Origin: Actinoplanes lobatus
GTDB taxonomy: Bacteria > Actinomycetota > Actinomycetes > Mycobacteriales > Micromonosporaceae
Length of the DNA stretch: 64,000 nucleotides
Assembly: GCF_014205215.1 (NCBI RefSeq)
Contig: NZ_JACHNC010000001.1
Span: 9,482,501 to 9,546,500 of the forward strand
Direction of reading: 5' to 3'
Positions 1 to 64,000 of the stretch are shown piece by piece; the stretch's first letter is position 1, and every line of letters begins with the position of its first letter. A program made the translations under genes and the position numbers. The notes beneath the pieces are model-generated. The model was not told where the DNA came from. It did no database searches and saw only the letters and a program-made list of their open reading frames with translations.

Positions 1-368
1 GCCATGTGCCCCGGGGCTGCGCGATCCTCGCCGCCCGGTGGCGACAACGGCGACCGGCCGAACCGGCGCCCTACGGCCCACCGATCGAACGGCTCGCCGC
101 CGACCTGCGGCGCCTGCTCCGACTGCACGGGGCGCTCGCCGCGTCGGCGCACGCCGCGATGTCCGCACACCGGCTGTGGGCGGTGGAGGCGGCCATCGGC
201 GCCCGCGCGATCGAGGCGGCCACCGCGCTCGGGGTACCCCATCCGCATCCGTCCCGGGCGGCGGCGCTCACCCGTACCGAATTGTCGTCGATCTTGACCC
301 TTTTGGCGGAGGCGGGCCTGGTGTTGCCGGCCCGGGTCGGCGGATTCACCACCGACGGCCGGCTCTGA
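1..368 (+). CDS. Hypothetical protein, 5' end outside the window
   Basis: The reading frame is open from the left edge and ends with TGA at 366-368, so the true start may lie upstream; a GTG at position 6 is the first internal start. The visible ~120 residues are Arg/Ala/Leu-rich and look helical (a run of LRRLLRLHGALAASAHAAM type), with no recognised domain. Codon use is normal for the window (strong GC3), which supports real coding. A strong hairpin follows directly after the stop. I do not recognise the family and assign no function. Confidence 0.5.
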   Translation, partial: HVPRGCAILAARWRQRRPAEPAPYGPPIERLAADLRRLLRLHGALAASAHAAMSAHRLWAVEAAIGARAIEAATALGVPHPHPSRAAALTRTELSSILTLLAEAGLVLPARVGGFTTDGRL

Positions 369-372
369 AGCA

Positions 373-406
373 GAGGCGGCGGCGGGCCTGCACCCACCGC
401 CGCCTC
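373..406 (+). terminator. Hairpin terminator after the first gene
   Basis: GAGGCGGCGG at 373-382 pairs perfectly with CCGCCGCCTC at 397-406 (10 bp, 14-nt loop), five bases after the TGA. There is no U-tract, as is common for actinobacterial terminators. It is also the first of several hairpins in this spacer. Confidence 0.6.
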
Positions 407-525
407 CGTCCCGGCCGGCCTGGGAAGGAGAAGACCACCAGCCGGGAATCCCGGGAACAAAGCTCAAGGAGAGGGACGGCGGAAGTCACCGCCCGGGAGG
501 TTCGGGTACTGCGGGGTACGGGTGA

Positions 526-926
526 GGGGGAACGGCGGCAGGACACAGGTCCCGCCGCCGTCCCTCAACCCGGACAGGCGAAGTCACCGGCCGGAGGACG
601 GAAGGGGGCGCCATCCATGGGCCGGTCTTGGGGGCGACAGTCGCCGACCGGGAGGTCTGGTGGTGATGGGGACGGTGGCGGGAAGGAGGAACCCGCCACC
701 GTCCGCCGGCCCGTCGGCCCCGGTCCGTGCGGACCCACGGACCGGGCGCCGGGCATGCGACGGCCACCGCATCGGGGGGACAGGAGTGGCCGTCTGCCGG
801 AGAAGGTCTGACCGGTGTGTGCCGGGGAGGACGGCGGCGGGAGATGGGCTCCCGCCGCCGCCTCCTGCCCGGCCCCGTGCCGAACCGCCAACCGCGGAGG
901 AGACGAGGGGGGTGTCGTCTCCGCGG
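526..926. repeat. Array of strong hairpins in a 1.2-kb gene-free spacer
   Basis: Nothing here looks coding. Visible stems are 526-566 (ACGGCGGC/GCCGCCGT plus an inner GGAC/GTCC), 670-704 (13 bp perfect, loop 683-691 AAGGAGGAA), 719-746 (11 bp perfect, 6-nt loop), 827-864 (GGCGGCGGGAG/CTCCCGCCGCC, 5-nt loop) and 892-926 (GGAGACGA/TCGTCTCC extended by CCGC/GCGG). With 373-406 this makes six stems in about 550 bp. Related short stretches recur between them (AAGTCACCG at 483-491 and 581-589; CCGGGAGG at several places), as if a unit of about 140-160 bp had been duplicated. Structured RNA, multiple terminators or a repeat family are all possible. Confidence 0.55.
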
Positions 927-1618
927 AGATCGCTCAGGGCAACGGTGCGGCCGCCTGACTGGGGGGCGGCGACCGCCGGCCGGGAGGCCGAGGGGTCTCA
1001 GACCCGGGCGGTGTGGCCCGGGAGATCAGGTCGTGGAAAATCCGCCGAGGACGTCGTTGGCCCCAGCGGGTCGCCCGGCAGAACCGGGCGCTCATCAACC
1101 GTGCCAGGCGGGAAGTCCTTGATCCGCGAAAGTCCAGAGTGGTCTTCGACACTTCGTGGTCACCTGTTCAGGGTCATCCACAAGTTCTTAGCTCTCCTGA
1201 AAGGGAGCTTAAAAGGTTCTTAAGTCGTCACGTGTGCCGTCACCCCTCAGGAGCGATCCCCGTTGATTGCGGCGGGCCCGGCCGGCCTCTCCCGAACTCC
1301 GTGATAGTCACTGCTCAAACCGTTGAACCGGGCAGGTCCGCGAGACGTATACCCCGGTGATCGCGCTATCCCGGCGGGCTGCGGCGCCGGGGCGGTCAAC
1401 GCTCGCGGGCCGTCCGCGAGGCCGGTGACGGGGCTCCGCAGAGCGGTGGCGCACTTCGCAAATCCGTGGTTAACCTTCCACATCCACCACGTGGCAGGCG
1501 TTGATCGCGGAGGGCGAGGGGCGGGCACCGGGGTGCGGAGGTGGGACAGCATGAGGACGGTGGCACGGATGCGGTGTCGGGGCGAGGGGACCCTCCCCAG
1601 CCGATTCGGGACCGCGTC
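927..1618. other. Gene-free spacer upstream of the giant TPR protein
   Basis: No convincing reading frame is present. An AT-richer island at about 1175-1235 holds a dyad, AGCTC at 1190-1194 with GAGCT at 1205-1209, flanked by a direct repeat GTTCTTA (1184-1190 and 1216-1222). This is the most promoter- or operator-like part of the spacer. No clear -35/-10 pair can be fixed by eye. Confidence 0.35.
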
Positions 1619-4600
1619 ATGAGCTTCGAAGACGACGAGTACTGGGAGGACGAGTACAGCGAGTACTCGTTCATGCCGAGTTCCGCGGTCATGCAGGAGA
1701 AGCACTACACCAAACGTACGGCCCCGGACCCGGTCATGCCGACCCGCCGCCGGGCCGAAGGCGCCGACGAGATCGCCGCGCAGCGGGCGAAACGGACCGC
1801 CTTCGACGGCGAACGGCCGAGCTGGCTCAACGACCCCGACTTCGAGCCGATCGACACCTCCGTCGACAACCTGGTCGGCGACGACTTCGCCGACGTCGAC
1901 TTCAACCGCCCCGAACTCGGTGTCGACTTCGACAAACCGGACTTTCCGATCATCGACCCGGCGGCCCGGCCCGATCTGCGCCGCGGCGCCGCCCCGCAAC
2001 GCCGTGGGCCCGACCGGTACGACCGTGCCGCGGACGAGCGCCGCGACCGGCGTACCGATGATCGTGAGCCTGGGCGGCCTTCGGGTGGCCGTTCGGAACG
2101 GCGCCCGGACGGGCGTTCTGACCAGCGTCCGGACGGACGTTCGGAGCAGCGCTCGGACGGGCGTTCGGAGCGGCGCGACGGCCGGTATGCCGAGCCTCGG
2201 TACCGGGATGAGGCGCCCGGCGGCCGGGACGGCTACGAGCGCGGTTACCGGGACGACCGGGACGACCGCAGGCAGCCCTCCCGCCGGGACCGCGACGACC
2301 GCCGTGAGCCCGCTCGCGCCGACTGGACCGAACCGGTACGCGACGACCGCCGGGACCCCCGAGTCGATCGGGCGGGCTCCCGCGACGTCCGGGACCCCCG
2401 CGACCTGCGCGACTCCCCCGACGTCCGTGGCACACGGGACCTTCGCGACACTTCCGGCATCCGCGATCCACGGGACCCCCGGGATCTTCGCGACACCTCC
2501 GACATCCGCGGCTCACGGGGTCCCCGCGACTCTCGGGACCCCCGCGACCCTCAGGACCCCCGCACCTCTCGCGAGGGCCGGGACACTCGCGACCTTCGGG
2601 ACTCGCGCGATCCGCGGCGCGGCGAAGGCCGCGAGCCTGCCCGGGCGGACCGGGCGGATTCCGCTCGCCGCGAAGGCGGCCGTTCCGAGTGGGCCGAGCC
2701 GTCACGGGACGAGCGCCGCGACAACCGTCCGCCGCGCGACGACCGGCGCGGCCGGCGGGCCGTCGAGATCGGACCGGACGAGCTGTGGGGCGACGACGGC
2801 GACCTCGGCCGGGAGCGTGCCGCCGAGCCGGTCCTCGAGGACGAGCGGCGGGCCGCCGGACGGACCATCGAACTGGGCGCCGACGAGTTCTGGGAGGAGC
2901 CCGCGGCCTCGCGGGGCAGCGTCACCGAGATCGAGCCGGAGCGGCAGCGCGGGCCGGCACCGGCACCGGCATCCCGCAACGAGCCTGGGCGCGCCGCTCA
3001 AGCCTGGGACGACGAGGACTTCGGGCCGATCCGGCCGCCCGGCGGCCGGCGTCCGCGCCGCGACGAGGCGGAGGAACGGCAGGCCCCGGCGCCTCGCCGC
3101 GACGACCTCGCGGTAACCGGGCGCGCGCAGATACCGGCTCCGGGTGCGGCGGAACCGCACGAGTCCTACCAGCCCGACGGGGAGCGCCGCGGCGCCCTCC
3201 CGGCCGGCGGGGACGGGCGCCCCGCCCTCGAACCGGACCAGCGTCCCGCTGCCCGGGAAGCGGGCGACCGCCGCCGTCCCGGCACGCAGGACTCCGGCAA
3301 CCGCCAGCGTCCCGGCGCACAGGAACCCGGCGACCGGGCACGTCCCGGCACGCAGGAGCCCGGCAACCAACAGCGTCCCGGCACGCAGGGACCCGGCGAC
3401 CAGCAGCGTCCCGGCACGCAGGACTCCGGCGACCGCCGGCGTCCCGGCGCACAGGAACCCGGCGACCGGGCACGTCCCGGCACGCAGGAGCCCGGCGACC
3501 GGCAGCATCCTGGATTCCAGGACGCGGACCGTCAGCGCCTGGCTGGTGGAGCCTGGGCGAACAATCCCGGCACGGCCGCCTCGGGCGTGGCCGGGAACGA
3601 GACGTCCGGATCCGGCGCGGGCCGGGCGGACGATGGGCGCGGGCCGACCGGGTTCGGCTCTGCGGCTCCCGCGCAGGGCGCCGAGGTTTCCGTCCCGGCC
3701 GAGGCCGGGCGTGGCGTGCCGCCGGTCACCGGCGAAGCGGCGGTGCGCGACGGCCGGCCGTACCCGGCGGAGCCCGACCCGGACAGTTCCGGCCCGATCC
3801 CGGCAGGGGCTCGCGGGCAGGCGCCCTCGGAGCCGGGTGGTCAAGTGGCGGCGGCCGGTTCCGGCGCCACGGGACCCGCGAACGCGGATGCGCCGCCTGA
3901 AGGCAACGAGCGGCGGGGTGAATCCTGGCGGTCGAAGGTGGTTCGCCTCCTGCCCGGTCAGCGCCGGGCGGCCGCGAACAGCCCCACGGAGCCGACAGCC
4001 GACCTGACCGACCGCGGGCACGGCCCGGACGGGTCCGCCATCGCCGCCGCACAGGCCCAGGAGGCGCAGGCCTACCGCGCCGAGCAGCCCCCGCGGGATC
4101 CGGCCGTCGAACGGGGTCAGCCGGCCTACGGCACGGCGCCGGGCACTGAGCGCCACGGCTCCGGCGACCGGATCCGCTCCGGCATGGAGGACGGCGGGAA
4201 TCAGCCGAGGCCCGGAAGCGGACATGACGCGGACCAGCCCGGTTCGAGCACCGGACGAGGCATGGGCCAGCCCGGTTCAAGCACCGGACGCAGCGCGGGC
4301 CAGCCGGGTTCGAACAGCGAACGCGGCATGGGCCAACCAGGTTCGAACGACGGACGTGCCATGGGCCAGCCGGCTTCGAACGACGGGCATGGCGCGGGCC
4401 AGCCGGGTTCGAGCGACGGACGTGTTGCGGATCTGCGGGGATCGGGAAGTGGGTATCCCGCGGGGCAGCCCGGTTCCGTGGGTGGGCACCGCGCGGACAA
4501 GCCGTCTGTGGGCCACGGTCCGGGTGGGCATCGCGCGGACTCGGGAAACGGGCGGGGAGTCGGCGGCGAGGCCGGTTCGGACCGGGTGGTTGCCGGGGAC

Positions 4601-7600
4601 GAAGAGACCAGGGACCTGCGGGAATCCGGGTCCTGGCCGGTGCCGGGCAGCGAGACGGCCGACGGGAACGGTACGCGGGAGGACGGTCCTCGTGTGGTGC
4701 GGCGGGCGGAGCCGCCCGTACCGCCGAAGGTTGTCAGCAGGACCACTCCGCCGCCCGCGCCGCGCGTGATCAAGGCTGACCCGCCGGCGACGCCGCGGGT
4801 TGTCGCGGCGCCGACGCCTGTGCCGCCGGCTCGCGTGATCGGGCCGAACGGGCCGCAACCAGCCGTCGAGCCCGCCCGGCCGGCAGCCGGGACGGATGAC
4901 ACACATCGCCCGCACGATCCCGCCCCGGCGCAGTGGGGTGGCCCGGATGCCTCGCGCGCACCGCACGACCCCGCTGCGGCGCAGTGGGCCGAGAGCGCGG
5001 GCATGCCGGGTGATCCGGCCGGTGGCCGGTGGGGTGGTCCGGCGGACCCGCGGGGTACCGGGGGCGGTGAGGGGTGGCAGACGAACAACCCCTACGTGAC
5101 CGGGGAGATCCGGCGGCCGGACGAGGCTCAGCCGGAGGTTCCGCAGCAGCGTTCCCGGCGGTCGCCCCGGGCGGCGCACGTGTTCCTCTCCGAGGGTGAC
5201 GGGCCGTGGGCGATCGTGCCGGACGAGGCTCAGTCGCCCGCCGGATCACGGCCGGTGTCACCGGCGCGGCCGCCGGTGGTTCCCGGGGCGGGTGCCGTGG
5301 GTCAGCCTGGCATGGTCCCGGGTGGTCAGCCCGGTGCGAATCCGGGTGGTCAGCCGGGTGCCGTTCCCGGTGGTCAGCCCTCTCCCGCGTCGGCATGGCC
5401 GCCCGCGGTTCGGCCGGACGCGAGCCGGCCCGTTTCGGGGGCTCCGGGCGCGCCGCGGCCGGAGAATGCCTGGCCGCCCGCGGTTCGGCAGAGTCCGGGC
5501 GGGGACGGGCAGGCGTGGCCGGCGCCCGGCCGGCAGCCGCCCGCGGCCGGATGGCCCACGCCTCCGGTGGAGGGGTCGGCGCCGGTTCGGACGGGACCGC
5601 AGCCCTCGTCCCCGGCCGGACCGAACGCGACAGCCACGGGCCCGGCGCCGCTCGCCACAGGCCAGGGCGGGACCGGACCCACGGGTCCGGCGCCGCTCGC
5701 CCCGCAGCAGGGCGGGACCGGACCGAACGCGGCGCACGCAGGCCCGATTCCGATCGCCGCGGACCAGGGTGGGGCCAGGCGGCCCAGCCCGAAAGCGGCG
5801 CCCAAGGCGGTCCCGCCGCCGCCCGGATGGACCGGGACGCGGCCCGCAGCCGACGGTGTCGCTCCTCGTTCGGCACCTCCCGCCGGGACATGGCGGGAGG
5901 CGGGACAGGGCGCACCCTCCGGGACACCGCCCACCACGGCATCGTGGGAGGACGGGCGGCCCGGGCTCACGCCTCGCTCGCCCGTACCGGATCGGTCGGG
6001 GTGGAATGCCGCGACACCGATCTCGGTCCCTCCGGTGAACGAGGCGGACGGCGGCCAGAACCGGCAGGCCGGGCCCGTGCCGGCGCCGCCGGTGGACGGC
6101 CTCGGCGGGCCGGTGCGGCCGACGAGTCCCGCCGTGCCCGGGACGGCTCGTGCGCAGTCGCTCGGCGACCTTCCGGTAGTTCAGGGACGTGGGCCGGATT
6201 CCCGTCCGGGTGCGCAGCCGGGCGGCCGCACGGAGCAGCCGCGCGACGAAAAGGTCGGCGGCGGTTCCGACGGCCGCTCCTCGGACGCGGTTCGCCGGGA
6301 CGAGCAGCCGAACGGTCAGCCGGCCGGGCAGGCGGTCCCGAGCGGAACGCAGAGCGAGCCGGCTCGGGACGCGATTTCCGGACCGATCCCGGGTGGGGCG
6401 ACCGCTGGGCGACCGACGGTGGCGCTGCCGCGTCCGGCCGCGGGAGCCGACCACGGCGAGACCGCGGCCCGCGAGCGGATCGGATTCCCGCTGACGCGTC
6501 CCGGCCAGGCCGGCCCGGACGCGGCGCAGACCGGGCCGGAAGAGGCGCAGACGGGGCGGGAAACCGCGCAGACCGGGCCGGAGACGCCCCAGGGCCGAAC
6601 CGGAGCCGCGTCACCACAGGCCCACGCCGAAGCGGCACCGGCACCGGGCCGGCCCACGGCCGAAGGCGACCGGCCCGCGGCATCCGCGCAGCCCGAGGTG
6701 GTGCGGGACCGGGCCGACATGGTGCGCGACTGGGCCGACACGGATCAGCCGTACATGGATGCGGACGGGGCGCTGCACAACCTGCGGCCGATCGCCCGCC
6801 TGGAGACCTCCGGGCCGGACACCGAGCCGCGGCGGTACTCGGACACCGCCCTCGGTAGCGGCTGGTTCGTCAGCAAGGCGCCGGCGAAGACCGAGGACGC
6901 CACCGGCACCGATGAGGCCACGGAGGAGACGCCCGAGGAGACGAAGCCCGCGCAGAGCGAGGCCGCGGAGACGACGGTCGAGGACGAGCAGCCGCAGGGC
7001 CCGGAACTGGCCCCGCATCTGCCGCTGACCGCCGCCGACCTGTCCGCGATCCGCTGGCGGCTGGACGGCGCCAGCCTCCGTGAGGTGGTCGACGACCGGA
7101 ACGCGCTGCGCGAGCTGGGCGAACGCCTGGACGGCCCGCTGGCTGACGAGGCCGACAACATCGTCAAGGCGGGGCTGCTGAGCGTACGCGCGGAGGTGTA
7201 CCGCCTCCTGGGTGAACTGGGCATGGCCGCGGCCGCCGCCCGGCTGGCCCTGGCGCACGCCGAGTCGGCGAAGGACCTTCAGTCGCAGGTGATCGCGCAG
7301 GCCGAGCTGGCCCACGTGCTGCGGCTTCGGGGCGACTACATGGAGGCGGACCGGCTGTTCCAGCGGGCGGTGGACGCGGAGGTTCCGGCCGCCGTGCGCA
7401 GCGTGGTCCACGAGAACGCCGGGCGCAGCTGTTTCGACCAGAACCGGCACATGGAGGCGCTGGACCATTTCGCGCGGGCGATCCGGTTGGGTTCGCCGGA
7501 GGACACCGATCTGGTGGAGCGCATCGGGGTGTGCCTGGAGGCCGTCTACATCCATGTGCTGCGGGACGGCTGGGGCCCGTACCCGAGGAAGTCTCCGGAG

Positions 7601-7696
7601 ATCAGGGCGCCGCTGGGCGCGCGCCCGGCCGCCGAGGGTGAGGAGGCACTCACCGAGTCGACGGCCGAGCATCCGGTGGTGGATCCGCGGCGGTAG
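1619..7696 (+). CDS. Giant low-complexity protein with C-terminal TPR-like domain
   Basis: About 2025 residues from ATG 1619; the opening MSFEDDEYWEDEYSEYSF is acidic and aromatic. No good ribosome site precedes it, and an in-frame GTG at 1541 is the alternative start. Residues ~130-370 are Arg/Asp-rich with many RDxRD and DPRD motifs. Residues ~553-629 hold seven 11-residue units of RPGTQEPGDRQ type. Residues ~873-938 hold six units of QPGSSTGRGMG type. A long Pro/Gly/Ala-rich stretch (GGQPG repeats) follows. Only the last ~225 residues (from LTAADLSAIRWRLDG) look globular: helical pairs with TPR character. No signal peptide or membrane segment is visible. The TPR part suggests protein binding; the rest is predicted disordered. 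The cellular role is unknown. Confidence 0.8.
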   Translation: MSFEDDEYWEDEYSEYSFMPSSAVMQEKHYTKRTAPDPVMPTRRRAEGADEIAAQRAKRTAFDGERPSWLNDPDFEPIDTSVDNLVGDDFADVDFNRPELGVDFDKPDFPIIDPAARPDLRRGAAPQRRGPDRYDRAADERRDRRTDDREPGRPSGGRSERRPDGRSDQRPDGRSEQRSDGRSERRDGRYAEPRYRDEAPGGRDGYERGYRDDRDDRRQPSRRDRDDRREPARADWTEPVRDDRRDPRVDRAGSRDVRDPRDLRDSPDVRGTRDLRDTSGIRDPRDPRDLRDTSDIRGSRGPRDSRDPRDPQDPRTSREGRDTRDLRDSRDPRRGEGREPARADRADSARREGGRSEWAEPSRDERRDNRPPRDDRRGRRAVEIGPDELWGDDGDLGRERAAEPVLEDERRAAGRTIELGADEFWEEPAASRGSVTEIEPERQRGPAPAPASRNEPGRAAQAWDDEDFGPIRPPGGRRPRRDEAEERQAPAPRRDDLAVTGRAQIPAPGAAEPHESYQPDGERRGALPAGGDGRPALEPDQRPAAREAGDRRRPGTQDSGNRQRPGAQEPGDRARPGTQEPGNQQRPGTQGPGDQQRPGTQDSGDRRRPGAQEPGDRARPGTQEPGDRQHPGFQDADRQRLAGGAWANNPGTAASGVAGNETSGSGAGRADDGRGPTGFGSAAPAQGAEVSVPAEAGRGVPPVTGEAAVRDGRPYPAEPDPDSSGPIPAGARGQAPSEPGGQVAAAGSGATGPANADAPPEGNERRGESWRSKVVRLLPGQRRAAANSPTEPTADLTDRGHGPDGSAIAAAQAQEAQAYRAEQPPRDPAVERGQPAYGTAPGTERHGSGDRIRSGMEDGGNQPRPGSGHDADQPGSSTGRGMGQPGSSTGRSAGQPGSNSERGMGQPGSNDGRAMGQPASNDGHGAGQPGSSDGRVADLRGSGSGYPAGQPGSVGGHRADKPSVGHGPGGHRADSGNGRGVGGEAGSDRVVAGDEETRDLRESGSWPVPGSETADGNGTREDGPRVVRRAEPPVPPKVVSRTTPPPAPRVIKADPPATPRVVAAPTPVPPARVIGPNGPQPAVEPARPAAGTDDTHRPHDPAPAQWGGPDASRAPHDPAAAQWAESAGMPGDPAGGRWGGPADPRGTGGGEGWQTNNPYVTGEIRRPDEAQPEVPQQRSRRSPRAAHVFLSEGDGPWAIVPDEAQSPAGSRPVSPARPPVVPGAGAVGQPGMVPGGQPGANPGGQPGAVPGGQPSPASAWPPAVRPDASRPVSGAPGAPRPENAWPPAVRQSPGGDGQAWPAPGRQPPAAGWPTPPVEGSAPVRTGPQPSSPAGPNATATGPAPLATGQGGTGPTGPAPLAPQQGGTGPNAAHAGPIPIAADQGGARRPSPKAAPKAVPPPPGWTGTRPAADGVAPRSAPPAGTWREAGQGAPSGTPPTTASWEDGRPGLTPRSPVPDRSGWNAATPISVPPVNEADGGQNRQAGPVPAPPVDGLGGPVRPTSPAVPGTARAQSLGDLPVVQGRGPDSRPGAQPGGRTEQPRDEKVGGGSDGRSSDAVRRDEQPNGQPAGQAVPSGTQSEPARDAISGPIPGGATAGRPTVALPRPAAGADHGETAARERIGFPLTRPGQAGPDAAQTGPEEAQTGRETAQTGPETPQGRTGAASPQAHAEAAPAPGRPTAEGDRPAASAQPEVVRDRADMVRDWADTDQPYMDADGALHNLRPIARLETSGPDTEPRRYSDTALGSGWFVSKAPAKTEDATGTDEATEETPEETKPAQSEAAETTVEDEQPQGPELAPHLPLTAADLSAIRWRLDGASLREVVDDRNALRELGERLDGPLADEADNIVKAGLLSVRAEVYRLLGELGMAAAAARLALAHAESAKDLQSQVIAQAELAHVLRLRGDYMEADRLFQRAVDAEVPAAVRSVVHENAGRSCFDQNRHMEALDHFARAIRLGSPEDTDLVERIGVCLEAVYIHVLRDGWGPYPRKSPEIRAPLGARPAAEGEEALTESTAEHPVVDPRR
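3275..3505 (+). repeat. Coding 33-bp tandem repeat, seven units
   Basis: Units start at 3275, 3308, 3341, 3374, 3407, 3440 and 3473, each encoding RPG(T/A)Q(E/D)(P/S)G(D/N)xx. An eighth, diverged unit begins at 3506. The exact 33-bp period keeps the frame, so copy number can change without disrupting the gene. Confidence 0.85.
4235..4432 (+). repeat. Second coding 33-bp tandem repeat, six units
   Basis: Units at 4235, 4268, 4301, 4334, 4367 and 4400 encode QP(G/A)S(S/N)xxRxxG-type 11-mers. The sequence is unrelated to the repeat at 3275-3505 but has the same 33-bp period. Confidence 0.85.
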
Positions 7697-8719
7697 TCAG
7701 GCCGCCAGGCGGGCCGGGGTGGCCATCATGCTGCGCCCGCGCCCGCCTTCCTTGGCCCGGTAGAGGGCGGCGTCGGCGACCCGCTGGAGGTCGTCGGGGC
7801 CGGCGGCGTGGTCGGGGGCGACGGCGATGCCGATGCTGAGCCGGGGCGGCCCGCACGGCAGGCCGGTGGCGCCGGACACCCGGGTACGAACCTGCTCGGC
7901 GTATCGGAGCGCACCGTACGGGGCGGCCCGGAGGAGGACGGCGAACTCGTCCCCGCCGAGCCGGGCCACCATGTGCCCACGGTCGTCGGCGGCGTCCCGC
8001 AGGGCGTCTGCGACGGCACATAGTGCCTGGTCCCCGATGGCGTGCCCCCACGTGTCGTTGATCGTCTTGAAGTGGTCGACGTCGATCATCACGAGGGCGA
8101 GGGGGTCTTCCGGCCGGGCCCGGGTGACGGCACGGCCGATCTCGGCGTCGAAGGCGCGCCGGTTGGCGGCGCCGGTGAGCGGGTCGGAGGTGGCCTGGTT
8201 CTCCAGGACGTCACGGAGCCGGTCGTTGCGTTCGCGAAGGCCGGCCACGACGATCGCGGTCATCGACATGGCGACGGTCATGGCGATCCAGTCGTTGAGC
8301 GCGTGGGCGCCGTCGGTGAATTGGAAGGCGATGAGGGCGTGCCCGGCGGAGATCGCCGCGATGACGAGGCCGGTGAGGGTGCGGCCGAGGAACGACGCGG
8401 CGTAGAGCAGCGGCCACAGGTAGAACAGTTGCGGGCCCAGGGTGGCGTCCTCGGTGGCGACGTTCAGCCCGGTGACCACGGCGATCCCGAGGAACGGCAC
8501 GACCGGCCAGAAGAGGGCGGGCATGCGCTCCGGGAGGTTCAGGCAGACCATGCCGATCACGAAGGCGACGGCCGAGGTGACACCGAGCGTGATCAGCTGG
8601 GGCAGCGGATCGCCGAGCTTCATGAGGACGCCGGTGATCAGGTTGTACGGCGCGGCCGCCAGCATCAGACAGGCGACGGCACGGGCGGCGCCGTGCAGGT
8701 CACGCAGCTGAATGGGCAA
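7697..8719 (-). CDS. Membrane diguanylate cyclase (GGDEF protein)
   Basis: 340 residues. Five to six hydrophobic segments (about 12-33, 42-62, 68-88, 98-112, 114-133, 143-160) precede a GGDEF domain with DPLTGAANRRAF at 179-190, DVDHFKTINDTWGH and an intact GGDEF at 255-259. It should make cyclic di-GMP from two GTP at the membrane. The product-inhibition I-site (RxxD before GGDEF) is absent; the equivalent residues read DRGH. The start is TTG at 8717-8719 with GGAGG nine bases upstream. The gene lies 65 bp after the ABC permease on the same strand, so it may be read from that operon. Its stop directly abuts the stop of the convergent TPR gene. The membrane part could sense a ligand, but no known sensor family is recognisable. 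Confidence 0.9.
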   Translation of the reverse strand: MPIQLRDLHGAARAVACLMLAAAPYNLITGVLMKLGDPLPQLITLGVTSAVAFVIGMVCLNLPERMPALFWPVVPFLGIAVVTGLNVATEDATLGPQLFYLWPLLYAASFLGRTLTGLVIAAISAGHALIAFQFTDGAHALNDWIAMTVAMSMTAIVVAGLRERNDRLRDVLENQATSDPLTGAANRRAFDAEIGRAVTRARPEDPLALVMIDVDHFKTINDTWGHAIGDQALCAVADALRDAADDRGHMVARLGGDEFAVLLRAAPYGALRYAEQVRTRVSGATGLPCGPPRLSIGIAVAPDHAAGPDDLQRVADAALYRAKEGGRGRSMMATPARLAA

Positions 8720-8784
8720 GGCCGTTCACCTCCGGGGGTTCGATCCTGAATCTCATTCGGTACGGCCGGCGGTGACCTGAGGGG

Positions 8785-9969
8785 TTATTCGGTACGCAGG
8801 GCGACGACCGGGTCGAGCCGGCCGGCCCGCTGCGCCGGCACCACCCCGAAGATGATCCCGACGGCGGCCGAAACCCCGAAGGCCAGTGCCATGGACCACC
8901 AGGTCAGGGCGGCCGGGACCGGGCTGAGCCGGTCGACGAGCAGGGCCGCGGAGCCGCCCAGCAGCATGCCGAGCACGCCGCCGGTGGTGGTGAGCAGCAC
9001 CGCTTCGAGGAGGAACTGGACGCCGATGTCGCGGGGCCGGGCGCCGACCGCCTTGCGCAGGCCGATCTCCTTCGTCCGCTCGCGCACCGAGACGAGCATG
9101 ATGTTGGAGACGCCGACGCCGCCGACGAGCAGGCTGATCCCGGCGATGGCGGCGAGCACCCCGGTGAGCACTCCGAGGATGTCGCCGAGCACGCCGAGGA
9201 TCTGCTCCTGGGTGACCGCGGAGAAGTCGGTGTCCGGGTGCCGTTCGGCGAGTGTCGCGACGACGGCGTCGGAGAGTTCGCCGATGCGTTCCCGGTCGGG
9301 GGCGCGGATCGCGATGCCGTCGATGCGTTCGGTGCCGAGCAGGCGCTGCGCGGCGGTGACCGGTACGTGCACCTCGCCGTCCCGGTCGACGCCGAGGCTC
9401 TGCCCGAGCGGCTCGAACACCCCGATCACCCGGAACCGGACCCCGCCGATGGTGATCTGCCGGCCGATCGGGTCCCGGTCGCCGAACAGGTCCCGGGCCG
9501 TCCCGGCGCCGAGCACCGCGACCCGGCGGCCGGTGCTCACATCGGTCCTGGTCAGGTAGCTGCCCCGGTCGAGGCGGCGGACGAAGACGGTCGGCGTGGT
9601 CTCGAGGACGCCCTGCATGCTGGAGAAGCGGGTGCGCGAGCCGGCGCGTACCGTCTCGCCGGAGGCGATGGTGACCGCGACCCGCGTCCGATCGCCGACC
9701 ACCCGGTTGATCGCGTCGATGTCGTCGAGGGTGAGCGGCGAGGACGTGGGCGCCGAGCCCGCCTCGATCCGGCCGGGCACGACCAGCAGCAGGTTGGAGC
9801 CGAGCCCTTCGACCTGGCGCTCGATCTGTTCCTTGGTGCCGGTGCCGATGGCGACCAGGGCGACGACGGCGGCCACCCCGATGACCACGCCGAGCATGGT
9901 GAGCAGGCTGCGCAGCCGGTTGGCGCGCAGCGCGTCGAGGGCGACCCGCCACGCCTCAGCGAGTCGCAC
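8785..9969 (-). CDS. MacB-type ABC transporter permease (FtsX family)
   Basis: 394 residues with the MacB layout: one N-terminal membrane helix (SLLTMLGVVIGVAAVVALVA), a ~220-residue extracytoplasmic domain, then three C-terminal helices including the conserved GGVGVSNIMLVSVRERTKEI loop and GAVLLTTTGG-like segment. Start GTG at 9967-9969 overlaps the upstream ATPase gene by 14 bp. With the ATPase and the membrane fusion protein it forms a MacAB-like exporter that moves an unknown substrate (peptide, lipid or drug) outward across the membrane. There is no outer membrane here, so the fusion protein probably acts in the wall zone. Confidence 0.9.
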   Translation of the reverse strand: MRLAEAWRVALDALRANRLRSLLTMLGVVIGVAAVVALVAIGTGTKEQIERQVEGLGSNLLLVVPGRIEAGSAPTSSPLTLDDIDAINRVVGDRTRVAVTIASGETVRAGSRTRFSSMQGVLETTPTVFVRRLDRGSYLTRTDVSTGRRVAVLGAGTARDLFGDRDPIGRQITIGGVRFRVIGVFEPLGQSLGVDRDGEVHVPVTAAQRLLGTERIDGIAIRAPDRERIGELSDAVVATLAERHPDTDFSAVTQEQILGVLGDILGVLTGVLAAIAGISLLVGGVGVSNIMLVSVRERTKEIGLRKAVGARPRDIGVQFLLEAVLLTTTGGVLGMLLGGSAALLVDRLSPVPAALTWWSMALAFGVSAAVGIIFGVVPAQRAGRLDPVVALRTE

Positions 9970-10636
9970 TGATCAGCCCGTCCTTCATCACGATCTGCCG
10001 CCGGGCCCGGGCCGCGACCTCCCGGTCGTGGGTGACCAGCACGATCGCCACGCCGTCGTCGTTGAGCGATTCGAGCAGGGCGAGGACGGACTGGCCGGTG
10101 GCCGAGTCGAGGTTGCCGGTGGGTTCGTCGGCGAGCAGCACCGACGGCCCGGTGACCAGGGCCCGGGCGATGGCGACGCGCTGCTGTTCCCCGCCGGACA
10201 TCTGGTTGGGCCGGTGGGTGATCCGGTGGGCGAGGCCGACGCGTTCGAGCATGGCGGCGGCGCGGTCCCGGCGTTCGCGCCGGCCGATGCCGCGGTAGAC
10301 CAGCGGCAGGCCGACGTTGTCCTGGGCGGTGGTACGGGCGAGCAGGTGGAACGACTGGAAGACGAACCCGATCGTGGTGTTGCGCAGTTCGGCGAGCTCG
10401 TTGGGGGTGAGCCGGGCGACGTCGCGGCCGCCGATCAGCAGGGTGCCGCCGGTGGGCCGGTCCAGGCCGCCGAGCAGGTGCATGAGTGTCGACTTGCCGG
10501 AGCCGGAGGTGCCGACGATGGCCACGTAGTCGCCGGGTTCGACGGTGAGGGACACGCCGCGCAGCGCCGGCACCGACAGGCCGTCGAGCTGGTAGGTGCG
10601 GCTCACGTCCTGGGCGACGATGGCCGGGGTGGTCAC
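9956..10636 (-). CDS. MacB/LolD-type ABC transporter ATPase
   Basis: 226 residues. Walker A is GTSGSGKST, the signature is MSGGEQQRV, Walker B is LLADEPTG, and the H-loop is VTHD. The order and spacing match the ATPases that partner FtsX/MacB permeases. Start GTG 10634-10636 overlaps the stop of the fusion-protein gene (GTGA), indicating translational coupling. It energises the exporter encoded by the adjacent permease. Confidence 0.93.
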   Translation of the reverse strand: MTTPAIVAQDVSRTYQLDGLSVPALRGVSLTVEPGDYVAIVGTSGSGKSTLMHLLGGLDRPTGGTLLIGGRDVARLTPNELAELRNTTIGFVFQSFHLLARTTAQDNVGLPLVYRGIGRRERRDRAAAMLERVGLAHRITHRPNQMSGGEQQRVAIARALVTGPSVLLADEPTGNLDSATGQSVLALLESLNDDGVAIVLVTHDREVAARARRQIVMKDGLISATR

Positions 10637-11967
10637 GGCACCTCGTCCCCGGCGCTCACCTGGTCGGCGCCGGCGATCACCACCCGCTCCCCCGCGCGGA
10701 CGCCGGACAGGACCTGCACGACGTCCTCGCCCTGGACGCCGAGCCGCACCGGGACGGCGGTGTACCTCCCGTCGCGCACCGTCCAGACGGTGTCCCGGCC
10801 GTCGGCGGCGACCACCGCCGAGGCGGGCACGGTGACCGCTCCGGCCGCCTGCCGCACCTTGAGACGGATCACGGCGCTCATCCCGGGGCGTGGGACGGGC
10901 GCGGTCTCGCCGCTGTCCGGGTACCGGCCCTCGGCGAGTTCCAGGCGGACCCGGTAGGAGACGCCGCCGCGGGCCGAGGTGGTGGGCAGCAGGTCGACGG
11001 CGCGGACGGTGGCCGGGTAGCGGGCGCCGGGCGCGGCGTCGAGCTCCACCTCCGCCTCGACGCCGTCCTCGACCAGCAGCACGTCGGTCTCGTCGACCTC
11101 GGCGGAGAGCCCGAGCCGGCCGGTGTCGACCACGGTGATCACAGGGGTGCCGGCGGCCACGTAGCCGCCCTCCGGCACGGCTGCGTCCACACCGGACGAC
11201 ACGGTCCCGGTGGTCTGCGGGACCTGGCCGCTCTCCAGCAGCCCGGCCAGGGAGCCGCTGCCGCCGGCCGGGGGTGGCCCGCCGTACTGGACGACCCCGG
11301 CGACCGGGGCTTTCAGAGTGAGGGCGTCGACGGCCGCGTCGGCCAGCTGGTACGCCTGCTCAGCCTGCATCCGCTGCGCCGCGGCGAGCGAGCCCATGGC
11401 CCGCCCGAGCGACGCCACACCGCGCTGCACGGATCGCAGCGCCGCGGCCGAGGCGGCCGACGCCGTCTCGTACTGGTTCTCGGCGGCGTCCACCTGCCGC
11501 AGCAGCGCCGCACGCACCCCCGGGTCCGCGATCTGCCCGGCCGCGTCCCGGGCCTGCTCGAACGCGGCCGCCGCCTGCCTGTCGGTCCGTTTCCGCACGG
11601 CCGTGAACTCCGCGGTGCCGCCGACCGGGACGCTCCCTCCGGACGGCGCCTGGTCGAGGGCCTCCCGCGCCGCGTCCCGCCGCCGCTCCAGCTCCGGCGA
11701 GTCGATGACGGCGAGCACGTCGCCCTTCGCCACCCGCTCCCCCGGCTCGGCGAGCAGCTCACGCAGCGTGCCGGCGGCCGGGGCGGTCAGCGTCGCGGCG
11801 GTCCGGGCGGTCACCGTCCCGGGGGCCTCGACGATCTCGTCGACCGTCCCGACCTCGGCGGACCCCAGCCGGACGGCGCTCGCCTCGTTGTCGCAGGCGG
11901 CGCCGGTCTGCGACAGGAGCAGGACACCGAGAGACATGATCACGGCACGTGAGCGGGCGCGAGACAC
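10633..11967 (-). CDS. MacA/HlyD-like membrane fusion protein of the ABC exporter
   Basis: About 444 residues from GTG 11967. This start is chosen because TAGAGT lies 7 nt upstream and no ribosome site is seen; ATG 11937 is an alternative. A hydrophobic N-terminal segment (IMSLGVLLLSQTGAAC) could be a membrane anchor or a weak lipoprotein signal; the residue three before the Cys is Gly, so the lipobox is poor. Next come a split biotinyl-lipoyl-like domain (PAAGTLRELLAEPGERVAKG), an Ala-rich coiled coil (residues ~110-230), the second lipoyl half, a beta-barrel (RYPATVRAVDLLPT) and a membrane-proximal domain. It should link the permease to the outside. It is the first gene of the three-gene exporter operon. 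Confidence 0.85.
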   Translation of the reverse strand: MSRARSRAVIMSLGVLLLSQTGAACDNEASAVRLGSAEVGTVDEIVEAPGTVTARTAATLTAPAAGTLRELLAEPGERVAKGDVLAVIDSPELERRRDAAREALDQAPSGGSVPVGGTAEFTAVRKRTDRQAAAAFEQARDAAGQIADPGVRAALLRQVDAAENQYETASAASAAALRSVQRGVASLGRAMGSLAAAQRMQAEQAYQLADAAVDALTLKAPVAGVVQYGGPPPAGGSGSLAGLLESGQVPQTTGTVSSGVDAAVPEGGYVAAGTPVITVVDTGRLGLSAEVDETDVLLVEDGVEAEVELDAAPGARYPATVRAVDLLPTTSARGGVSYRVRLELAEGRYPDSGETAPVPRPGMSAVIRLKVRQAAGAVTVPASAVVAADGRDTVWTVRDGRYTAVPVRLGVQGEDVVQVLSGVRAGERVVIAGADQVSAGDEVP

Positions 11968-11974
11968 AGAGGCC

Positions 11975-11980
11975 ACTCTA
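11975..11980 (-). promoter_or_regulatory. -10-like hexamer TAGAGT, leaderless start
   Basis: TAGAGT on the minus strand ends 7 nt before GTG 11967 with no Shine-Dalgarno sequence between. It matches the pattern at many starts here and sets the chosen start of the fusion-protein gene. Confidence 0.45.
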
Positions 11981-12130
11981 TGCCGAGAACGCGCCGCCGG
12001 CTTTCCCCGAGATATCAAAACCTTTCTCTCGTACGGGCTACGCGCACCCGATCGTCCAGGGGGGCGATCGTCTGCCCACACCGGGCCGTGGGGCCGCTGC
12101 GGGGGATGATCTCGTCCGGCGGTCGCCGGT

Positions 12131-14737
12131 TCACGGATCCGCCCGGTCCGGGTCCCGCTGGGTGGGGATGGCGCCGTTGACCGGGGGCGGTGGAGCGGCC
12201 CCGTTCTCCGGCGCCGCGCCGTCGACCGGATCGGAGGCCGCCGGGGCCGCGCCGTCCGGGGAGCCGGGCTCCGGGGCGGCGCCGTTGGTGGAGGGCGGTT
12301 CGGGGCGGCGCCAGATGGACGGGTCCGGGGCGGCGCCGGGCGCGACGGTGGTGGCCGGGACCGGGGCGGGTTCCGGGACGGCGATCGGCTCCGGGACGGG
12401 TTCGGCGCCCGGCCGGGACGGCAACGCGACGGGGACCCCGCCGTGGTCGCGGTGCGCGGCGAGCGCGGCCCGGTGGTACTCCTCCAGCTCGGCGATGAAC
12501 TCGGCGTCGGCGTAGACCGAACCGTCGATCAGCGGGCCCGGCCGGCCCTCCAGGACGGCGATGACGTCCTCGCCGGTGAGGGTCTTGTGCGTCTCCAGGG
12601 CGTGCGCCAGGGCGAGCACCTCCCGCCGGTTCTCCTCGAGCAGCGCGGCGGTGCGCCGCAGCATCTCGCCGAGGTTGTCCTCGATCCGGTCGGCCAGCGC
12701 GCGGCGGGCGCTGATCTCGGGCTTCTCGCCCTTGCCGGGACCGCCGGGGGTGCCGGTGCCGAGGCGGCTGGAGTAGGAGTACGACGACACGGTGGAGCCC
12801 ATGCCCCAGACGCCCTCCATGTGGGTGGCCACCGCGGTCGCCGACTCGAGGTCGCCGGAGACGCCGGAGGAGCTGTCGCCGTCGAAGAACATGCGTTCCC
12901 CGGCGAGGGAGGCGAGCGACACGTAGATGTCCGACTCGTAGTGGCTGCGCCAGGTGGTGAACTGGTCCTCCGGCGGGATGCTGGCGACCATGCCGAGGTA
13001 GCCGCTGCCCTTCTCGATGGTCGCGATGTCGATCTCGAGGTGGTGCCGGGTGCGGTAGGCGATGACGGCGTGACAGGCCTCGTGCACCGCGACGGCGTGC
13101 CGTTCCCGTTCGATGTACTCGACGTTCTCCGCCGGGCCGAGTTCCTTGAGCTGTTTGGCGCGGATGATGTCCCGCCAGGTGATGGTGTCCCGGCCGTGGC
13201 GGATGGCGGTGATCAGCGCCTCGTTGACGGTGTCCTTGATGGTGGCGCCGGTCGCGTACGGGGTGATCGTGGCCAGTTTGTCGATCTGCTCCTCGGTCAG
13301 CTCGTGCTGCACCTTGTCCAGATAGCCCTGATAGGTGCGCACCCGCCCGGCCTTGGTGGGGTAGCCGACCTTGTAGATGCGGTCGATCCGGCCGGGCCGC
13401 AGCAGCGCCTCGTCGAGGGCCTCGGGCAGGTTGGTGGCCATCATGACGAGGATCCGGTACTTGGGCGGCGGCTTGGGCCGCATGCCGAGCGCCCGGCGGA
13501 CGTGCCGGTTGATGAAGCCGCGCGGCTTCTTCAGCCCGGACAACTCGGTGAGCAGGGCTTCCAGCGTGCCCATGCCGCCGCCACCGCCCATGCCCCCGCC
13601 GTACATCATCTTGGTTTTGCGGGTTTCGGGGAGGTCGTGCCGCATGGCCTCGCGGGTGAGCAGCAGCCGCGAGTCGCCGGACAGGTAGGTGAAGCCCTGG
13701 CAGCCGTCGGCGAACGGCGCGGGGGTCATGCCGCCGCGCGGGAAGCCGGGCCCGCCCTGGGCGAGGGCGCCGCGGTTGCCGAGCGAGTCGGCCTCGTCGA
13801 GGAAGACGATCACGCCGCCGTAGCGGAGCGCGAGTTTGCGCAGCTTGCGGAAGAGCGACTTGACCTTGAGCACGCCGACGCCGAAGAACATGTTGATGAA
13901 GGCGCCCGGGTCGACGAACACGTACGGCTTGCCGGTCTCGCCCGCCACCGCCTCGGCCATCAGCGTCTTGCCGGTGCCGGGCGGGCCCCAGAGCAGGATG
14001 CCGCCGGGAACGTACCCGCCCTTGGCCTCGATGGCCTCCGGGTTCTCCAGGTAGACGATGTTCTCCTTGACGCGCTCCAGCACGTGGTCCTGGCCCCACA
14101 CGTCGGTGAACCGGGTCTTCACGTCGTCCGGGTAGTAGACCTCGACGCCGCCCCGGGACAGGAACCAGAAGATCGCGACGAACTGGCCGACCGCGATGAA
14201 CAGGATGAAGATGACCTGGAGGAACATCGGCGCGGCGGCCCACAGCAGGGCGGGCAGCTCGAAGAGGGCGAGGGCCGGCGAGGTGTCCAGCACGGACGCG
14301 AGCACCAGCGACACCAGGCCGATGAAGAGCAGCCACTTGAAGATGCGGACCAGCCGGAAGCGGGTCCAGTCGGAGAACATCCGGTGGGTGAGCCGCTCGA
14401 AGCCGCCGAAGATGCCCTTGGTCCACAGCCGGTGGTAGCCGGCCGAGTGCTCACTGATCAGGAAGTGGATCTGGCGCAGCACCTCGATGCCGAACAGCAC
14501 CACCACGGTGATGCCCTTGCCGGTGGCCGCGAGCTCGCGCATCGCGTCCTCGAACGGCAGGATCGGGTTGTCCGCCATCGCGGCCCAGACCAGGGCGAAC
14601 CACACCACGACGAAGAGCAGCAGGAACTTGATCCGGTCCCAGAACGGCAGCCGCTTGCGGGTGGGGCGGACCTGTTCGCCGGGGCCCTCGTCCGGTGGGC
14701 GCAGGCCTTCGACCGGGTGGCCGATGGGAGCGGTCAT
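12131..14737 (-). CDS. FtsH-like membrane AAA zinc metalloprotease
   Basis: 868 residues. Hydrophobic segments lie at about 37-55, 74-92, 133-150 and 155-193, followed by an AAA module: Walker A GPPGTGKT (251-258), Walker B VIVFLDEAD (309-317) and the second region of homology LLRPGRIDR (445-453). The protease zinc motif HEACH is at 552-556, so the active site is intact. Roughly 110 residues, including a Gly/Met-rich loop (GGGMGGGGGMG near 380-390), sit between Walker B and the SRH, longer than in standard FtsH. The last ~95 residues are Pro/Ala-rich and probably disordered. Four N-terminal helices rather than two also separate it from housekeeping FtsH. Start ATG 14737 overlaps the lipoprotein stop (ATGA). 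It should unfold and degrade membrane or cytosolic targets; substrates are unknown. Confidence 0.9.
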   Translation of the reverse strand: MTAPIGHPVEGLRPPDEGPGEQVRPTRKRLPFWDRIKFLLLFVVVWFALVWAAMADNPILPFEDAMRELAATGKGITVVVLFGIEVLRQIHFLISEHSAGYHRLWTKGIFGGFERLTHRMFSDWTRFRLVRIFKWLLFIGLVSLVLASVLDTSPALALFELPALLWAAAPMFLQVIFILFIAVGQFVAIFWFLSRGGVEVYYPDDVKTRFTDVWGQDHVLERVKENIVYLENPEAIEAKGGYVPGGILLWGPPGTGKTLMAEAVAGETGKPYVFVDPGAFINMFFGVGVLKVKSLFRKLRKLALRYGGVIVFLDEADSLGNRGALAQGGPGFPRGGMTPAPFADGCQGFTYLSGDSRLLLTREAMRHDLPETRKTKMMYGGGMGGGGGMGTLEALLTELSGLKKPRGFINRHVRRALGMRPKPPPKYRILVMMATNLPEALDEALLRPGRIDRIYKVGYPTKAGRVRTYQGYLDKVQHELTEEQIDKLATITPYATGATIKDTVNEALITAIRHGRDTITWRDIIRAKQLKELGPAENVEYIERERHAVAVHEACHAVIAYRTRHHLEIDIATIEKGSGYLGMVASIPPEDQFTTWRSHYESDIYVSLASLAGERMFFDGDSSSGVSGDLESATAVATHMEGVWGMGSTVSSYSYSSRLGTGTPGGPGKGEKPEISARRALADRIEDNLGEMLRRTAALLEENRREVLALAHALETHKTLTGEDVIAVLEGRPGPLIDGSVYADAEFIAELEEYHRAALAAHRDHGGVPVALPSRPGAEPVPEPIAVPEPAPVPATTVAPGAAPDPSIWRRPEPPSTNGAAPEPGSPDGAAPAASDPVDGAAPENGAAPPPPVNGAIPTQRDPDRADP

Positions 14738-15405
14738 TTGTCACTCCTCACCGTGAAGGAGGTGGCGATCGTGTCGAGTTCGCCGGACCGCTCGGCGTAG
14801 CAGCTCGTGGTGCACCGGATCAGCAGCAGGTAGAGCTTGCTGCCGTCGTTGTTCACCAGGGCGGTCTGGTCGAAGGTGTGCAGGACGCCGAGCCCGAGGT
14901 CGTAGTTGTAGACGACGCGGATCCCGTGCAGCCCGTTCTCCGGGGTGAGCACCTCGTCCTGGAGCAGCTCGAACCCGGTCAGGGTGGTGGTCTGGGCGAC
15001 CGACTCGCGGGCTTCCTCGGTGACCGGGAGGAAGAAGTTGCGCAGGATGTCGAGCGAGATCGTGTCCCGTTGCGCCTCGGTGGTCTGGGCGACACGCGCG
15101 TACAGGATCGGCTCGGTGGTGACGCCGGCGGTCATCAGGTGCTCGGCGTTCGGGTCCGCGGAGGCGTCGTACGCGACCGACCACCACAGCCGCTGGCGCA
15201 GGCCCGCGGCGGCCGAGTCGGAGTTGAGCCCGGTCAGCGCGTCGTCGAGCGACTTGGTGCCGACCTCGTGCCACTCGTGCGGCACCTTGAAGTAGGTCTG
15301 GTCGCCCGAGTTCTTCACGTAGGTGAACTCGGAGGTCCCACATCCGGCGAAAAGGGTCAGGGCGGCGACGGCCGCCGCTGGAAGAGAGGTCGCTCGTTTC
15401 AGCAT
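14734..15405 (-). CDS. Secreted lipoprotein coupled to the FtsH-like protease
   Basis: 223 residues from ATG 15405, preceded by GGAG at good spacing; an in-frame GTG at 15417 is less likely. The signal peptide ends in a lipobox LFAGC with Cys22, so the protein should be anchored outside the membrane. The body carries no named domain; it has a paired Cys motif (RCTTSC) near the C-terminus. Its stop overlaps the protease start by 4 bp, and no other gene lies in the unit. That makes it a candidate partner, regulator or substrate-presenting factor for the protease; this is inference from position only. Confidence 0.85.
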   Translation of the reverse strand: MLKRATSLPAAAVAALTLFAGCGTSEFTYVKNSGDQTYFKVPHEWHEVGTKSLDDALTGLNSDSAAAGLRQRLWWSVAYDASADPNAEHLMTAGVTTEPILYARVAQTTEAQRDTISLDILRNFFLPVTEEARESVAQTTTLTGFELLQDEVLTPENGLHGIRVVYNYDLGLGVLHTFDQTALVNNDGSKLYLLLIRCTTSCYAERSGELDTIATSFTVRSDK

Positions 15406-15529
15406 GGGCGGCTCCACTGCCTGACGGGTGAGTCCGTCCCCGCAGTGTCCCCCGAAATTGTTACGAAAACGCTATTCGGAATTCAGCTTCATCAGCAAGA
15501 TCAGGCGGATCCGCCCAGGCCATCGCAGA

Positions 15530-15560
15530 AACGGGCCGCTCCCTACGGAAGCGGCCCGTT
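15530..15560 (-). terminator. Terminator of the L,D-transpeptidase gene
   Basis: AACGGGCCGCT at 15530-15540 pairs perfectly with AGCGGCCCGTT at 15550-15560 (11 bp, 9-nt loop), about 20 nt past the transpeptidase stop on the minus strand. Confidence 0.8.
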
Positions 15561-15579
15561 CCACGGTTCGGACGAGGGA

Positions 15580-16335
15580 TCAGGTGCCGGGACGGCGCCC
15601 GAACACCTTCACCGTCATACCGATCTTGCCGATGCTGTAGTACAGCTTGGCGTCGGACTCCAGCAGGTTCACGCAGCCGTGCGACCCGCGCCACTTGTCG
15701 TGGATGTAGGTCGTGGTCTGGTGGAAGCCCCGCCCGCCGATGAAGCGCTGCCAGTACGGCAGCCACACGTCGTACGGGTCGGACCACTCCTTCTTCGTCC
15801 GCTTGTTGATCGAGAAGGTGCCCGCCGGGGTGCGGTATCCCGCGTACCCGGTACGGGTGACGGTCGGCTTGGTGTGCAGCTTCCCGTTCTTCATCACCCA
15901 CGTCGTCTGGTTGGTCAGATCGACGCAGAAGGTGATGCCCTTCTTCTTCGGCTTGCAGGCCGACGTCTTCGTCGCCGCCAGTCGCTTGGCGACGTCGTAG
16001 GTGGTCGGGCCGGCGAGCCCCTTGGCCGGCTGGATACCGAACCGCTTCTGGAACTTCACGATCGCGGCACAGTCGGCGGCGGACTGCTTACCGTCGACCG
16101 TGACCGTGCCGTACCCGCCCAGCTGCTTGAGGTAGCCCTCGACCTGTTTCTGGTACTTGCCGGTCGCGCACGACGCGGCAGCCGCCTTCGTGACCACCGA
16201 CGTGGTCACGGCCACGGCCGCCGGCACGGCCGCACCGGCACTCGCCGGCGTCAGCGCGACAGCGCCGAGACCGCCACCCACCAGAGCCGCCAAAACGGCC
16301 CCGGTGAGGCGGGCGGAAACCCGTCTCGTTGCCAA
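15580..16335 (-). CDS. L,D-transpeptidase with peptidoglycan-binding domain
   Basis: 251 residues from TTG 16335, chosen because GGGGAGGG lies 7 nt upstream; a longer frame to 16440 has no such site. Residues 1-35 form a signal peptide. Residues ~60-120 resemble a PG_binding_1 domain (VDGKQSAADCAAIVKFQKRFG, KGLAGPTTYDVAKRL). Residues ~135-247 are a YkuD catalytic domain with His205/His212 and the active-site motif SHGCVN (Cys221). It should form 3-3 cross-links in the wall or attach proteins to it, using tetrapeptide stems. It is expected outside the membrane. Confidence 0.92.
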   Translation of the reverse strand: MATRRVSARLTGAVLAALVGGGLGAVALTPASAGAAVPAAVAVTTSVVTKAAAASCATGKYQKQVEGYLKQLGGYGTVTVDGKQSAADCAAIVKFQKRFGIQPAKGLAGPTTYDVAKRLAATKTSACKPKKKGITFCVDLTNQTTWVMKNGKLHTKPTVTRTGYAGYRTPAGTFSINKRTKKEWSDPYDVWLPYWQRFIGGRGFHQTTTYIHDKWRGSHGCVNLLESDAKLYYSIGKIGMTVKVFGRRPGT

Positions 16336-16490
16336 TCTGATCCCTCCCCAGGGATGTGGTGTCCGCACATAGAAGCACAGCCGTCCCACCTGTGACCTGT
16401 GGGGAAGGACGGTGACATGAAACCGGTATGCCATCGGCACACGGCCATGCCCGCTAAAGGCGAACCCCGCTCCGGGGAGTCAGCGGATCA

Positions 16491-17078
16491 TCAACGGGGA
16501 GTGGCGAGCTCCTGCACCCAGTACGGGGTCCCGCCGGACGACAGCGCCAGGCCCACCCCCGTCTGGTCGAGGCGGCAGTCCAGGATGTTGCGCCGGTGGC
16601 CGGGGCTCTCCATCCAGTCGTTCACCACCCGGTACGGGCTGTCCTGCCCCCGGGCGATGTTCTCCCCGTAGCGGCTCCACACGTAGCCCGCGTCGGTCAC
16701 CCGCGTTCCGGCCATCTCGCCGCGCGGTGACTCGTGGTCGAAGTAGCCGCGCCTGGCCATGTCGGCGGCGTGCCGGTTGGCCGCCTCGATCAGCCGGCGG
16801 TCCAGACTGAGCGGCTCGCAGCCGGCGGCCCGCCGGTGCTGGTTGGCCAACGCCAGGACCTGCTGCTGCACCGGGGCCTGCGGACTGGACGAGACCGACG
16901 CCGCGGTGACCACGGTCCGGGACCCCGAGATCGGGTCACCGGCCGGGGCGGCGACCCGCCCGGAGACCGTCTCCCCGTACGAGACGGCGGCGGGCACGGA
17001 CACCGGCGCCCGAGCGGCGAATCCTCCCGCGACCAGCGCCAAGGCGCCCACACCGAGCACCACCGAAGGTTTCCACAT
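16491..17078 (-). CDS. Secreted CAP-domain (SCP/PR-1-like) protein
   Basis: 195 residues with an N-terminal signal or anchor segment (VVLGVGALALVAGGFAA). A CAP domain fills the second half: LANQHRRAAGCEPLSLDRRL, the helix with AANRHAADMARRGYFDHESP, YGENIARG, and WMESPGHRRNILDC. The paired His residues of the CAP pocket (HAADM and GHRRN) are present. Bacterial CAP proteins are extracellular with unsettled biochemistry. The neighbouring transpeptidase suggests a wall-related role. ATG 17078 has a GAGGGGG run about 12 nt upstream. Confidence 0.88.
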   Translation of the reverse strand: MWKPSVVLGVGALALVAGGFAARAPVSVPAAVSYGETVSGRVAAPAGDPISGSRTVVTAASVSSSPQAPVQQQVLALANQHRRAAGCEPLSLDRRLIEAANRHAADMARRGYFDHESPRGEMAGTRVTDAGYVWSRYGENIARGQDSPYRVVNDWMESPGHRRNILDCRLDQTGVGLALSSGGTPYWVQELATPR

Positions 17079-17379
17079 ACCCCGTCGACCCCCTCGTCTC
17101 CGTGCGCTCCGGCCGTTCCGGGGCGCTCGCCCGGATGACCAACTCCGGTAGCCGATCGCCGGTCACTGCGCCGTTTGCGCCACCGGAGCGCCACCGGCGC
17201 CCGCCCGAACCCGCGGAACCTCACTGAGCTGCGCAGACGCCGAGAATCGGAAAGCACATCCATCGCACAGCCGCACAGGATTCCGGCATTCTTCCTTCTA
17301 CCGGGGTAATCCACTCAGGCGTTGTTGCCGACCACCCGGAGGGTCCCGGCCGGGCGTGCCCCGTCGCTACGGTTTCGCG
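17079..17379. other. Spacer between CAP gene and a small plus-strand frame
   Basis: The left part must contain the CAP promoter on the minus strand. The right end carries TACGGT for the small plus-strand frame. I see no strong hairpin or riboswitch-like fold, and no conserved coding sequence. Confidence 0.4.
17368..17373 (+). promoter_or_regulatory. -10-like hexamer TACGGT, leaderless start
   Basis: TACGGT is followed by a 6-nt gap and GTG 17380, the same arrangement as at other starts in this window. Confidence 0.45.
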
Positions 17380-17733
17380 GTGCGCAATCGATACCTGGAC
17401 ATGCTCCGTGCCACCGCGATCGTCCAGGTCGTCGTCCGCCGCCTCGGCCGCCGGGACCGGCCGGCCGGTGAGCCGGGCCGGCACAGGCCGGTGGCCGGGC
17501 CGATCCCGGCCGGCTGGCCCGAGGTGGCGCACGACCAGCCCGCCCCGGCGCCGGATCCGCTGGCCGACGCGGTCACCCGGCGGATCACCGCGGCCCAGCG
17601 GTCCGACCTGCCGGTCGCCGGACGGCCGGTGCCCGGCTACGGGGTGCCCTGGTCCGGGTACTCCGCCCCACGGCACGCCGCCGAGGACCCGCCGCTGTCG
17701 TTGCGGTTCCGGGGACCGGACGGCAGCGCCTGA
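17380..17733 (+). pseudogene. Possible remnant of a membrane acyltransferase gene
   Basis: GTG 17380 opens with MRNRYLDMLRATAIVQVVV, which resembles the first helix of membrane acyltransferases (Acyl_transf_3 type; recalled pattern, not searched). After ~20 residues the similarity ends and the frame continues as a Pro/Arg-rich, soluble-looking sequence to TGA 17733. That gives 117 residues instead of the usual 350-400, and no further membrane helices. A promoter-like TACGGT precedes the start. Either this is a decayed gene that kept its promoter and 5' end, or a small novel protein with chance similarity. Confidence 0.4.
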
Positions 17734-17834
17734 GCAGGCCGGTCCCGGCGTACGGAGGGCGGCCGCACGCCGGGACCGGCCGAAGAACACCGCTCCGCCC
17801 GTACCAGGAAAAATGCTTGTAAAGGGTTGGCAAG

Positions 17835-17849
17835 GTGAGTGAAGCTCAC
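17835..17849. promoter_or_regulatory. Dyad upstream of the chemosensory operon
   Basis: GTGAG and CTCAC flank TGAAG, in a locally AT-rich stretch 24-38 nt before the first che gene. It could be an operator; no family is assigned. Confidence 0.35.
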
Positions 17850-17860
17850 AAAAACCTCGC

Positions 17861-17866
17861 TAGCCT
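17861..17866 (+). promoter_or_regulatory. -10-like hexamer TAGCCT before the che operon
   Basis: TAGCCT sits 6 nt before GTG 17873 with no ribosome site, suggesting a leaderless operon transcript. Confidence 0.45.
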
Positions 17867-17872
17867 TGAGTC

Positions 17873-18367
17873 GTGGAAGGGCGGCACGGCGAAGCATCGG
17901 CCCCGGCGCTGGACGCCGGAGTCCTCGCCCTGATCTTCCGGGCCGGGCCCCTCTTCTGCGCGCTGCCGCTGGACGAGGTCGCCGAGACCATGCGGCCGCT
18001 GGAGACCATGCCGATCGCCGGAACCCCGCCCTGGGTCCGCGGCCTGACCGTCCTGCGCGGCGAACCGGCGCCGGTGCTCGACGTGACCCGGCTGCTCACC
18101 GGCGCCGACGGCCGGATCGAGCGGTATGTGGCGGTGCGGGCCGGACGGGGCCCGGTCGCCTGCGCCACCGGGCCGGTGCTCGGTGTCCAGGAGATCCGGG
18201 TGTCCCCGCCGGAGGGGCCGTCGGCGCTGGTCACCGGCGTCGCCCGGGCGCTGGTCGCGGGGGTCGGCACGATCGGCGCCGATCCGCTGCTGCTGTTGCG
18301 CGACTTTCGTGCCGTGCCGGACGCGGTGTGGGAGGCCGCCGGGCACGCACCGGAGCCGGTCCCATGA
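17873..18367 (+). CDS. CheW-like coupling protein, first copy
   Basis: 164 residues with a CheW fold: FRAGPLFCALPLDEVAETMRP, then the conserved WVRGLTVLRGEPAPVLDVTRLL segment. CheW proteins join receptors to CheA in chemosensory arrays at the membrane. GTG 17873 is the start. It leads a seven-gene unit in which every following gene overlaps its predecessor. The C-terminal part (AGVGTIGADPLLLLRDFRAVP) is less typical. Confidence 0.88.
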   Translation: MEGRHGEASAPALDAGVLALIFRAGPLFCALPLDEVAETMRPLETMPIAGTPPWVRGLTVLRGEPAPVLDVTRLLTGADGRIERYVAVRAGRGPVACATGPVLGVQEIRVSPPEGPSALVTGVARALVAGVGTIGADPLLLLRDFRAVPDAVWEAAGHAPEPVP

Positions 18368-19734
18368 TCGGGGCGCTGTCGCTGACCCGGTTCCGGGAGC
18401 TGTTGCAGCGGCGGCTGGGATGGACGTTCGCCGACAACGACCCGGGACAGACCGCCGCCGTGCTGGCCGCACGGGCGAAGGCGCACGGGCTGACCGACCG
18501 GGAGTACCTGGACCGGCTGGCCGGCCGCCGCTGGACCGCGGAGATCGCCGAGCTGGCGCAGGCGCTGAGCATCACCGAGACCTACTTCTTCCGGCACGGC
18601 GACCAGTTCCGGGTGCTGCGGGACACGGCGCTGCCGGAGCTGATCGGCAAGCGGGCCGGGCAGCGGGTGCTGCGGCTGTTCTCGGTGGGCTGCTCGTCCG
18701 GCGAGGAGGCGTACTCCCTGGCCATCACCGCCTGGCCGGCCCGCCCCACCCCGGACTGGATCATCTCGGTCCTCGGCGTCGACGCCAACCGGGAGATGCT
18801 GCACCGGGCCCATGCCGCGACCTACTCCCCCTGGTCGCTGCGGGACACCCCCGAGGAGGTACGACGGCGCTGGTTCCGGGATACCGGCGACGGGTTGTTC
18901 CGGGTGCACCCGGACATCGCGGCGACGGTGCGGTTCGTCGAGCACAACGTGGCCGGCGACGACCCGCAGCTGTGGCACCCGGCCCGCTACGACGTGATCT
19001 TCTGCCGCAATCTGCTGATGTACCTGACCGGGGAGGTCGCGGACGGCCTGGTGCGCCGGATGACCCGGGCGCTGACCGACGGCGGCTACCTGTTCCTCGG
19101 GCACACCGACTCGCTCGGCAGCCACCCGAAGGGCCTGGAGCCGTGCCACGACGGCGGCACCGTCTACTACCGCCGGCAGTCCGCCGCCCCGCCCGTACCG
19201 GCGCCGGAACCCGCGCCGGCCCCGGCCCGCGAACCTCCGCCGGACAGCCCGGCGCCCGCCGCCGGCAACCGGTCACGGGCCCTCGGGCTGTTGCGCGACG
19301 ACCGGTTCGCCGAGGCCCTCGACCTGCTCGGCCCGGACGACATGCTGCTACGCGGGGTGCTGCTGGCCCAGCTCGGCCGGGTCGCCGAGGCCCGGGACAC
19401 CGCGCACCGGCTGATCGACCAGGGCGGGCCGCAGCCGGACGCGCACCACCTGCTCGGCGTCTGCCACGAACTGGACTGCGCGGAGCAGGCGGCCGGGCAG
19501 TACCGGCTGGCGGCGTACCTGGATCCGGATTTCGCCATGCCCCGGCTGCGGATGGGGCTGCTGGCCCGGCGGCACGGCGACCACCGGGGCGCGGCCGCGC
19601 ACCTGGCGCCGGCGCTGGAGCTGCTGCCCCACGAGGACGAGGAGCGGGTCGTGCTGTTCGGCGGCGGGTTCGGGCGGCTGACGCTGACCACCCTGTGCCG
19701 TACCGAGCTGGAGGCGTGCGAGGTGCGGCGATGA
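18364..19734 (+). CDS. cheR: CheR methyltransferase with C-terminal TPR-like region
   Basis: 456 residues; ATG 18364 overlaps the cheW stop (ATGA). The N-terminal ~275 residues are CheR: an N-terminal helical domain, ITETYFFR, the SAM-binding motif SVGCSSGEEAYSLAI, DANREML and YDVIFCRNLLMY. It should methylate glutamates of the receptor using S-adenosylmethionine. A Pro-rich linker (~residues 278-300) leads to ~150 residues of helical repeats of TPR type (ALDLLGPDDMLLRGVLLAQLGR, HHLLGVCHELDC), which may bind partner proteins, as in CheR-TPR proteins of alternative chemosensory systems. Confidence 0.92.
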   Translation: MIGALSLTRFRELLQRRLGWTFADNDPGQTAAVLAARAKAHGLTDREYLDRLAGRRWTAEIAELAQALSITETYFFRHGDQFRVLRDTALPELIGKRAGQRVLRLFSVGCSSGEEAYSLAITAWPARPTPDWIISVLGVDANREMLHRAHAATYSPWSLRDTPEEVRRRWFRDTGDGLFRVHPDIAATVRFVEHNVAGDDPQLWHPARYDVIFCRNLLMYLTGEVADGLVRRMTRALTDGGYLFLGHTDSLGSHPKGLEPCHDGGTVYYRRQSAAPPVPAPEPAPAPAREPPPDSPAPAAGNRSRALGLLRDDRFAEALDLLGPDDMLLRGVLLAQLGRVAEARDTAHRLIDQGGPQPDAHHLLGVCHELDCAEQAAGQYRLAAYLDPDFAMPRLRMGLLARRHGDHRGAAAHLAPALELLPHEDEERVVLFGGGFGRLTLTTLCRTELEACEVRR

Positions 19735-20264
19735 CGGTGGCCGGCCGGGTGGCCCGGTTGCGCGAGGAGTTCGACCGGTCGTTCGGCGAACCGGCCCGCG
19801 TCCTCGAGTGCGGGACCGTCGAGCTGCTCGCGGTCAGCGCCGGTGACCGGCCGTACGCGCTGCGGCTCGCCGAGGCGTCCGGGGTGCACCCGGACCGGCC
19901 GGTGACGCCGCTGCCCACCGAGGTCCGGGCGCTGCTCGGGGTGGCCGGGTTCGCCGGCACGGTGGTCCCGGTCTACGACCTGGCGGCGCTGCTCGGCCAC
20001 CCGGTCCCCCGGCGGCCCCGCTGGCTGCTGCTCGCCAACGGCACACCGCCGCTGGCGCTCGCCTTCCATGAGCTCGACCGGCATCTGCGGGTGCCGCTCA
20101 CCGACGTGGTCGAGGGTCTCGGCGGCGGCGGCGGCCCGCCCGGCTGCCTGCACGGGATGGTGCGGCTGCCGGACGGCCACCGGCCGATCGTCGACCTGCC
20201 GGCCGTCCGGGAACTCGTCCACCGCCTGACCGGGCACCAGTCCGTCCCCGAGGAGGTCCGATGA
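19731..20264 (+). CDS. CheW-like coupling protein, second copy
   Basis: 177 residues from ATG 19731 (ATGA overlap with cheR). The CheW pattern is visible: [70 protein letters not shown] ~30-residue N-terminal extension ([19 protein letters not shown]) precedes the domain; similar extensions occur in CheW-like subunits of Frz-type and other alternative systems. Two different couplers in one operon suggest an array with two receptor or kinase interfaces. Confidence 0.85.
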
Positions 20265-21730
20265 CGTCCGGACGTACGTACGGCGGCAAGCTGGCGGTCG
20301 GTGTCGTCATCACCGTCATGCTCACCCTGCTCTCGGTCGCCACCGCAGTGGTGGCCCTGGTCGTCGTGGTCAGCGCGAAGGACGACGCCATCTCGGCGGC
20401 GACCGACGACCTGACCGGCGCGGAGAACCTGAGCCGGACCATGGAGGCGCGGATCGCGGACTACCGGGCCTACCTGCTGGACGCGTCGGGCGAGAACGCC
20501 CAGCTCACCGAGGAGAACCACCAGCGGTTCCGGCAGCGCCTCGACGTGCTGCGCGCCCACGTCACCGACACGCCGACCCGCCAGGCCCTGGACCGGGTCG
20601 CCGCCCTCGACGACAAGCACGCGGCGGCGGCCGCCGAGGTGATGCGGGCCCGCGCCCAGAACGCCGACATCCCGGCCATCACCCGGCTCAACGACTCCCT
20701 GGCCGTACCGGCCCGCGAGCAGCTGGAGGCCGCGCTCGCCGACGTGACCGACCGGGTCCGGGTGAGCGTCGGCGCCGACCGCCGGGCAGCGTCGGACCGG
20801 GCCGAACAGGCCATCGTGCTGATCGTCGGGCTGGGCCTGCTCACCACGCTCAGCGCCGTGCTGGTGGCCCTGCGGCTCAACCGCGAACTGCGCCGCGAGG
20901 TGGGCACCGCGGTGGGGCACATCCAGAGCTCCTCGGCCCAGCTGGAGGCCGCCGCCGCGCAGCAGGTCAACGGCGGCCGCGACCAGGCCAGCGCGATGAG
21001 CGAGATCACCACGACGATCAGCGAGCTGCTGATCACCTCGCGGCAGATCGCGGACACCGCCCAGCGGGTCTCCAAGATCGCCGAGGAGACCGAGGCGGCG
21101 GCCCGCGCCGGGGACGCCACCATCGACCAGACCCGGGCCTCGATCACCGCGATCCGCACCCAGGTCGACCAGATCGTCCAGCACATGCTGGCGCTCGGCG
21201 AGAAGTCGCAGCAGATCGGGCTGGTCGTGGACCTGGTGTCGGAGCTGGCCGAACAGACCAACATCCTGGCCATCAACGCCACCATCGAGGCCAGCGGCGC
21301 CGGCGAGTGGGGCCGCCGGTTCGCCGTGGTGGCCGAGGAGATCCGCAAGCTGGCGGACCGGACCGCGGCGTCGGCCAAGGAGATCCGGGCGCTGATCGAG
21401 GACGTCCGCGGCGCGGTCAACACCACGGTGATGGCCACCGAGATCGGGTCGAAGGCGGTGGACACCGGGGCCCGGCAGTTCGACGACGCCACCGACTCGT
21501 TCCGGCAGATCGCCCGGCTGGTCTCCACCACCAACGACGCCACCCGCGAGATCGAACTGTCCACCAAGCAGCAGACCACCGCGGTGGAGCAGGTCAACAT
21601 CGCCGCGTCGGAGACCGCCCGGGTGTCCCGGGAGACCGAGGCGAGCGCCGTGCAGACCAAGCAGACCGCGGCGCACCTCTCCACGCTCTCCGGTGACCTG
21701 CTGAACCTCGTCGGGACCGGGCGCCACTGA
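20261..21730 (+). CDS. Methyl-accepting chemotaxis protein lacking HAMP
   Basis: 489 residues from ATG 20261 (overlap with cheW). TM1 is at ~10-38, then a ~145-residue helical periplasmic-side domain, then TM2 at ~182-205. The signalling domain begins almost at once; I see no HAMP linker. The hairpin tip [22 protein letters not shown] (~328-349) and [20 protein letters not shown] are classical, so CheA and CheW contact should be normal. The helical sensor domain contains no recognised ligand-binding motif. It is the only receptor in the operon, so it probably serves this pathway specifically. Confidence 0.9.
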
Positions 21731-23790
21731 TGGCCGAGGGCAAGGATCCGCTGCGCTATTTCCGGATCGAGGCGCGGGAACTGGTCGACCAGATCAGCGC
21801 CGGCGTCCTCGACCTGGACCAGGGCGGCGGTCCCGAACCGGTGGCCCGGCTGCTGCGGGTGGCGCACACCCTCAAGGGCGCGGCCCGGGTGGTCAAGCAG
21901 AAGGAGATCGCCGACCACGCGCACGCCCTCGAGGAGGTGCTGATCCCGTACCGGGGCGCGGACGTGCCGCCGGCCGCCGACGCGATGCGGGAGCTGCTGC
22001 GGCTCAACGACGAGATCACCGCGCGGGTGGTGGAGCTCGAGGACCGGCCGAAGCCACCGGTGGACCGCGAGCCGGACGAGCCGCCACCGGCCCCGGCCGA
22101 GGTGGTGGCGAACCCGCGGGCGGCCACCGCCGACCTGGACGAGCTGCTCGACGCCATCGGGGAGACCACCGCCCGGATGGCGCCGCTGCGTACCGGCTGC
22201 GCCACCGTGGACCGGCTGCACCGGTCCGCGGAGGTACTCGCCGACCAGCTGCGGGTCGGCCGTACCACCACCCCGGCGACGGCCCGGGCGGCGGCCGAGC
22301 GGCTGGCCGGCGAGCTGGGGGCGGCCGGCCGCCGGTTCACCGACGCGGTCGACCAGATCCAGCGGGAGCTGGACGAGGTCCGGGCCAGAGCGGAGGGGCT
22401 GCGGCTGGTGCCGGCCGGTTCGATGTTCACCGCCTTGCGCCGGGCGGTCCGCGACGCCGCCGACGCCGAGGGCAAGCGGGTCCGGTTCGAGGCCCGGGGC
22501 GCCGGGATCCGGATGGGCGCGCACCTGCTCGGCCCGGTCAGCGGCGCCTTCCTGCACCTGGTGCGCAACGCGGTGGTGCACGGCATCGAACCGGAGCCGC
22601 TGCGGCTGGCGGCGGGCAAACCGGCCGAGGGGACGGTCACCGTCGAGGTGGAGCGGCGCGGGCGGCACGCGGCGTTCCGGTGCCTCGACGACGGGCGCGG
22701 CTTCGATCTGGACGCGCTGCGCGACACCGCCCGCGACCGGGGCCTGCTGCCGTCCGGCGCCGGGCCGCCGGACGACGCCGGCCTGCTCGACCTGGTGCTG
22801 CGCGGCGGGATCAGCACCTCGCCGTCGGTGACCGAGGTGGCCGGGCGGGCCATCGGCATGGACGCGGTCCGCGAGGTGGCGGCCCGGCTGCGCGGCGACG
22901 TACGGGTACGCAGCACCCCGGGCGCCGGCGCCTGCGTGGAGCTGGTGATCCCGCTGGCCCTGCTCAGCATGACCGGCCTGAACGTGGAGGCCGGCGGCAC
23001 GACGACCACCCTGCCGCTGGACGCCGTACGCGGCTGCGTGCGCCTGTCCGCCGAGGACGCCGCCACCGCCGCGGTGACCGGGCGGATCATCTACGACGGC
23101 AGCGCGGCCCCGTTCCTGCCGCTGGCCGAGGCCCTGTACGCGGGCACGGCCGCCCCCGGGTCCACCGGTATTGGCGCGGCCGTCGTGGTGAAGGGCGAGG
23201 CCGGCCTGTTCGCGCTCGGCGTCGACCGGCTGGCCGGGACGTCCGCCCTGGTCGCCCGCCCGCTGCCGGAACTGGCCCGGGCGTCGCCGGCGGTCGGCAG
23301 CGTCACGGTCGACGCCGACGGCAATCCGCGCCTGGTGCTGGACCCGGACGGTCTGGCCGCCGAGGTGGCCGGCGGGCGCCTGTCCGGAGCCCGCCCGCGG
23401 GCGGCGGCCACCCTCACCCCGCTGCCGATCCTCGTGGTCGACGACTCGCTCACCACCCGGATGCTGGAGCGCAGCATCCTGGAGTCGGCCGGGTACGAGG
23501 TGGATCTGGCCGCCTCCGCGGAGGAGGCCCTGGAGAAGGCCCGCACCCGCCGGTACGGCCTGTTCCTCACCGACATCGACATGCCCGGCATCGACGGGTT
23601 CACCTTCGTCGAGCGGACCCGCGCCGACCCGCGGCTGGCCGGGGTGCCGGCGATCCTGGTCAGCTCCCGGGCCAGCGCCGCCGACCGGGACCGCGGCCGG
23701 GCCGCCGGGGCCGGCGCCTACGTCGAGAAGGGCGAGTTCGACCAGGAGCAGTTGCTGGGCCACATCCGGCGGTTGGTGGTGCGGTCATGA
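21730..23790 (+). CDS. cheA: CheA histidine kinase fused to a receiver domain
   Basis: 686 residues; its ATG shares one base with the MCP stop (TGATG). Domains in order: HPt with VAHTLKGAARV (phospho-His at residue 46), a short linker, dimerisation helices, HATPase with HLVRNAVVHGIE (~276), DDGRGFDLDALR and GRAIGMDAVREV, a CheW-like P5 domain, and a C-terminal receiver starting at ~566 (ILVVDDSLTT) with LTDIDMPG carrying the phospho-Asp. CheA-REC fusions occur in alternative chemosensory systems such as FrzE. The fused receiver may act as the CheY output or as a phosphate sink. No classical CheY-binding P2 domain is obvious. Confidence 0.93.
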   Translation: MAEGKDPLRYFRIEARELVDQISAGVLDLDQGGGPEPVARLLRVAHTLKGAARVVKQKEIADHAHALEEVLIPYRGADVPPAADAMRELLRLNDEITARVVELEDRPKPPVDREPDEPPPAPAEVVANPRAATADLDELLDAIGETTARMAPLRTGCATVDRLHRSAEVLADQLRVGRTTTPATARAAAERLAGELGAAGRRFTDAVDQIQRELDEVRARAEGLRLVPAGSMFTALRRAVRDAADAEGKRVRFEARGAGIRMGAHLLGPVSGAFLHLVRNAVVHGIEPEPLRLAAGKPAEGTVTVEVERRGRHAAFRCLDDGRGFDLDALRDTARDRGLLPSGAGPPDDAGLLDLVLRGGISTSPSVTEVAGRAIGMDAVREVAARLRGDVRVRSTPGAGACVELVIPLALLSMTGLNVEAGGTTTTLPLDAVRGCVRLSAEDAATAAVTGRIIYDGSAAPFLPLAEALYAGTAAPGSTGIGAAVVVKGEAGLFALGVDRLAGTSALVARPLPELARASPAVGSVTVDADGNPRLVLDPDGLAAEVAGGRLSGARPRAAATLTPLPILVVDDSLTTRMLERSILESAGYEVDLAASAEEALEKARTRRYGLFLTDIDMPGIDGFTFVERTRADPRLAGVPAILVSSRASAADRDRGRAAGAGAYVEKGEFDQEQLLGHIRRLVVRS

Positions 23791-24848
23791 CCCGCGTGCT
23801 CATCGTCGACGACTCCCTGACCATGCGGCACCACCTGCGGGAGGCGCTCGCCGCGGACCCGGACCTGGAGATCGTCGGCGAGGCCCCGGACGGGGAACGG
23901 GCCGTGGAGATGACCGCCCGGCTGCGCCCGGACGTGATCACGATGGACATGATGCTGCCCGGGATCAGCGGGCTGGCCGCCACCGAGCAGATCATGGCGC
24001 AGTGCCCGACGCCGATCCTGGTGGTGTCGTCGGCCGACCGGGAGGAGCTGTTCACCACGTACAACGCGCTGGCCGCCGGCGCGGTCGAGGTGATGGAGAA
24101 GCCGCGCGGCGACGACTCCGACGCGGACTGGCCGTCGCGGCTGCGGGCCACGCTGCGGCTGGTCTCCCGGATCCGGGTGATCACCCATCCCCGGGCCCGG
24201 CTGGACGGCCGGGTCGCCGCCCCGCCGTCGCCGGCGCCCACGCCCGAGCCCGGCCCCCACGGCGGTCTCGGCCTGGTGGCGGTGGGTTCCTCCACCGGCG
24301 GTCCCGCAGCGCTCACCGAGTTCCTGCGCGGGCTGCCCGCCGGCTTCCGGGTCCCGGTGCTCTGCGTGCAGCACATCGCGGCCGGCGAGCAGTTCGCGGT
24401 CGCCTTCTCCGACTGGCTGGCCGGGCAGACCGGGCGCGACATCCGGTACGCCGACGACGGCACCCCGGTCGGCCGGCTCGGCGGGCGGGTGCTGCTCGCT
24501 CCCCCCGACCGGCACCTGCTGATCCGCGACCGGACGCTGCGGCTCAGCACCGGGCCGCCCCGGCACTCCTGCCGCCCGTCGGTGGACGTGCTGTTCGAGT
24601 CGGTGGCCGAGGAGTACGGCCCGCGGGCGGCCGGTTGCCTGCTCACCGGGATGGGCCGGGACGGTGCGGCCGGGCTGCTGGGGATGCGCGGCCGGGGCGC
24701 GGTCACCTTCGCCCAGGACGAGGGCAGCTGCGCGGTGTACGGCATGCCCCGGGAGGCGGCGCTGATCGGCGCGGCCGCGCACGTGCTGCCGCCCGGCCGG
24801 ATGGCGGCCCGTCTCGGCGATCTCCAGCCCACGGCGGTGCGCCGATGA
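23787..24848 (+). CDS. cheB: CheB receptor methylesterase
   Basis: 353 residues from ATG 23787 (ATGA overlap with cheA). An N-terminal receiver (LIVDDSLTMR, phospho-Asp54 in DVITMDMMLPG) is joined by a Pro-rich linker to the esterase domain with GSSTGGPAAL (nucleophile Ser), VQHI and GMGRDGAAG (catalytic His and Asp). It should remove methyl groups from the receptor, opposing CheR. No CheD or CheC is present nearby. Confidence 0.94.
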   Translation: MTRVLIVDDSLTMRHHLREALAADPDLEIVGEAPDGERAVEMTARLRPDVITMDMMLPGISGLAATEQIMAQCPTPILVVSSADREELFTTYNALAAGAVEVMEKPRGDDSDADWPSRLRATLRLVSRIRVITHPRARLDGRVAAPPSPAPTPEPGPHGGLGLVAVGSSTGGPAALTEFLRGLPAGFRVPVLCVQHIAAGEQFAVAFSDWLAGQTGRDIRYADDGTPVGRLGGRVLLAPPDRHLLIRDRTLRLSTGPPRHSCRPSVDVLFESVAEEYGPRAAGCLLTGMGRDGAAGLLGMRGRGAVTFAQDEGSCAVYGMPREAALIGAAAHVLPPGRMAARLGDLQPTAVRR

Positions 24849-26833
24849 CCCCGACCGTGCTGATCGTCGACGACAGCCTGACCGTACGGATGGACCTGCA
24901 CGAGGCGTTCGCCGAGGACGGGTTCGCCACCATCCTGTGCGCCACCGGGGCGGAGGCTCGGCTCGCGTTCGCCGGGGCGCCGTTCGACGCGGCGGTCCTG
25001 GACGTGATGCTGCCCGACGCCGACGGTCTGGAGCTGCTCACCGAACTGCGGCACACGCCGGGCCGGTCCGGGGTGGTGACGATGCTGCTGTCCAGCGCGA
25101 GCGAGGTGGCCGACCGGCTGGCCGGGTTGCGCACCGGCGCCGACGAGTACGTGGGCAAGCCCTACGACGCGGGGTACGTGGTCGCCCGTACCCGGCAGTT
25201 GCTCGGTGACCTCCCGGACCACGACGGTGACCGGACCACCGTGCTGGTGATCGACGACAGCATGACGTTCCGGGAGGAACTGCGCGGGCTGCTCGAACCG
25301 GAGGGGTACACCGTGCTGACCGCCGCCGGCGGGGAGGAGGGCCTGCGGACGGCCGCCGACCGCCGGCCGAGCGCGGTGATCGTCGACGGGGTGATGCCGG
25401 ACCTGGACGGCGCCACGGTGATCCGCCGGATCCGCCTCGACCCGGCGCTGCGCGACACCCCCTGCCTGCTGATGACGGCCGCCGACGACTACGCCACCGA
25501 GATGCAGGCGCTGGACGCCGGCGCCGACGCGTTCATCCGCAAGCAGCAGGACCTGAAGGTGGTGCTGGCCAAGCTGTCCGCGGTGCTGCGGCAGACCGCC
25601 GAGCAGCTGCCGATCGGGGCGCTCGGCGCGATGCACGGGCCGGGCAAGGTGCTGATCGTCAGCGCCGGCCGCGACGAGCTGGAGCTGTGGGCCGACACGC
25701 TGCGGGCCGACGGCTACGACATCGTCCGGGCCACCGGCGTCGACGACATCCTGGAGCTGCTCGCCGCCCAGCCGGTGGACTGCATCGTGCTCGGCTTCGG
25801 CGACGACATGGACCTGGCCCGGGAGTCGTGCCGGCGGCTGCGCGACGTGCCGACGGTCCGGGACACGCCGCTGGTGATGACCGGTGACGACGAGCGGATG
25901 CTGGACTGCCTGGCCGCGGGCGCCGACGACTACGTCCGGCAGGCCGACGTGCCGGAGGGGCTGCGGGTGCACGTACGGGCCCAGATCCGCCGCAAGCAGG
26001 CGCACGACGAGGCCCGCCGGATCCGCGAGGAGCTGATGCGCCGCGAACTGGACGCGACCGAGGAGCGGGCGGCGAGGCAGCTGGCCGAGACCCGGGCGGC
26101 GCTGGTCGAGGAGCTGGAGTGGCGCAACCGGGAGCTGGAGGCGTTCTCCGGCTCGGTCTCCCACGACCTGCGCGGCCCGTTGCAGGTGATCAGCAGTTTC
26201 GCCGAGCACATGCTGGAAGAGGAGGAGGAGCGGCTCGGCGAGCGGACCCGGCACCGGCTGACCCGCATCCACTCGGCCGCGCTGCGGATGGCCGACCTGG
26301 TGGAGTCGCTGTTGATCCTGGCCCGGGCCAGCCGGGGCGAGCTGCGCCGGGAACGGTTCGACCTGACGGCCACGGCACGCCAGGTGATCGGTGACGTCAC
26401 GGCCCGGGAGCCGGACCGGCGGGTGACCTTCCAGGTGTACGAGGAGATGGTCGCCGACGCCGACGAGGGCCTGATCCGGGTGGTCCTGGAGAACCTGATC
26501 GCCAACGCGGTGAAGTTCAGCCGGAAGGTCGAGCGGCCGCTCGTCGAGGTGGGCTGCGAGAACGGCCGCTACTTCGTCCGCGACAACGGCGCCGGGTTCC
26601 CGGCCGAGCAGGCCGGTGAGCTGTTCCGCCCGTTCGCCCGGCTGCACGACGCCGGTGAGTTCCCGGGCACCGGGATCGGGCTGACCACCGTGCACCGGGC
26701 GGTGGAGCGGCACGGCGGGGAGATCTGGGCGGAGAGCGGCGAGGGCCGGGGCGCGACCTTCTGGTTCACGCTGCCCCCGGCCCCCGGCCCCGATGGACCG
26801 GAGCGGCACGGGACCTCGCGCCGCTCCGGTTGA
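24845..26833 (+). CDS. Hybrid histidine kinase with three N-terminal receivers
   Basis: 662 residues from ATG 24845 (overlap with cheB). REC1 has VLIVDDS and Asp53; REC2 (from ~131) has VLVIDDS and Asp181. REC3 (~267-380) is degenerate: the acceptor site reads CIVLGFGDD without Asp at the expected place, and the conserved Lys is Gln. A charged coiled coil (~383-433) leads to HisKA with phospho-His440 in GSVSHDLRGPLQ and an HATPase domain (NLIANAVKFS, DNGAGF, GTGIGL). With receivers placed before the kinase, CheA phosphate could tune kinase output. This is the last gene of the che unit; its stop is 3 bp from the convergent amidase stop. Confidence 0.9.
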   Translation: MTPTVLIVDDSLTVRMDLHEAFAEDGFATILCATGAEARLAFAGAPFDAAVLDVMLPDADGLELLTELRHTPGRSGVVTMLLSSASEVADRLAGLRTGADEYVGKPYDAGYVVARTRQLLGDLPDHDGDRTTVLVIDDSMTFREELRGLLEPEGYTVLTAAGGEEGLRTAADRRPSAVIVDGVMPDLDGATVIRRIRLDPALRDTPCLLMTAADDYATEMQALDAGADAFIRKQQDLKVVLAKLSAVLRQTAEQLPIGALGAMHGPGKVLIVSAGRDELELWADTLRADGYDIVRATGVDDILELLAAQPVDCIVLGFGDDMDLARESCRRLRDVPTVRDTPLVMTGDDERMLDCLAAGADDYVRQADVPEGLRVHVRAQIRRKQAHDEARRIREELMRRELDATEERAARQLAETRAALVEELEWRNRELEAFSGSVSHDLRGPLQVISSFAEHMLEEEEERLGERTRHRLTRIHSAALRMADLVESLLILARASRGELRRERFDLTATARQVIGDVTAREPDRRVTFQVYEEMVADADEGLIRVVLENLIANAVKFSRKVERPLVEVGCENGRYFVRDNGAGFPAEQAGELFRPFARLHDAGEFPGTGIGLTTVHRAVERHGGEIWAESGEGRGATFWFTLPPAPGPDGPERHGTSRRSG

Positions 26834-26836
26834 GGA

Positions 26837-29176
26837 TCACCTGACGTACGCGAGCCCGTCCGACACCACGGTCGGGCGGCCGGAGGTGCCCTGCACCACG
26901 ATCGCCACGGTGTGCTTGCCGTAGGCGAGGTTCCGGGTCCACACCGCCTGCCGGTAGAGGGTCTTGCTCGACTTCAGGTCGATGGTGGTGACCTTCTTGC
27001 CGTCCACGTAGACGGCCACCTTGCCGGACATGGCGGCGCGGGAGAACAGCAGGGACGCGTGCCGGCCGGTGAAGGTCCAGGTCAGCTTCGCGTTCTTGCC
27101 GGTCGCGGAGAGCGCCTTGCCGCCGAGGTACGCGCTGCCGGTCTTCTTCGTCCAGGTGCCGGTCTTCTTGGCGGCGGTCTCCGGGGAGAGCAGGACGGCC
27201 CGGGTGATCGTCGCGCCCCGGGTGTTGCCGGCCAGGTCCCGGGCGGTGACCGTCCAGGTGGCGGTGCCCGGCCGGACGGCGGTCGCCCAGCTCGCGACCG
27301 GTCCCAGGTTGCCGGAGACCGGCCGGCTGACCGTGTAGCCGGCCAGCTTCAGGTTGTCGGCGCCGTTCGGGTAGAACGTCACCGGCACCGAGCCGGTGCT
27401 GTACGTGCCGGTGCGCAGCGCCACCGCCGGGGTGCCGCGGAAGGTGGGCGCCGTGATGTCGCCGTAGATCCACACACCGAACCGGGCCGTGCTGCCGGAC
27501 GTGTGCCGGGCCACGATGGAGATCCCGTGCTTCCCGGCCGGGACGCTGACCGTGGCGCTGCGGGCGGTGCCCGGGACGGTGCTGGCGACCGCGCCGTCGA
27601 CCAGCACGTCGAACTGGGCGATCTCGGCGGAGTCGTTGCCGACGGTCCAGCTGACGGTGGCGGCGTTCTTCACGTACCAGGCGCCGGCCGAGTAGCCGCC
27701 GCCGGTGACCGACTTGAGGGCCAGGCCGGTGACCATGAGCTGCGCCTTGGCCCGCATGTCGGCCAGCGCGTCGTACAGGTTGCCACCCGGGCACTCGGTC
27801 GCGTCGGCGTCCTTGTGCCCGGCCAGCCGCGCCACCGTGATCTTGTCGCCGGCGGCGAGCTTGTTGTTGGCGGATCCGGCGGTGAGGGTCACCGTCGACG
27901 CCGGGTTGTAGCCGTACCTACCGAGCCGGGCGGCCGCGACCTGCGCGATGGTCGTCTCGATGGCGTCGGTGGACTCGGCGTACCGGTAGTCGCCGAGCAC
28001 CGCGATCGACGCGTAGCCGGTGTTGAAGCCCCGCACCGCGGCCGGGACCACGGCGTTCTCCACCCCGCCGGTCCGGCCCTCGTAGAGCCGCCCGCACTTG
28101 TCGACCAGGTAGTTGTAGCCGATGTCGGAGAAGCCGTCGCTCTTGATGTCGTAGGCCTGGATGGCCCGGATGATGGCCGGGGCGTCCGCGCACTCGTAGT
28201 CGTTGGAGCTGTCCCCGGCGTGGTAGGTGTGGTGCACCCAGACCGTCTGGACCTGGTTGGCCACCGAGATCTCGGTGGGCCGGGTGATGGTCTCGTCCGC
28301 GCTCCACGCCTTGCGCGAGTAGTAGCTCGGGAACTGCGCCTGGATCGGCGCCGTGGTCACCGCGGTGACCGCCGCGATCCCGGCGTCGGCGGGCGGCGTG
28401 ACGACCTGCTCGTCGAGCGAGTCGATCTTCGTGGCGTCGTCGGCGCTGGGCGACGGCTCGGCCGTCGGCTCCGGCGCGGCCGGTTCCTCGGTGGCGGTGC
28501 TGGTCTCGCCCGGAGCGGGCTCCTCGACCACCGGTTCGGTCGGCTCCGCGGCCGGCTCGGTGGCCGTGGGCTCCACCGAGGGCGACGGCGAGACCGAGGG
28601 CGAGGGCGAGGCGGACTCGCTGGGCGCGGGCTCGCCGCCGCCGCGGCCGCCGCTCTCGCTGCCCGGGTCGATCAGGTCGACCCGCAGCCCGGCCGGCAGC
28701 CCGGCGCCCTTACCGGCGATGCGGGCGGCGACGCCGTCCGACGGGCCGACCCAGAGCGGGGCGGTGGCGCCCCGGCCGAGGTCGTCGGCCTCCACCCCGG
28801 AGGGGGCGTCGTCGCGCATCGCCAGCTTCCGCCAGTCCGACCACTTACCGGACGCGACGCTGCGGGTGCGCACCTCGATGGTGCCGTCCGGGGCGGCGCT
28901 CCCGTCGTTCCAGGTGACGCCGAGCAGGCTGAACCGCTTGGTCCGCTGCTGCGCCAGGTCGGCCTTCGCGCCGTTCGCCGTGAAGCCGACGGTGTTCAGC
29001 GCGGTCTTGATCCGCGGCGGTTCCGGATTCGGCTCCGCGGCCAGCGTGCCGGTCACCGTGACCGGCTCGGCCGCCTGTGCCTCCGATGTGGACGGCCAGG
29101 TCAGGGCGGCGACGCCCCCGCCTGCCGCGAGCACGGCGACCGCCGCGCCGATACCGATAGCCAGCCTTCGCTGCAT
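26837..29176 (-). CDS. Secreted PGRP-type N-acetylmuramoyl-L-alanine amidase
   Basis: 779 residues from ATG 29176 (GGGGGAC about 8 nt upstream; a TTG at 29203 is the alternative). A signal peptide is followed by a beta-rich region, then a Pro/Ser/Glu-rich linker (~180-260). The amidase/PGRP domain spans ~290-470: VWVHHTYHAG, FSDIGYNYLVDKCGRLYEGR and AGHKDADATECPG supply the zinc ligands (two His and a Cys). The C-terminal ~300 residues look like tandem Ig-like modules with AGTATWTVTARDLAGN motifs, probably for wall binding. It should cleave the muramoyl-alanine bond of peptidoglycan outside the cell. Confidence 0.9.
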   Translation of the reverse strand: MQRRLAIGIGAAVAVLAAGGGVAALTWPSTSEAQAAEPVTVTGTLAAEPNPEPPRIKTALNTVGFTANGAKADLAQQRTKRFSLLGVTWNDGSAAPDGTIEVRTRSVASGKWSDWRKLAMRDDAPSGVEADDLGRGATAPLWVGPSDGVAARIAGKGAGLPAGLRVDLIDPGSESGGRGGGEPAPSESASPSPSVSPSPSVEPTATEPAAEPTEPVVEEPAPGETSTATEEPAAPEPTAEPSPSADDATKIDSLDEQVVTPPADAGIAAVTAVTTAPIQAQFPSYYSRKAWSADETITRPTEISVANQVQTVWVHHTYHAGDSSNDYECADAPAIIRAIQAYDIKSDGFSDIGYNYLVDKCGRLYEGRTGGVENAVVPAAVRGFNTGYASIAVLGDYRYAESTDAIETTIAQVAAARLGRYGYNPASTVTLTAGSANNKLAAGDKITVARLAGHKDADATECPGGNLYDALADMRAKAQLMVTGLALKSVTGGGYSAGAWYVKNAATVSWTVGNDSAEIAQFDVLVDGAVASTVPGTARSATVSVPAGKHGISIVARHTSGSTARFGVWIYGDITAPTFRGTPAVALRTGTYSTGSVPVTFYPNGADNLKLAGYTVSRPVSGNLGPVASWATAVRPGTATWTVTARDLAGNTRGATITRAVLLSPETAAKKTGTWTKKTGSAYLGGKALSATGKNAKLTWTFTGRHASLLFSRAAMSGKVAVYVDGKKVTTIDLKSSKTLYRQAVWTRNLAYGKHTVAIVVQGTSGRPTVVSDGLAYVR

Positions 29177-29286
29177 CCCCGTGTCCCCCGCGTTGATCGA
29201 CAACCTTCGCGGGCGTGAACCTTACCGGACGATCCGGACGCGTCCCGTCCCCCATCGGGAGATCGTTATTTGTGACCGGACGGCTA

Positions 29287-29312
29287 CGCGGGCCGCGTCC
29301 CCACGGCCCGCG
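29287..29312 (-). terminator. Terminator after the ABC permease
   Basis: CGCGGGCC (29287-29294) pairs with GGCCCGCG (29305-29312), loop 10 nt, just past the permease stop on the minus strand. Confidence 0.65.
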
Positions 29313-29326
29313 CGCATCGACAGCGG

Positions 29327-31825
29327 TCAGTCGGCGCCGAGGGCGGTCACCGGGCTGACCCGGGCGGCCCGGCGGGCCGGCATCACGCCGGCCAGCGCGG
29401 TCAGCGCCACGAGGATGCCGAAGACCGCGGCCAGCTGCCACCCGGGCAGGGTGAGCGGCGCCTCCAGGCCGATGGCGGAGACCGCGAGCCAGGCGTACGG
29501 GACACCGAGCAGCAGTCCGAGCACCGCCCCGATCACGCCGTACAGCGCGGATTCGCTGGTGAGCATGCCGTGCAGCCCGCCGCGGGACATCCCGACGGCA
29601 CGCAGCAGCCCGGACTCGCGGACCCGTTCGACCACCGAGAGGGCGGTGGTGGAGCCGACGCCGACGATCGCGATCAGCACGGTCAGGCCGATCAGGGCGA
29701 GCGCGATCGCCATCAGCACGCCGAGCGCCTCGGTGATCTGGTCGCGCTGGTCGGCCAGGACGTTGACGCCCAGGTCCGGCTGCGCGGCGGCGACCGTCCG
29801 CAGCGCGCGCAGCCCCTTGGTACGGCCGTCCTCCCCGGCCTGGGCGGCGTCGGCGAGCAGCCCGGTCGGCGCGGCGGCCACCCCGAGGGCGGTCAGGTCG
29901 GCCGGGTCGAGCAGGACCTGGCTGTGCAGCGGGGCATCGCCGCCGAGCACGGCCGCGACCGTCACCCGTACCTCCGTGCCGTTGCTCTCGACCGTGACCG
30001 GATCGCCCAGGGCGAGCCCTTCCATCTCGGCGACGTAACCCGCGATCGCCGCCTTTCCGGGCGCCACGCCGGTGAGCGCGCCCGCCGAGGTGTCCAGGTC
30101 GGCGAGGCGGGGCACGGCCTTCGCGGACACGTCGGTGACGACCGCCCCGACGAAGGTGCCGACCCGCGCGCCGTCGATCCAGCGGTAGGTGGCGACCCGG
30201 CTCAGGTCGGCGCTCTGCCCGGCCCGTTCCGCGAGGCCGGCCGGAAGGGTGCTGCCGTCCGGTCCCCGGACCTCGAAGTCGGTCGGCGCCGCGGCCACCG
30301 TCTCCCGCTCGGAGAGGACCCGGATCGAGTCGCCGCCGACCAGCACCCCGGCGATCAGGGTGACGCCGAGCGCGACCACCACCGACACCGCGGCCGCCCG
30401 CCGGGAGCTGCCGCCGACCCCGCCGACGGCGAGGCGGCCGACCGGCCCGGACCGGCGCAGCGGCCAGCCGGCGATCGCGAGGACCGGCCGGACCAGGACC
30501 GGGCCGAGGGCGATCAGGGCGAGGTACGCGAGCAGGCCCGACCCGACGACGGCCAGCATCATGGTCTCGGCGTCGTAGTCCTGCTCCTGCGGGCCGGGCA
30601 GGTTGACCGTGACCAGGGCGGCGATCCCGGCCGCGGCCGCCGCGAGCAGCAGCCCGGTGATCGCCCGCAGCCAGCCGATTCCCTGGCGGGCGCCGGTGGT
30701 GGCGGCCGAGCGCAGCGCCTCGAGCGGCGCCACCCGGGCCGCGGAGAGCGCCGGGGCGAGCACCGCGACGATCGTGATCAGCACCGCCAGCAGGACCGTT
30801 CCCACCGCCTGGACCAGCGGGAACCCGGGCCGGGACACCTCCACGCCGAAGGCGCTGAGCAGTGGCGGGATCAGGTGGCCGACGGCGAGCGCGGCCAGCA
30901 CCCCGGTGACGCCGGCGACCAGGCCGGTGAGCGCGCCCTCGGCGGCGAGCGCCCGGGCCAGGGCTCCGCGGCCGGCGCCGACCGCGCGCAGCAGGGCCAG
31001 CTGCCGCATCCGCTGGGCGAAGACGATCCGGAAGGTGGAGGCGGCGATCAGCACGGCCGCGGCCACCGCCACCGCCACGAACACCCGGACCACGATGAAC
31101 AGCTGGTCGATCTCGGCGGCCGCCTCACGGGCCTCGGCGAGCCGGACCTCGGCCCCGGTAGCCACCTCCGGCACGGCCTCGCCGGCCACCTGGGCGACGA
31201 CCCTCTCCCGTACGGCGTCGGCGTCCGCGCCGCTGTCGAAGCTCACATCGATGCGGTTGAGCTGGTCGTACCCGTTGATCTGGACGACCGTGGACAGCGG
31301 CGCGTACGCCAGGAAGCCGATGTCGTCGCGCGGTTCCAGCACGCCGACCACGGTGAGCGGCACCGCCTTGCCCTCGCCGGGCTGGGCCGTGGTGGTGGCG
31401 CCGAGGCCGAGGCCCATCCGTTCGACGGTCCGTGGGGTGACCGCGATCTCGCCGGCCGCCGTCGGGAAGCGGCCCTCGGTGACCTCGACGGTGCTGAGCG
31501 GGCCGCTGCCCGGGTCGGCGGCGACGATCAGGTCACCGGCCGGGGTGCGGGCGTAGGCCTCGGTGCGGGCGGCGGTCCCGGTGACCCCGGGCAGCTTGCC
31601 GATGGCGGTGAGATCCCCCGTGGTGATCTCACCGTTCTGGACCACCAGGTCGACGGTCTCCGGGGTGCCGCTCAGGCCGTTGAGCACGCTGCGCTCGGTG
31701 ATCTGCTGGGCCAGCACGGTCGCATAGACCACGAACGACGCGACCAGCACCGCCAGGCCGGTGAGCAGCAGCCGGGCCGGGCGCCTGCCCACCCCCGTCA
31801 GCTGCGTACGCAGAACAACGCTCAC
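29327..31825 (-). CDS. ABC transporter permease with two FtsX modules
   Basis: 832 residues. TM1 (LLLTGLAVLVASFVVYATVL) is followed by a large extracytoplasmic domain and a three-helix FtsX block (FVAVAVAAAVLIAASTFRIV onward), then a second such unit ending in VMPARRAARVSPVTALGAD. This is the 8-10 helix permease type of Gram-positive lipoprotein or antibiotic exporters. GTG 31825 overlaps the ATPase stop (GTGA). A kinase/regulator pair lies divergently, as is common for such exporters. The substrate is unknown. Confidence 0.92.
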   Translation of the reverse strand: MSVVLRTQLTGVGRRPARLLLTGLAVLVASFVVYATVLAQQITERSVLNGLSGTPETVDLVVQNGEITTGDLTAIGKLPGVTGTAARTEAYARTPAGDLIVAADPGSGPLSTVEVTEGRFPTAAGEIAVTPRTVERMGLGLGATTTAQPGEGKAVPLTVVGVLEPRDDIGFLAYAPLSTVVQINGYDQLNRIDVSFDSGADADAVRERVVAQVAGEAVPEVATGAEVRLAEAREAAAEIDQLFIVVRVFVAVAVAAAVLIAASTFRIVFAQRMRQLALLRAVGAGRGALARALAAEGALTGLVAGVTGVLAALAVGHLIPPLLSAFGVEVSRPGFPLVQAVGTVLLAVLITIVAVLAPALSAARVAPLEALRSAATTGARQGIGWLRAITGLLLAAAAAGIAALVTVNLPGPQEQDYDAETMMLAVVGSGLLAYLALIALGPVLVRPVLAIAGWPLRRSGPVGRLAVGGVGGSSRRAAAVSVVVALGVTLIAGVLVGGDSIRVLSERETVAAAPTDFEVRGPDGSTLPAGLAERAGQSADLSRVATYRWIDGARVGTFVGAVVTDVSAKAVPRLADLDTSAGALTGVAPGKAAIAGYVAEMEGLALGDPVTVESNGTEVRVTVAAVLGGDAPLHSQVLLDPADLTALGVAAAPTGLLADAAQAGEDGRTKGLRALRTVAAAQPDLGVNVLADQRDQITEALGVLMAIALALIGLTVLIAIVGVGSTTALSVVERVRESGLLRAVGMSRGGLHGMLTSESALYGVIGAVLGLLLGVPYAWLAVSAIGLEAPLTLPGWQLAAVFGILVALTALAGVMPARRAARVSPVTALGAD

Positions 31826-32589
31826 CGTCCGGCCGCCAGATTGCGCAGGGACTCGGTGACCGCGGCGACGTCCGGGCCGTGGATCTCGCCGGCCAGCCGC
31901 CCGTCGGCGAGCAGGACGACCCGGTCGGCGTAGGCCGCGGCGACCGGGTCGTGGGTGACCATGACGATGGTCTGCCCCAGATCGTGGGCCGAGTCACGCA
32001 GCAGGCCCAGCACCTCCGCGCCGGAGCGGGAGTCCAGGTTGCCGGTCGGCTCGTCGGCGAAGACCACTTCGGGGCGGGAGACCAGCGCCCGGGCCAGGGC
32101 GACCCGCTGCTGCTGGCCTCCGGACAGTTCGGCGGGCAGGTGCCCGAGCCGCCCGGCCAGGCCGAGCGTGGTGATCAGCCGGTCGTGGAACTCCGCATCC
32201 GGCTTCCGGCCGGCCAGGTCGAGCGGCAGGGTGATGTTGGCGGCCGCGGTCAGCTGCGGCAGCAGGTTGAACGACTGGAAGACGAAGCCGATCCGCTCCC
32301 GGCGCGCTTTGGTCAGCACCCGGTCCGGCTGGCTGGTGAGGTCGGTGCCGCCGAGCAGCACCTGGCCGGAGGTCGCGGTGTCCAGGCCGGCGAGGCAGTG
32401 CATCAGGGTCGACTTGCCGGAGCCGGACGGTCCCATGATCGCGGTGAACCGGCCCCGTTCGAAGCCCACGGTCACGCCGTCGAGGGCGCGCACCGCGGTG
32501 TCCCCGGTGCCGTACACCTTCACCAGGTCCACGGCCGCGACCGCCGCGAGGCTGTCGCGGCCGGCGACGGGTGAGGACTGCGTCTGCAT
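31822..32589 (-). CDS. ABC transporter ATPase, partner of the FtsX permease
   Basis: 255 residues from ATG 32589, with GGAG 8 nt upstream; a longer frame to 32817 has no support. Walker A GPSGSGKST, signature LSGGQQQRV, Walker B VVFADEPTG and H-loop VTHD are all intact. The sequence is of the MacB/LolD class. It forms a two-gene unit with the permease. Confidence 0.94.
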   Translation of the reverse strand: MQTQSSPVAGRDSLAAVAAVDLVKVYGTGDTAVRALDGVTVGFERGRFTAIMGPSGSGKSTLMHCLAGLDTATSGQVLLGGTDLTSQPDRVLTKARRERIGFVFQSFNLLPQLTAAANITLPLDLAGRKPDAEFHDRLITTLGLAGRLGHLPAELSGGQQQRVALARALVSRPEVVFADEPTGNLDSRSGAEVLGLLRDSAHDLGQTIVMVTHDPVAAAYADRVVLLADGRLAGEIHGPDVAAVTESLRNLAAGR

Positions 32590-32728
32590 GAGAGCTCCAA
32601 GGTCGCTGGGAACGGACAGACGGATCCTGGTCGATCGGCGCAACCCGGCGCATCGGCCCGCTGTCAGACGCGGCACTCTTACTTTCGGCCGATGGGGCCG
32701 GCCGTTCGCCCGCCTACGCTGGGTCGCG
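32590..32728. promoter_or_regulatory. Divergent promoter region, ABC exporter versus kinase
   Basis: 139 bp separates the ATPase start (minus) and the kinase start (plus). TACGCT at 32715-32720 lies 8 nt before the kinase ATG, a likely -10 for a leaderless transcript. The minus-strand promoter must also lie here; no clear dyad for the LuxR-type regulator is visible. Confidence 0.5.
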
Positions 32729-33895
32729 ATGATGAACCACACCCTGTTCCGGATGGGCCAGCTCACGGCCCTCGGGACGCTGGCCCTGCTCGGCATCCTC
32801 GATGTGAACGGCGGCATCGGGTCGAGCGGCCAGGTGTACGGCCTGTGGCGGGTGGGCGCCGCGATCGCGGCGGCCGCGGTCTGGCTGCCCGCGCACCGGC
32901 CGGGCTCGACGTTCCTGCCCCGGATCGCGACCCTGCTGGGCCTCCAGTCGCTGCTGCTGACCGCTCTGCTGGCCCGGCGATCGGACTTCGAGTCGATCTG
33001 GGGGCTGGCCGAGTCGGCGGCCCTGCTCGGCGTGCTGATGGTGGTCGCCCGCCGGGGCCGGGCGGCCTGGGCGGTCCCCGCCGTGGCGGTGCTGCTGCTG
33101 GCCGTGGCGGTGGTGCCGCTGCGCTCCGGGGACGTCCGTAGTTACGTCACGTTCAGCCTGGTCCAGGCGCTGGCCGGGGCCGCGGCCATCGGTGTCGGCG
33201 TCTACCTGCGCACGCTGGAGAGCACCCGGCAGCGGGCGGTCGACGCGGTCCGCGCCGAGCAGCGTGCCGAGTTCGCCCGCGACCTGCACGACTTCATCGC
33301 CCACCACGTCACCGGGATCGTGGTCCAGGCGCAGGGCGCCCGGTTCGTCGCCGAGCAGGACCCGAAACGGGTGCTGCTGGCCCTGGAGCAGATCGAGCAG
33401 GCCGGCGCCGAGACGATGGCGTCGATGCGGCGGATGGTCGGCGTGCTGCGGGACGCGCAGTCCCGGCCGGACGCGCCGCTCGCCCCGGTCGCCGGGGTGC
33501 CGGAGCTGGCGGCGCTGGTCGAGCAGTTCACCGCGGCCGGTGGGCCGGTGGCCCGGCTGGACGTCGAGGGCGACGTGTCGGGGCTGCCGGTGGAGGTGTC
33601 GACGTCGGCGTACCGGATCGTGATGGAGGCGCTGACCAACGCCCGGCAGCACGCGCCGGGCGCCTCGTCGGTGGCGGTGCAGCTCACCCGTACCCCGAAG
33701 CAGTTGTTCGTCAGGGTGAGCAACGACGGCCCGGCGCCGAGGCATCCGGCGCCGCGTGATCGCCCGGGGTACGGTCTCGTCGGCCTGGCCGAACGGGTCC
33801 GCGCGGTGGGTGGGCGGATGACGGCCGGGCCCGGCATCGGCGGCGGCTGGATCGTCGACGCCGCGTTACCTCTGGAGTGGAGTGGTCAGCGGTGA
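32729..33895 (+). CDS. Sensor histidine kinase, NarL/DesK-type family
   Basis: 388 residues from ATG 32729 (a second ATG follows directly). Four to five hydrophobic segments fill residues ~10-165, with no large extracellular domain. The HisKA_3 motif is RDLHDFIAHHVTGIV with the phospho-His in LHD. A short HATPase domain has EALTNARQHAPG and GYGLVGLAERV. Kinases with intramembrane sensing next to ABC exporters often detect antimicrobials or envelope stress. It should phosphorylate the overlapping regulator. Confidence 0.92.
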   Translation: MMNHTLFRMGQLTALGTLALLGILDVNGGIGSSGQVYGLWRVGAAIAAAAVWLPAHRPGSTFLPRIATLLGLQSLLLTALLARRSDFESIWGLAESAALLGVLMVVARRGRAAWAVPAVAVLLLAVAVVPLRSGDVRSYVTFSLVQALAGAAAIGVGVYLRTLESTRQRAVDAVRAEQRAEFARDLHDFIAHHVTGIVVQAQGARFVAEQDPKRVLLALEQIEQAGAETMASMRRMVGVLRDAQSRPDAPLAPVAGVPELAALVEQFTAAGGPVARLDVEGDVSGLPVEVSTSAYRIVMEALTNARQHAPGASSVAVQLTRTPKQLFVRVSNDGPAPRHPAPRDRPGYGLVGLAERVRAVGGRMTAGPGIGGGWIVDAALPLEWSGQR

Positions 33896-34530
33896 TCCGG
33901 GTCCTGATCGCGGACGACCAGGCGATGGTCCGCACCGGCTTCGGCATGATCATCGGCGCGCAGCCGGACATGGAGGTGGTCGGTGAGGCCGCCGACGGCG
34001 TCGAGGCGGTGGCCGAGGCGCGCCGGCTGCGGCCGGACGTGGCGCTGATGGACATCCGGATGCCGCGGATGGACGGCCTCCAGGCGCTGCGGCTACTGGC
34101 CGGGCCGGAGGTGGCCGACCCGGTGAAGGTGGTCGTGGTGACCACCTTCGACCTGGACGAGTACGTGCATCAGGCGCTGCTCGGCGGCGCGGCCGGATTC
34201 CTGCTGAAGGACTCCGGCCCGGCACTGCTGGTGGAGGCGGTCCGGGCCGCCGCCTCCGGGGACGCGCTGGTCAGCCCGTCGATCACGGTGCGCCTGCTGC
34301 GGCACCTGGCCGCCCCGGTGGCCCCGTCCGGTGACGGCGGCCTCTCCCCGCGTGAGCTGGACGTGGTCCGCCTCACCGCCCGGGGCCAGACCAACGCGGA
34401 GATCGCCGGCGAGCTGTTCATCTCGGTCGGCACCGTGAAGACCCATCTCGGCAGCGTTCACGCCAAGCTGGGCACCCGGAACCGGGTGGAGATCGCCGCG
34501 TGGGCCTGGGAACGGCGGCTGGTGGGCTGA
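33892..34530 (+). CDS. LuxR/NarL-type response regulator
   Basis: 212 residues from GTG 33892 (GTGA overlap with the kinase). The receiver has LIADDQAMVR and the acceptor in VALMDIRMPRMDG. The C-terminal HTH has LSPRELDVVRLTARGQTNAEIA and SVGTVKTHLGSVHAKLGTRN. The likely target is the divergent ABC exporter operon. Its stop is 4 bp from the convergent sulfotransferase stop. Confidence 0.94.
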   Translation: MIRVLIADDQAMVRTGFGMIIGAQPDMEVVGEAADGVEAVAEARRLRPDVALMDIRMPRMDGLQALRLLAGPEVADPVKVVVVTTFDLDEYVHQALLGGAAGFLLKDSGPALLVEAVRAAASGDALVSPSITVRLLRHLAAPVAPSGDGGLSPRELDVVRLTARGQTNAEIAGELFISVGTVKTHLGSVHAKLGTRNRVEIAAWAWERRLVG

Positions 34531-34534
34531 AAGG

Positions 34535-35533
34535 TCAGCGCACCTGACGGGTGGTGAGCCGGGCCGCGACCGGCGGCTCGGCCTGCTCGGAGGAGCGGAT
34601 CTGGGTCCACAGGTTGCGGGCGGCCTGCTTGGCCGGGCCGAGCCGGTGCTTGGCGAGCAGCTCGGCGTCGGCCCGCATCTTGGCGCTACGGGCGATCGGG
34701 ATCGACGGCTCGTAGCCGAACCGGGCCAGCAGGTCGCCGAACACCGCCTCGCACTTGCGCACCTCGTCGTCGGTGAGCCGGCTGCGCCAGCTCGCGATCC
34801 GCTCGGTGGTGGGCGCCTGGTGGGTCAGGGTGTGCCAGGTCTTGTACTCCGGCACGGCGACCGAGGCCAGCTTGTTCGGCGCGGTCATCGCCGGGTCGAA
34901 GTCCTCCTCGAGGAAGTCGCAGAGCCGGCGCAGGTGGGGCTCCGGGTCGGCGACCAGGTCCTCGTAGCGCACCTGGTGGTAGACGTCCTTCGGGTAGCGC
35001 CGCTGGGCCAGCAGCGACGCGTCCGCCGACTTCGCCCAGTAGTCGATGAGCGTGTCGAACTCGGACGGCTTCCACGGCGTCTCCTTGAGCGACGCCACGC
35101 AGTCCCGGCCGTCCCGCATGATGTTGATGATCTGCGCGTCCGGGAAGAGCCGCAGGATCGTCGGCAGGTGCCGCAGGTAGAGCGGCCGCTTGTCGCCCCA
35201 CCGGGCCTTGCCGAAACGTTCCGAGTACATCCGGAAGACGATCCCGAAGGCGGAGCCCAGGGTCGGCGGGCCGGCCACGATCGCCTCCACCGTTTTCTCC
35301 GGATCCAGGCCGAGGTCCTCGAACTGTGACGATTCAACTATGAACTGCCCGAGCTCGCGCCGCTTGGCCGGGTCGCCGAGGTCGCCGAACTCCGCACGCT
35401 TCTGGTACGCCGCCAACAGGAAGCGGGTCTCCGGTGGGAGCGCGATGCGGGGGTGCGCATGCAGCATGAGCTGCAGCATCGTCGTTCCGGACCGGGGGCA
35501 GCCGACGACGAAGATCGGGCGATCAGAGGACAT
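34535..35533 (-). CDS. PAPS-dependent sulfotransferase family protein
   Basis: 332 residues from ATG 35533; TACGGT lies 7 nt upstream. A GTG at 35542 is in frame but would sit next to the hexamer. The 5'-phosphosulfate loop GCPRSGTTMLQ is at 11-21 and a 3'-phosphate-type motif MRDGRDCVASL follows near 145. It should transfer sulfate from PAPS to an unknown acceptor (lipid, sugar or small metabolite) in the cytosol. No sulfate-activation genes are nearby. Confidence 0.85.
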   Translation of the reverse strand: MSSDRPIFVVGCPRSGTTMLQLMLHAHPRIALPPETRFLLAAYQKRAEFGDLGDPAKRRELGQFIVESSQFEDLGLDPEKTVEAIVAGPPTLGSAFGIVFRMYSERFGKARWGDKRPLYLRHLPTILRLFPDAQIINIMRDGRDCVASLKETPWKPSEFDTLIDYWAKSADASLLAQRRYPKDVYHQVRYEDLVADPEPHLRRLCDFLEEDFDPAMTAPNKLASVAVPEYKTWHTLTHQAPTTERIASWRSRLTDDEVRKCEAVFGDLLARFGYEPSIPIARSAKMRADAELLAKHRLGPAKQAARNLWTQIRSSEQAEPPVAARLTTRQVR

Positions 35534-35540
35534 GCCGACC

Positions 35541-35546
35541 ACCGTA
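35541..35546 (-). promoter_or_regulatory. -10-like hexamer TACGGT before the sulfotransferase
   Basis: TACGGT on the minus strand, 7 nt before ATG 35533, with no ribosome site. Confidence 0.4.
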
Positions 35547-35760
35547 GATTGCTGCCACCGGGCTTGTCGCCCCCACTGCTGTCATGACGCTCCCTCTCCA
35601 GGTCTTCCCCATGATCTTGAAGACTTGGCAAAGATTTCGCAAAAGTCGTCTGCATCCAAGCCGGAGGACCTGTCGTACACCTGTGAATTAACTGAGTGTT
35701 CACACACCTTTGCTACGCACGGTATTAGTTACCTATACAAATAGTAACGGTCAGAGCCGA
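35547..35760. other. AT-richer spacer between EamA and sulfotransferase genes
   Basis: No gene is evident. The segment is notably AT-rich for this window. It contains GTTAC and GTAAC arms around CTATACAAATA (35729-35749) and one GATCTTG motif (35613-35619) of the kind enriched at 38.5-39.1 kb. Confidence 0.4.
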
Positions 35761-36666
35761 TCACCGGGTGGACCGGTCCGTTGTCGCGAGCCGGTCCACC
35801 CGCGTCTGCACCGGCGCCCGCGGCGGCCGCGTGGACAGCCAGCAACCCGCCACCACCAGGGCGAACCCGGCGGCCGTGCCGGCGCCGAACGGCTCGTTCA
35901 GCAGCAGCACGCCGAGCAGGACCGCCACCACCGGATTCACATAGGTGACCAGCCCGGCCCGGTTCGACCCGGCCAGCGCGATGAGCCGGTAGAACGACAG
36001 CAGCGCGACCGCCGTGCAGAACACGCCCAGCGCCACCAGCGCGGCCCACGACCCGGCGCCGACCGGGCCGACGGGACGGGCCACGACGGCGAACGGCAAC
36101 AGCACCACCGTGGTGATCGCGGTCGTACCCACGGTCAGCGACTCCGGCGGGATATCCGAGGCCCGGCGCTGCACCACCACGGCCGCCACCGAGTAACTCA
36201 CCGTCGCCAGCAGCACCATGGCCGCGCCGAGCAGGCCCTGCCCGTCGCCGGCGACATCGAGGCCGACCAGCACCGCCACCCCCGCGAAGCCGAGCACCAG
36301 ACCGGCGAGGCGGACCGGCGTGATCGGCTCGGCACCGGCCAGCAGCAGGGCGATCACCACCGGCTCGACCGCGATCAGGAGGCCGGCCAGCGACGACGTG
36401 ATGTGCTGCTCGCCGTACGTGATCAGCAGGAACGGCGCGACGATGTGCACCGTCGCGATCAGCGCGACCAGCCGGAACCGGCCACGCAGGGCGCTCAGGG
36501 TGCCACGCAGGAGGGCCACCGGGATCAGCACGGCGGCGGCGATGGCGGCCCGGCCGGCCACCACGAAGACCGGCGACAGGTCCTCGATCGAGATCTTGAT
36601 GAGGAAATAGGGGATGCCCCAGAGGAACGAGACCAGCACGAACAGAAACCAGGCGAGACGATTCAC
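35761..36666 (-). CDS. EamA/DMT-family transporter
   Basis: 301 residues, about ten hydrophobic segments in two EamA halves (opening WFLFVLVSFLWGIPYFLIK; second half from LGAAMVLLATVSYSVAAVVV). PVFVVAGRAAIAA and SSLAGLLIAVEPVVIALL are typical of drug/metabolite exporters. Start GTG 36664-36666 lies 6 nt after CAGGCT. It is divergent from a LysR gene 70 bp away, which probably regulates it. The substrate cannot be told. Confidence 0.92.
   Translation of the reverse strand: MNRLAWFLFVLVSFLWGIPYFLIKISIEDLSPVFVVAGRAAIAAAVLIPVALLRGTLSALRGRFRLVALIATVHIVAPFLLITYGEQHITSSLAGLLIAVEPVVIALLLAGAEPITPVRLAGLVLGFAGVAVLVGLDVAGDGQGLLGAAMVLLATVSYSVAAVVVQRRASDIPPESLTVGTTAITTVVLLPFAVVARPVGPVGAGSWAALVALGVFCTAVALLSFYRLIALAGSNRAGLVTYVNPVVAVLLGVLLLNEPFGAGTAAGFALVVAGCWLSTRPPRAPVQTRVDRLATTDRSTR
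35765..35802 (-). terminator. Hairpin inside the 3' end of the EamA gene
   Basis: CGGGTGGACCGG (35765-35776) pairs perfectly with CCGGTCCACCCG (35791-35802), loop 14 nt. The whole stem lies within the last ~14 codons, so the terminator is embedded in coding sequence. Confidence 0.65.
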
Positions 36667-36690
36667 GCTGTCAGCCTGGACCCGTACGGT

Positions 36691-36714
36691 AGTAAGCGGA
36701 AGTGGTTACTTACT
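36691..36714. promoter_or_regulatory. Candidate LysR operator between divergent genes
   Basis: AGTAAG (36691-36696) and CTTACT (36709-36714) form a 6-bp dyad with a 12-nt centre, in the 70-bp region between the EamA and LysR genes. Position and form fit a LysR-type site. Confidence 0.5.
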
Positions 36715-36736
36715 GATGCCGTGTTAAGGAACACTG

Positions 36737-37651
36737 ATGATCGACACGCGTCGCCTCCAGATCCTCACCGAGGTCGCCCGGCACGGCAGCTTCAACCGGG
36801 CCGCCGCCGAACTCCGGCTCACCCCGTCCGCCGTGTCCCAGCAGATCGCCGCCCTGGAGCGGACGATCGGCACCCCGGTCGTCCGGCGCAGCACCCGCGG
36901 CGTCGAACTGACCGAGGCCGGCCGGGTCCTCACCGAGACCGCCGCCACCATCTCCGCCGAACTGCTCACCGCCGAACGCGAGATCGAACGCCTCACCACC
37001 ACCCGGCCCGAGCGGCTCACCGTGGCCACCTTCACCAGCGGCGGGCAGCGGATCCTGCCGCACGCGCTGACCAGGTTCGCCGGCGACCACCCCGGCGTCG
37101 AGCTGACCGTCATCGAGAGCGAGCCGGAGGACAGCATCCCGGTCGTCCGGGCCGGCGCCGCCGACCTGGCGCTGATCTACCACTTCGACGGGCAGCCGCC
37201 GTCACCGAGCGGGCTGGACTACGAGCCGCTCCTCGACGACCCGATGTGGATCGTGCTGCCGGCCGGGCACCGGTTCGCCGGGCGGACCGGGCTGGCCATC
37301 GCCGAACTCGCCGGCGAACGCTGGGTGCACGGCTGCCTGTCGGTCGGCGAGATGCTCGACCACTACGCCGCGATGGCCGGCTTCGAGGTGCTCACCGCCT
37401 GCCGGGGCACCGACTACCAGTTCGCGCAGTCGCTGGTCCGCGCCGGCGTGGGCATCGCCATGATCCCGGAGGTGGCGCTCACCACCGACCCGGCCGGGCT
37501 GACCGCGGCCCGGCTCGTCCCACCCGGACCGTGCCGTCACGTCGGGGTGGTCACCGCCCGCCGGCGGACCGGCCCACTGGTCACCGGCCTGCTGCGGACA
37601 CTGCGCGAGACAGTCTCGGCGCTGCCCGCCACCCCACTGGCTACAACGTGA
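36737..37651 (+). CDS. LysR-family transcriptional regulator
   Basis: 304 residues from ATG 36737, with AAGGA 8 nt upstream. The N-terminal HTH is canonical (MIDTRRLQILTEVARHGSFN, AAAELRLTPSAVSQQIAALE). The effector domain follows (LTVATFTSGGQRILP, LVRAGVGIAMIPEVAL). It likely controls the divergent EamA exporter and itself. Its last 11 bp overlap the convergent GNAT gene. Confidence 0.93.
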   Translation: MIDTRRLQILTEVARHGSFNRAAAELRLTPSAVSQQIAALERTIGTPVVRRSTRGVELTEAGRVLTETAATISAELLTAEREIERLTTTRPERLTVATFTSGGQRILPHALTRFAGDHPGVELTVIESEPEDSIPVVRAGAADLALIYHFDGQPPSPSGLDYEPLLDDPMWIVLPAGHRFAGRTGLAIAELAGERWVHGCLSVGEMLDHYAAMAGFEVLTACRGTDYQFAQSLVRAGVGIAMIPEVALTTDPAGLTAARLVPPGPCRHVGVVTARRRTGPLVTGLLRTLRETVSALPATPLATT

Positions 37652-38159
37652 TCCAGTAGCGCCGCAGGGTGCCCAGCTCGGTCTCCCGGACGTCCTCCAA
37701 GACGCCGCCGCTGTGCTCGATCGTCCGGGCCGAGGCCGGATTGTCCACCTTGCACGTCAACAGCACCCGCGCCAGCCCGAGCTTGCGAGCCTCCGGCAGG
37801 ATCCCGGCAAGGGCCCACCCGGCCAGGCCACGGCCACGCGCCGACGGGCGGATGCCGTAACCGATGTGGCCGCCCGCGTCGAGCAGAAAGTCGTTGAGCT
37901 CGTGGCGCAGCGCGATCGCGCCCAGATAGCGCTCACCCTCGACGATCCAGCGGAAGGTGCAGGGCACCCAGCCCTCGAACAGCGCGGCGCCCTCCGCCTC
38001 GTGCAGGCCGGCCACCCAGCGGGCGAAGCCGTCCGGGGTGTCCACCTCGTCGGCGGCACGCAGGCCCGCCCCGTCCTGGTGGACGCCACGGCCCCACTCG
38101 TCACGGGACGCGATCCAGGAGGCGTGCAGGCGGGCGGTCGGTGCGATGAGTTCGGGCAC
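37641..38159 (-). CDS. GNAT-family N-acetyltransferase
   Basis: 172 residues from GTG 38159, chosen because TACGGT lies 7 nt upstream; the longer frame to 38378 runs into the repeat region and lacks support. The acetyl-CoA loop is GIRPSARGRGLAGWAL, followed by VLLTCKVDNPASARTIEHSGG and LRRYWI. This resembles acetyltransferases that modify proteins or small amines. The substrate is unknown. Confidence 0.88.
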   Translation of the reverse strand: MPELIAPTARLHASWIASRDEWGRGVHQDGAGLRAADEVDTPDGFARWVAGLHEAEGAALFEGWVPCTFRWIVEGERYLGAIALRHELNDFLLDAGGHIGYGIRPSARGRGLAGWALAGILPEARKLGLARVLLTCKVDNPASARTIEHSGGVLEDVRETELGTLRRYWITL

Positions 38160-38166
38160 GCGCTCG

Positions 38167-38172
38167 ACCGTA
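38167..38172 (-). promoter_or_regulatory. -10-like hexamer TACGGT before the GNAT gene
   Basis: TACGGT on the minus strand, 7 nt before GTG 38159. Confidence 0.4.
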
Positions 38173-38241
38173 CCGTCATCGCTTGATCGTTTTCGGCCCC
38201 TCGCCTTTACCGGATCTTTGTGGTCAAGGTCCGCGTTTCTT

Positions 38242-39607
38242 CCTTTTCCTTGTACGCGTGCCGCAGTCCCGTTCCTGTTCGTCCCGTTCCGCCCGCCCGG
38301 CCCTTCTCGCTGCCCGCTCCAGCCTGTGCCGCCCCCGCCGGGCGTAGACCGGTTGGCCACCCCCGCATGTGCCGCCACTCGCGCCGGGTGGGTGGTTGCG
38401 GTTCGTGCCTGCCAGGGTGCTGCTCCCGGCCGTCACGCCGCTCACGCCAGGCGGGTGGTGGCGCTTAATGCCGGTCGCGCCACGGGAAACCCGCCGAACG
38501 TCACTAACCGTGACCGCGATCTTGGGCGCATGAGGGTGCCTGGTACATCCGTGCCGTTCTGGAGCCTGTTTCTCGGTTGTGGGCGGCCGCGATGTCGAGT
38601 CGCGCATTCGGATGGCCGCGGCGTCACCCCCGACCCACCGGCGATCTTGGGCGATGGTGACTGTAGGGCCGATCTTGATTCCTGGTCGCCGCCCCGGCGG
38701 CCAATCATCGCCCATGATCCATTTCCGCTGGAAGACCTTGGGTTATCGGATACATCCGGGAGCCTTCTCCTTGGACGTTTGCGGTTCGACGTCAAGCGCC
38801 TGGTCGGGCGAATCGGCGAAGGGGGGCGCCCCGTCCGCCGCACGAGGCGAAAATGGGGCTTTCGCCGGAAACAGGCGCCCGTTTCGCCCGCTTTGCACGC
38901 CGCTGTTGTGCGATCTTGAACGATTTGCCACCCGAGGCGGTAGTAAATCGCTCAAGATCGCTCCGGGTGGCGCGTCCTGCTGGCGAGGGATTGCGGATTC
39001 GGCCGTAGGCAGCCAAGAAGAAGACTCCCAGATAGCCACAATGGCGCAAGATCGCGCATTCGGTGACGATCACCCAAGATCTACATCGATGCCTGCGCAT
39101 GACTCGCGCGGCCGACGATGACCGGCCAAACCTCGCGGCGAAGACGGGAAACACGCAAACAGGCGACTTGAACGTCCACCCCCGGCAACAACCGAGAAAG
39201 AGGCCCATTGGCTACCTCGATCTTCCACAAGAGATGGTGAACCGGGTTCCTCACTCACGCGGAGTGCCGGCTGGCCGGGCTTTCGGAGGTGAACGCACAC
39301 GAAACATCGCCGCGATAGGCCACGTAGGCGACCACAACACCACCACCGTGCGCGCCCACCCATCCTCAGGCAAGCGCGACCACCCACACCGGGCGACCGG
39401 CGCAACGGCCGAGAGCGGGCAGCCCCGTGCCTGGGAAGCAACACCGCGACCACCCACCCCGCGGGACCGAAAGCAGCGGGTGGCAGCCGCCCGGGCACCG
39501 ATCTCAGCCCGGCGGGCGCGGCACAGGCCGGAGCAGGCAGCAAGCGCGCGCCGACCGGACGGGACGGCCCTGAAAAGCCGGGACGAGGACACGCGTACCA
39601 CAAAAGG
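38242..39607. repeat. 1.4-kb imperfect inverted repeat, gene-free
   Basis: No frame here has a start, ribosome site and codon bias like its neighbours. The two halves are diverged inverted copies. TTTCTCGGTTGT (38569-38580) matches ACAACCGAGAAA (39188-39199). CCTGTGCCGCCCCCGCCGGG (38324-38343) is almost the reverse complement of 39508-39527. CCTTTTCCTTGTACGCGTG (38242-38260) mirrors the segment ending at 39607. The arms contain modules with ACCACCCACCC cores. At the centre sits a 50-nt hairpin (38911-38960). The middle is also rich in GATCTTG/CAAGATC heptamers. Confidence 0.7.
38911..38960. repeat. Central hairpin of the inverted repeat
   Basis: CGATCTTGA (38911-38919) pairs with TCAAGATCG (38952-38960), CGATTT (38921-38926) with AAATCG (38945-38950), and the stem continues imperfectly to a 6-nt loop at 38933-38938. 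Confidence 0.8.
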
Positions 39608-39610
39608 TCT

Positions 39611-40180
39611 TCAAGACGCGGCCATCGCGAGCAGGCGCTGGATCTGCTGCTGCCGCGACTCCGTCATGCGTTTCGCAAGATCAACGGCCTGGGGGTACGA
39701 ACCTGAGGCGGCCTCCATCCGGATGGTCTCCATGGCGTTGTGCAGGTTGCCGAGCAGCAGTGCCACCGCGCCGCGATCCAGGTCGGGACCCGTCAGCGCG
39801 CCCAGTCCGGTGAAATCCTCCTCGCGCAGCGAGTGCAGCGCGCCGTGGCCCGCGTGCGCCCCGGCCGACGGGTCCGCCGCGTGCGGCCGCTCCCAGTCGT
39901 CGAGCCAGCCCCGTAGCGTCTCGCCCTCGGTACGCCACCGGCTGCGCAGTTCGGTCGCGACGGCCCGCAGTTCCGGGTTCGCGGCCCGCTGCTCGGTGAT
40001 CTCCGCGACCCGGTCGCCCTCGGTGATCTGTGCGAGCCCCATCTGCGCGAACATCACGTCGGTGTCGCTGAACGCCGGCTTCTGCTCCCGGCCGCATCCG
40101 GTGGCGAGAAGCCCCAGGAGCAGTACGGCGAGGGCGGCCCGGAGGACCGGGCCGCCCGTGGCAGCTAGACGGCGGCCCAC
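39611..40180 (-). CDS. DUF305-family lipoprotein
   Basis: 189 residues from GTG 40180, giving a signal peptide with lipobox LATGC (Cys29). The body matches DUF305: MFAQMGLAQITEGDRVAEIT, ELRSRWRTEGETLRGWLDDW, and LHNAMETIRMEAASGSYPQ with QQQIQRLLAM at the end. DUF305 proteins are exported, helical and often linked to metal or stress contexts; the function is unsettled. The start lies 16 bp inside the LPMO gene, so translation is probably coupled. The usual paired HM motifs of DUF305 are only partly kept. Confidence 0.85.
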   Translation of the reverse strand: MGRRLAATGGPVLRAALAVLLLGLLATGCGREQKPAFSDTDVMFAQMGLAQITEGDRVAEITEQRAANPELRAVATELRSRWRTEGETLRGWLDDWERPHAADPSAGAHAGHGALHSLREEDFTGLGALTGPDLDRGAVALLLGNLHNAMETIRMEAASGSYPQAVDLAKRMTESRQQQIQRLLAMAAS

Positions 40181-40932
40181 AGCGCCGCGGTGTACGGGGG
40201 CTCCCAGCCGGTCAGTGCGGTGTGCGCCTGCCGGCACTGGTAGGTGACGCCGTTGTAGGTCACCCGGTCGCCCACCTTGTACGCCGTGCCGGCCGCCCAC
40301 GTGGTCGTCCCGGAGGTGGCCGTCGAGGTCGGGGTCGGCGTGACCGTGGGACTGACCGTGGGCGTCGGCGTGGGCGTGGGGCTGGCGGTCGGGGTCGGTG
40401 TGGGCGTCGGGTTGGTGCCGCCGCCGATGTTCAGGTCCACGCACGAGTAGAACGCGTTGACGGTGTCCGAGATGTTCCACCGGGCCAGCACGGTCTGCCG
40501 TCCGCTGTAGCCGGACAGGTTCACCGTGTGCGACTTGGTGGCGCCGGGCTGCGCGCCGCCGTCGTTGAAGGACGCCACCAGCTTGTTGCCGATGAAGTAT
40601 TCCCAGGTGGCGGTCGCGTGCCGGGCGGTGAGCACCCAGTTGAAGGTGACGCTGGTGCCGACGTTCGCGGCCGGCCAGGTCTTCGAGGTGTCGTTCAGGA
40701 CGGTGAACCGGCTGCCGCCGCCGTTGCACTGCGTCGAGCCCTTGGGCGCCTCGACGCTCTGCGGCTCGTAGACGATGTCGCCGCAGCCGGAGACCGCGCC
40801 GCTCGCACAGTTGGCCTGCCGGCTGGGCGGGGACGAGATGTAGCCGTGGGCGGACGCCGGGGAAGCGGCCGCCAGGAGGGAGCCACCGACCGTCGCGACG
40901 GTCAGCAGGGGAAGGGTGAGTCTTCGTTTCAT
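40165..40932 (-). CDS. AA10 lytic polysaccharide monooxygenase with chitin-binding module
   Basis: 255 residues from ATG 40932 (GGAG 7 nt upstream). The signal peptide ends ASA, leaving His29 as the mature N-terminus (HGYISSPPSRQ). With His105 (TARHATATWEYF) this forms the copper histidine brace. The AA10 domain runs to ~195. A Thr/Pro linker (~197-210, PTPTPTASPTP) and a CBM5/12-type module (AAGTAYKVGDRVTYNGVTYQC) follow. It should oxidatively cleave chitin, or possibly cellulose, outside the cell. Confidence 0.94.
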   Translation of the reverse strand: MKRRLTLPLLTVATVGGSLLAAASPASAHGYISSPPSRQANCASGAVSGCGDIVYEPQSVEAPKGSTQCNGGGSRFTVLNDTSKTWPAANVGTSVTFNWVLTARHATATWEYFIGNKLVASFNDGGAQPGATKSHTVNLSGYSGRQTVLARWNISDTVNAFYSCVDLNIGGGTNPTPTPTPTASPTPTPTPTVSPTVTPTPTSTATSGTTTWAAGTAYKVGDRVTYNGVTYQCRQAHTALTGWEPPYTAALWAAV

Positions 40933-40974
40933 GAACTGCTCCTCATCCAGGGGAACGTGTTCATCAACGTAAAT

Positions 40975-41013
40975 TAAAGACACCTAACAGTAAACAGTGT
41001 TAAGGGTTCTTTA
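40975..41013. promoter_or_regulatory. 39-bp dyad in the LPMO / DUF1905 divergent region
   Basis: TAAAGA (40975-40980) mirrors TCTTTA (41008-41013), and TAACA (40985-40989) mirrors TGTTA (40998-41002), nearly on one centre. The element is AT-rich and lies between divergent genes, so it is a likely operator. Confidence 0.5.
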
Positions 41014-41021
41014 TGGTTGCC

Positions 41022-41027
41022 TACGCT
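41022..41027 (+). promoter_or_regulatory. -10-like hexamer TACGCT, leaderless start
   Basis: TACGCT is followed by GTAGGG and ATG 41034. Confidence 0.5.
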
Positions 41028-41033
41028 GTAGGG

Positions 41034-41417
41034 ATGTCCGTTGACCTGTTCGCCGGGATCTCGGTACGCGACTACCCGGCCGCCATGTCGTACCCGGGTG
41101 GCATGCTGCTGCTCGTGCGGGTGGAGTTCGAGAGCGAGCTGTGGATCTGGGATGCGCGGCGTGACGACAGCTGGACCTTCGTGAGCCTGCCGGTCGCGGC
41201 GTCCGAGGAGATCCGGGAGCGCGCCGGCGGGCTGAGCCGCGGCTTCGGCTCACTGCGGGTGCGGGCCGGGCTCGGCGGCAGCTCGTGGACCACCTCGGTC
41301 TTCCCGGACAGCGGCCGCGGCGCCTATGTGCTGCCGGTGAAGAAGGCGATCCGCAAGGCCGAGTCGCTGACCGCCGGCGACGTAATCACGGTGACCGTGG
41401 AGCTGCTCGATCTTTAA
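41034..41417 (+). CDS. DUF1905 domain protein
   Basis: 127 residues from ATG 41034. The beta-rich sequence matches DUF1905: LWIWDARRDDSWTFVSLPV, GFGSLRVRAGLGGSSWTTSVFP, AYVLPVKKAIRKAESLTAGD and a final VTVTVELLDL. The family is small and cytosolic with no established biochemical role. The stop codon TAA is part of the -10 hexamer of the next gene. Confidence 0.85.
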   Translation: MSVDLFAGISVRDYPAAMSYPGGMLLLVRVEFESELWIWDARRDDSWTFVSLPVAASEEIRERAGGLSRGFGSLRVRAGLGGSSWTTSVFPDSGRGAYVLPVKKAIRKAESLTAGDVITVTVELLDL

Positions 41418-41420
41418 TGT
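41415..41420 (+). promoter_or_regulatory. -10-like hexamer TAATGT, leaderless start
   Basis: TAATGT overlaps the preceding TAA stop and lies 6 nt before ATG 41427. Confidence 0.45.
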
Positions 41421-41426
41421 GGACGG

Positions 41427-41813
41427 ATGCCGACCATCGACTTCCCCGGGCCGCCCGCGCCCAACGGTTACAGCCACGCCGCCGTGATCGCCCCGGGCAG
41501 CCGCGTCATCCACACGTCCGGCCAGGTGGCGATCGACGCCGACGGCACGATCCCGGACGGTTGGGAGGCGCAGACCCGGCTGGTCTTCCGCAACCTGGGC
41601 GAGGTGCTCGCCTCGGCCGGGGCGACCTGGGCCGACGTGGTCAAGCTGACCTGGTTCGTCACGGACACCACCGACCTCGCCACGATCCGGAAGGTGCGTG
41701 ACGAGTTCGTCGACGTGACCCGCCCACCCGCCAGTTCCCTGGTCCAGGTGGCCGGCCTGTTCCGCCCCGGCCTGCTGGTCGAGGTCGAGGCCGTGGCGGC
41801 GGTGCCGGCGTGA
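41427..41813 (+). CDS. RidA-family (YjgF/UK114) protein
   Basis: 128 residues. The RidA pattern is clear: YSHAAVIAPGSRVIHTSGQVAID, FRNLGEVLASAGATWADVVKLTWFVTD and RPPASSLVQVAGLFRPGLLVEVEAVA. RidA proteins hydrolyse reactive enamine/imine intermediates, though this divergent subgroup may have another role. Its stop overlaps the next start (GTGA). Confidence 0.9.
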   Translation: MPTIDFPGPPAPNGYSHAAVIAPGSRVIHTSGQVAIDADGTIPDGWEAQTRLVFRNLGEVLASAGATWADVVKLTWFVTDTTDLATIRKVRDEFVDVTRPPASSLVQVAGLFRPGLLVEVEAVAAVPA

Positions 41814-42304
41814 TCCGGATGCGGTTCACCAAGTGGGGTGGGCGGCTGCACTGGTTCTACCCGCTGGAGCCGCTCGGCGAGGACCGGCACGGGCGCTGGT
41901 TCGGCGCCCGCGCCGGCACCCCGGTCCAGCGCGGCGACGAGCCACCGGTCGTCCAGGGGCACGACGTGGTCACGCTGATCCCGGCGACCGGCTGCTGGAT
42001 CGGCAGCTTCAACCCGGACCACGTCGAGCTCTCCGCCTACATCGACGTGACCACCCGCCCCGAGATCATCGACGGCGTCATCCACGCCGTCGACCTGGAC
42101 CTCGACGTGATCCGCCGCCGCGACGGCTCGGTGGCCGTCCTCGACGAGGACGAGTTCGCCGACCATCAGGTCCGCTACGGCTATCCGGCGCCGGTGGTCG
42201 CCCAGGCCCGGGCCACCACCGACGACCTGGTCGGCCTGCTCACCACGGCGGTCCAGCCCTTCGAGACGGAGGCCCGCCGCCGGTTGGCCGCCTTCTCCCG
42301 CTGA
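41810..42304 (+). CDS. DUF402 domain protein
   Basis: 164 residues from GTG 41810. DUF402 features are visible: HWFYPLEPLGEDRHGRWFG, CWIGSFNPDHVELSAYIDVT, VIHAVDLDLDVIRRRDG and VLDEDEFADHQVRYGYP. Some DUF402 proteins are nucleoside-phosphate phosphatases or RNA-binding; the role here is not known. It is translationally coupled to ridA. Confidence 0.85.
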   Translation: MIRMRFTKWGGRLHWFYPLEPLGEDRHGRWFGARAGTPVQRGDEPPVVQGHDVVTLIPATGCWIGSFNPDHVELSAYIDVTTRPEIIDGVIHAVDLDLDVIRRRDGSVAVLDEDEFADHQVRYGYPAPVVAQARATTDDLVGLLTTAVQPFETEARRRLAAFSR

Positions 42305-42306
42305 GT

Positions 42307-42328
42307 CCGGGCGCCCGCGGGCGTCCGG
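42307..42328. terminator. Bidirectional terminator between DUF402 and ramB
   Basis: CCGG-CGCCC pairs with GGGCG-CCGG across 42307-42328 with one mismatch and a tiny loop, between two convergent stops. Confidence 0.55.
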
Positions 42329-42335
42329 GGAGTTC

Positions 42336-43784
42336 TCAGGCCCGCCGATCGAGGAAGTCGTAGACGTCGCGGTTGTCGACGCCCGGGAAGGTGCCCGGCG
42401 GCAGGGCGGCGAGCAGGTGCGAGTGCACCCGGGCGCTGGGCCAGGCGTTGCCGGACCAGCGGTCCACCAGCTGCGCCGGTGGGCGGCGGCAGCAGTCCGG
42501 GTCGGGGCAGTGCGAGACGGTGCGCCCGGTGACGTCCCCGCCGCGGAACCAGCGGGAGTGCTCGTACGGCGTGCCGACGGTGACGGAGAACAGCCCGGAG
42601 CTGGTCGCCTCCACGTGCACGGTGCACCAGTACGTCCCGGCCGTCGTGTCGGTGAACTGGTAGAACGACGAGTACGGGTCGTCGGCCTCGAACACCGTCC
42701 GCGACGCCCACTTGCGGCACACCGGCTGCCCCTCGATCGCACCGGTCACGTCGGACGGGAACCGCACGTTGTCGTTCTCGTACGCCTTGTAGACGATGCC
42801 GCTCTCGTGCACCCGCGCGAAGTGCACCGGGATGCCGAGGTGGTGGGTCGCGAGGTTGGTGAACCGGTGCGCCGCGGTCTCGTAGGACACCCCGAACGCG
42901 TCCCGGAAGTCGTCGATGGCCAGTGCCCGGTCGGTTTTGGCCTCGGCCAGGAAGTCGACGGCGAACTTCTCCGGCATGAGCAGCGCCGCCGCGAAGTAGT
43001 TGACCTCGACCCGCTGGCGCAGGAAGTCGCCGTAGTCGGCCGGGTCGTTGTGCCCGAGCACGAAGTGGCCGAGCGTCTGGAGCACCACGGCGCGCGGGTC
43101 GTGGCCTTTACCGCTGGCGACCTGCGGGAGATAAATTCTGCGGTTCTTCAGATCGGTGACCGACCGGGTGGAGCTGGGCAGGTCGTTGACGTAGTGCAGG
43201 GTGAAGCCGATCTGGGCGGCGATGTCGAGGATGCCGCGCTGCGACAGCGGGCCGGTCGTGTGCCGTACCGATTGGAGGACCCGTGCCGCCGCCTGCTCGA
43301 TCTCGGCGAAGTAGTTGTCGCGCCGGCGCATGTCGGCGCGCAGCTGCGCGTTGGCGCGCCGCGCCACCTCGGGTGTGGCGGTCTGTTCGGTGAGCACCCG
43401 GTTGAGCTCGCGGTGCATGCCGATGAGCGATTCCAGCGCGTCGGCCGGCAGCCGTCGCCCGGCGCGCACCACCGGCAGGCCGAGGGCCTGGTAGGCCGGG
43501 TTCTGCTGGAAGTGGGCCAGTTCGATCTCCAGCCCGGCGCGCCGGCTCGGCGCCTCCGGGCGGAGAAGATCCTGCATCGGTACGCCGAGAGCGCCCGCGA
43601 TCGCCTGGAGCACCGAGAGTTTGGGCTCCCGCTTCCCGTTCTCGATGAGCGACAGCTGGGACGGCGCGCGCCCGACGGCCTCGCTGAGCTGGTCGAGGGT
43701 CATGCCCCGGGTGCGGCGCAGATGGCGGAGCCGTTGGCCCAGCGTCACCAGGTCTACGGAGGGGTCGGAAGGTGAAGCGGTCAC
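42336..43784 (-). CDS. ramB: RamB-like regulator of acetate and glyoxylate metabolism
   Basis: 482 residues from GTG 43784, chosen because TAGTGT ends 7 nt upstream; the GTG at 43793 lies within that hexamer. An XRE helix-turn-helix (LRHLRRTRGMTLDQLSEAVG, SQLSLIENGKREPKLSVLQA) is followed by an IrrE/ImmA-like domain. The HExxH zinc motif there is replaced by LGHFVLGH, so peptidase activity is not expected. A C-terminal DUF2083-type region has CPDPDCCRRP. This architecture and the divergent aceA gene match RamB of Corynebacterium and Mycobacterium, which represses or activates aceA/aceB according to carbon source. Confidence 0.92.
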   Translation of the reverse strand: MTASPSDPSVDLVTLGQRLRHLRRTRGMTLDQLSEAVGRAPSQLSLIENGKREPKLSVLQAIAGALGVPMQDLLRPEAPSRRAGLEIELAHFQQNPAYQALGLPVVRAGRRLPADALESLIGMHRELNRVLTEQTATPEVARRANAQLRADMRRRDNYFAEIEQAAARVLQSVRHTTGPLSQRGILDIAAQIGFTLHYVNDLPSSTRSVTDLKNRRIYLPQVASGKGHDPRAVVLQTLGHFVLGHNDPADYGDFLRQRVEVNYFAAALLMPEKFAVDFLAEAKTDRALAIDDFRDAFGVSYETAAHRFTNLATHHLGIPVHFARVHESGIVYKAYENDNVRFPSDVTGAIEGQPVCRKWASRTVFEADDPYSSFYQFTDTTAGTYWCTVHVEATSSGLFSVTVGTPYEHSRWFRGGDVTGRTVSHCPDPDCCRRPPAQLVDRWSGNAWPSARVHSHLLAALPPGTFPGVDNRDVYDFLDRRA

Positions 43785-43791
43785 GGGTTTC

Positions 43792-43797
43792 ACACTA
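43792..43797 (-). promoter_or_regulatory. -10-like hexamer TAGTGT of ramB
   Basis: TAGTGT on the minus strand lies 7 nt before GTG 43784. Confidence 0.45.
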
Positions 43798-43801
43798 GCA
43801 G

Positions 43802-43812
43802 AATTTTTGCAC
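43802..43812. promoter_or_regulatory. Candidate RamB binding site
   Basis: AATTTTTGCAC carries the TTTGCA core of the RamB box described in Corynebacterium glutamicum. It lies just upstream of the ramB -10, so autoregulation is plausible. Confidence 0.4.
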
Positions 43813-43885
43813 TTCTTTCCGCGAGAAGAGTCTTCAAAGGGGCTGGTGCGATCCGTGAGAGTGAAGTTCTTCCACGAGGAAGAAC
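43812..43885. promoter_or_regulatory. Two related dyads in the ramB-aceA region
   Basis: GTTCTTCC-ACGA-GGAAGAAC (43866-43885) is a perfect 8-bp dyad ending 27 bp before the aceA ATG. A weaker relative, CTTCT and AGAAG around TTCCGCG (43812-43828), lies ~55 bp upstream. They may be tandem operator sites. Confidence 0.45.
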
Positions 43886-43912
43886 GCGACAGGGCACGAA
43901 AGGGATTTTCTG

Positions 43913-45196
43913 ATGACTGAGTTCGAGAACCGGGGCGGTACCGCTGAGGACCTCACCCGGGAGTGGGCCAACAACCCCCGCTGGGCCGGCATCAAGCGTG
44001 ACTACACCGCGCAGGACGTCGTGAAGCTGCGGGGCACCCTGCAGGAGCGGCACACCCTGGCCGAGCGCGGCGCCGCCAAGCTGTGGGAGCTGTTGCACAC
44101 CGAGGACTACATCAACGCCCTCGGCTCGCTGACCGGTGGCCAGGCGACCCAGATGGTGCGCGCCGGCCTCAAGGCGATCTACCTGTCCGGCTGGCAGGTC
44201 GCCGCGGACGCGAACCTCTCCGGCCACACCTACCCGGACCAGTCGCTCTACCCGGCGAACTCGGTGCCCGCGGTGGTCCGGCGGATCAACAACGCCCTGC
44301 TGCGCGCCGACCAGATCGACACCTCGAACGGCAAGTACGAGCGCGACTGGTTCGCCCCGATCGTCGCCGACGCGGAGGCCGGCTTCGGTGGCCCGCTCAA
44401 CGCGTTCGAGCTGATGAAGGGCATGATCGCGGCCGGCGCCGCCGGTGTGCACTGGGAGGACCAGCTCGCCAGCGAGAAGAAGTGCGGCCACCTCGGCGGC
44501 AAGGTGCTCATCCCGACCCAGCAGCACGTCCGTACCCTGAACGCCGCTCGCCTCGCGGCCGACGTGGCCGGCGTGCCGACGCTGGTCATCGCCCGCACCG
44601 ACGCCCTCGCGGCCGACCTGCTGACCACCGACGTCGACCCCCGTGACCAGCCGTTCGTCACCGGCGAGCGCACCTCCGAGGGCTTCTTCCGGGTCACCCC
44701 GGGCGACGACGCCGCCATCGCCCGCGGCATCGCGTACGCCGACTACGCCGACATGCTGTGGGTCGAGACCGGCAAGCCGGACCTCGAGTTCGCCCGCAAG
44801 TTCGCCGAGGCCGTGCACGCCAAGCACCCGGGCAAGCTGCTCTCCTACAACTGCTCGCCGTCGTTCAACTGGAAGAAGCACCTGGACGACGACACCATCG
44901 CGCGTTTCCAGAAGGAGCTCGGCGCGATGGGCTACAAGTTCCAGTTCGTCACGCTGGCCGGCTTCCACGCGCTCAACCACTCGATGTTCGAGCTGGCCAA
45001 GGGCTACTCCACGACCGGCATGAGCGCTTACGTGAAGCTCCAGGAGGCCGAGTTCGCGGCCGAGGCCGACGGCTACACCGCGACCAAGCACCAGGCCGAG
45101 GTCGGCACCGGCTACTTCGACGCCGTCTCCACCGCTCTCAACCCGGACAGCTCCACCACGGCGCTGTCGGGTTCCACCGAGGCCGAGCAGTTCTGA
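43913..45196 (+). CDS. aceA: Isocitrate lyase
   Basis: 427 residues from ATG 43913 with AAAGGGA 8 nt upstream. The active-site loop KKCGHLGGK (Cys191) and the family motifs [25 protein letters not shown] and [13 protein letters not shown] are intact. It splits isocitrate into succinate and glyoxylate, the first glyoxylate-shunt step. The length fits the short actinobacterial ICL1 class. It is 29 bp upstream of malate synthase on the same strand, so the two form an operon. Confidence 0.97.
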
Positions 45197-45225
45197 CAAG
45201 CGACAGCGACAGGTAGGTAGAGACC

Positions 45226-46851
45226 ATGGGCGCCGAAGAGATCACCATCACCGGTACGACCGCAGGCCGTTACTCCGAGATTCTGACCGCTGAGGCCGTC
45301 GAGTTCATCGTGGCACTTGACCGCGAGTTCGGCGCCCGCCGGGTTCAGCTGCTGGAGCGCCGCCGGCGCCGCCGGGCCACCCGTACCACCGACCTGGACT
45401 TCCTCACCTCCACCCAGCACATCCGGGACGACCTGTCGTGGCAGGTCGCCCCGGCCGTGCCGGACCTCACCGACCGGCGGGTCGAGATCACCGGCCCGCC
45501 GGAGCGGAAGATGACCATCAACGCCCTCAACTCGGGCGCCAAGGTCTGGATGGCCGACTTCGAGGACGCGACGTCGCCCACCTGGGACAACGTGATCCTC
45601 GGACAGCTCAACCTGCGTGACGCGCTGGACGGGACGCTGGACTTCACCGCGGCCGACGGCCGCCGGTACGAGATCGGCGCCACCACGCCCACGATCATGG
45701 TCCGGCCGCGGGGCTGGCACCTGCCGGAGTGCCACCTGCGCATCGGCGGCCGGGCCGTCTCGGCCTCGCTGTTCGACTTCGGTCTCTACCTGTTCCACTG
45801 CGGACGGAAGCAGATCGAGCGGGGCAGCGGACCGTACTTCTACCTGCCGAAGATGGAGTCGCACCTGGAGGCCCGCCTCTGGAACGACGTCTTCGTCTTC
45901 GCCCAGGAGTACCTCGGCATCCCGCGCGGCACGATCCGGGCCACCGTCCTGATCGAGACGATCAACGCGGCGTTCGAGATGGAAGAGATCCTGTACGAAC
46001 TGCGCGAGCACTCGGCCGGCCTGAACGCGGGCCGCTGGGACTACCTGTTCAGCATGATCAAGAACCGTCCGGACGTGGTTCTGCCCGAGCGTTCGCAGGT
46101 CACCATGACCGCGCCGTTCATGCGGGCCTACACCGAACTGCTGGTCCGTACGTGCCACAAGCGCGGCGCCCACGCGATCGGCGGGATGGCCGCGGTCGTC
46201 CCGAGCCGTGACCCGGTCGCCGCGAAGCGGGCCCTCAACCAGGTGCGCCAGGACAAGCGGCGCGAGGTCGGCGACGGCTTCGACGGCTCCTGGGTCGCGC
46301 ACCCGGGCCTCGTCGAGACCTGCCGTGAGGTGTTCGACCAGTGGCTCGGCGACGAGCCGCACCAGATCGTGCGCAAGCGCGAGGACGTGCGGGTCACCGC
46401 CGCGGAGCTGCTGGACGTCAAGTCCACCGCGGTCTCGGTCAGCGAGGTCGCGCTGCGCAACAACGTGAGTGTCGCGCTGCGGTACATCGCGGCGTGGCTG
46501 GGCGGCCGGGGCGCGGTGGCGCTCGGCGGCCTGATGGAGGACGCGGCGACCGCCGAGATCTGCCGGGCCCAGCTCTGGCAGTGGATCTCGTCGGGCACCC
46601 CGACCGACTACGGAGTGCCGGTCACGGCCACCCTGGTCACCCGGATGCTGCGTGAGGAACTCGACGTGCTCAGCGAGACCGGCGCCCTGGACGAAGAAGG
46701 GGCCCGCTGCTTCGGCCAGGCCCGGACGCTGCTCTCGGTGCTGCTCACCGAGCGAACCTGCCCGGAGTTCCTGACCCTGCCGGCCTACCTTCGGCACCTG
46801 TCCGGCGGGACGGCGGCTCCGGTCACCGATCAGGCTCCTGTCGCGGCCTGA
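45226..46851 (+). CDS. aceB: Malate synthase A
   Basis: 541 residues. Family signatures include KVWMADFEDATSPTW, RPRGWHLPECH, the IRATVLIETINAAFEMEEIL segment with catalytic carboxylates, and GGMAAVVPSRD. The size matches malate synthase A rather than the larger G type. It condenses glyoxylate with acetyl-CoA to malate, completing the shunt. A strong terminator follows 12 nt after the stop. Confidence 0.96.
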   Translation: MGAEEITITGTTAGRYSEILTAEAVEFIVALDREFGARRVQLLERRRRRRATRTTDLDFLTSTQHIRDDLSWQVAPAVPDLTDRRVEITGPPERKMTINALNSGAKVWMADFEDATSPTWDNVILGQLNLRDALDGTLDFTAADGRRYEIGATTPTIMVRPRGWHLPECHLRIGGRAVSASLFDFGLYLFHCGRKQIERGSGPYFYLPKMESHLEARLWNDVFVFAQEYLGIPRGTIRATVLIETINAAFEMEEILYELREHSAGLNAGRWDYLFSMIKNRPDVVLPERSQVTMTAPFMRAYTELLVRTCHKRGAHAIGGMAAVVPSRDPVAAKRALNQVRQDKRREVGDGFDGSWVAHPGLVETCREVFDQWLGDEPHQIVRKREDVRVTAAELLDVKSTAVSVSEVALRNNVSVALRYIAAWLGGRGAVALGGLMEDAATAEICRAQLWQWISSGTPTDYGVPVTATLVTRMLREELDVLSETGALDEEGARCFGQARTLLSVLLTERTCPEFLTLPAYLRHLSGGTAAPVTDQAPVAA

Positions 46852-46862
46852 TCGGTGCAGGG

Positions 46863-46897
46863 CGGGGCGGGGATGGTCTCGGTCCATCCCCGCCCCG
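46863..46897. terminator. Strong terminator after aceB
   Basis: CGGGGCGGGGATGG (46863-46876) pairs perfectly with CCATCCCCGCCCCG (46884-46897), 14 bp with a 7-nt loop. It sits between convergent genes and should work both ways. Confidence 0.88.
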
Positions 46898-46913
46898 TCG
46901 TTCCACTTCTGTT

Positions 46914-47564
46914 CTACCCCCGGTCCTGCCAGGTGCAGAGGCAGATCTTGTTGCCCTCCGGGTCGGCCAGCACCCAGAAGCTCGGCGCCTCGGCGTCACT
47001 GACCAGGGTGCCGCCGGCCGCCAGCGCCCGGTCGATCCGCGGCTGCACCTCGGACGGGTCGACCCACAGGTCCGGGTGCCAGCGCTGGCGCGGCTCCTCG
47101 CTTCCGGACCGTTGGAACCAGATCAACGGCACCTTCCCGTACGGGTCGCGCAGATCCCCTTCGGTGTCACGCGGATAGCCCAGCACCGCCTCCCAGAAGT
47201 CCAGCTGCTCCGGGAACCCCGGACTGTCCAGCGCCAGCTCCAGGACGGCCAGACCGTTCGCGTCCGCCGTCACGCCGACCGAGTCGGCCAGTTGACTGAT
47301 CGTCGCCGCGAGCCGCAGGTCCCGCCCGGTCACCGCGCCCACGTCGTGGCTGCTCAGCACCACGTCCAGGTAGGTGTACCGCAGATCCAGGTCGGGATGG
47401 TGGTCGGCCGCCTCGGCCGCCGCGCCGATCGTGTTCACCAGTGCCAGCCCGGTCGCGAAGTCGCCGGTCCGCAGCCGGGTCCGCAGCGCCCCGAGCAGGT
47501 AGACCCATCCCTGCGGCGCCCGTTCGGTGATCTCGCGCCCACTCAGCTTCGTCATGGTCCTCAT
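46914..47564 (-). CDS. Pterin-4a-carbinolamine dehydratase / VOC-domain fusion
   Basis: 216 residues from ATG 47564; ATG 47555 is nearly as likely. Residues ~1-100 resemble pterin carbinolamine dehydratase: TKLSGREITERAPQGWVY, then AADHHPDLDLRYTYLDVVLSSHDVGAVTGRDL. Residues ~110-216 form a VOC/glyoxalase-like domain: LELALDSPGFPEQLDFWEAVLGYP, LWVDPSEVQPRIDRALAAGG and FWVLADPEGNKICLCTW. The combination is known in actinobacteria; the substrate is unknown. No aromatic hydroxylase gene is nearby. It is divergent from the HEAT gene with only 24 bp between starts. Confidence 0.8.
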   Translation of the reverse strand: MRTMTKLSGREITERAPQGWVYLLGALRTRLRTGDFATGLALVNTIGAAAEAADHHPDLDLRYTYLDVVLSSHDVGAVTGRDLRLAATISQLADSVGVTADANGLAVLELALDSPGFPEQLDFWEAVLGYPRDTEGDLRDPYGKVPLIWFQRSGSEEPRQRWHPDLWVDPSEVQPRIDRALAAGGTLVSDAEAPSFWVLADPEGNKICLCTWQDRG

Positions 47565-47576
47565 GCTTCCATCGCG

Positions 47577-47582
47577 TACCGT
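47577..47582 (+). promoter_or_regulatory. -10-like hexamer TACCGT, leaderless start
   Basis: TACCGT then GATCCG then GTG 47589; it sets the start of the HEAT-repeat gene. Confidence 0.45.
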
Positions 47583-47588
47583 GATCCG

Positions 47589-49619
47589 GTGCTCAACGGG
47601 ATCGACGACATCGACTGGTTCGCGCTGGACGGCGCCTACGGCCCGTGCACCGAGGCCCCGGACATCCTGCGCGCCATCGCCTCCCCCGATCCGGAGAAGG
47701 CCGGCGAGGGCCGCTACGACTTCTTCTCCAGCATCTGGCACCAGAACACCGTCTACCCGGTGACCGCCGAGGTGGTCCCGTTCCTGGTGGAGCTGGCCGG
47801 CACCCCCGGCGTGCACCGGCGCGACCACCTCCTGCACGCCCTCGGCTCCCTCTGCGACCCCGACCAGGTCAACGGCGACGCGCGGGAGGAGGTCCGGGCC
47901 TCGGTGGCGGTGCACAGCGGCCCACTGCTGCCTCTTCTCACCGACCCGGATCCGGAGATCCGGGCACAGGCCGCCTACGCGGCCGCATGGAGCGGTCCGC
48001 ATTTCACCGGCGCTCTGCGTGAGCGCTGGGCCGTCGAGACCCATCCGGCGGTACGCGCGATGCTGCTCCCCGGTCTGGCCATGCTGGATCCGGTCGCGGC
48101 CGGGCCACTGCTGGACGCCGCCCTGCACGACCCCGCCCCGCAGGTCCGGGCCGCCGCCGCGGTGGCTCTCACCCGCGCCGGGCAGCCCCTGCCGGCCGCC
48201 GCGCTGGAAGCGGTCGGGTCCGCGTTCGCCGAGGCCGACCCGTACGAGAACGCCTGGTCCGGCCAGCGCCCCGGCTGGCAGCTGGTGTTCCGGGCGGCGG
48301 ACACCGCATCCGCCCGGGTGCTGGCCGGCCGGATGGCCGCGGCCACCGGCCCGGAGGCCCGGGTCCGGCTGGCGCACATCCTGGCCGACCGTTTCCACGG
48401 CTCGCGGTCGGCGCCGGCCGACCTGCTGCCGGTGGTCCGCGACCTGTTCACCGACCCGGACCCGAAGGTGCGCGACGCCGCGGGCTCCGCCGTCCGGGCC
48501 GCCGGGGAGGCCGCCGCCCCGCTCGCCGAGGTGCTGATCGCCGACGGCGGCCACGACGCGCTGGACGTCCTGGTCCGCCTCGGCCACCCCGGGTACGCGC
48601 CGCTGTTGCTCGCCGCCTGGGCGGCCGGCGAGTCGCCGAGGGTCCTGGACGCGTTCACCCACCCGGAGCCGCCACCGTTCGACCCGGCGGTGCTCGCCGC
48701 CGTCCGCGAACGGCTCACCCGGCCACCCGCCCGGCACTCCTCGCTCTTCGCGGCGTCCATGGCCGGCGACCCCATCGGCGATCTGCTCCACGTGCTGCGC
48801 TCCTGGGGCCCGGCCGCCGCCGGCGCCGTCCCCGAGATCATCGCCTGCCTGCCCCACCACGCGGCCACCGCCGCCCCCGCCCTGGCCGCGATCGGCCCCG
48901 CCGCCCGGTCCGCGGTCCCCGCCCTGACCGCCCGGGCCGAGGCCGGCGACGTCCGCTGCGGACACGCCGTGCTCCGGCTGACCGGCGACGCGGGCCCACT
49001 GGTCACCGCCTCGGCACACCTGCTCGGCACCGATTCCGCATCCGCCTACGAGCTGGACCTCGTCGCCGACGCCGGTCCGGCGGCCGCGCCGCTGCTGCCG
49101 CTGCTCACCCGCTGGTTCACCGGCGCGGCCGAATCCGATCACGGGCAGCGCCGGACACAGGTGGCCGCCGCCCGGGTGGCCTGGCGTGCCACCGGCGGCA
49201 CCGGACCGTTCCTGCCCACCCTGCGCGTGCTGGTCCGGGCCGGTTTCGGCCCCGGCGGCCTGGCCGCCGACCTTCTGACGGAGACCGGCGAGGGCGCGGA
49301 CCTCACCCACGAGATCCGGCGACTGCTCAATGCCGACTGGTACGCCCGCAGCCGCGCCGCCCGGGCCCTGCACCGCCTGGGCGTCCCCGCCGGGGAACTG
49401 GTACCCGCCCTGCTGACCGCCGTCGCCTCCGGCCACCGGGACGCCCACGACGCTCTGCACACCCTGGTGACCATCCGGGCGGTGACCGCGGTCCCGGCCC
49501 TGACCACCATGGCGGACCGCGACGAACGCCACCCGGCGAGCGCCCCCGGCGACCTGTCCTGGAACGACGACCTGTTCCGCCACCGCCTCCGCACCACGAT
49601 CGCCACCCTGACGGCGTAG
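47589..49619 (+). CDS. HEAT-repeat protein
   Basis: 676 residues from GTG 47589. The opening IDDIDWFALDGAYGPCTEAPDIL is followed by ~15 helical pairs of HEAT type, for example LPLLTDPDPEIRAQAAYAAAW, ALHDPAPQVRAAAAVALTRAG and LFTDPDPKVRDAAGSAVRAAG. HEAT solenoids usually bind proteins or nucleic acid. No catalytic motif is visible, and no signal or membrane segment. Similar large HEAT proteins occur in Streptomyces and relatives without known function. Confidence 0.85.
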   Translation: MLNGIDDIDWFALDGAYGPCTEAPDILRAIASPDPEKAGEGRYDFFSSIWHQNTVYPVTAEVVPFLVELAGTPGVHRRDHLLHALGSLCDPDQVNGDAREEVRASVAVHSGPLLPLLTDPDPEIRAQAAYAAAWSGPHFTGALRERWAVETHPAVRAMLLPGLAMLDPVAAGPLLDAALHDPAPQVRAAAAVALTRAGQPLPAAALEAVGSAFAEADPYENAWSGQRPGWQLVFRAADTASARVLAGRMAAATGPEARVRLAHILADRFHGSRSAPADLLPVVRDLFTDPDPKVRDAAGSAVRAAGEAAAPLAEVLIADGGHDALDVLVRLGHPGYAPLLLAAWAAGESPRVLDAFTHPEPPPFDPAVLAAVRERLTRPPARHSSLFAASMAGDPIGDLLHVLRSWGPAAAGAVPEIIACLPHHAATAAPALAAIGPAARSAVPALTARAEAGDVRCGHAVLRLTGDAGPLVTASAHLLGTDSASAYELDLVADAGPAAAPLLPLLTRWFTGAAESDHGQRRTQVAAARVAWRATGGTGPFLPTLRVLVRAGFGPGGLAADLLTETGEGADLTHEIRRLLNADWYARSRAARALHRLGVPAGELVPALLTAVASGHRDAHDALHTLVTIRAVTAVPALTTMADRDERHPASAPGDLSWNDDLFRHRLRTTIATLTA

Positions 49620-49639
49620 ACCAGGCCGGCTCCCCGAGC

Positions 49640-49720
49640 TGTGTCCCGCATCGCGGTAATGCCTTTAGTCCTATCGGACCGATGGATATTGTCGGACTTC
49701 CTCGATTCCTTGGAGACGAC
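49640..49720 (+). promoter_or_regulatory. Promoter region of the sulfatase with small dyad
   Basis: ATCGG-A-CCGAT at 49674-49684 is a short perfect dyad within a locally AT-rich stretch. GGAG 6 nt before GTG 49721 is a clear ribosome site. Confidence 0.4.
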
Positions 49721-51109
49721 GTGACCCACCGTGGGACCAGCCGGCGGGGCGTGTTCGGCGCGCTCGCCGGCGCCGCCGCCGCGACCGCCATTCCCGCCGA
49801 GGCCGCCGCCGCGGAGCGTGCCTTCCAGGCCGCGCCGGGTCGGTCGAAGCGGCCGAACATCCTGTTCATCCTGGCCGACGACCTGGGCTGGGGCGACCTG
49901 AGCAGCTACGGCTCGCCGCTGATCAAGACGCCCAACCTGGACCGGCTGGCGCGCGGCGGGGTGCGGTTCACCAACGGGTACTCGGCGGGCGCCGTCTGCT
50001 CGCCGACCCGGGTGGCGCTCTACACCGGACGGTTCCCGGGGCGCACACCCGGCGGCCTGCCCGAGCCGATCGGCGCCGCGAACGCCACCGACGGCATCCC
50101 GGCCGCCCATCCGACGCTGCCGTCGCTACTGAAGGCGTCCGGCTACGCCACCGCGCTGATCGGCAAGTGGCACGGCGGGTTTCTGCCGCACTTCAGTCCG
50201 CTGCGCAGCGGCTTCGACGAGTTCTTCGGCAACTATTCGGGTGGCATCGACTACTACTCGAAGTACAGCCACACCGGAAAGTACGACCTGTACGAGGGTG
50301 AGACGCCGGTCGAGGACGACGGACGCTACTACACCGACATCGTCGCCGACCGGGCCGAGGCGTTCGTGCGACGGCCGCACGACAGGCCGTGGCTGCTGCA
50401 CCTGAACTTCACCAGCCCGCACTGGCCGTGGGAGGCGCCCGGCGACCGCGCGGTCAGCGACGAGATCACCGCCAAGATCAAGGCCGGCAACGTCCGGGCG
50501 ATCTTCCACGAGGACGGCGGCTCGCTGGAGACGTACACGAGGATGGTCGAGAACCTGGACCAGCGGATCGGGCAGGTGCTCGACGCGCTGCGCAGGACCG
50601 GCCAGGAACGCGACACCCTGGTGATCTTCCAGAGTGACAACGGCGGGGAGCGGTTCTCCTACAACTGGCCGCTGACCGGCAACAAGGCGAGCCTCAACGA
50701 GGGCGGCATCCGGGTGCCCACCATCGTCCGCTGGCCGGCCCGCATCCGCTCCGGGCAGGTCAGCCACGAGCCGATCGTCACCCACGACTGGACCGCCACA
50801 CTGCTGGAGATCGCCGGCGCCGCCCCGCACCCGGACTACCCGCTCGACGGCGCGAGCTTCGCGGGCTACCTGCTGCGCGGCGCGGACGCGCCCGAGCGCG
50901 ACCTCTTCTGGCGTACGCGTACCGCCCGGGCCCTGCGGCGCGGCCGCTACAAGTACCTGCGCGCGACCGCAACCGGCGCCGACACCCTCTACGACGTGGA
51001 AGCCGACCCGCGCGAGCAGGCCAACCTGGCGACCAAGAACCCGGAACTGGTCGCCGAACTGCGCACCCGCTGGGAGGAACTCGACGCCCCGCAGCTGCGC
51101 TACACCTGA
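49721..51109 (+). CDS. Tat-exported sulfatase (formylglycine type)
   Basis: 462 residues from GTG 49721. The signal TSRRGVFGALAGAAAATA has a twin-arginine motif. The sulfatase domain begins RPNILFILADDLGWGD (metal ligands Asp53, Asp54) and carries the modification signature CSPTR (Cys93, to become formylglycine) followed by VALYTGR. IGKWHGG and SDNGG are further family motifs. It should hydrolyse a sulfate ester outside the cell. The formylglycine-generating enzyme must be encoded elsewhere. The 3' end overlaps the convergent PAP2 gene by 10 bp. Confidence 0.92.
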   Translation: MTHRGTSRRGVFGALAGAAAATAIPAEAAAAERAFQAAPGRSKRPNILFILADDLGWGDLSSYGSPLIKTPNLDRLARGGVRFTNGYSAGAVCSPTRVALYTGRFPGRTPGGLPEPIGAANATDGIPAAHPTLPSLLKASGYATALIGKWHGGFLPHFSPLRSGFDEFFGNYSGGIDYYSKYSHTGKYDLYEGETPVEDDGRYYTDIVADRAEAFVRRPHDRPWLLHLNFTSPHWPWEAPGDRAVSDEITAKIKAGNVRAIFHEDGGSLETYTRMVENLDQRIGQVLDALRRTGQERDTLVIFQSDNGGERFSYNWPLTGNKASLNEGGIRVPTIVRWPARIRSGQVSHEPIVTHDWTATLLEIAGAAPHPDYPLDGASFAGYLLRGADAPERDLFWRTRTARALRRGRYKYLRATATGADTLYDVEADPREQANLATKNPELVAELRTRWEELDAPQLRYT

Positions 51110-51798
51110 GCCGTCCGGCTGTCCACCTCGCGCGCCGGGGTGGCGAGCCGCCAGGGGACGTGGCGGTCGAGGATCGCGCGGGACATGACGTAGACGCAGG
51201 TGCCACCGTTCACGAAGGCGGCGGCCACGTCGCTGGGGTGGTGCATGCCGCGGTACATGCGGGCCAGCGCCACCCCCGCCGGGACCAGTACGAGCGCCCA
51301 GCACAGGGCCTTCAGCCAGGTACGCCGGACCAGGGCCGCGAGCAGCACCGCCAGGCCCAGGTAGAGGGCGACGGCGGCCGAGGTGTGCCCGGACGGGAAG
51401 CTGGAGGTGGGTGGTGACTCGTCCATCCGGGGCACGTCCGGCCGGGGCCGGTCGATGGCGACCGTGGTGAGGTAGAAGACCAGCGCCTGGGCGGTCACCG
51501 CGAGGCAGAGGAAGAGCGGCTCACGGACCCGGCGCAGGGTGAGCGCGAGCACGAGGGCGGCCACCGCGGTCACAGCGATGATCCGGGGCGTGTCGGCGAG
51601 GCCGCTGGCCAGGTGTGACGCGTCGCTGAGTGTCTCGGTGCGGTGCCCGGCGAGGTAGCGGTTCACCCCGTCCTCGACGGTCAGCGGCCAGAGGTGGGTG
51701 GCCGCGCGGGTCAGCAGGACCCCGAGTCCGATCATGACGGCCAGCAGGGCGGCGATCGGCAGCAGCACCCGCTTGAGGGCTTGTACGACTATCGGCAC
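51100..51798 (-). CDS. PAP2-superfamily membrane phosphatase, first copy
   Basis: About 232 residues from GTG 51798; a GTG at 51864 is possible but overlaps the upstream gene by 56 bp. There are five to six membrane helices. PAP2 motifs are FYLTTVAIDRPRPD, SSFPSGHTS and ARMYRGMHHPSD. Motif 1 has no Lys at the usual place (VAIDRPRP), so activity may be altered. Likely substrates are lipid phosphates or undecaprenyl pyrophosphate. It lies directly downstream of a second PAP2 gene. Confidence 0.85.
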   Translation of the reverse strand: MPIVVQALKRVLLPIAALLAVMIGLGVLLTRAATHLWPLTVEDGVNRYLAGHRTETLSDASHLASGLADTPRIIAVTAVAALVLALTLRRVREPLFLCLAVTAQALVFYLTTVAIDRPRPDVPRMDESPPTSSFPSGHTSAAVALYLGLAVLLAALVRRTWLKALCWALVLVPAGVALARMYRGMHHPSDVAAAFVNGGTCVYVMSRAILDRHVPWRLATPAREVDSRTAQV

Positions 51799-51808
51799 GG
51801 CCGTTGCG

Positions 51809-52489
51809 TTACCCCGGCGGGCCACTCCGGACACTCGCCGGCCGTCGATGGCGGACCCCGGCACGCCGGAAGACGAGCAGGGTGATCGCCGGGACGACCG
51901 CGCCGAGGAGGAGGCCGGCCACCACGTCGCTGGTCCAGTGCACGCCGAGGACCACCCGGCTGATCGCGGTGCCCACCGGGATCAGGACGGCCGCCACCCA
52001 CAGGGCCCGGACGCGGGGGAAGATCACTACGAAGACGGCCATGCCGAGGGCGGCGTTGAGGGCGTGGCCGGACGGGAAGGCGTACCCGACGGCCCGCGCC
52101 ACCGGTTCCAGCAGGTCGGGGCGGTCCCGGCCGACCAGCAGTTTGATCGCGCCGCCGAGCAGGCCGCCGACGGCCATCGTGACGGCCACCCAGACGGCCG
52201 GCCGGCGGGCGCCGCGGCGGACCAGCCAGATCACCAGCAGCAGCGCGGCCAGCCGGAAGACGTTCGGCTGGAAGATGTTCGTCCACCAGTTCATCGCGGT
52301 GGTCAGGGCCGGGTTGTCCAGGGCGGCCTCGTGCAGCCGGTCGGTGACCGACCGGTCGAACGAGTGCAGCGGCTCCCAGCCGCCCACCACGAGGGCGGCG
52401 AGCAGGGCGAACGGGACGAGCGGGAGGACCGCGACGATGGCCGCCACGCCCGCCCGCGCGTCCAGGGAGATCTCCTGGTCCGGCTGCAT
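51809..52489 (-). CDS. PAP2-superfamily membrane phosphatase, second copy
   Basis: 226 residues from ATG 52489. All three motifs are canonical: KLLVGRDRP, YAFPSGHALN and SRVVLGVHWTSD. About six membrane helices are visible. It probably dephosphorylates a lipid phosphate at the outer face of the membrane. The two copies are only distantly alike and probably form one transcript. Confidence 0.92.
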   Translation of the reverse strand: MQPDQEISLDARAGVAAIVAVLPLVPFALLAALVVGGWEPLHSFDRSVTDRLHEAALDNPALTTAMNWWTNIFQPNVFRLAALLLVIWLVRRGARRPAVWVAVTMAVGGLLGGAIKLLVGRDRPDLLEPVARAVGYAFPSGHALNAALGMAVFVVIFPRVRALWVAAVLIPVGTAISRVVLGVHWTSDVVAGLLLGAVVPAITLLVFRRAGVRHRRPASVRSGPPG

Positions 52490-52501
52490 GGCGAGTCATT
52501 A

Positions 52502-52533
52502 CCCCACAGATCACCTGAATAGCACCTGTGGGG
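52502..52533 (-). terminator. Terminator of the dynamin/Hsp70 block
   Basis: CCCCACAG (52502-52509) pairs perfectly with CTGTGGGG (52526-52533), loop 16 nt, 11 nt past the acidic-protein stop on the minus strand. Confidence 0.75.
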
Positions 52534-52544
52534 GCGCCGGCGGC

Positions 52545-52940
52545 CTAGTCGTCGTAGCCCAGCTCGTAGCGGTGGACGTCGTTGGAGACCTCGCCGTACG
52601 AGCTGATGCTGTTGTTCATGCCGTTCAGCCAGTTCAGTGTCTCCGGGCTGGCGCCGTAGGTGTTGTTGATCAGGTCGAGCGTGTTCTGGACCGATGGCGC
52701 GATGCCGGGCACCCCCGGGTCGGCGTACCCGCCGCTGAGGTCGCCGGCGAGCGACAGCTGGCCGTTGAGCTGCTGGATCAGTGCCGCGGTGTCACCGCTC
52801 ACCGGCAGGCTCCCGTAGTCGATCATCGGCACGGAGGTGTCGGCGACAGGATCGCTGTCGAGACCGTCGAGACCGTCGCAGCCGCAGAGATCCTCGGAGA
52901 AGTCGTCGGAGAAGTCGTCGGAGAAGTCGAAGTCGGTCAT
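52545..52940 (-). CDS. Acidic small protein of the dynamin/Hsp70 block
   Basis: 131 residues, ATG overlapping the GTPase stop (ATGA). The N-terminus repeats FSDDFSDDFSED, then LCGCDGLDGLDSD; the rest is Gly/Asn/Ser-rich and helical in patches (TAALIQQLNGQLSLAG, SVQNTLDLINNTYG). The protein is strongly acidic and has no membrane segment. I recognise no family. Coupling to the GTPase suggests an accessory or regulator, comparable in position to IniB next to IniA, but no sequence similarity to IniB is claimed. Confidence 0.8.
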   Translation of the reverse strand: MTDFDFSDDFSDDFSEDLCGCDGLDGLDSDPVADTSVPMIDYGSLPVSGDTAALIQQLNGQLSLAGDLSGGYADPGVPGIAPSVQNTLDLINNTYGASPETLNWLNGMNNSISSYGEVSNDVHRYELGYDD

Positions 52941-54496
52941 CGGGGTCTCCCTTGCGGTTCGGCGAGGCTGGCGCTGACGGAGGCGAAGCGGGCGGACAGC
53001 GCGGACAGCTCGCCCCGGACCTGGGCGGACGCGACCGGCGCGGTCCCGGCGGTGGGCGCCGACAGCGCGCGCAGACGGTCGAGCGAGCTCCGGAGCGCCT
53101 CCTGCGCGGCGACCGGGAACTCCACCTCTACCTGAGCCAGGACCTGGTTGACGTACCGGACGGCGTCCTGCTGGGCCAGCCTGGTCTCCTGTGTGCGGCG
53201 CCGCCGTTCGTAGAGCACCAGGATCGTCCCGGCGCCCACCGCCGCCGGCGCCAGGAAGCCGACGGCCAGCGCACCGGCCGCGCCCGCCGCGAACGAGCCG
53301 AGCCCGAGCGCGGGAAGCACGGTCTCCAGCACGCCGCCGGGCCGCGCCGAACGGCTGGGCGGCGACAGCGCCCGCAGGTGGCCGGGCAGTTCGAGGGCGA
53401 CCGGCTCGGCCAGTTCGGCGATCCGCTCGCGAAGCCAGTTCTCCTGCTCCAGCCAGAGGCCGTGGACGCGCTGGGCCACCTCGCCGGGAAGGCGGTCGAT
53501 CAGCTGGTGATCGGCCGACCGGGACAGGCCGAGCAGGTCCTCCCGCAGCGCGAGCATCTGCCGCTTGAGTTGCAGCCGCTGGTCCTTCTCCAGGGTGCGG
53601 CCGCGTTCGGCGAGCAGCGCCGGGTCGACGGCGGGCGCCGGGGGCGTGTCGCCGAGGTGGCGGTGCACCGCCCGGGCGGTGACGGCGAGCGCGTTGCCCA
53701 TCCGGATGGCGCGGGCCCGGGCGCCGACCCGGGCGGTGAGGGCGGCGGTGAGCGGGTCGATCCCGGCGGAGGCGCGCAGCCGGGCGGCCCGCTTCCCGGT
53801 CGCGGTGACCGCGTCGGCCGCGGCCCGGCTGCCGACCGGGAACCAGGCCGCGCCGGCGTGGTGCGGGGCGTGCGCGGCCAGGACCCGGCGGTTGCGGTCC
53901 AGCACGAGCTCCCAGTCGGGGTACCGGTCGGTGTGGGTGAGCACGAACGCCACCGTGCTGATCCGCTCCGCCGCCCCGGCCAGGAACCGCAGCTCGGAGG
54001 CGGTCAGCTCGGAGTCGGCACGGGTGACGAAGAGCAGCGCGTCGGCCCGCCCCAGGGTGGCCAGGGTGATCGCGCTGTGCCCGCCGTCCAGGCCGCCCGT
54101 CCCGGGGGTGTCGATCAGGCAGAGGCCACGCAGCAGCGGATCGGGGAGACCCACCTCGATCTCCGTCGCTTCCGCGACATCGGCCAGGGCGTCGAGCGGC
54201 ACGGCACGGCCGTCCGGTTCGGCCATCGTTCGGATCATGGCGTACGGGTGAGCGCTGTGCCGGACCAGCAGGTGTACGGCGGTGCCACCCTCGGCGGGCA
54301 GCAGCCCCGGCCGGCCGAGCATCGCGTTGATCAGGGCGGACTTGCCGCTGCCGCGCTCACCGGCGACGACGACCGTGGCCGCTCCCCCGGCCAGCCGGTC
54401 GACCTCGGCCCGGATCGCGGCCACCGCGGCCCGGTCGCCGAGCCGGTCGAGGACGATCGCGGCGTCGGCGATGAACCGGATGGCGGCCTCGCTCAT
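52937..54496 (-). CDS. Dynamin-like GTPase, IniA-like
   Basis: 519 residues from ATG 54496 (GGAGG 8 nt upstream). G1 is GERGSGKS (46-53), G3 DTPG (129-132) and G4 THTD (187-190). A long helical stalk follows, then a hydrophobic pair of segments (~405-445, GVLETVLPALGLGSFAAGAAG onward) that could insert into membrane, then a final helical part. This is the bacterial dynamin-like layout. It likely remodels or protects the membrane with the second GTPase upstream. Hsp70-like and acidic proteins flank it in the same unit. Confidence 0.88.
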   Translation of the reverse strand: MSEAAIRFIADAAIVLDRLGDRAAVAAIRAEVDRLAGGAATVVVAGERGSGKSALINAMLGRPGLLPAEGGTAVHLLVRHSAHPYAMIRTMAEPDGRAVPLDALADVAEATEIEVGLPDPLLRGLCLIDTPGTGGLDGGHSAITLATLGRADALLFVTRADSELTASELRFLAGAAERISTVAFVLTHTDRYPDWELVLDRNRRVLAAHAPHHAGAAWFPVGSRAAADAVTATGKRAARLRASAGIDPLTAALTARVGARARAIRMGNALAVTARAVHRHLGDTPPAPAVDPALLAERGRTLEKDQRLQLKRQMLALREDLLGLSRSADHQLIDRLPGEVAQRVHGLWLEQENWLRERIAELAEPVALELPGHLRALSPPSRSARPGGVLETVLPALGLGSFAAGAAGALAVGFLAPAAVGAGTILVLYERRRRTQETRLAQQDAVRYVNQVLAQVEVEFPVAAQEALRSSLDRLRALSAPTAGTAPVASAQVRGELSALSARFASVSASLAEPQGRPR

Positions 54497-54572
54497 GTCA
54501 CCGCCTCCGCTTCGCTCCGGCGGTGCCACGAGAACTGCCCTGAGCTCGATGATTCGCTCGTAGGCTCGCTCA
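54497..54572 (-). promoter_or_regulatory. Leader with hairpin around the GTPase ribosome site
   Basis: CACCGCC and GGCGGTG (seen on either strand at 54500-54526) form a 7-bp stem that overlaps GGAGG of the dynamin gene, with GCGAAGC at its tip. The minus-strand segment also contains a 26-codon frame ending at the dynamin start. The sequence looks like an intergenic repeat family of Micromonosporaceae, from memory. Confidence 0.4.
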
Positions 54573-56684
54573 TCAGTCCAGCACCTCGTTGTCGTACCAC
54601 CACTGGCCGACCTCGGTCGCGGAGGAGTCCAAGGCGATGGCCATGATCAGCTCGTCGTCGAAACTCCACACGACCTTGAAGTAGTCCTCGCCGTCCTCCT
54701 GGGTCCAGTAGCAGGCGAGCCGGCCCCGATCCTCGCCACCCTGCGTCCAGGGACCCACGGACTCGTCACCGTCCGAGCAGTCCCCCTCGTCGGTGGCCAG
54801 GGCTTCGCGCTCCTTCATCGCGGCCGCCAGTGAGGACGAGTCGTCGAACTGCGCGACCAGAACCTTGTAGTCGAGATCGGCGACGGGGTTGCACTGGATC
54901 GAGGCCTCGACCCCCGCGATGCCGGGCGTCCACTCCTTGCACGAATCGGCCTCGAGCACGTCGAAGTCGAGCTTGTCGTACAGGTCCTGCTGGCTGGAGC
55001 TCAGGTTGTCGCGGGCGCTGGGGGTGGTCTCCTCGGGCTCGGGGGTGGTCTCCTCCGGCTCGGGGGTGGTCTCCTCCGGCTCGGGCGTGGTCGGGTCCGG
55101 CTCCGCCGCCACGATGACCGGCTCGGGCGAGGGCGTGGTGACGGCCGGCTCGGGGGTGGTCACCACCGGGGTCGGGGTGGGGCCCGGATCGGCGGCCCTG
55201 GTGAGTGCGGTGGCCGTGGTCGCGGTGAGGCCGGCGAGCAGCAGCGCCACACCGGCCACCATCACCACCCGGCCCCGGGTGAAACGCCGGGCCCGGCCGC
55301 CGGCCGGCGCGGGTGGCGGCACCGTCATGGGCAGGGTGGCCGGCGGCGGCACGGTGTCCAGCGGCGCGGTCGCCGGCTCGGTCAGAGGCAGGGTCGGCTC
55401 GGCCGCGGGCACGGTGGGCTCGGTCAGAGGCAAGGTCGGCTCGGCCACGGGCACGGTGGCCGGGGCCAACGGCACGGTCGCGGGGCCGGACGCCGGAGCC
55501 AGCGGCACGGTCGCGGGCTCGGCCGAGGACGCGGCGGTCGAATCGAGCGGCACGGTCGCCGGGTCCGCGGTGACCGGGCCGGTGAAGGGGTCGACGGCGG
55601 GTGGGGCGGGCGGCGGCGGGGCGGTGACCGCGGTCAGCGCGCCGAGGCACACCACCGCCTTGGGGTCGCCCTCGGCCACCGGCAGCAGGCCGGTCCGTTC
55701 GGCGATCAGCTCGGACACCCGCGGGATCCGGCTCGATCCGCCGGTCAGGTAGATCGCCGCGAGGTCGCCGACCCCGATCCCGGCCGCCTCGACCGTCCGG
55801 ACCAGCTCGTCGACGGTGGGCCGCAGCCGGTCCTCGATGGCCGCCTCCAGCTCGGTCCGGGTGATCCGGACCTGGGTGTCGGCGGCGTGCACCGGCACGT
55901 TCACCACGGTCCGGCCGGAGAGCGACTCCTTGGCCTGGGTGAGGTAGTCGAGCTGGCTGGCCCGGCGCTGCTGGCCGCGGATCGAGGAGTCGGTCCACAG
56001 TTCGTCCCACTCGGCGGCTGCCTCGTGCCGCACCTGGGCGCCGACCACCTCGCGCAGCGCCTCGCTCACGTCGGCACCGCCGAAGTCCGGGTCGCCACCG
56101 GGCGGTCCGCAGATCTCGAACCCACCGGCGGTACGCCGCAGCACCGCCGTGTCGAAGGTGCCTCCGCCCAGGTCGTACACCGCGATGTGGGCGCCCACCG
56201 GCAGGTTCGCCGAGGAGGCGTGGTGCACGGCGGCCGCGACCGGCTCCGGGACGAACTCGGGTGACGGCAGCCCGGCACGGACGGCCGCCTCGGCCAGCCG
56301 GGCGGTCTCCCGCTCGGTCCAGGCGGCCGGGTGGGTGAGCACCGCCCGGAACGGTGGACGGCCCCGCCGCCTGGTCGCCTCCTCGGCCACCCGGCGCAGG
56401 GTGGCGGCGACGATCTCGACGGTGTCGACGTCACGGTCGCCGAGGCGGATCACGGTGTCGGACACCAGCGCGCGCTTGGGTTGCAGCTCGGCCATCTCGG
56501 GGTGGATCGCGGCATCCTGCGCGGCGTCCCGCCCGGTGAGCAGAGTGCCCTCCTCGTCGAGGCAGACGACCGACGGAAGATAGCGACTATTGTCTATCTC
56601 AAGCACCTCGGGTGCACCGTCGCCGGACATGACGGAACAGGTGAGACTGCTCCCGTAATCGATCGCTATAACCCAGGGCCCCAC
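54573..56684 (-). CDS. Membrane-anchored Hsp70-like protein
   Basis: 703 residues from GTG 56684 (TAGGCT 7 nt upstream). Residues 1-~350 are an actin/Hsp70 ATPase: IAIDYGSS, VYDLGGGTFDTAVL and YLTGGSSRIPRV. There is no normal substrate-binding domain. Instead a Pro/Thr-rich linker with repeated TVPLAPA/LPLTEPT motifs leads to one membrane helix (~474-497), a second EETTPEPEETTPEP linker and a C-terminal domain (~540-703). That domain has four Cys (DSCKEW, SIQCNP, EGDCSDG, LACYW) and should be extracellular with disulfides. It resembles a transmembrane signalling or sensing protein rather than a chaperone. It lies between two dynamin-like GTPases. Confidence 0.88.
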   Translation of the reverse strand: MGPWVIAIDYGSSLTCSVMSGDGAPEVLEIDNSRYLPSVVCLDEEGTLLTGRDAAQDAAIHPEMAELQPKRALVSDTVIRLGDRDVDTVEIVAATLRRVAEEATRRRGRPPFRAVLTHPAAWTERETARLAEAAVRAGLPSPEFVPEPVAAAVHHASSANLPVGAHIAVYDLGGGTFDTAVLRRTAGGFEICGPPGGDPDFGGADVSEALREVVGAQVRHEAAAEWDELWTDSSIRGQQRRASQLDYLTQAKESLSGRTVVNVPVHAADTQVRITRTELEAAIEDRLRPTVDELVRTVEAAGIGVGDLAAIYLTGGSSRIPRVSELIAERTGLLPVAEGDPKAVVCLGALTAVTAPPPPAPPAVDPFTGPVTADPATVPLDSTAASSAEPATVPLAPASGPATVPLAPATVPVAEPTLPLTEPTVPAAEPTLPLTEPATAPLDTVPPPATLPMTVPPPAPAGGRARRFTRGRVVMVAGVALLLAGLTATTATALTRAADPGPTPTPVVTTPEPAVTTPSPEPVIVAAEPDPTTPEPEETTPEPEETTPEPEETTPSARDNLSSSQQDLYDKLDFDVLEADSCKEWTPGIAGVEASIQCNPVADLDYKVLVAQFDDSSSLAAAMKEREALATDEGDCSDGDESVGPWTQGGEDRGRLACYWTQEDGEDYFKVVWSFDDELIMAIALDSSATEVGQWWYDNEVLD

Positions 56685-56691
56685 ACCCGGG

Positions 56692-56697
56692 AGCCTA
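56692..56697 (-). promoter_or_regulatory. -10-like hexamer TAGGCT of the Hsp70-like gene
   Basis: TAGGCT on the minus strand, 7 nt before GTG 56684. The 72-bp gap to the upstream GTPase is AT-rich, so this gene may have its own promoter. Confidence 0.45.
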
Positions 56698-56756
56698 ACG
56701 GAAATGCAGGGGTTTCCCTATTCCCCGGATATTCACCTGATCGAACGAAAAAAGAA

Positions 56757-58208
56757 TCAACTGTTCGGACGACTGGCGAAGAATGCGATTTCCGACAGTT
56801 CCCGCGCAGACCGGGCGTGTCGGGCCAGCAGGCGTGACGGGCTGCCTTCCAGCCGCCGCCACCGGGCTGTCCACCGGTCTGCCACAGCCGCCACCTCGGC
56901 CGGCTCGGCCTGATCCGGTAGGCCGAGCCGGGCGGTGTCGGTGCCGCCGGTGGCCAGGCGGATGAGCGCGTCGGCGTGTTCTTCGTCCAGGGTCAGCCGG
57001 CCGTCGGCGAGATCCCGCAGGGCGGGCGCGAGAGCGGCCTGGCGCATAACCGGATGATTCCGTAATTCGTTCAGCCGGGCCCGCAAATGGCGTTGTTCCG
57101 GACCGTCGCCGAGCCAGGCGGCGCGTTCCAGAAGGGTGATCGCGGTGACGCCGCGCAATCGGTCCGCGGAACGCACGAAACTCTCCTCGATGAAACGGGT
57201 GACCGAGGCGATGCCGGAACTCGCGGTGAGCGAGCGCAGCATTTCGTCACTGCGTGTCACGCCGGCGTCCCGCAGGCGGGCCGCCTCGCGCAACCCGTAC
57301 ATCCCGAACAGCCGCAGCAGGCGGCGCCGGTCCTCGCCGGACATCCCGGGCAGGTCGGCGCCGAGCAGCGCGGCCGGCGAGTAGAGGACGTCGTCCTCGG
57401 CGTCCGCCTCGGCCAGCAGCCGCAGCCGGCGCAGGTCGTCCTCGGTGACGGTGTCGCCGACCGCGGTCTCGGCGAGCAGGCCCACCACCGGCACCACCCC
57501 GGCGACCAGGCCGCGCAGCTCGATCGCGTACCCGCCGGCGGTCCGCCAGGCGTGCGGCCACGGGTCGTCGTCGTCGCTGAGCGTGTCCACCCGGCTCAGC
57601 ACGCCCAGCACGTTCGCGGCGCTCAGCCCAGCCCGCCCGGAGGTGGCCCGCAGCGATTCGAGGGCCTCCCGGTCCCGGTCCCCCGGGTGCGGCATCACGT
57701 AGAGCAGCGCGTCGGCCTGGGCCAGCGCGGCCATGGCCGGCTCGTCGAGGCCGCTGACCGAGTCGAGCCCCGGGGTGTCGACGAGCTGGTAGCGGTCGGC
57801 GAGCCGGGCGTTGGGCGTCTCCACCACCACGGCCTCGATGTCGGCGACCGGCACCGGCAGCGTGGCCGGGACGCCGCCGCCGGGCGCCGACGCGACGAGT
57901 GTCTCGCCGCCGGACCGCAGCGCCAGCCGCACCCGGTTCTGGTGGTGGTGCCGGTACCACGTGACCAGCGTGGTCGTCTCGGTCGCGCCGGTCGCCGCCA
58001 GGCGCTGCCCGAGCAGCGCGTTCACCAGCGTCGACTTGCCGGCGTTGACCCGGCCGCCGACCGCGATCCGCAGAGTCCGCCCGGCGAGCCGGTCCCGGAC
58101 CGCGGCGACCGCCTCCATGGCCGGGCCGGGCGGCAGGACGTCGAGGGTGTCCGCGCACAGCGCCCGGATCCGGTCACACAGGCTCATGCCCGAGAGATGG
58201 CTGGTCAC
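56757..58208 (-). CDS. Dynamin-like GTPase, IniC-like
   Basis: 483 residues from GTG 58208, chosen by TACCGT 6 nt upstream. G1 is GGRVNAGKSTLVNALLG (51-67), switch I has ETTTLVTWY, G3 is LVDTPGLD and G4 SRVD. The C-terminal half is helical without a strong membrane segment. This fits the IniC-like partner of two-gene bacterial dynamin pairs, the membrane-inserting partner being the GTPase at 52937-54496. The two are separated here by the Hsp70-like gene. Confidence 0.88.
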   Translation of the reverse strand: MTSHLSGMSLCDRIRALCADTLDVLPPGPAMEAVAAVRDRLAGRTLRIAVGGRVNAGKSTLVNALLGQRLAATGATETTTLVTWYRHHHQNRVRLALRSGGETLVASAPGGGVPATLPVPVADIEAVVVETPNARLADRYQLVDTPGLDSVSGLDEPAMAALAQADALLYVMPHPGDRDREALESLRATSGRAGLSAANVLGVLSRVDTLSDDDDPWPHAWRTAGGYAIELRGLVAGVVPVVGLLAETAVGDTVTEDDLRRLRLLAEADAEDDVLYSPAALLGADLPGMSGEDRRRLLRLFGMYGLREAARLRDAGVTRSDEMLRSLTASSGIASVTRFIEESFVRSADRLRGVTAITLLERAAWLGDGPEQRHLRARLNELRNHPVMRQAALAPALRDLADGRLTLDEEHADALIRLATGGTDTARLGLPDQAEPAEVAAVADRWTARWRRLEGSPSRLLARHARSARELSEIAFFASRPNS

Positions 58209-58214
58209 GCCGCT

Positions 58215-58220
58215 ACGGTA
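58215..58220 (-). promoter_or_regulatory. -10-like hexamer TACCGT of the IniC-like gene
   Basis: TACCGT on the minus strand, 6 nt before GTG 58208, in a 123-bp gap after the AAA gene. Confidence 0.45.
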
Positions 58221-58331
58221 AGCCTTGAGGGTGACCACCCACGTCAGCCCGGCGGGCGCGCCGCGGCCGTGCGCCGGCAGCGCCTCGCGGGTCGCCCACG
58301 GCAGAGCGCGTAGCCCGTACCGGAAAATGAT

Positions 58332-59777
58332 CTAGGAGTGACCCCGCAGATCCCGGACCGAGGTGATCAGCTCCTCCTGGGAGATCGGGGTGACCGGGCC
58401 GCCGCGCGCCTCCTGCATGGCCTTGCTGAGCTGCAGGCGGCGCAGCACCTCCTTGATGTCGGCGCCGGTCATGCCGGTGCTGGCGACGGCCAGCGCGTTC
58501 AGGTCGAGGTCGTCGGCGAACATCCGGAAGCCGGGGGTCTCGTGGGCGCTGATCAGGCCGCGGATCATCTTGCGGAAGATCTCGGCGCGGCCGTCCTCGT
58601 CCGGGCGCGGGATGCTCAGCTTCACGTCGAAGCGGCCGGACCGGGTCAGCGACTCGTCCACCCGGTGCGGGAAGTTGGTGGTGGCCACCACGATGATGTT
58701 CGGGTTCTCCTCGATCAGGTCGTTCATCTCCTGCTTGAAGATGCCGGCCACGGCGTTGAGCGCCTGGCTCGCCGCGTCCCCGCCGGCGCCCGCGTAGCTG
58801 ACGATCGAGTCGAACTCGTCGAAGAGCATCACCGTCGCGGTGCGGTAGCGGCGCGCGTCGCGGAAGATCTGCTTGATGTTGCGCTCCGACCCGCCGAGCC
58901 ATTTGTCCAGGATCTCCGGGGTGCGGATCTCCCGGAAGTCGGCGCCGATCTCGTTGGCCAGCGCCCGCGACAGCATGGTCTTGCCGGTGCCGGGCGGGCC
59001 GTACATGAGGATGCCCTGCGGACGGCGGGCGCCCCACCGGGCCATCGCCTCCGGATGCCGGAACGACACCGCGATCTGCCGCAGCTCGGCGACCACGTCG
59101 ACCAGGCCGCCGACCATGTCCAGGGTGACCGTCTCGGTGGTCGGTGGCGCCTTCGGCACCGCCTCCCGGCTGATCACGAAACGCCGGCCGTCGAGCGAGC
59201 CCGGCCCGGCCAGCTCGGTCACCGCCTGGAGGGTGAGGGTGACGAAGGCGCGCAGGTGGGCCGGGGTGACCTCGTCGCGCGGCACCCGCGCCTCGACGCG
59301 GGCCACGGTGCCGTCCGCCTCGTAGGTGACGGCCGCTTCGAGACCGGCGGCGGCGTCGGCGAGGACCTCCGGTTCGCGCTCGGCCGGTTTCTCCAGACCC
59401 AGTTTCCGGTACGCCGCGGCGGCGGCCGTCCCGACGCCGTCGACCAGCCTCGTGACCACCTGGTCGCCGGCCGCGATGCGGCGGGCCAGCAGCGGGCCCA
59501 GCGGGTCGATGCTCAGCACGATGCCGCGCATCCGGTGCTCGGTGGCCAGCGGGGTGCTGAGGGTGGTGATCCGGGCGGTGAAGACGTGGTCGGCGGTGTC
59601 GGCCGCGACGGTCAGGTCGACCCGCTGGACCGGGACCGGCCAGGCGGCCCGGCGCAGCGGCTCCACCGGGTTGACCCGCGCGGCGGCGAGCAGGGTGACC
59701 GCGTCGACCAGCTCGACGGTCGCGCCGGCGAACTCGAACGTCTCGGTACGCGGCCGTGCGAAGCTCGCGTCGGTCAT
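58332..59777 (-). CDS. AAA ATPase, single-domain CDC48/Vps4-like
   Basis: 481 residues from ATG 59777 (GGAGG about 7 nt upstream). Residues 1-~210 form a beta-rich N-terminal region with no named domain. Then come Walker A GPPGTGKT (260-267), Walker B VMLFDEFD (316-323), SRH ATTNFPHRVDESLTRSGRFD with arginine fingers, and a C-terminal helical lid (ALAVASTGMTGADIKEVLR). It should be a hexameric unfoldase or remodelling ATPase; no protease domain is attached. It lies directly upstream of the dynamin/Hsp70 block on the same strand. Confidence 0.87.
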   Translation of the reverse strand: MTDASFARPRTETFEFAGATVELVDAVTLLAAARVNPVEPLRRAAWPVPVQRVDLTVAADTADHVFTARITTLSTPLATEHRMRGIVLSIDPLGPLLARRIAAGDQVVTRLVDGVGTAAAAAYRKLGLEKPAEREPEVLADAAAGLEAAVTYEADGTVARVEARVPRDEVTPAHLRAFVTLTLQAVTELAGPGSLDGRRFVISREAVPKAPPTTETVTLDMVGGLVDVVAELRQIAVSFRHPEAMARWGARRPQGILMYGPPGTGKTMLSRALANEIGADFREIRTPEILDKWLGGSERNIKQIFRDARRYRTATVMLFDEFDSIVSYAGAGGDAASQALNAVAGIFKQEMNDLIEENPNIIVVATTNFPHRVDESLTRSGRFDVKLSIPRPDEDGRAEIFRKMIRGLISAHETPGFRMFADDLDLNALAVASTGMTGADIKEVLRRLQLSKAMQEARGGPVTPISQEELITSVRDLRGHS

Positions 59778-59869
59778 GGTGTCCTCCGGTCGGGTATCCG
59801 GGCACGACCATCCCAGCGTGACACGGTGACGCACGGTTTGGCCCGTCACCGGGCGGGCATGCGGCTGCC

Positions 59870-60058
59870 ATGACTGACTTCCTCGGCAAGGCCAAGAAGT
59901 TCGCCGACCAGCACGACGAGCAGGTGGATCAGGTCCTGGAGAAGGCCGGCGACCAGATCGACGAGAGGACCGGGAACAGGTACTCGGACCAGATCGACCG
60001 GGGTGTCGACGAGGCACAGAAACGCACCGGGGAGGGAGACACCGTTCCGCCGTCATGA
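59870..60058 (+). CDS. Small MT0933-like antitoxin-family protein
   Basis: 62 residues: MTDFLGKAKKFADQHDEQVD, then QVLEKAGDQIDERTGNRYSD. This charged helical pattern matches the MT0933/Rv0909-like family annotated as antitoxins. No toxin gene adjoins it, so it is either an orphan or a stress protein. No ribosome site is visible. It is divergent from the AAA gene, 92 bp away. Confidence 0.75.
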   Translation: MTDFLGKAKKFADQHDEQVDQVLEKAGDQIDERTGNRYSDQIDRGVDEAQKRTGEGDTVPPS

Positions 60059-60118
60059 CAGGCGGCGCCGCCCGTCGAGAACCGGGAAATCCGCTGGCCC
60101 CCGGGCCGGACCGTGGGC

Positions 60119-60124
60119 CACGAT
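60119..60124 (+). promoter_or_regulatory. -10-like hexamer CACGAT, leaderless start
   Basis: CACGAT, TCCGGC, then ATG 60131. Confidence 0.35.
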
Positions 60125-60130
60125 TCCGGC

Positions 60131-60916
60131 ATGGACCGGACAGCGGAGATCCGCGCCTTCTACGCCGACCGTTACGACGAGGCGGGCCGGTTCGACCGGC
60201 GGCCGAGCAACCGCCTGGAGCACCTCCGCACCATGGAGCTGCTCACCGAACTTCTGCCGGCCGCACCGGCCGCCGTCCTCGACGTGGGCGGCGGTCCGGG
60301 GGCCTATGCCCGGCCGCTCACCTCGGCCGGTCACCGGGTCAAGCTGCTCGACCTCGTGCCGTCGCACGTCGACCAGGCCCGCGCGGGCTCCCCGCCGGTC
60401 GAGGCCGAGGTCGGCGACGCCCGGTCGCTGCCCGAGAAGGATCGGGGGTACGACGCGACGCTGCTCCTCGGGCCGCTCTACCACCTGCTGTCCCGGGCCG
60501 ACCGGGTGCGGGCGCTGGGCGAGGCGGTCCGGGTGACCCGGCCGGGTGGGCTGGTGATCGCCGCGGCCATCTCCCGGTTCGCCGGACCGCTCGACTTCGG
60601 CGCCACCGGGCGGCTCGAGCCCCGGTTCCTCGACGAGGCGCGGCGGTTGATCACCGACGGGTTGAACGATCCGGGCATCGGGTTCACCCACTCCTACTTC
60701 CACCGGGTGCCCGAGCTGGTCGGCGAGTGTGCGGAGGCCGGGCTCACGCGGGTCGTGGTGCACGGCGTGGAGGGCCCACTGTGGACCGCTGTCGCGGCGG
60801 CCCCGGACGACCCGGCGGTCTTCGCCGCGGCGCTGGAAGTGGCCCGCATCTACAGCAGTGAACCGGATCTGGTCGCGGCCAGCGCCCACCTCCTGGCCGT
60901 AGCCACCGTCCCCTGA
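60131..60916 (+). CDS. Class I SAM-dependent methyltransferase
   Basis: 261 residues from ATG 60131; an upstream GTG frame to 60113 is less likely. EIRAFYADRYDEAGRFDRRP precedes the SAM motif VLDVGGGPGAYARPL, then VKLLDLVPSHV, GDARSLP and YDATLLLGPLYHLL. This is the Methyltransf_11/25 type of small-molecule enzymes. The substrate is unknown. Confidence 0.9.
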   Translation: MDRTAEIRAFYADRYDEAGRFDRRPSNRLEHLRTMELLTELLPAAPAAVLDVGGGPGAYARPLTSAGHRVKLLDLVPSHVDQARAGSPPVEAEVGDARSLPEKDRGYDATLLLGPLYHLLSRADRVRALGEAVRVTRPGGLVIAAAISRFAGPLDFGATGRLEPRFLDEARRLITDGLNDPGIGFTHSYFHRVPELVGECAEAGLTRVVVHGVEGPLWTAVAAAPDDPAVFAAALEVARIYSSEPDLVAASAHLLAVATVP

Positions 60917-60996
60917 CCGGCCGGCACCTCGCGGTGCTCGCGGCAGCGCTCGCGGGCGGGTGGAGATCGGGCGGTGACGGGGCGGGCCGGGGGTGG

Positions 60997-61002
60997 CAGG
61001 AT
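60997..61002 (+). promoter_or_regulatory. -10-like hexamer CAGGAT, leaderless start
   Basis: CAGGAT, GGCGGC, then ATG 61009. Confidence 0.35.
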
Positions 61003-61008
61003 GGCGGC

Positions 61009-61566
61009 ATGCTGGTCGTGTTCGCGCACAGCAGCACCGGGTCGACCGTCGCCACCGTGCACCGGGCCGATGGGGTGGTCATGCAACTGCCCGGGCACGA
61101 CCGGAAATATCGGGTTCCGCACGACCTGGCGCACTTCGCGACCGAGCGGGCCCTCGACATCTCCGGCGGTGTGTTCGGTTCGATCGCGGCCGGTGCGGTC
61201 TTCGCCAACATGCGCCTGGCCGGCGGGCGGCCCCGCCATGACGCGTCGGCCCGCAGCAGGCGGATCCTCGACGCCAACAAGCAGACGCTCGGTCTGGCCG
61301 AGGTTCTGGCCGGGGTGATCCATCAGGTGGTCGAGACCGGCGACCCGGCCCCGGTCGCCCCGATGATCCGCAACGCCTACGCGGTGCTGGATCCGGGCGG
61401 GTTCCCGTGGAGCGACGAGCAGGTCGGCGCGGCGGTCCGTGACCTGACCGAGCTGACCGCCGAGTGGGAGGCACAGGGGACGCTCCGCGTCACCTGGCCG
61501 GACCATCTGATCGCCGTCCCTCCTCCGCCGCGCGGCGTCCGGCGCGGCCGCCGCGGCCGCACCTGA
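61009..61566 (+). CDS. Hypothetical protein
   Basis: 185 residues from ATG 61009. Visible patterns are TGSTVATVHRADGVVMQLPG, YRVPHDLAHFATERALDISG (a conserved-looking HDLAHF motif) and FGSIAAGAVFANMRLAGG. An Arg-rich tail (RGVRRGRRGRT) ends the protein. No signal or membrane segment is present. I do not recognise the family; similar HDLAHFATE proteins occur in actinobacteria with no known role. Confidence 0.75.
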   Translation: MLVVFAHSSTGSTVATVHRADGVVMQLPGHDRKYRVPHDLAHFATERALDISGGVFGSIAAGAVFANMRLAGGRPRHDASARSRRILDANKQTLGLAEVLAGVIHQVVETGDPAPVAPMIRNAYAVLDPGGFPWSDEQVGAAVRDLTELTAEWEAQGTLRVTWPDHLIAVPPPPRGVRRGRRGRT

Positions 61567-61590
61567 CCGGGCGTCGGCGCTGACGCCCGG
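61567..61590. terminator. Bidirectional terminator
   Basis: CCGGGCGTC (61567-61575) pairs with GACGCCCGG (61582-61590), loop 6 nt, directly after the TGA and between convergent genes. Confidence 0.8.
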
Positions 61591-61607
61591 CCTCGGCGTA
61601 CGGGGGC

Positions 61608-62540
61608 CTACTTGACGTAGGTGACGGTGACGTTCGGGTCGGCGGCGTCGCCGGTGGTGTAGACGTACTTCTTGGCCGCGCTGTCGCCGGTCTGGGCCAG
61701 CAGCCACTGGGCCGACCAGCGGGCGATCGTCTCGACGCCGACCGCCTGGTCGAGGGTCTGGGCGGACGGGTCGGGGGCGGCCCCGGCCGGGTTCTGGCCG
61801 TCGGTGATGCCGTAGTGGTTGGCGCCGGTCAGGGAGATGAACGCCTTGGGGGTGCCGGCGGTCAGGTTGTAGGTGGTCTCGCCCTCGGACGGGCTGGCGA
61901 CGCCGTCGGCCAGGCCCTGGATGTAGCCGACCGGGACGGTGTTGAGGACCGGCAGGACGAGCTCGGTGCCGGGCAGGACGTTGTTGCCGCCGTAGGTGAC
62001 GACCGCCTCCAGCTCGCTCGGCGCGGTGTTCGCGATCGAGCAGAACGGGATGACGCAGAGGCCGGTGCTGACGCTGAGCGCGGTGGCCGCGCCGAACGAG
62101 TGTCCGGAGAGGACCAGCGTGTTCTCGTCGATCCGCTTGTAGAGCGGCGAGGCGGGGTTGTCGTCCTCGGCCTCGGCCCAGTCGACGGTCCAGCCGGCCT
62201 GGGCGCCCTCGGGGTAGAGGCCGCTCACGCCGAACAGGCTGCGGGTGTGGTTGGGGACGGCGACGACGAACCCGTACGAGGCGAGGGTCCCCGCGTACTC
62301 CGAGTAGTTCGCCTTGTCCACGTTGGCGCCCTGGAGGAAGAGCGCGACCGGCAGCCGGGTGCCGGTCGTCGGGTAGTAGACGTCGGCGCTGTCGCCGTTG
62401 ATCGTCGTCGGGTAGCTCGCGACCGACGTGGCGGTCGCGGACGCGGACGCGGGCACCGGCGCGGACAGCGTCGCGGCAAGGAGGGCGGCCGAGGCCACCA
62501 CCGCCTGTCGTTTCCAAGAACGGAACAGTGTCACATTCAT
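61608..62540 (-). CDS. Secreted alpha/beta hydrolase
   Basis: 310 residues with a signal peptide cleaved after ~PASASA. Fold features: LPVALFLQGANVDKANYSEY, FVVAVPNHTR, and the nucleophile elbow GHSFGA (Ser148). GANHYGI probably supplies the catalytic His. The pattern resembles chlorophyllase/PET-hydrolase-like esterases. It should hydrolyse an ester outside the cell. ATG 62540 has no good ribosome site. Confidence 0.88.
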   Translation of the reverse strand: MNVTLFRSWKRQAVVASAALLAATLSAPVPASASATATSVASYPTTINGDSADVYYPTTGTRLPVALFLQGANVDKANYSEYAGTLASYGFVVAVPNHTRSLFGVSGLYPEGAQAGWTVDWAEAEDDNPASPLYKRIDENTLVLSGHSFGAATALSVSTGLCVIPFCSIANTAPSELEAVVTYGGNNVLPGTELVLPVLNTVPVGYIQGLADGVASPSEGETTYNLTAGTPKAFISLTGANHYGITDGQNPAGAAPDPSAQTLDQAVGVETIARWSAQWLLAQTGDSAAKKYVYTTGDAADPNVTVTYVK

Positions 62541-62636
62541 GGATACGGACTATGTCGATCGATCGATGCGGCGTCAAGAGCCGGAACCTGTGGATTGGCC
62601 GTCGCCACGGGCCGCCGGCACCGGAAGGCTGGTGGC

Positions 62637-63281
62637 ATGGTGACGATGTCGTCGGTGCTGGCGGTCTCCGTGGTCGCGCTGGGCATGGTGCTCACGCCCG
62701 GGCCGAACATGATGTACCTGGTGTCGCGGAGCATCACCCAGGGACGCCGGGCCGGGCTGGTCTCGCTGGCCGGTGTGGCGCTCGGCTTCCTGGTCTACCT
62801 GACCGCCACCAACCTGGGCCTGTCCGTGCTGTTCGTGGCGGTGCCGGAGCTGTACCAGGTGATCAAGCTGGCCGGAGCGGCGTACCTCGGGTGGCTGGCG
62901 TTCAAGACGCTGCGCCCGGGCGGCGCCTCGGTCTTCGAGACACGGGAGCTCGCGGCCGACTCACCGCGGCGGCTGTTCACCATGGGCCTGCTGACGAATC
63001 TGTTCAATCCCAAGGCCGCGGTCCTCTACCTGTCGCTGATCCCGCAGTTCATCCGGCCGGACGCCGGTCACGTGGTGGCGCAGGGCTTCCTGCTGGGCGG
63101 GGTGCAGCTGGCCGTCAGCATGGCGGTGAACCTGGCGATCATCCTGGCCGCCGGCACGATCGCGGTGTTCCTCGGCCGCCGACCGGGCTGGCTGCGGGTC
63201 CAGCGCTGGGTCATGGGCAGTGTGCTCGGCCTGATCGCGGTGAAGCTGGCCACCGACCGCGGCCGCCCAGTGCCGGTGTAG
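62637..63281 (+). CDS. LysE/RhtB-family exporter
   Basis: 214 residues from ATG 62637. The opening VSVVALGMVLTPGPNMMYLVSRS is the LysE signature. Six hydrophobic segments follow, with GLLTNLFNPKAAVLYLSLIPQF, typical of the family. It likely exports an amino acid or derivative. It is divergent from the secreted hydrolase; its stop is 6 bp from a convergent gene. Confidence 0.92.
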   Translation: MVTMSSVLAVSVVALGMVLTPGPNMMYLVSRSITQGRRAGLVSLAGVALGFLVYLTATNLGLSVLFVAVPELYQVIKLAGAAYLGWLAFKTLRPGGASVFETRELAADSPRRLFTMGLLTNLFNPKAAVLYLSLIPQFIRPDAGHVVAQGFLLGGVQLAVSMAVNLAIILAAGTIAVFLGRRPGWLRVQRWVMGSVLGLIAVKLATDRGRPVPV

Positions 63282-63287
63282 GCGCGC

Positions 63288-63647
63288 TCACCCGTACCGG
63301 TGAAGGAACGCGACCGCGCCCAGGACGGCCTGGAGGGCGGGCACCGCCAGGACCACCGCGAGCATCGCGCCCTCCGGGCGCATGCCCAGATGCAGCAGCA
63401 TCATGAGGCCGCTGAGCGCGAGCAGGCTCATCCAGGCGGCGCGGTCGCCGGGGCGGCGCAGGAGCTGGACGCCGCACGGCAGGCAGACCAGCGCCAGCAC
63501 CGCGAGACCGGCCAGTACGGCGGGCGCGTGCCCGGCATGCTCCCCGGCGAGGACCAGGTGCACGGCGATCCCGGCCACACCGGCCGCCGCCGCGATCCGG
63601 GCGGGCCAGGGGCGGTGCCGGGCTCCGGCGTGATCCACAGTTGTCAC
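63288..63647 (-). CDS. Small integral membrane protein
   Basis: 119 residues from GTG 63647 (AGGA ~8 nt upstream); an alternative GTG at 63698 adds 17 residues. Four hydrophobic segments (IAAAAGVAGIAVHLVLAG, VLAGLAVLALVCLPCGVQLL, WMSLLALSGLMMLLHLG, MLAVVLAVPALQAVLGAVAF) are visible. His and Cys in the helices (HAGHAP, CLPCG) recall metal-linked membrane proteins, but no family is recognised. Confidence 0.65.
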   Translation of the reverse strand: MTTVDHAGARHRPWPARIAAAAGVAGIAVHLVLAGEHAGHAPAVLAGLAVLALVCLPCGVQLLRRPGDRAAWMSLLALSGLMMLLHLGMRPEGAMLAVVLAVPALQAVLGAVAFLHRYG

Positions 63648-63859
63648 CGGCGCGGTCCTGTGTGGTCGGAGGATGCGGATGATCGCAGAGTCTGCCACAC
63701 GGAGGATGCCGAATCGACGCTCAGAGACCGCTTTCGATCAACGACAGCGCATGGAAAAGTGAGGACGAATTCAGGCGCTGTACGCCTGCCCTCCATCCGG
63801 CACTTCCATGATCCACCGTGCGCGCGCCGTGGGTGCGGCGCCGCAGAAGGAGGAACTCA

Positions 63860-64000
63860 GTGCGCATCCTTGCCCGATCCGCGGCCGTCACCCTCGCGGC
63901 CGCCACGACAATCGCGCTGACCGGCGCCTGCTCCCCGCCCGAGAAGGAGTCCGAGGCGTCCAGCAGCGGCGCGGCCACCGCCACCAGCGCCGCCGACCTG
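63860..64000 (+). CDS. Start of an exported lipoprotein, cut by window edge
   Basis: GTG 63860 is preceded by AGAAGGAGGAACTCA, a strong ribosome site. The 47 visible residues are a lipoprotein signal with lipobox LTGAC (Cys24) followed by a Ser/Ala/Thr linker (SSSGAATATSAADL). Such a start is common in substrate-binding proteins of ABC importers, but the domain itself lies beyond the window. Confidence 0.75.
   Translation, partial: MRILARSAAVTLAAATTIALTGACSPPEKESEASSSGAATATSAADL

Follow-up and report, generated by a model that had tools for sequence, protein, structure and literature searches.

A four-gene block of Actinoplanes lobatus combining an IniC/IniA-like dynamin pair with a membrane Hsp70-like ATPase

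The window analysed here, a 64,000-nucleotide stretch of DNA from the soil bacterium Actinoplanes lobatus, contains a predicted unit of four genes encoding, in this order, an IniC-like dynamin, a membrane Hsp70-like ATPase, an IniA-like dynamin and a small acidic protein (52545–58238). Judging from gene neighbourhoods and co-divergence, Actinobacteria repeatedly associate the IniC/IniA dynamin pair with Hsp70 machinery. We interpret the block as a patchy operon for a chaperone-gated membrane-remodelling stress machine, in which the dynamin pair would be governed by the Hsp70-like ATPase and the acidic protein would be an accessory; on the sequence evidence, we consider this reading evenly balanced between right and wrong.

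Gene layout and the adjoining AAA gene

All five open reading frames described by the first-pass annotation were recovered at the same coordinates on the minus strand (Table 1). Two further points of that annotation also held: the IniC-like and IniA-like GTPase genes, both with Dynamin_N matches, flank the Hsp70-like gene, and the acidic protein gene is coupled by overlap to that of the second GTPase. The other gaps inside the unit are 72 and 76 bases. The start of the IniA-like gene was picked by its ribosome-binding site (GGAGG ahead of the ATG at 54496), a longer version starting with GTG at 54529 being less likely; for the IniC-like gene, an alternative ATG start at 58187 is possible. No RNA element reached the gathering threshold within positions 51000–61000, and the scan for promoter-like and terminator-like sites returned 0 and 2, respectively, which is near chance.

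Table 1. Positions of the four-gene unit, the Hsp70-like outer domain and the neighbouring AAA gene in the window
Feature	Coordinates	Strand	Evidence or remark
IniC-like dynamin GTPase, opening the four-gene unit	56757..58238	-	PF00350, E 1.5e-13
Hsp70-like ATPase	54573..56684	-	PF00012, E 4.1e-32, profile 105-368 of 599
Hsp70-like protein, outer (ecto) domain (residues 556-703)	54576..55019	-	
IniA-like dynamin GTPase	52937..54496	-	PF00350 (Dynamin_N), E 4.8e-13, scored on the 54529 frame
Small acidic protein	52545..52940	-	Start inside the IniA stop, 4-base overlap
AAA ATPase, CDC48/PAN type; neighbour, not a member	58332..59777	-	Genus-wide presence and synteny

The actual unit is predicted to comprise four genes rather than five. 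The AAA gene lies upstream of the block, as had been noted, at a distance of 93 bases, and its description as Vps4-like proved unspecific: the best profile was CDC48 (4.6e-50), with CdvC at 1.9e-32, and its N-terminal region matched no Pfam domain, whereas AAA proteins of the Vps4 type carry an MIT domain. It is evidently a core gene of the genus, being present in 66 of the 67 genus genomes at E ≤ 5.5e-203 among the matches listed (two with an internal stop). Dynamin and Hsp70 genes were absent from the gene calls next to it in all 14 non-own neighbourhoods taken by AAA position (8 among the top ranks and 6 chosen by hand), and in genome G159 it lies 1.1 Mb away from the four-gene block. The AAA gene was rejected as a block member on this genus-wide presence and synteny, and the neighbourhood conservation that the first-pass annotation had proposed to check holds for the four-gene core and is largely absent for the AAA gene. 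The reading in which all five genes form one system, with the AAA protein acting like Vps4, is thus largely refuted and in our estimate very improbable. It draws on the shared strand, the 93-base gap and the finding that, in several genomes of the genus, the AAA gene is no more than ~20 kb from other loci of the dynamin/Hsp70 kind, with two to four called genes as the separation at four of them (L115, L119, L130 and L139), but the orientation of the gene relative to these loci varies.

Composition of the four encoded proteins

Both GTPases carry G1, G3 and G4-type motifs (GRVNAGKS, DTPG and SRVD in the IniC-like protein). When compared with G042, a genome of the same order, the IniC-like protein matched the IniC-type gene at 1.1e-30 versus 2.1e-7 for the adjoining IniA-type gene, and its copy in G159 shows 70% identity. 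The closest solved structure to the IniA-like protein is IniA (6j72, E 9.8e-20).

The Hsp70-like protein consists of an N-terminal nucleotide-binding domain, a Pro/Thr-rich linker, one hydrophobic helix (~468–486) preceded by Arg residues, and an outer tail whose four Cys are invariant in all 4 aligned sequences. Its catalytic motifs are kept in the alignment to the DnaK of the same genome, and the ATPase core looks intact. The window protein therefore appears to share the ATPase domain and catalytic residues of Hsp70 chaperones but not their substrate-binding domain, as the PF00012 match stops at profile position 368; the description of a membrane helix and a Cys-rich outer domain in place of a substrate-binding domain was borne out. 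A relative of the outer domain occurs on a Ser/Thr kinase that has the same arrangement in the membrane (29% identity to the kinase tail of genome G047, with a borderline Z), and the fold matches of the outer domain in the PknH-type comparison lie in the grey zone. Receptor kinases with a PknH-type ectodomain carry a kinase where the window protein has an Hsp70-type domain. The proposal that the outer domain is a sensor fits this kinase-borne relative, and the sensing itself we infer. Candidate relatives of the tail were rejected: the four-Cys tail of L080-type Hsp70s gave no phmmer match, and P0005–P0007 are nuclease-domain proteins covering 16–25% of the query made from the tail, most likely the linker part.

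The acidic protein was judged real because 8 other proteins are related to it at E ≤ 0.01 and the alignment of the 9 sequences contains 35 invariant columns, with invariant LPVSGDTAA and SPxTLNWL blocks. It had no Pfam match and one meaningless NCBIfam match, and its structure model was of low confidence (pLDDT 48.1) and uninformative.

Recurrence and co-divergence of dynamin pairs with Hsp70 parts

The four genes recur in the same order in G159, there without the AAA gene beside them, and the distribution of the block is patchy. Genome G019 retains pieces matching IniA (window 52911–53049 and 53683–53795), and the match resumes at 58184, in the first bases of IniC; this genome has therefore lost the block, and the IniA pieces and the IniC start exclude a clean empty site, leaving scars only. 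G004 has kept an Hsp70 relative with no dynamins beside it. In the A. lobatus genome, which has 7 Hsp70 genes in 10.4 Mb, 3 of 4 inspected dynamin-pair loci adjoin an Hsp70 gene, and at its locus L082 neither an Hsp70 gene nor a GrpE-like/DnaJ cluster member was found nearby. Sister loci also carry GrpE-like and DnaJ genes. A related-locus search with IniC gave 2 weak loci, which were left unused.

The order-level sample comprised the best 20 loci by similarity to the window IniC among the matches listed, with the family of A. lobatus excluded and G427 skipped. At 19 of the 20, the dynamins had an Hsp70-like gene no more than 6 kb away, a GrpE-like gene lying between them, or both. Hsp70 accounted for 11 loci (10 from gene calls and 1, L241, from coordinates since gene calling had missed it), and at 8 of the 9 loci without Hsp70, IniC and IniA were separated by a GrpE-like gene; 7 of these 8 genes were run in Pfam, all scoring above the cut-off. 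Two loci of the set, L242 and L250, are short contigs. At the phylum level, 18 regions were sampled and 17 counted, since L230 holds no dynamin. Hsp70 lay within 6 kb at all 11 non-own places matched at E ≤ 1e-19 among the matches listed, and was missing from that range in 5 of the 17 dynamin-bearing regions, all five from weaker matches.

Within the family, loci L083–L142 were partly picked with Hsp70 coordinates known, so that the Hsp70 frequency of 33/60 is a biased rate; neither Hsp70 nor a GrpE-like nor a DnaJ gene was nearby at 15 of the 60. The subset L083–L102 (n=20), roughly in similarity rank order but leaving out 15 places of genus g34, showed Hsp70 at 4 loci, a GrpE-cluster gene at 11 more and neither at 5. 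Cluster labels were derived from single-linkage BLAST, with Pfam run on representatives only.

Over 53 triads, the IniC and Hsp70 distances were correlated with r 0.863, against 0.269 for the best of 1000 permutations. When Hsp70 was swapped only among loci of one genome, the mean r was 0.678, and 1 of 2000 permutations reached 0.863. The combination of a dynamin pair with Hsp70 that the first-pass annotation had picked out thus recurs and co-diverges. Ten full-length sister-locus Hsp70s have no membrane helix by the hydropathy cut, and catalytic motifs are gone from the Hsp70-like protein of L222; membrane anchoring and ATP cycling thus cannot be general features.

Possible function and relation to known systems

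In the reading we favour, the outer domain of the Hsp70-like protein would read the envelope state and thereby shift the cytoplasmic Hsp70 domain between its ATP and ADP states; this domain would load, activate or disassemble an IniA/IniC assembly on the inner membrane face, and GTP hydrolysis by the dynamins would then reshape or reseal the membrane. In favour of this reading, IniA reportedly severs membranes using GTP (PMC6715688), and iniBAC responds to wall drugs (PMC5760070). The acidic protein may regulate the assembly or the membrane interface, and the GrpE-like proteins of sister loci would act as exchange factor in the same Hsp70 cycle.

The mycobacterial iniR-iniBAC system likewise has an IniA/IniC dynamin pair in one operon, but in the window operon Hsp70 lies between the two dynamins, there is no IniB-type protein, which in iniBAC carries an IniB N-terminal domain and precedes IniA, and the acidic protein lies downstream; the homologue of the latter at L072 falls outside cluster C13, which was taken for IniB by position. 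Many sister loci have large LuxR-type regulators that are IniR-like by layout alone, and no LuxR/STAND regulator was recognised beside the block when translations at 46–64 kb were read. Dynamins are also paired in cyanobacterial BDLP1 and Campylobacter DLP1/2, whose description in the available part of PMC6104087 includes neither an operon Hsp70 gene nor an outer sensor domain; there, the dynamin next to BDLP1 carries a DnaJ-like domain that is suggested to serve as a DnaK-binding site. The GTPase-centric conflict systems of Kaur et al. 2020 (PMC7159879), mostly from actinobacteria and firmicutes, tie HSP70, GrpE and DnaJ to GTPases and include an HSP70 domain without a peptide-binding domain, but the main text does not mention dynamin. 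Conflict systems contain DO-GTPase and GAP1, neither of which is among the five proteins described here; the DO-GTPase profile was matched in sister locus L073, and loci L073–L075 bring together dynamins, Hsp70 and DO-GTPase-type genes. Overall, the literature searched gives passing hints only of a dynamin–Hsp70 link.

The LeoABC defence system consists of three dynamin genes, leoA-leoB-leoC. Both window dynamins matched PADLOC LeoA (1.3e-14 and 1.1e-12) as well as LeoBC, which is in line with a conflict or anti-phage module, in which an outer or cytoplasmic part of Hsp70 would detect infection or membrane breach and the dynamins would close holes, postpone lysis or cause cell death. However, such LeoA matches are of a kind that any bacterial dynamin could give, and the block has two dynamins, lacking the third gene of LeoABC. 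The patchy presence and decay of the block, the sister-locus parts known from NTP-driven conflict systems (DO-GTPase-type genes, Peptidase_C14 caspases adjoining the Nonomuraea locus and a papain-like protein in L081) and the action of B. subtilis DynA against phage lysis (PMC8844932) speak for this function, but a search of 50,697 phage records gave no IniC relative at E ≤ 1e-6, and the one plasmid relative at E ≤ 1e-10 belongs to a chromosome-sized 11.9-Mb record. The acidic protein had no matches in plasmid records, and on these searches phage or plasmid carriage of the block was rejected. The nearest studied relatives respond to wall drugs, as reported for mycobacterial iniBAC (PMC5760070), and we regard a conflict function as rather unlikely.

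We consider it improbable that the Hsp70-like and GrpE-like proteins are dedicated chaperones that keep aggregation-prone dynamins folded or soluble with no signalling: purified IniC was too unstable for study according to PMC6715688 and sister loci carry GrpE-like and DnaJ genes, but the Hsp70-like protein lacks a substrate-binding domain, and folding needs neither a membrane helix nor a conserved outer domain. That the genes are independent chance neighbours would agree with the patchy distribution and with gaps leaving space for separate promoters, but is scarcely credible, being at odds with the neighbourhood counts, with the presence of the combination in many genera and with co-divergence.

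The favoured chaperone-gated machine may be extended, tentatively and with less than even confidence, to actinobacterial IniA/IniC-type pairs as a class. These would be client or effector machines of a dedicated, often membrane-tethered Hsp70 cycle (Hsp70-like ATPase, GrpE-like exchange factor and J-protein). The signal would be set by an exchangeable end of this machinery (PknH-like ectodomain, CD225 or tail anchor), and Hsp70 ATP turnover would gate GTP-driven membrane remodelling. For bacterial dynamins, including the IniA and IniC that mycobacteria switch on under wall drugs, the tie to Hsp70, GrpE and DnaJ suggests a mode of control that can be tested, and it points to a new role for the Hsp70 ATPase domain, which would work as a signalling switch at the membrane and not in protein folding. 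The class-wide reading, if true, would represent a bacterial counterpart of Hsc70-controlled coat dynamics that is also used in conflict systems.

Architecture of the block and its AAA neighbour

As described in the first-pass annotation, all five reading frames were present on the minus strand, in the transcriptional order AAA ATPase, IniC-like dynamin, Hsp70-like protein, IniA-like dynamin and acidic protein. The first three intergenic gaps were 93, 72 and 76 bases, and the proposed coupling of the acidic protein to the second GTPase was borne out by a 4-base overlap with the IniA-like gene. Aligned with DnaK from the same genome, the Hsp70-like protein kept the DnaK-like phosphate loops, the Lys, Glu and Asp positions and the adenosine motif, residues whose functional roles we take to be those of their DnaK/Hsp70 counterparts. 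The predicted lack of a substrate-binding domain also held; its place is taken by a linker, a single membrane helix and a four-Cys tail. Ten full-length Hsp70s from sister loci gave no membrane helix at the hydropathy cut applied. Both dynamins kept G1, G3 and G4-type motifs, and the solved protein closest to the IniA-like dynamin was IniA 6j72 (E 9.8e-20). Beside IniA/IniC at locus L222, in a genome (family f8) presumed from its gene order to be Mycobacteriaceae, an Hsp70-like protein (gene 13, 595 aa) has lost the DnaK catalytic motifs and may thus be a pseudo-ATPase.

Coordinates of the block genes and of features at related loci
Feature	Locus	Coordinates	Strand
AAA ATPase	window	58332-59777	-
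IniC-like dynamin	window	56757-58238	-
Hsp70-like protein	window	54573-56684	-
IniA-like dynamin	window	52937-54496	-
Acidic protein	window	52545-52940	-
Peptidase_C14 caspase-domain protein	L258	2520-5042	-
Peptidase_C14 caspase-domain protein	L258	13368-15839	+
Papain-like match	L081	10862-11704	-
Stretch at lost-block site	L202 (G019)	10064-12357	

The AAA gene, previously counted as a member of the system, proved to be a neighbour. Among the matches listed, full-strength hits to it occurred in 66 of the 67 genomes of the genus, counting the own genome (G023 was the sole absence), and relatives of the genes at 41-62 kb of the window surrounded it in 11 of 14 non-own neighbourhoods. No dynamin or Hsp70 gene was called near it in any of these 14 (approximately 20 kb read each), and in genome G159 the complete four-gene unit lies at approximately 4.49 Mb and the AAA gene at 3.38 Mb. 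Genus-wide presence, the 14 neighbourhoods and the separation in G159 together argue strongly against one unit of AAA, dynamins and Hsp70. As a counterpoint, a dynamin/Hsp70 locus of another type lies within approximately 20 kb of the AAA gene in several genus genomes among the matches listed, and at L115, L119, L130 and L139 the two are two to four called genes apart; with its varying orientation, this is a shared neighbourhood, not an operon.

Recurrence and co-divergence of Hsp70 with dynamin pairs

Neighbourhood conservation, the check proposed in the first-pass annotation, was found: Hsp70 genes near dynamin pairs recurred in the own genome and in the phylum, order and family samples, where a codon-based gene caller was combined with local profiles to annotate the surroundings. 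At least four dynamin pairs are encoded in the own genome; an Hsp70-like gene adjoins three of them (window, L080 and L081) and none adjoins L082. Seven Hsp70-type genes are present in its 10.4 Mb, so gene density alone would predict few chance adjacencies. Among the matches listed for the 246 genomes of the phylum sample, each of the 11 non-own places at E <= 1e-19 had an Hsp70-like gene within 6 kb, as did 12 of 17 regions with a dynamin gene, the remaining five being weaker matches. The order sample (219 genomes) was read at the best place of each of the 20 top-ranked genomes, excluding the own family and earlier-read genomes. Hsp70 was within 6 kb at 11 of these 20 loci (ten by gene reading, L241 by match coordinates), and a GrpE-like gene stood between IniC and IniA at eight of the nine others, the exception, L242, being cut at a contig edge; all ten GrpE-like proteins run against Pfam exceeded the curated cut-off. 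Within the family, 60 loci were read, a set whose selection was partly guided by known Hsp70 positions and in which 15 places were skipped; Hsp70 was seen at 33, only GrpE-cluster or DnaJ-cluster genes at 12 and neither at 15. Cluster representatives were confirmed to contain DnaJ, GrpE and LuxR domains (one GrpE-cluster member fell slightly below cut-off), and one to be a sigma-70-type (ECF-like) factor.

Across 53 IniC/IniA/Hsp70 triads, distances correlated at 0.960 (IniC-IniA), 0.863 (IniC-Hsp70) and 0.857 (IniA-Hsp70); the highest r in 1000 IniC-Hsp70 permutations was 0.269. Since species relatedness alone would inflate such correlations, Hsp70 swaps were confined within genomes (eight genomes, 2-3 triads each), which lowered the mean r to 0.678, the observed value being reached in 1 of 2000.

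Distribution of the four-gene unit

The four-gene unit is patchy and decaying. Among the matches listed, seven of 250 family genomes contained a strong relative (E <= 5.5e-78) of the IniC-like protein of the window, namely the own genome, G159, G182, G148, G093, G179 and G188. Of the loci read, the window and G159 were alone in sharing the four-gene set. G004 kept the Hsp70 relative alone (78% over 357 residues). Genome G019, whose AAA gene was the most similar to that of the window among the matches listed (98%), retains IniA fragments at the same place and matches again from the start of IniC onward, which shows that this genome has lost the block; the site holds a 2.3-kb stretch in which the only open frames called are short. 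At the protein level, the Hsp70 tail recurred in at least three further Hsp70 proteins (best 7,993 candidates by shared words scored), and the acidic protein had eight further relatives; for Actinoplanes sp. LDG1-06, both are recorded on a contig of 128,944 bases.

Sister loci, rival explanations and proposed working

Several sister loci have further partners. L258 (Nonomuraea gerenzanensis) holds an IniC-GrpE-IniA-Hsp70 locus whose Hsp70 ends C-terminally in a CD225 domain, with the two caspase-domain (Peptidase_C14) proteins close by. L073, L074 and L075 each combine a dynamin pair and Hsp70 with two DO-GTPase-cluster genes, and at L073 one of the two scores above the DO-GTPase cut-offs, the other giving a sub-threshold match. 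At L075, L076 and L077, in three genomes, paired dynamin/Hsp70 clusters adjoin on opposite strands, as if duplicating or recruiting each other. The papain-like match at L081 (BtrH_N / Peptidase_C70) is weak and the protein has an acidic N-terminus. The Hsp70-dynamin loci L113, L125, L126, L130, L132, L134 and L137 adjoin AAA/winged-helix, lysozyme/NlpC-P60 and Ig-like proteins, labelled by cluster with domains taken from representatives, possibly a contractile injection cluster.

Among the best-ranked literature matches, which covered few subscription papers, no description of a dynamin-Hsp70 link was found, an absence that is not proof. In the accessible portions of the sources, there is a passing hint for smegmatis (PMC5760070), a dynamin adjoining BDLP1 carries a DnaJ-like domain (PMC6104087), and Kaur et al. 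2020 tied HSP70 and GrpE to DO-GTPases (PMC7159879). A term search found no "dynamin" in the main text of the latter, and another found no Hsp70, chaperone or DnaK in a 2026 iniBAC paper (PMC13413693).

An anti-phage or conflict system is the main rival explanation, because DO-GTPase-type, caspase and papain-like genes occur at sister loci and the block itself is patchy. A plain folding role for Hsp70 is possible because IniC has been reported to be unstable (PMC6715688). Architecture, recurrence and co-divergence are established by the sequences. The block is best read as a membrane-tethered ATPase switch controlling the dynamin pair, in which the Hsp70-like protein would act on IniC and IniA; sensing and gating would be properties of this module, from which the cell would presumably benefit.
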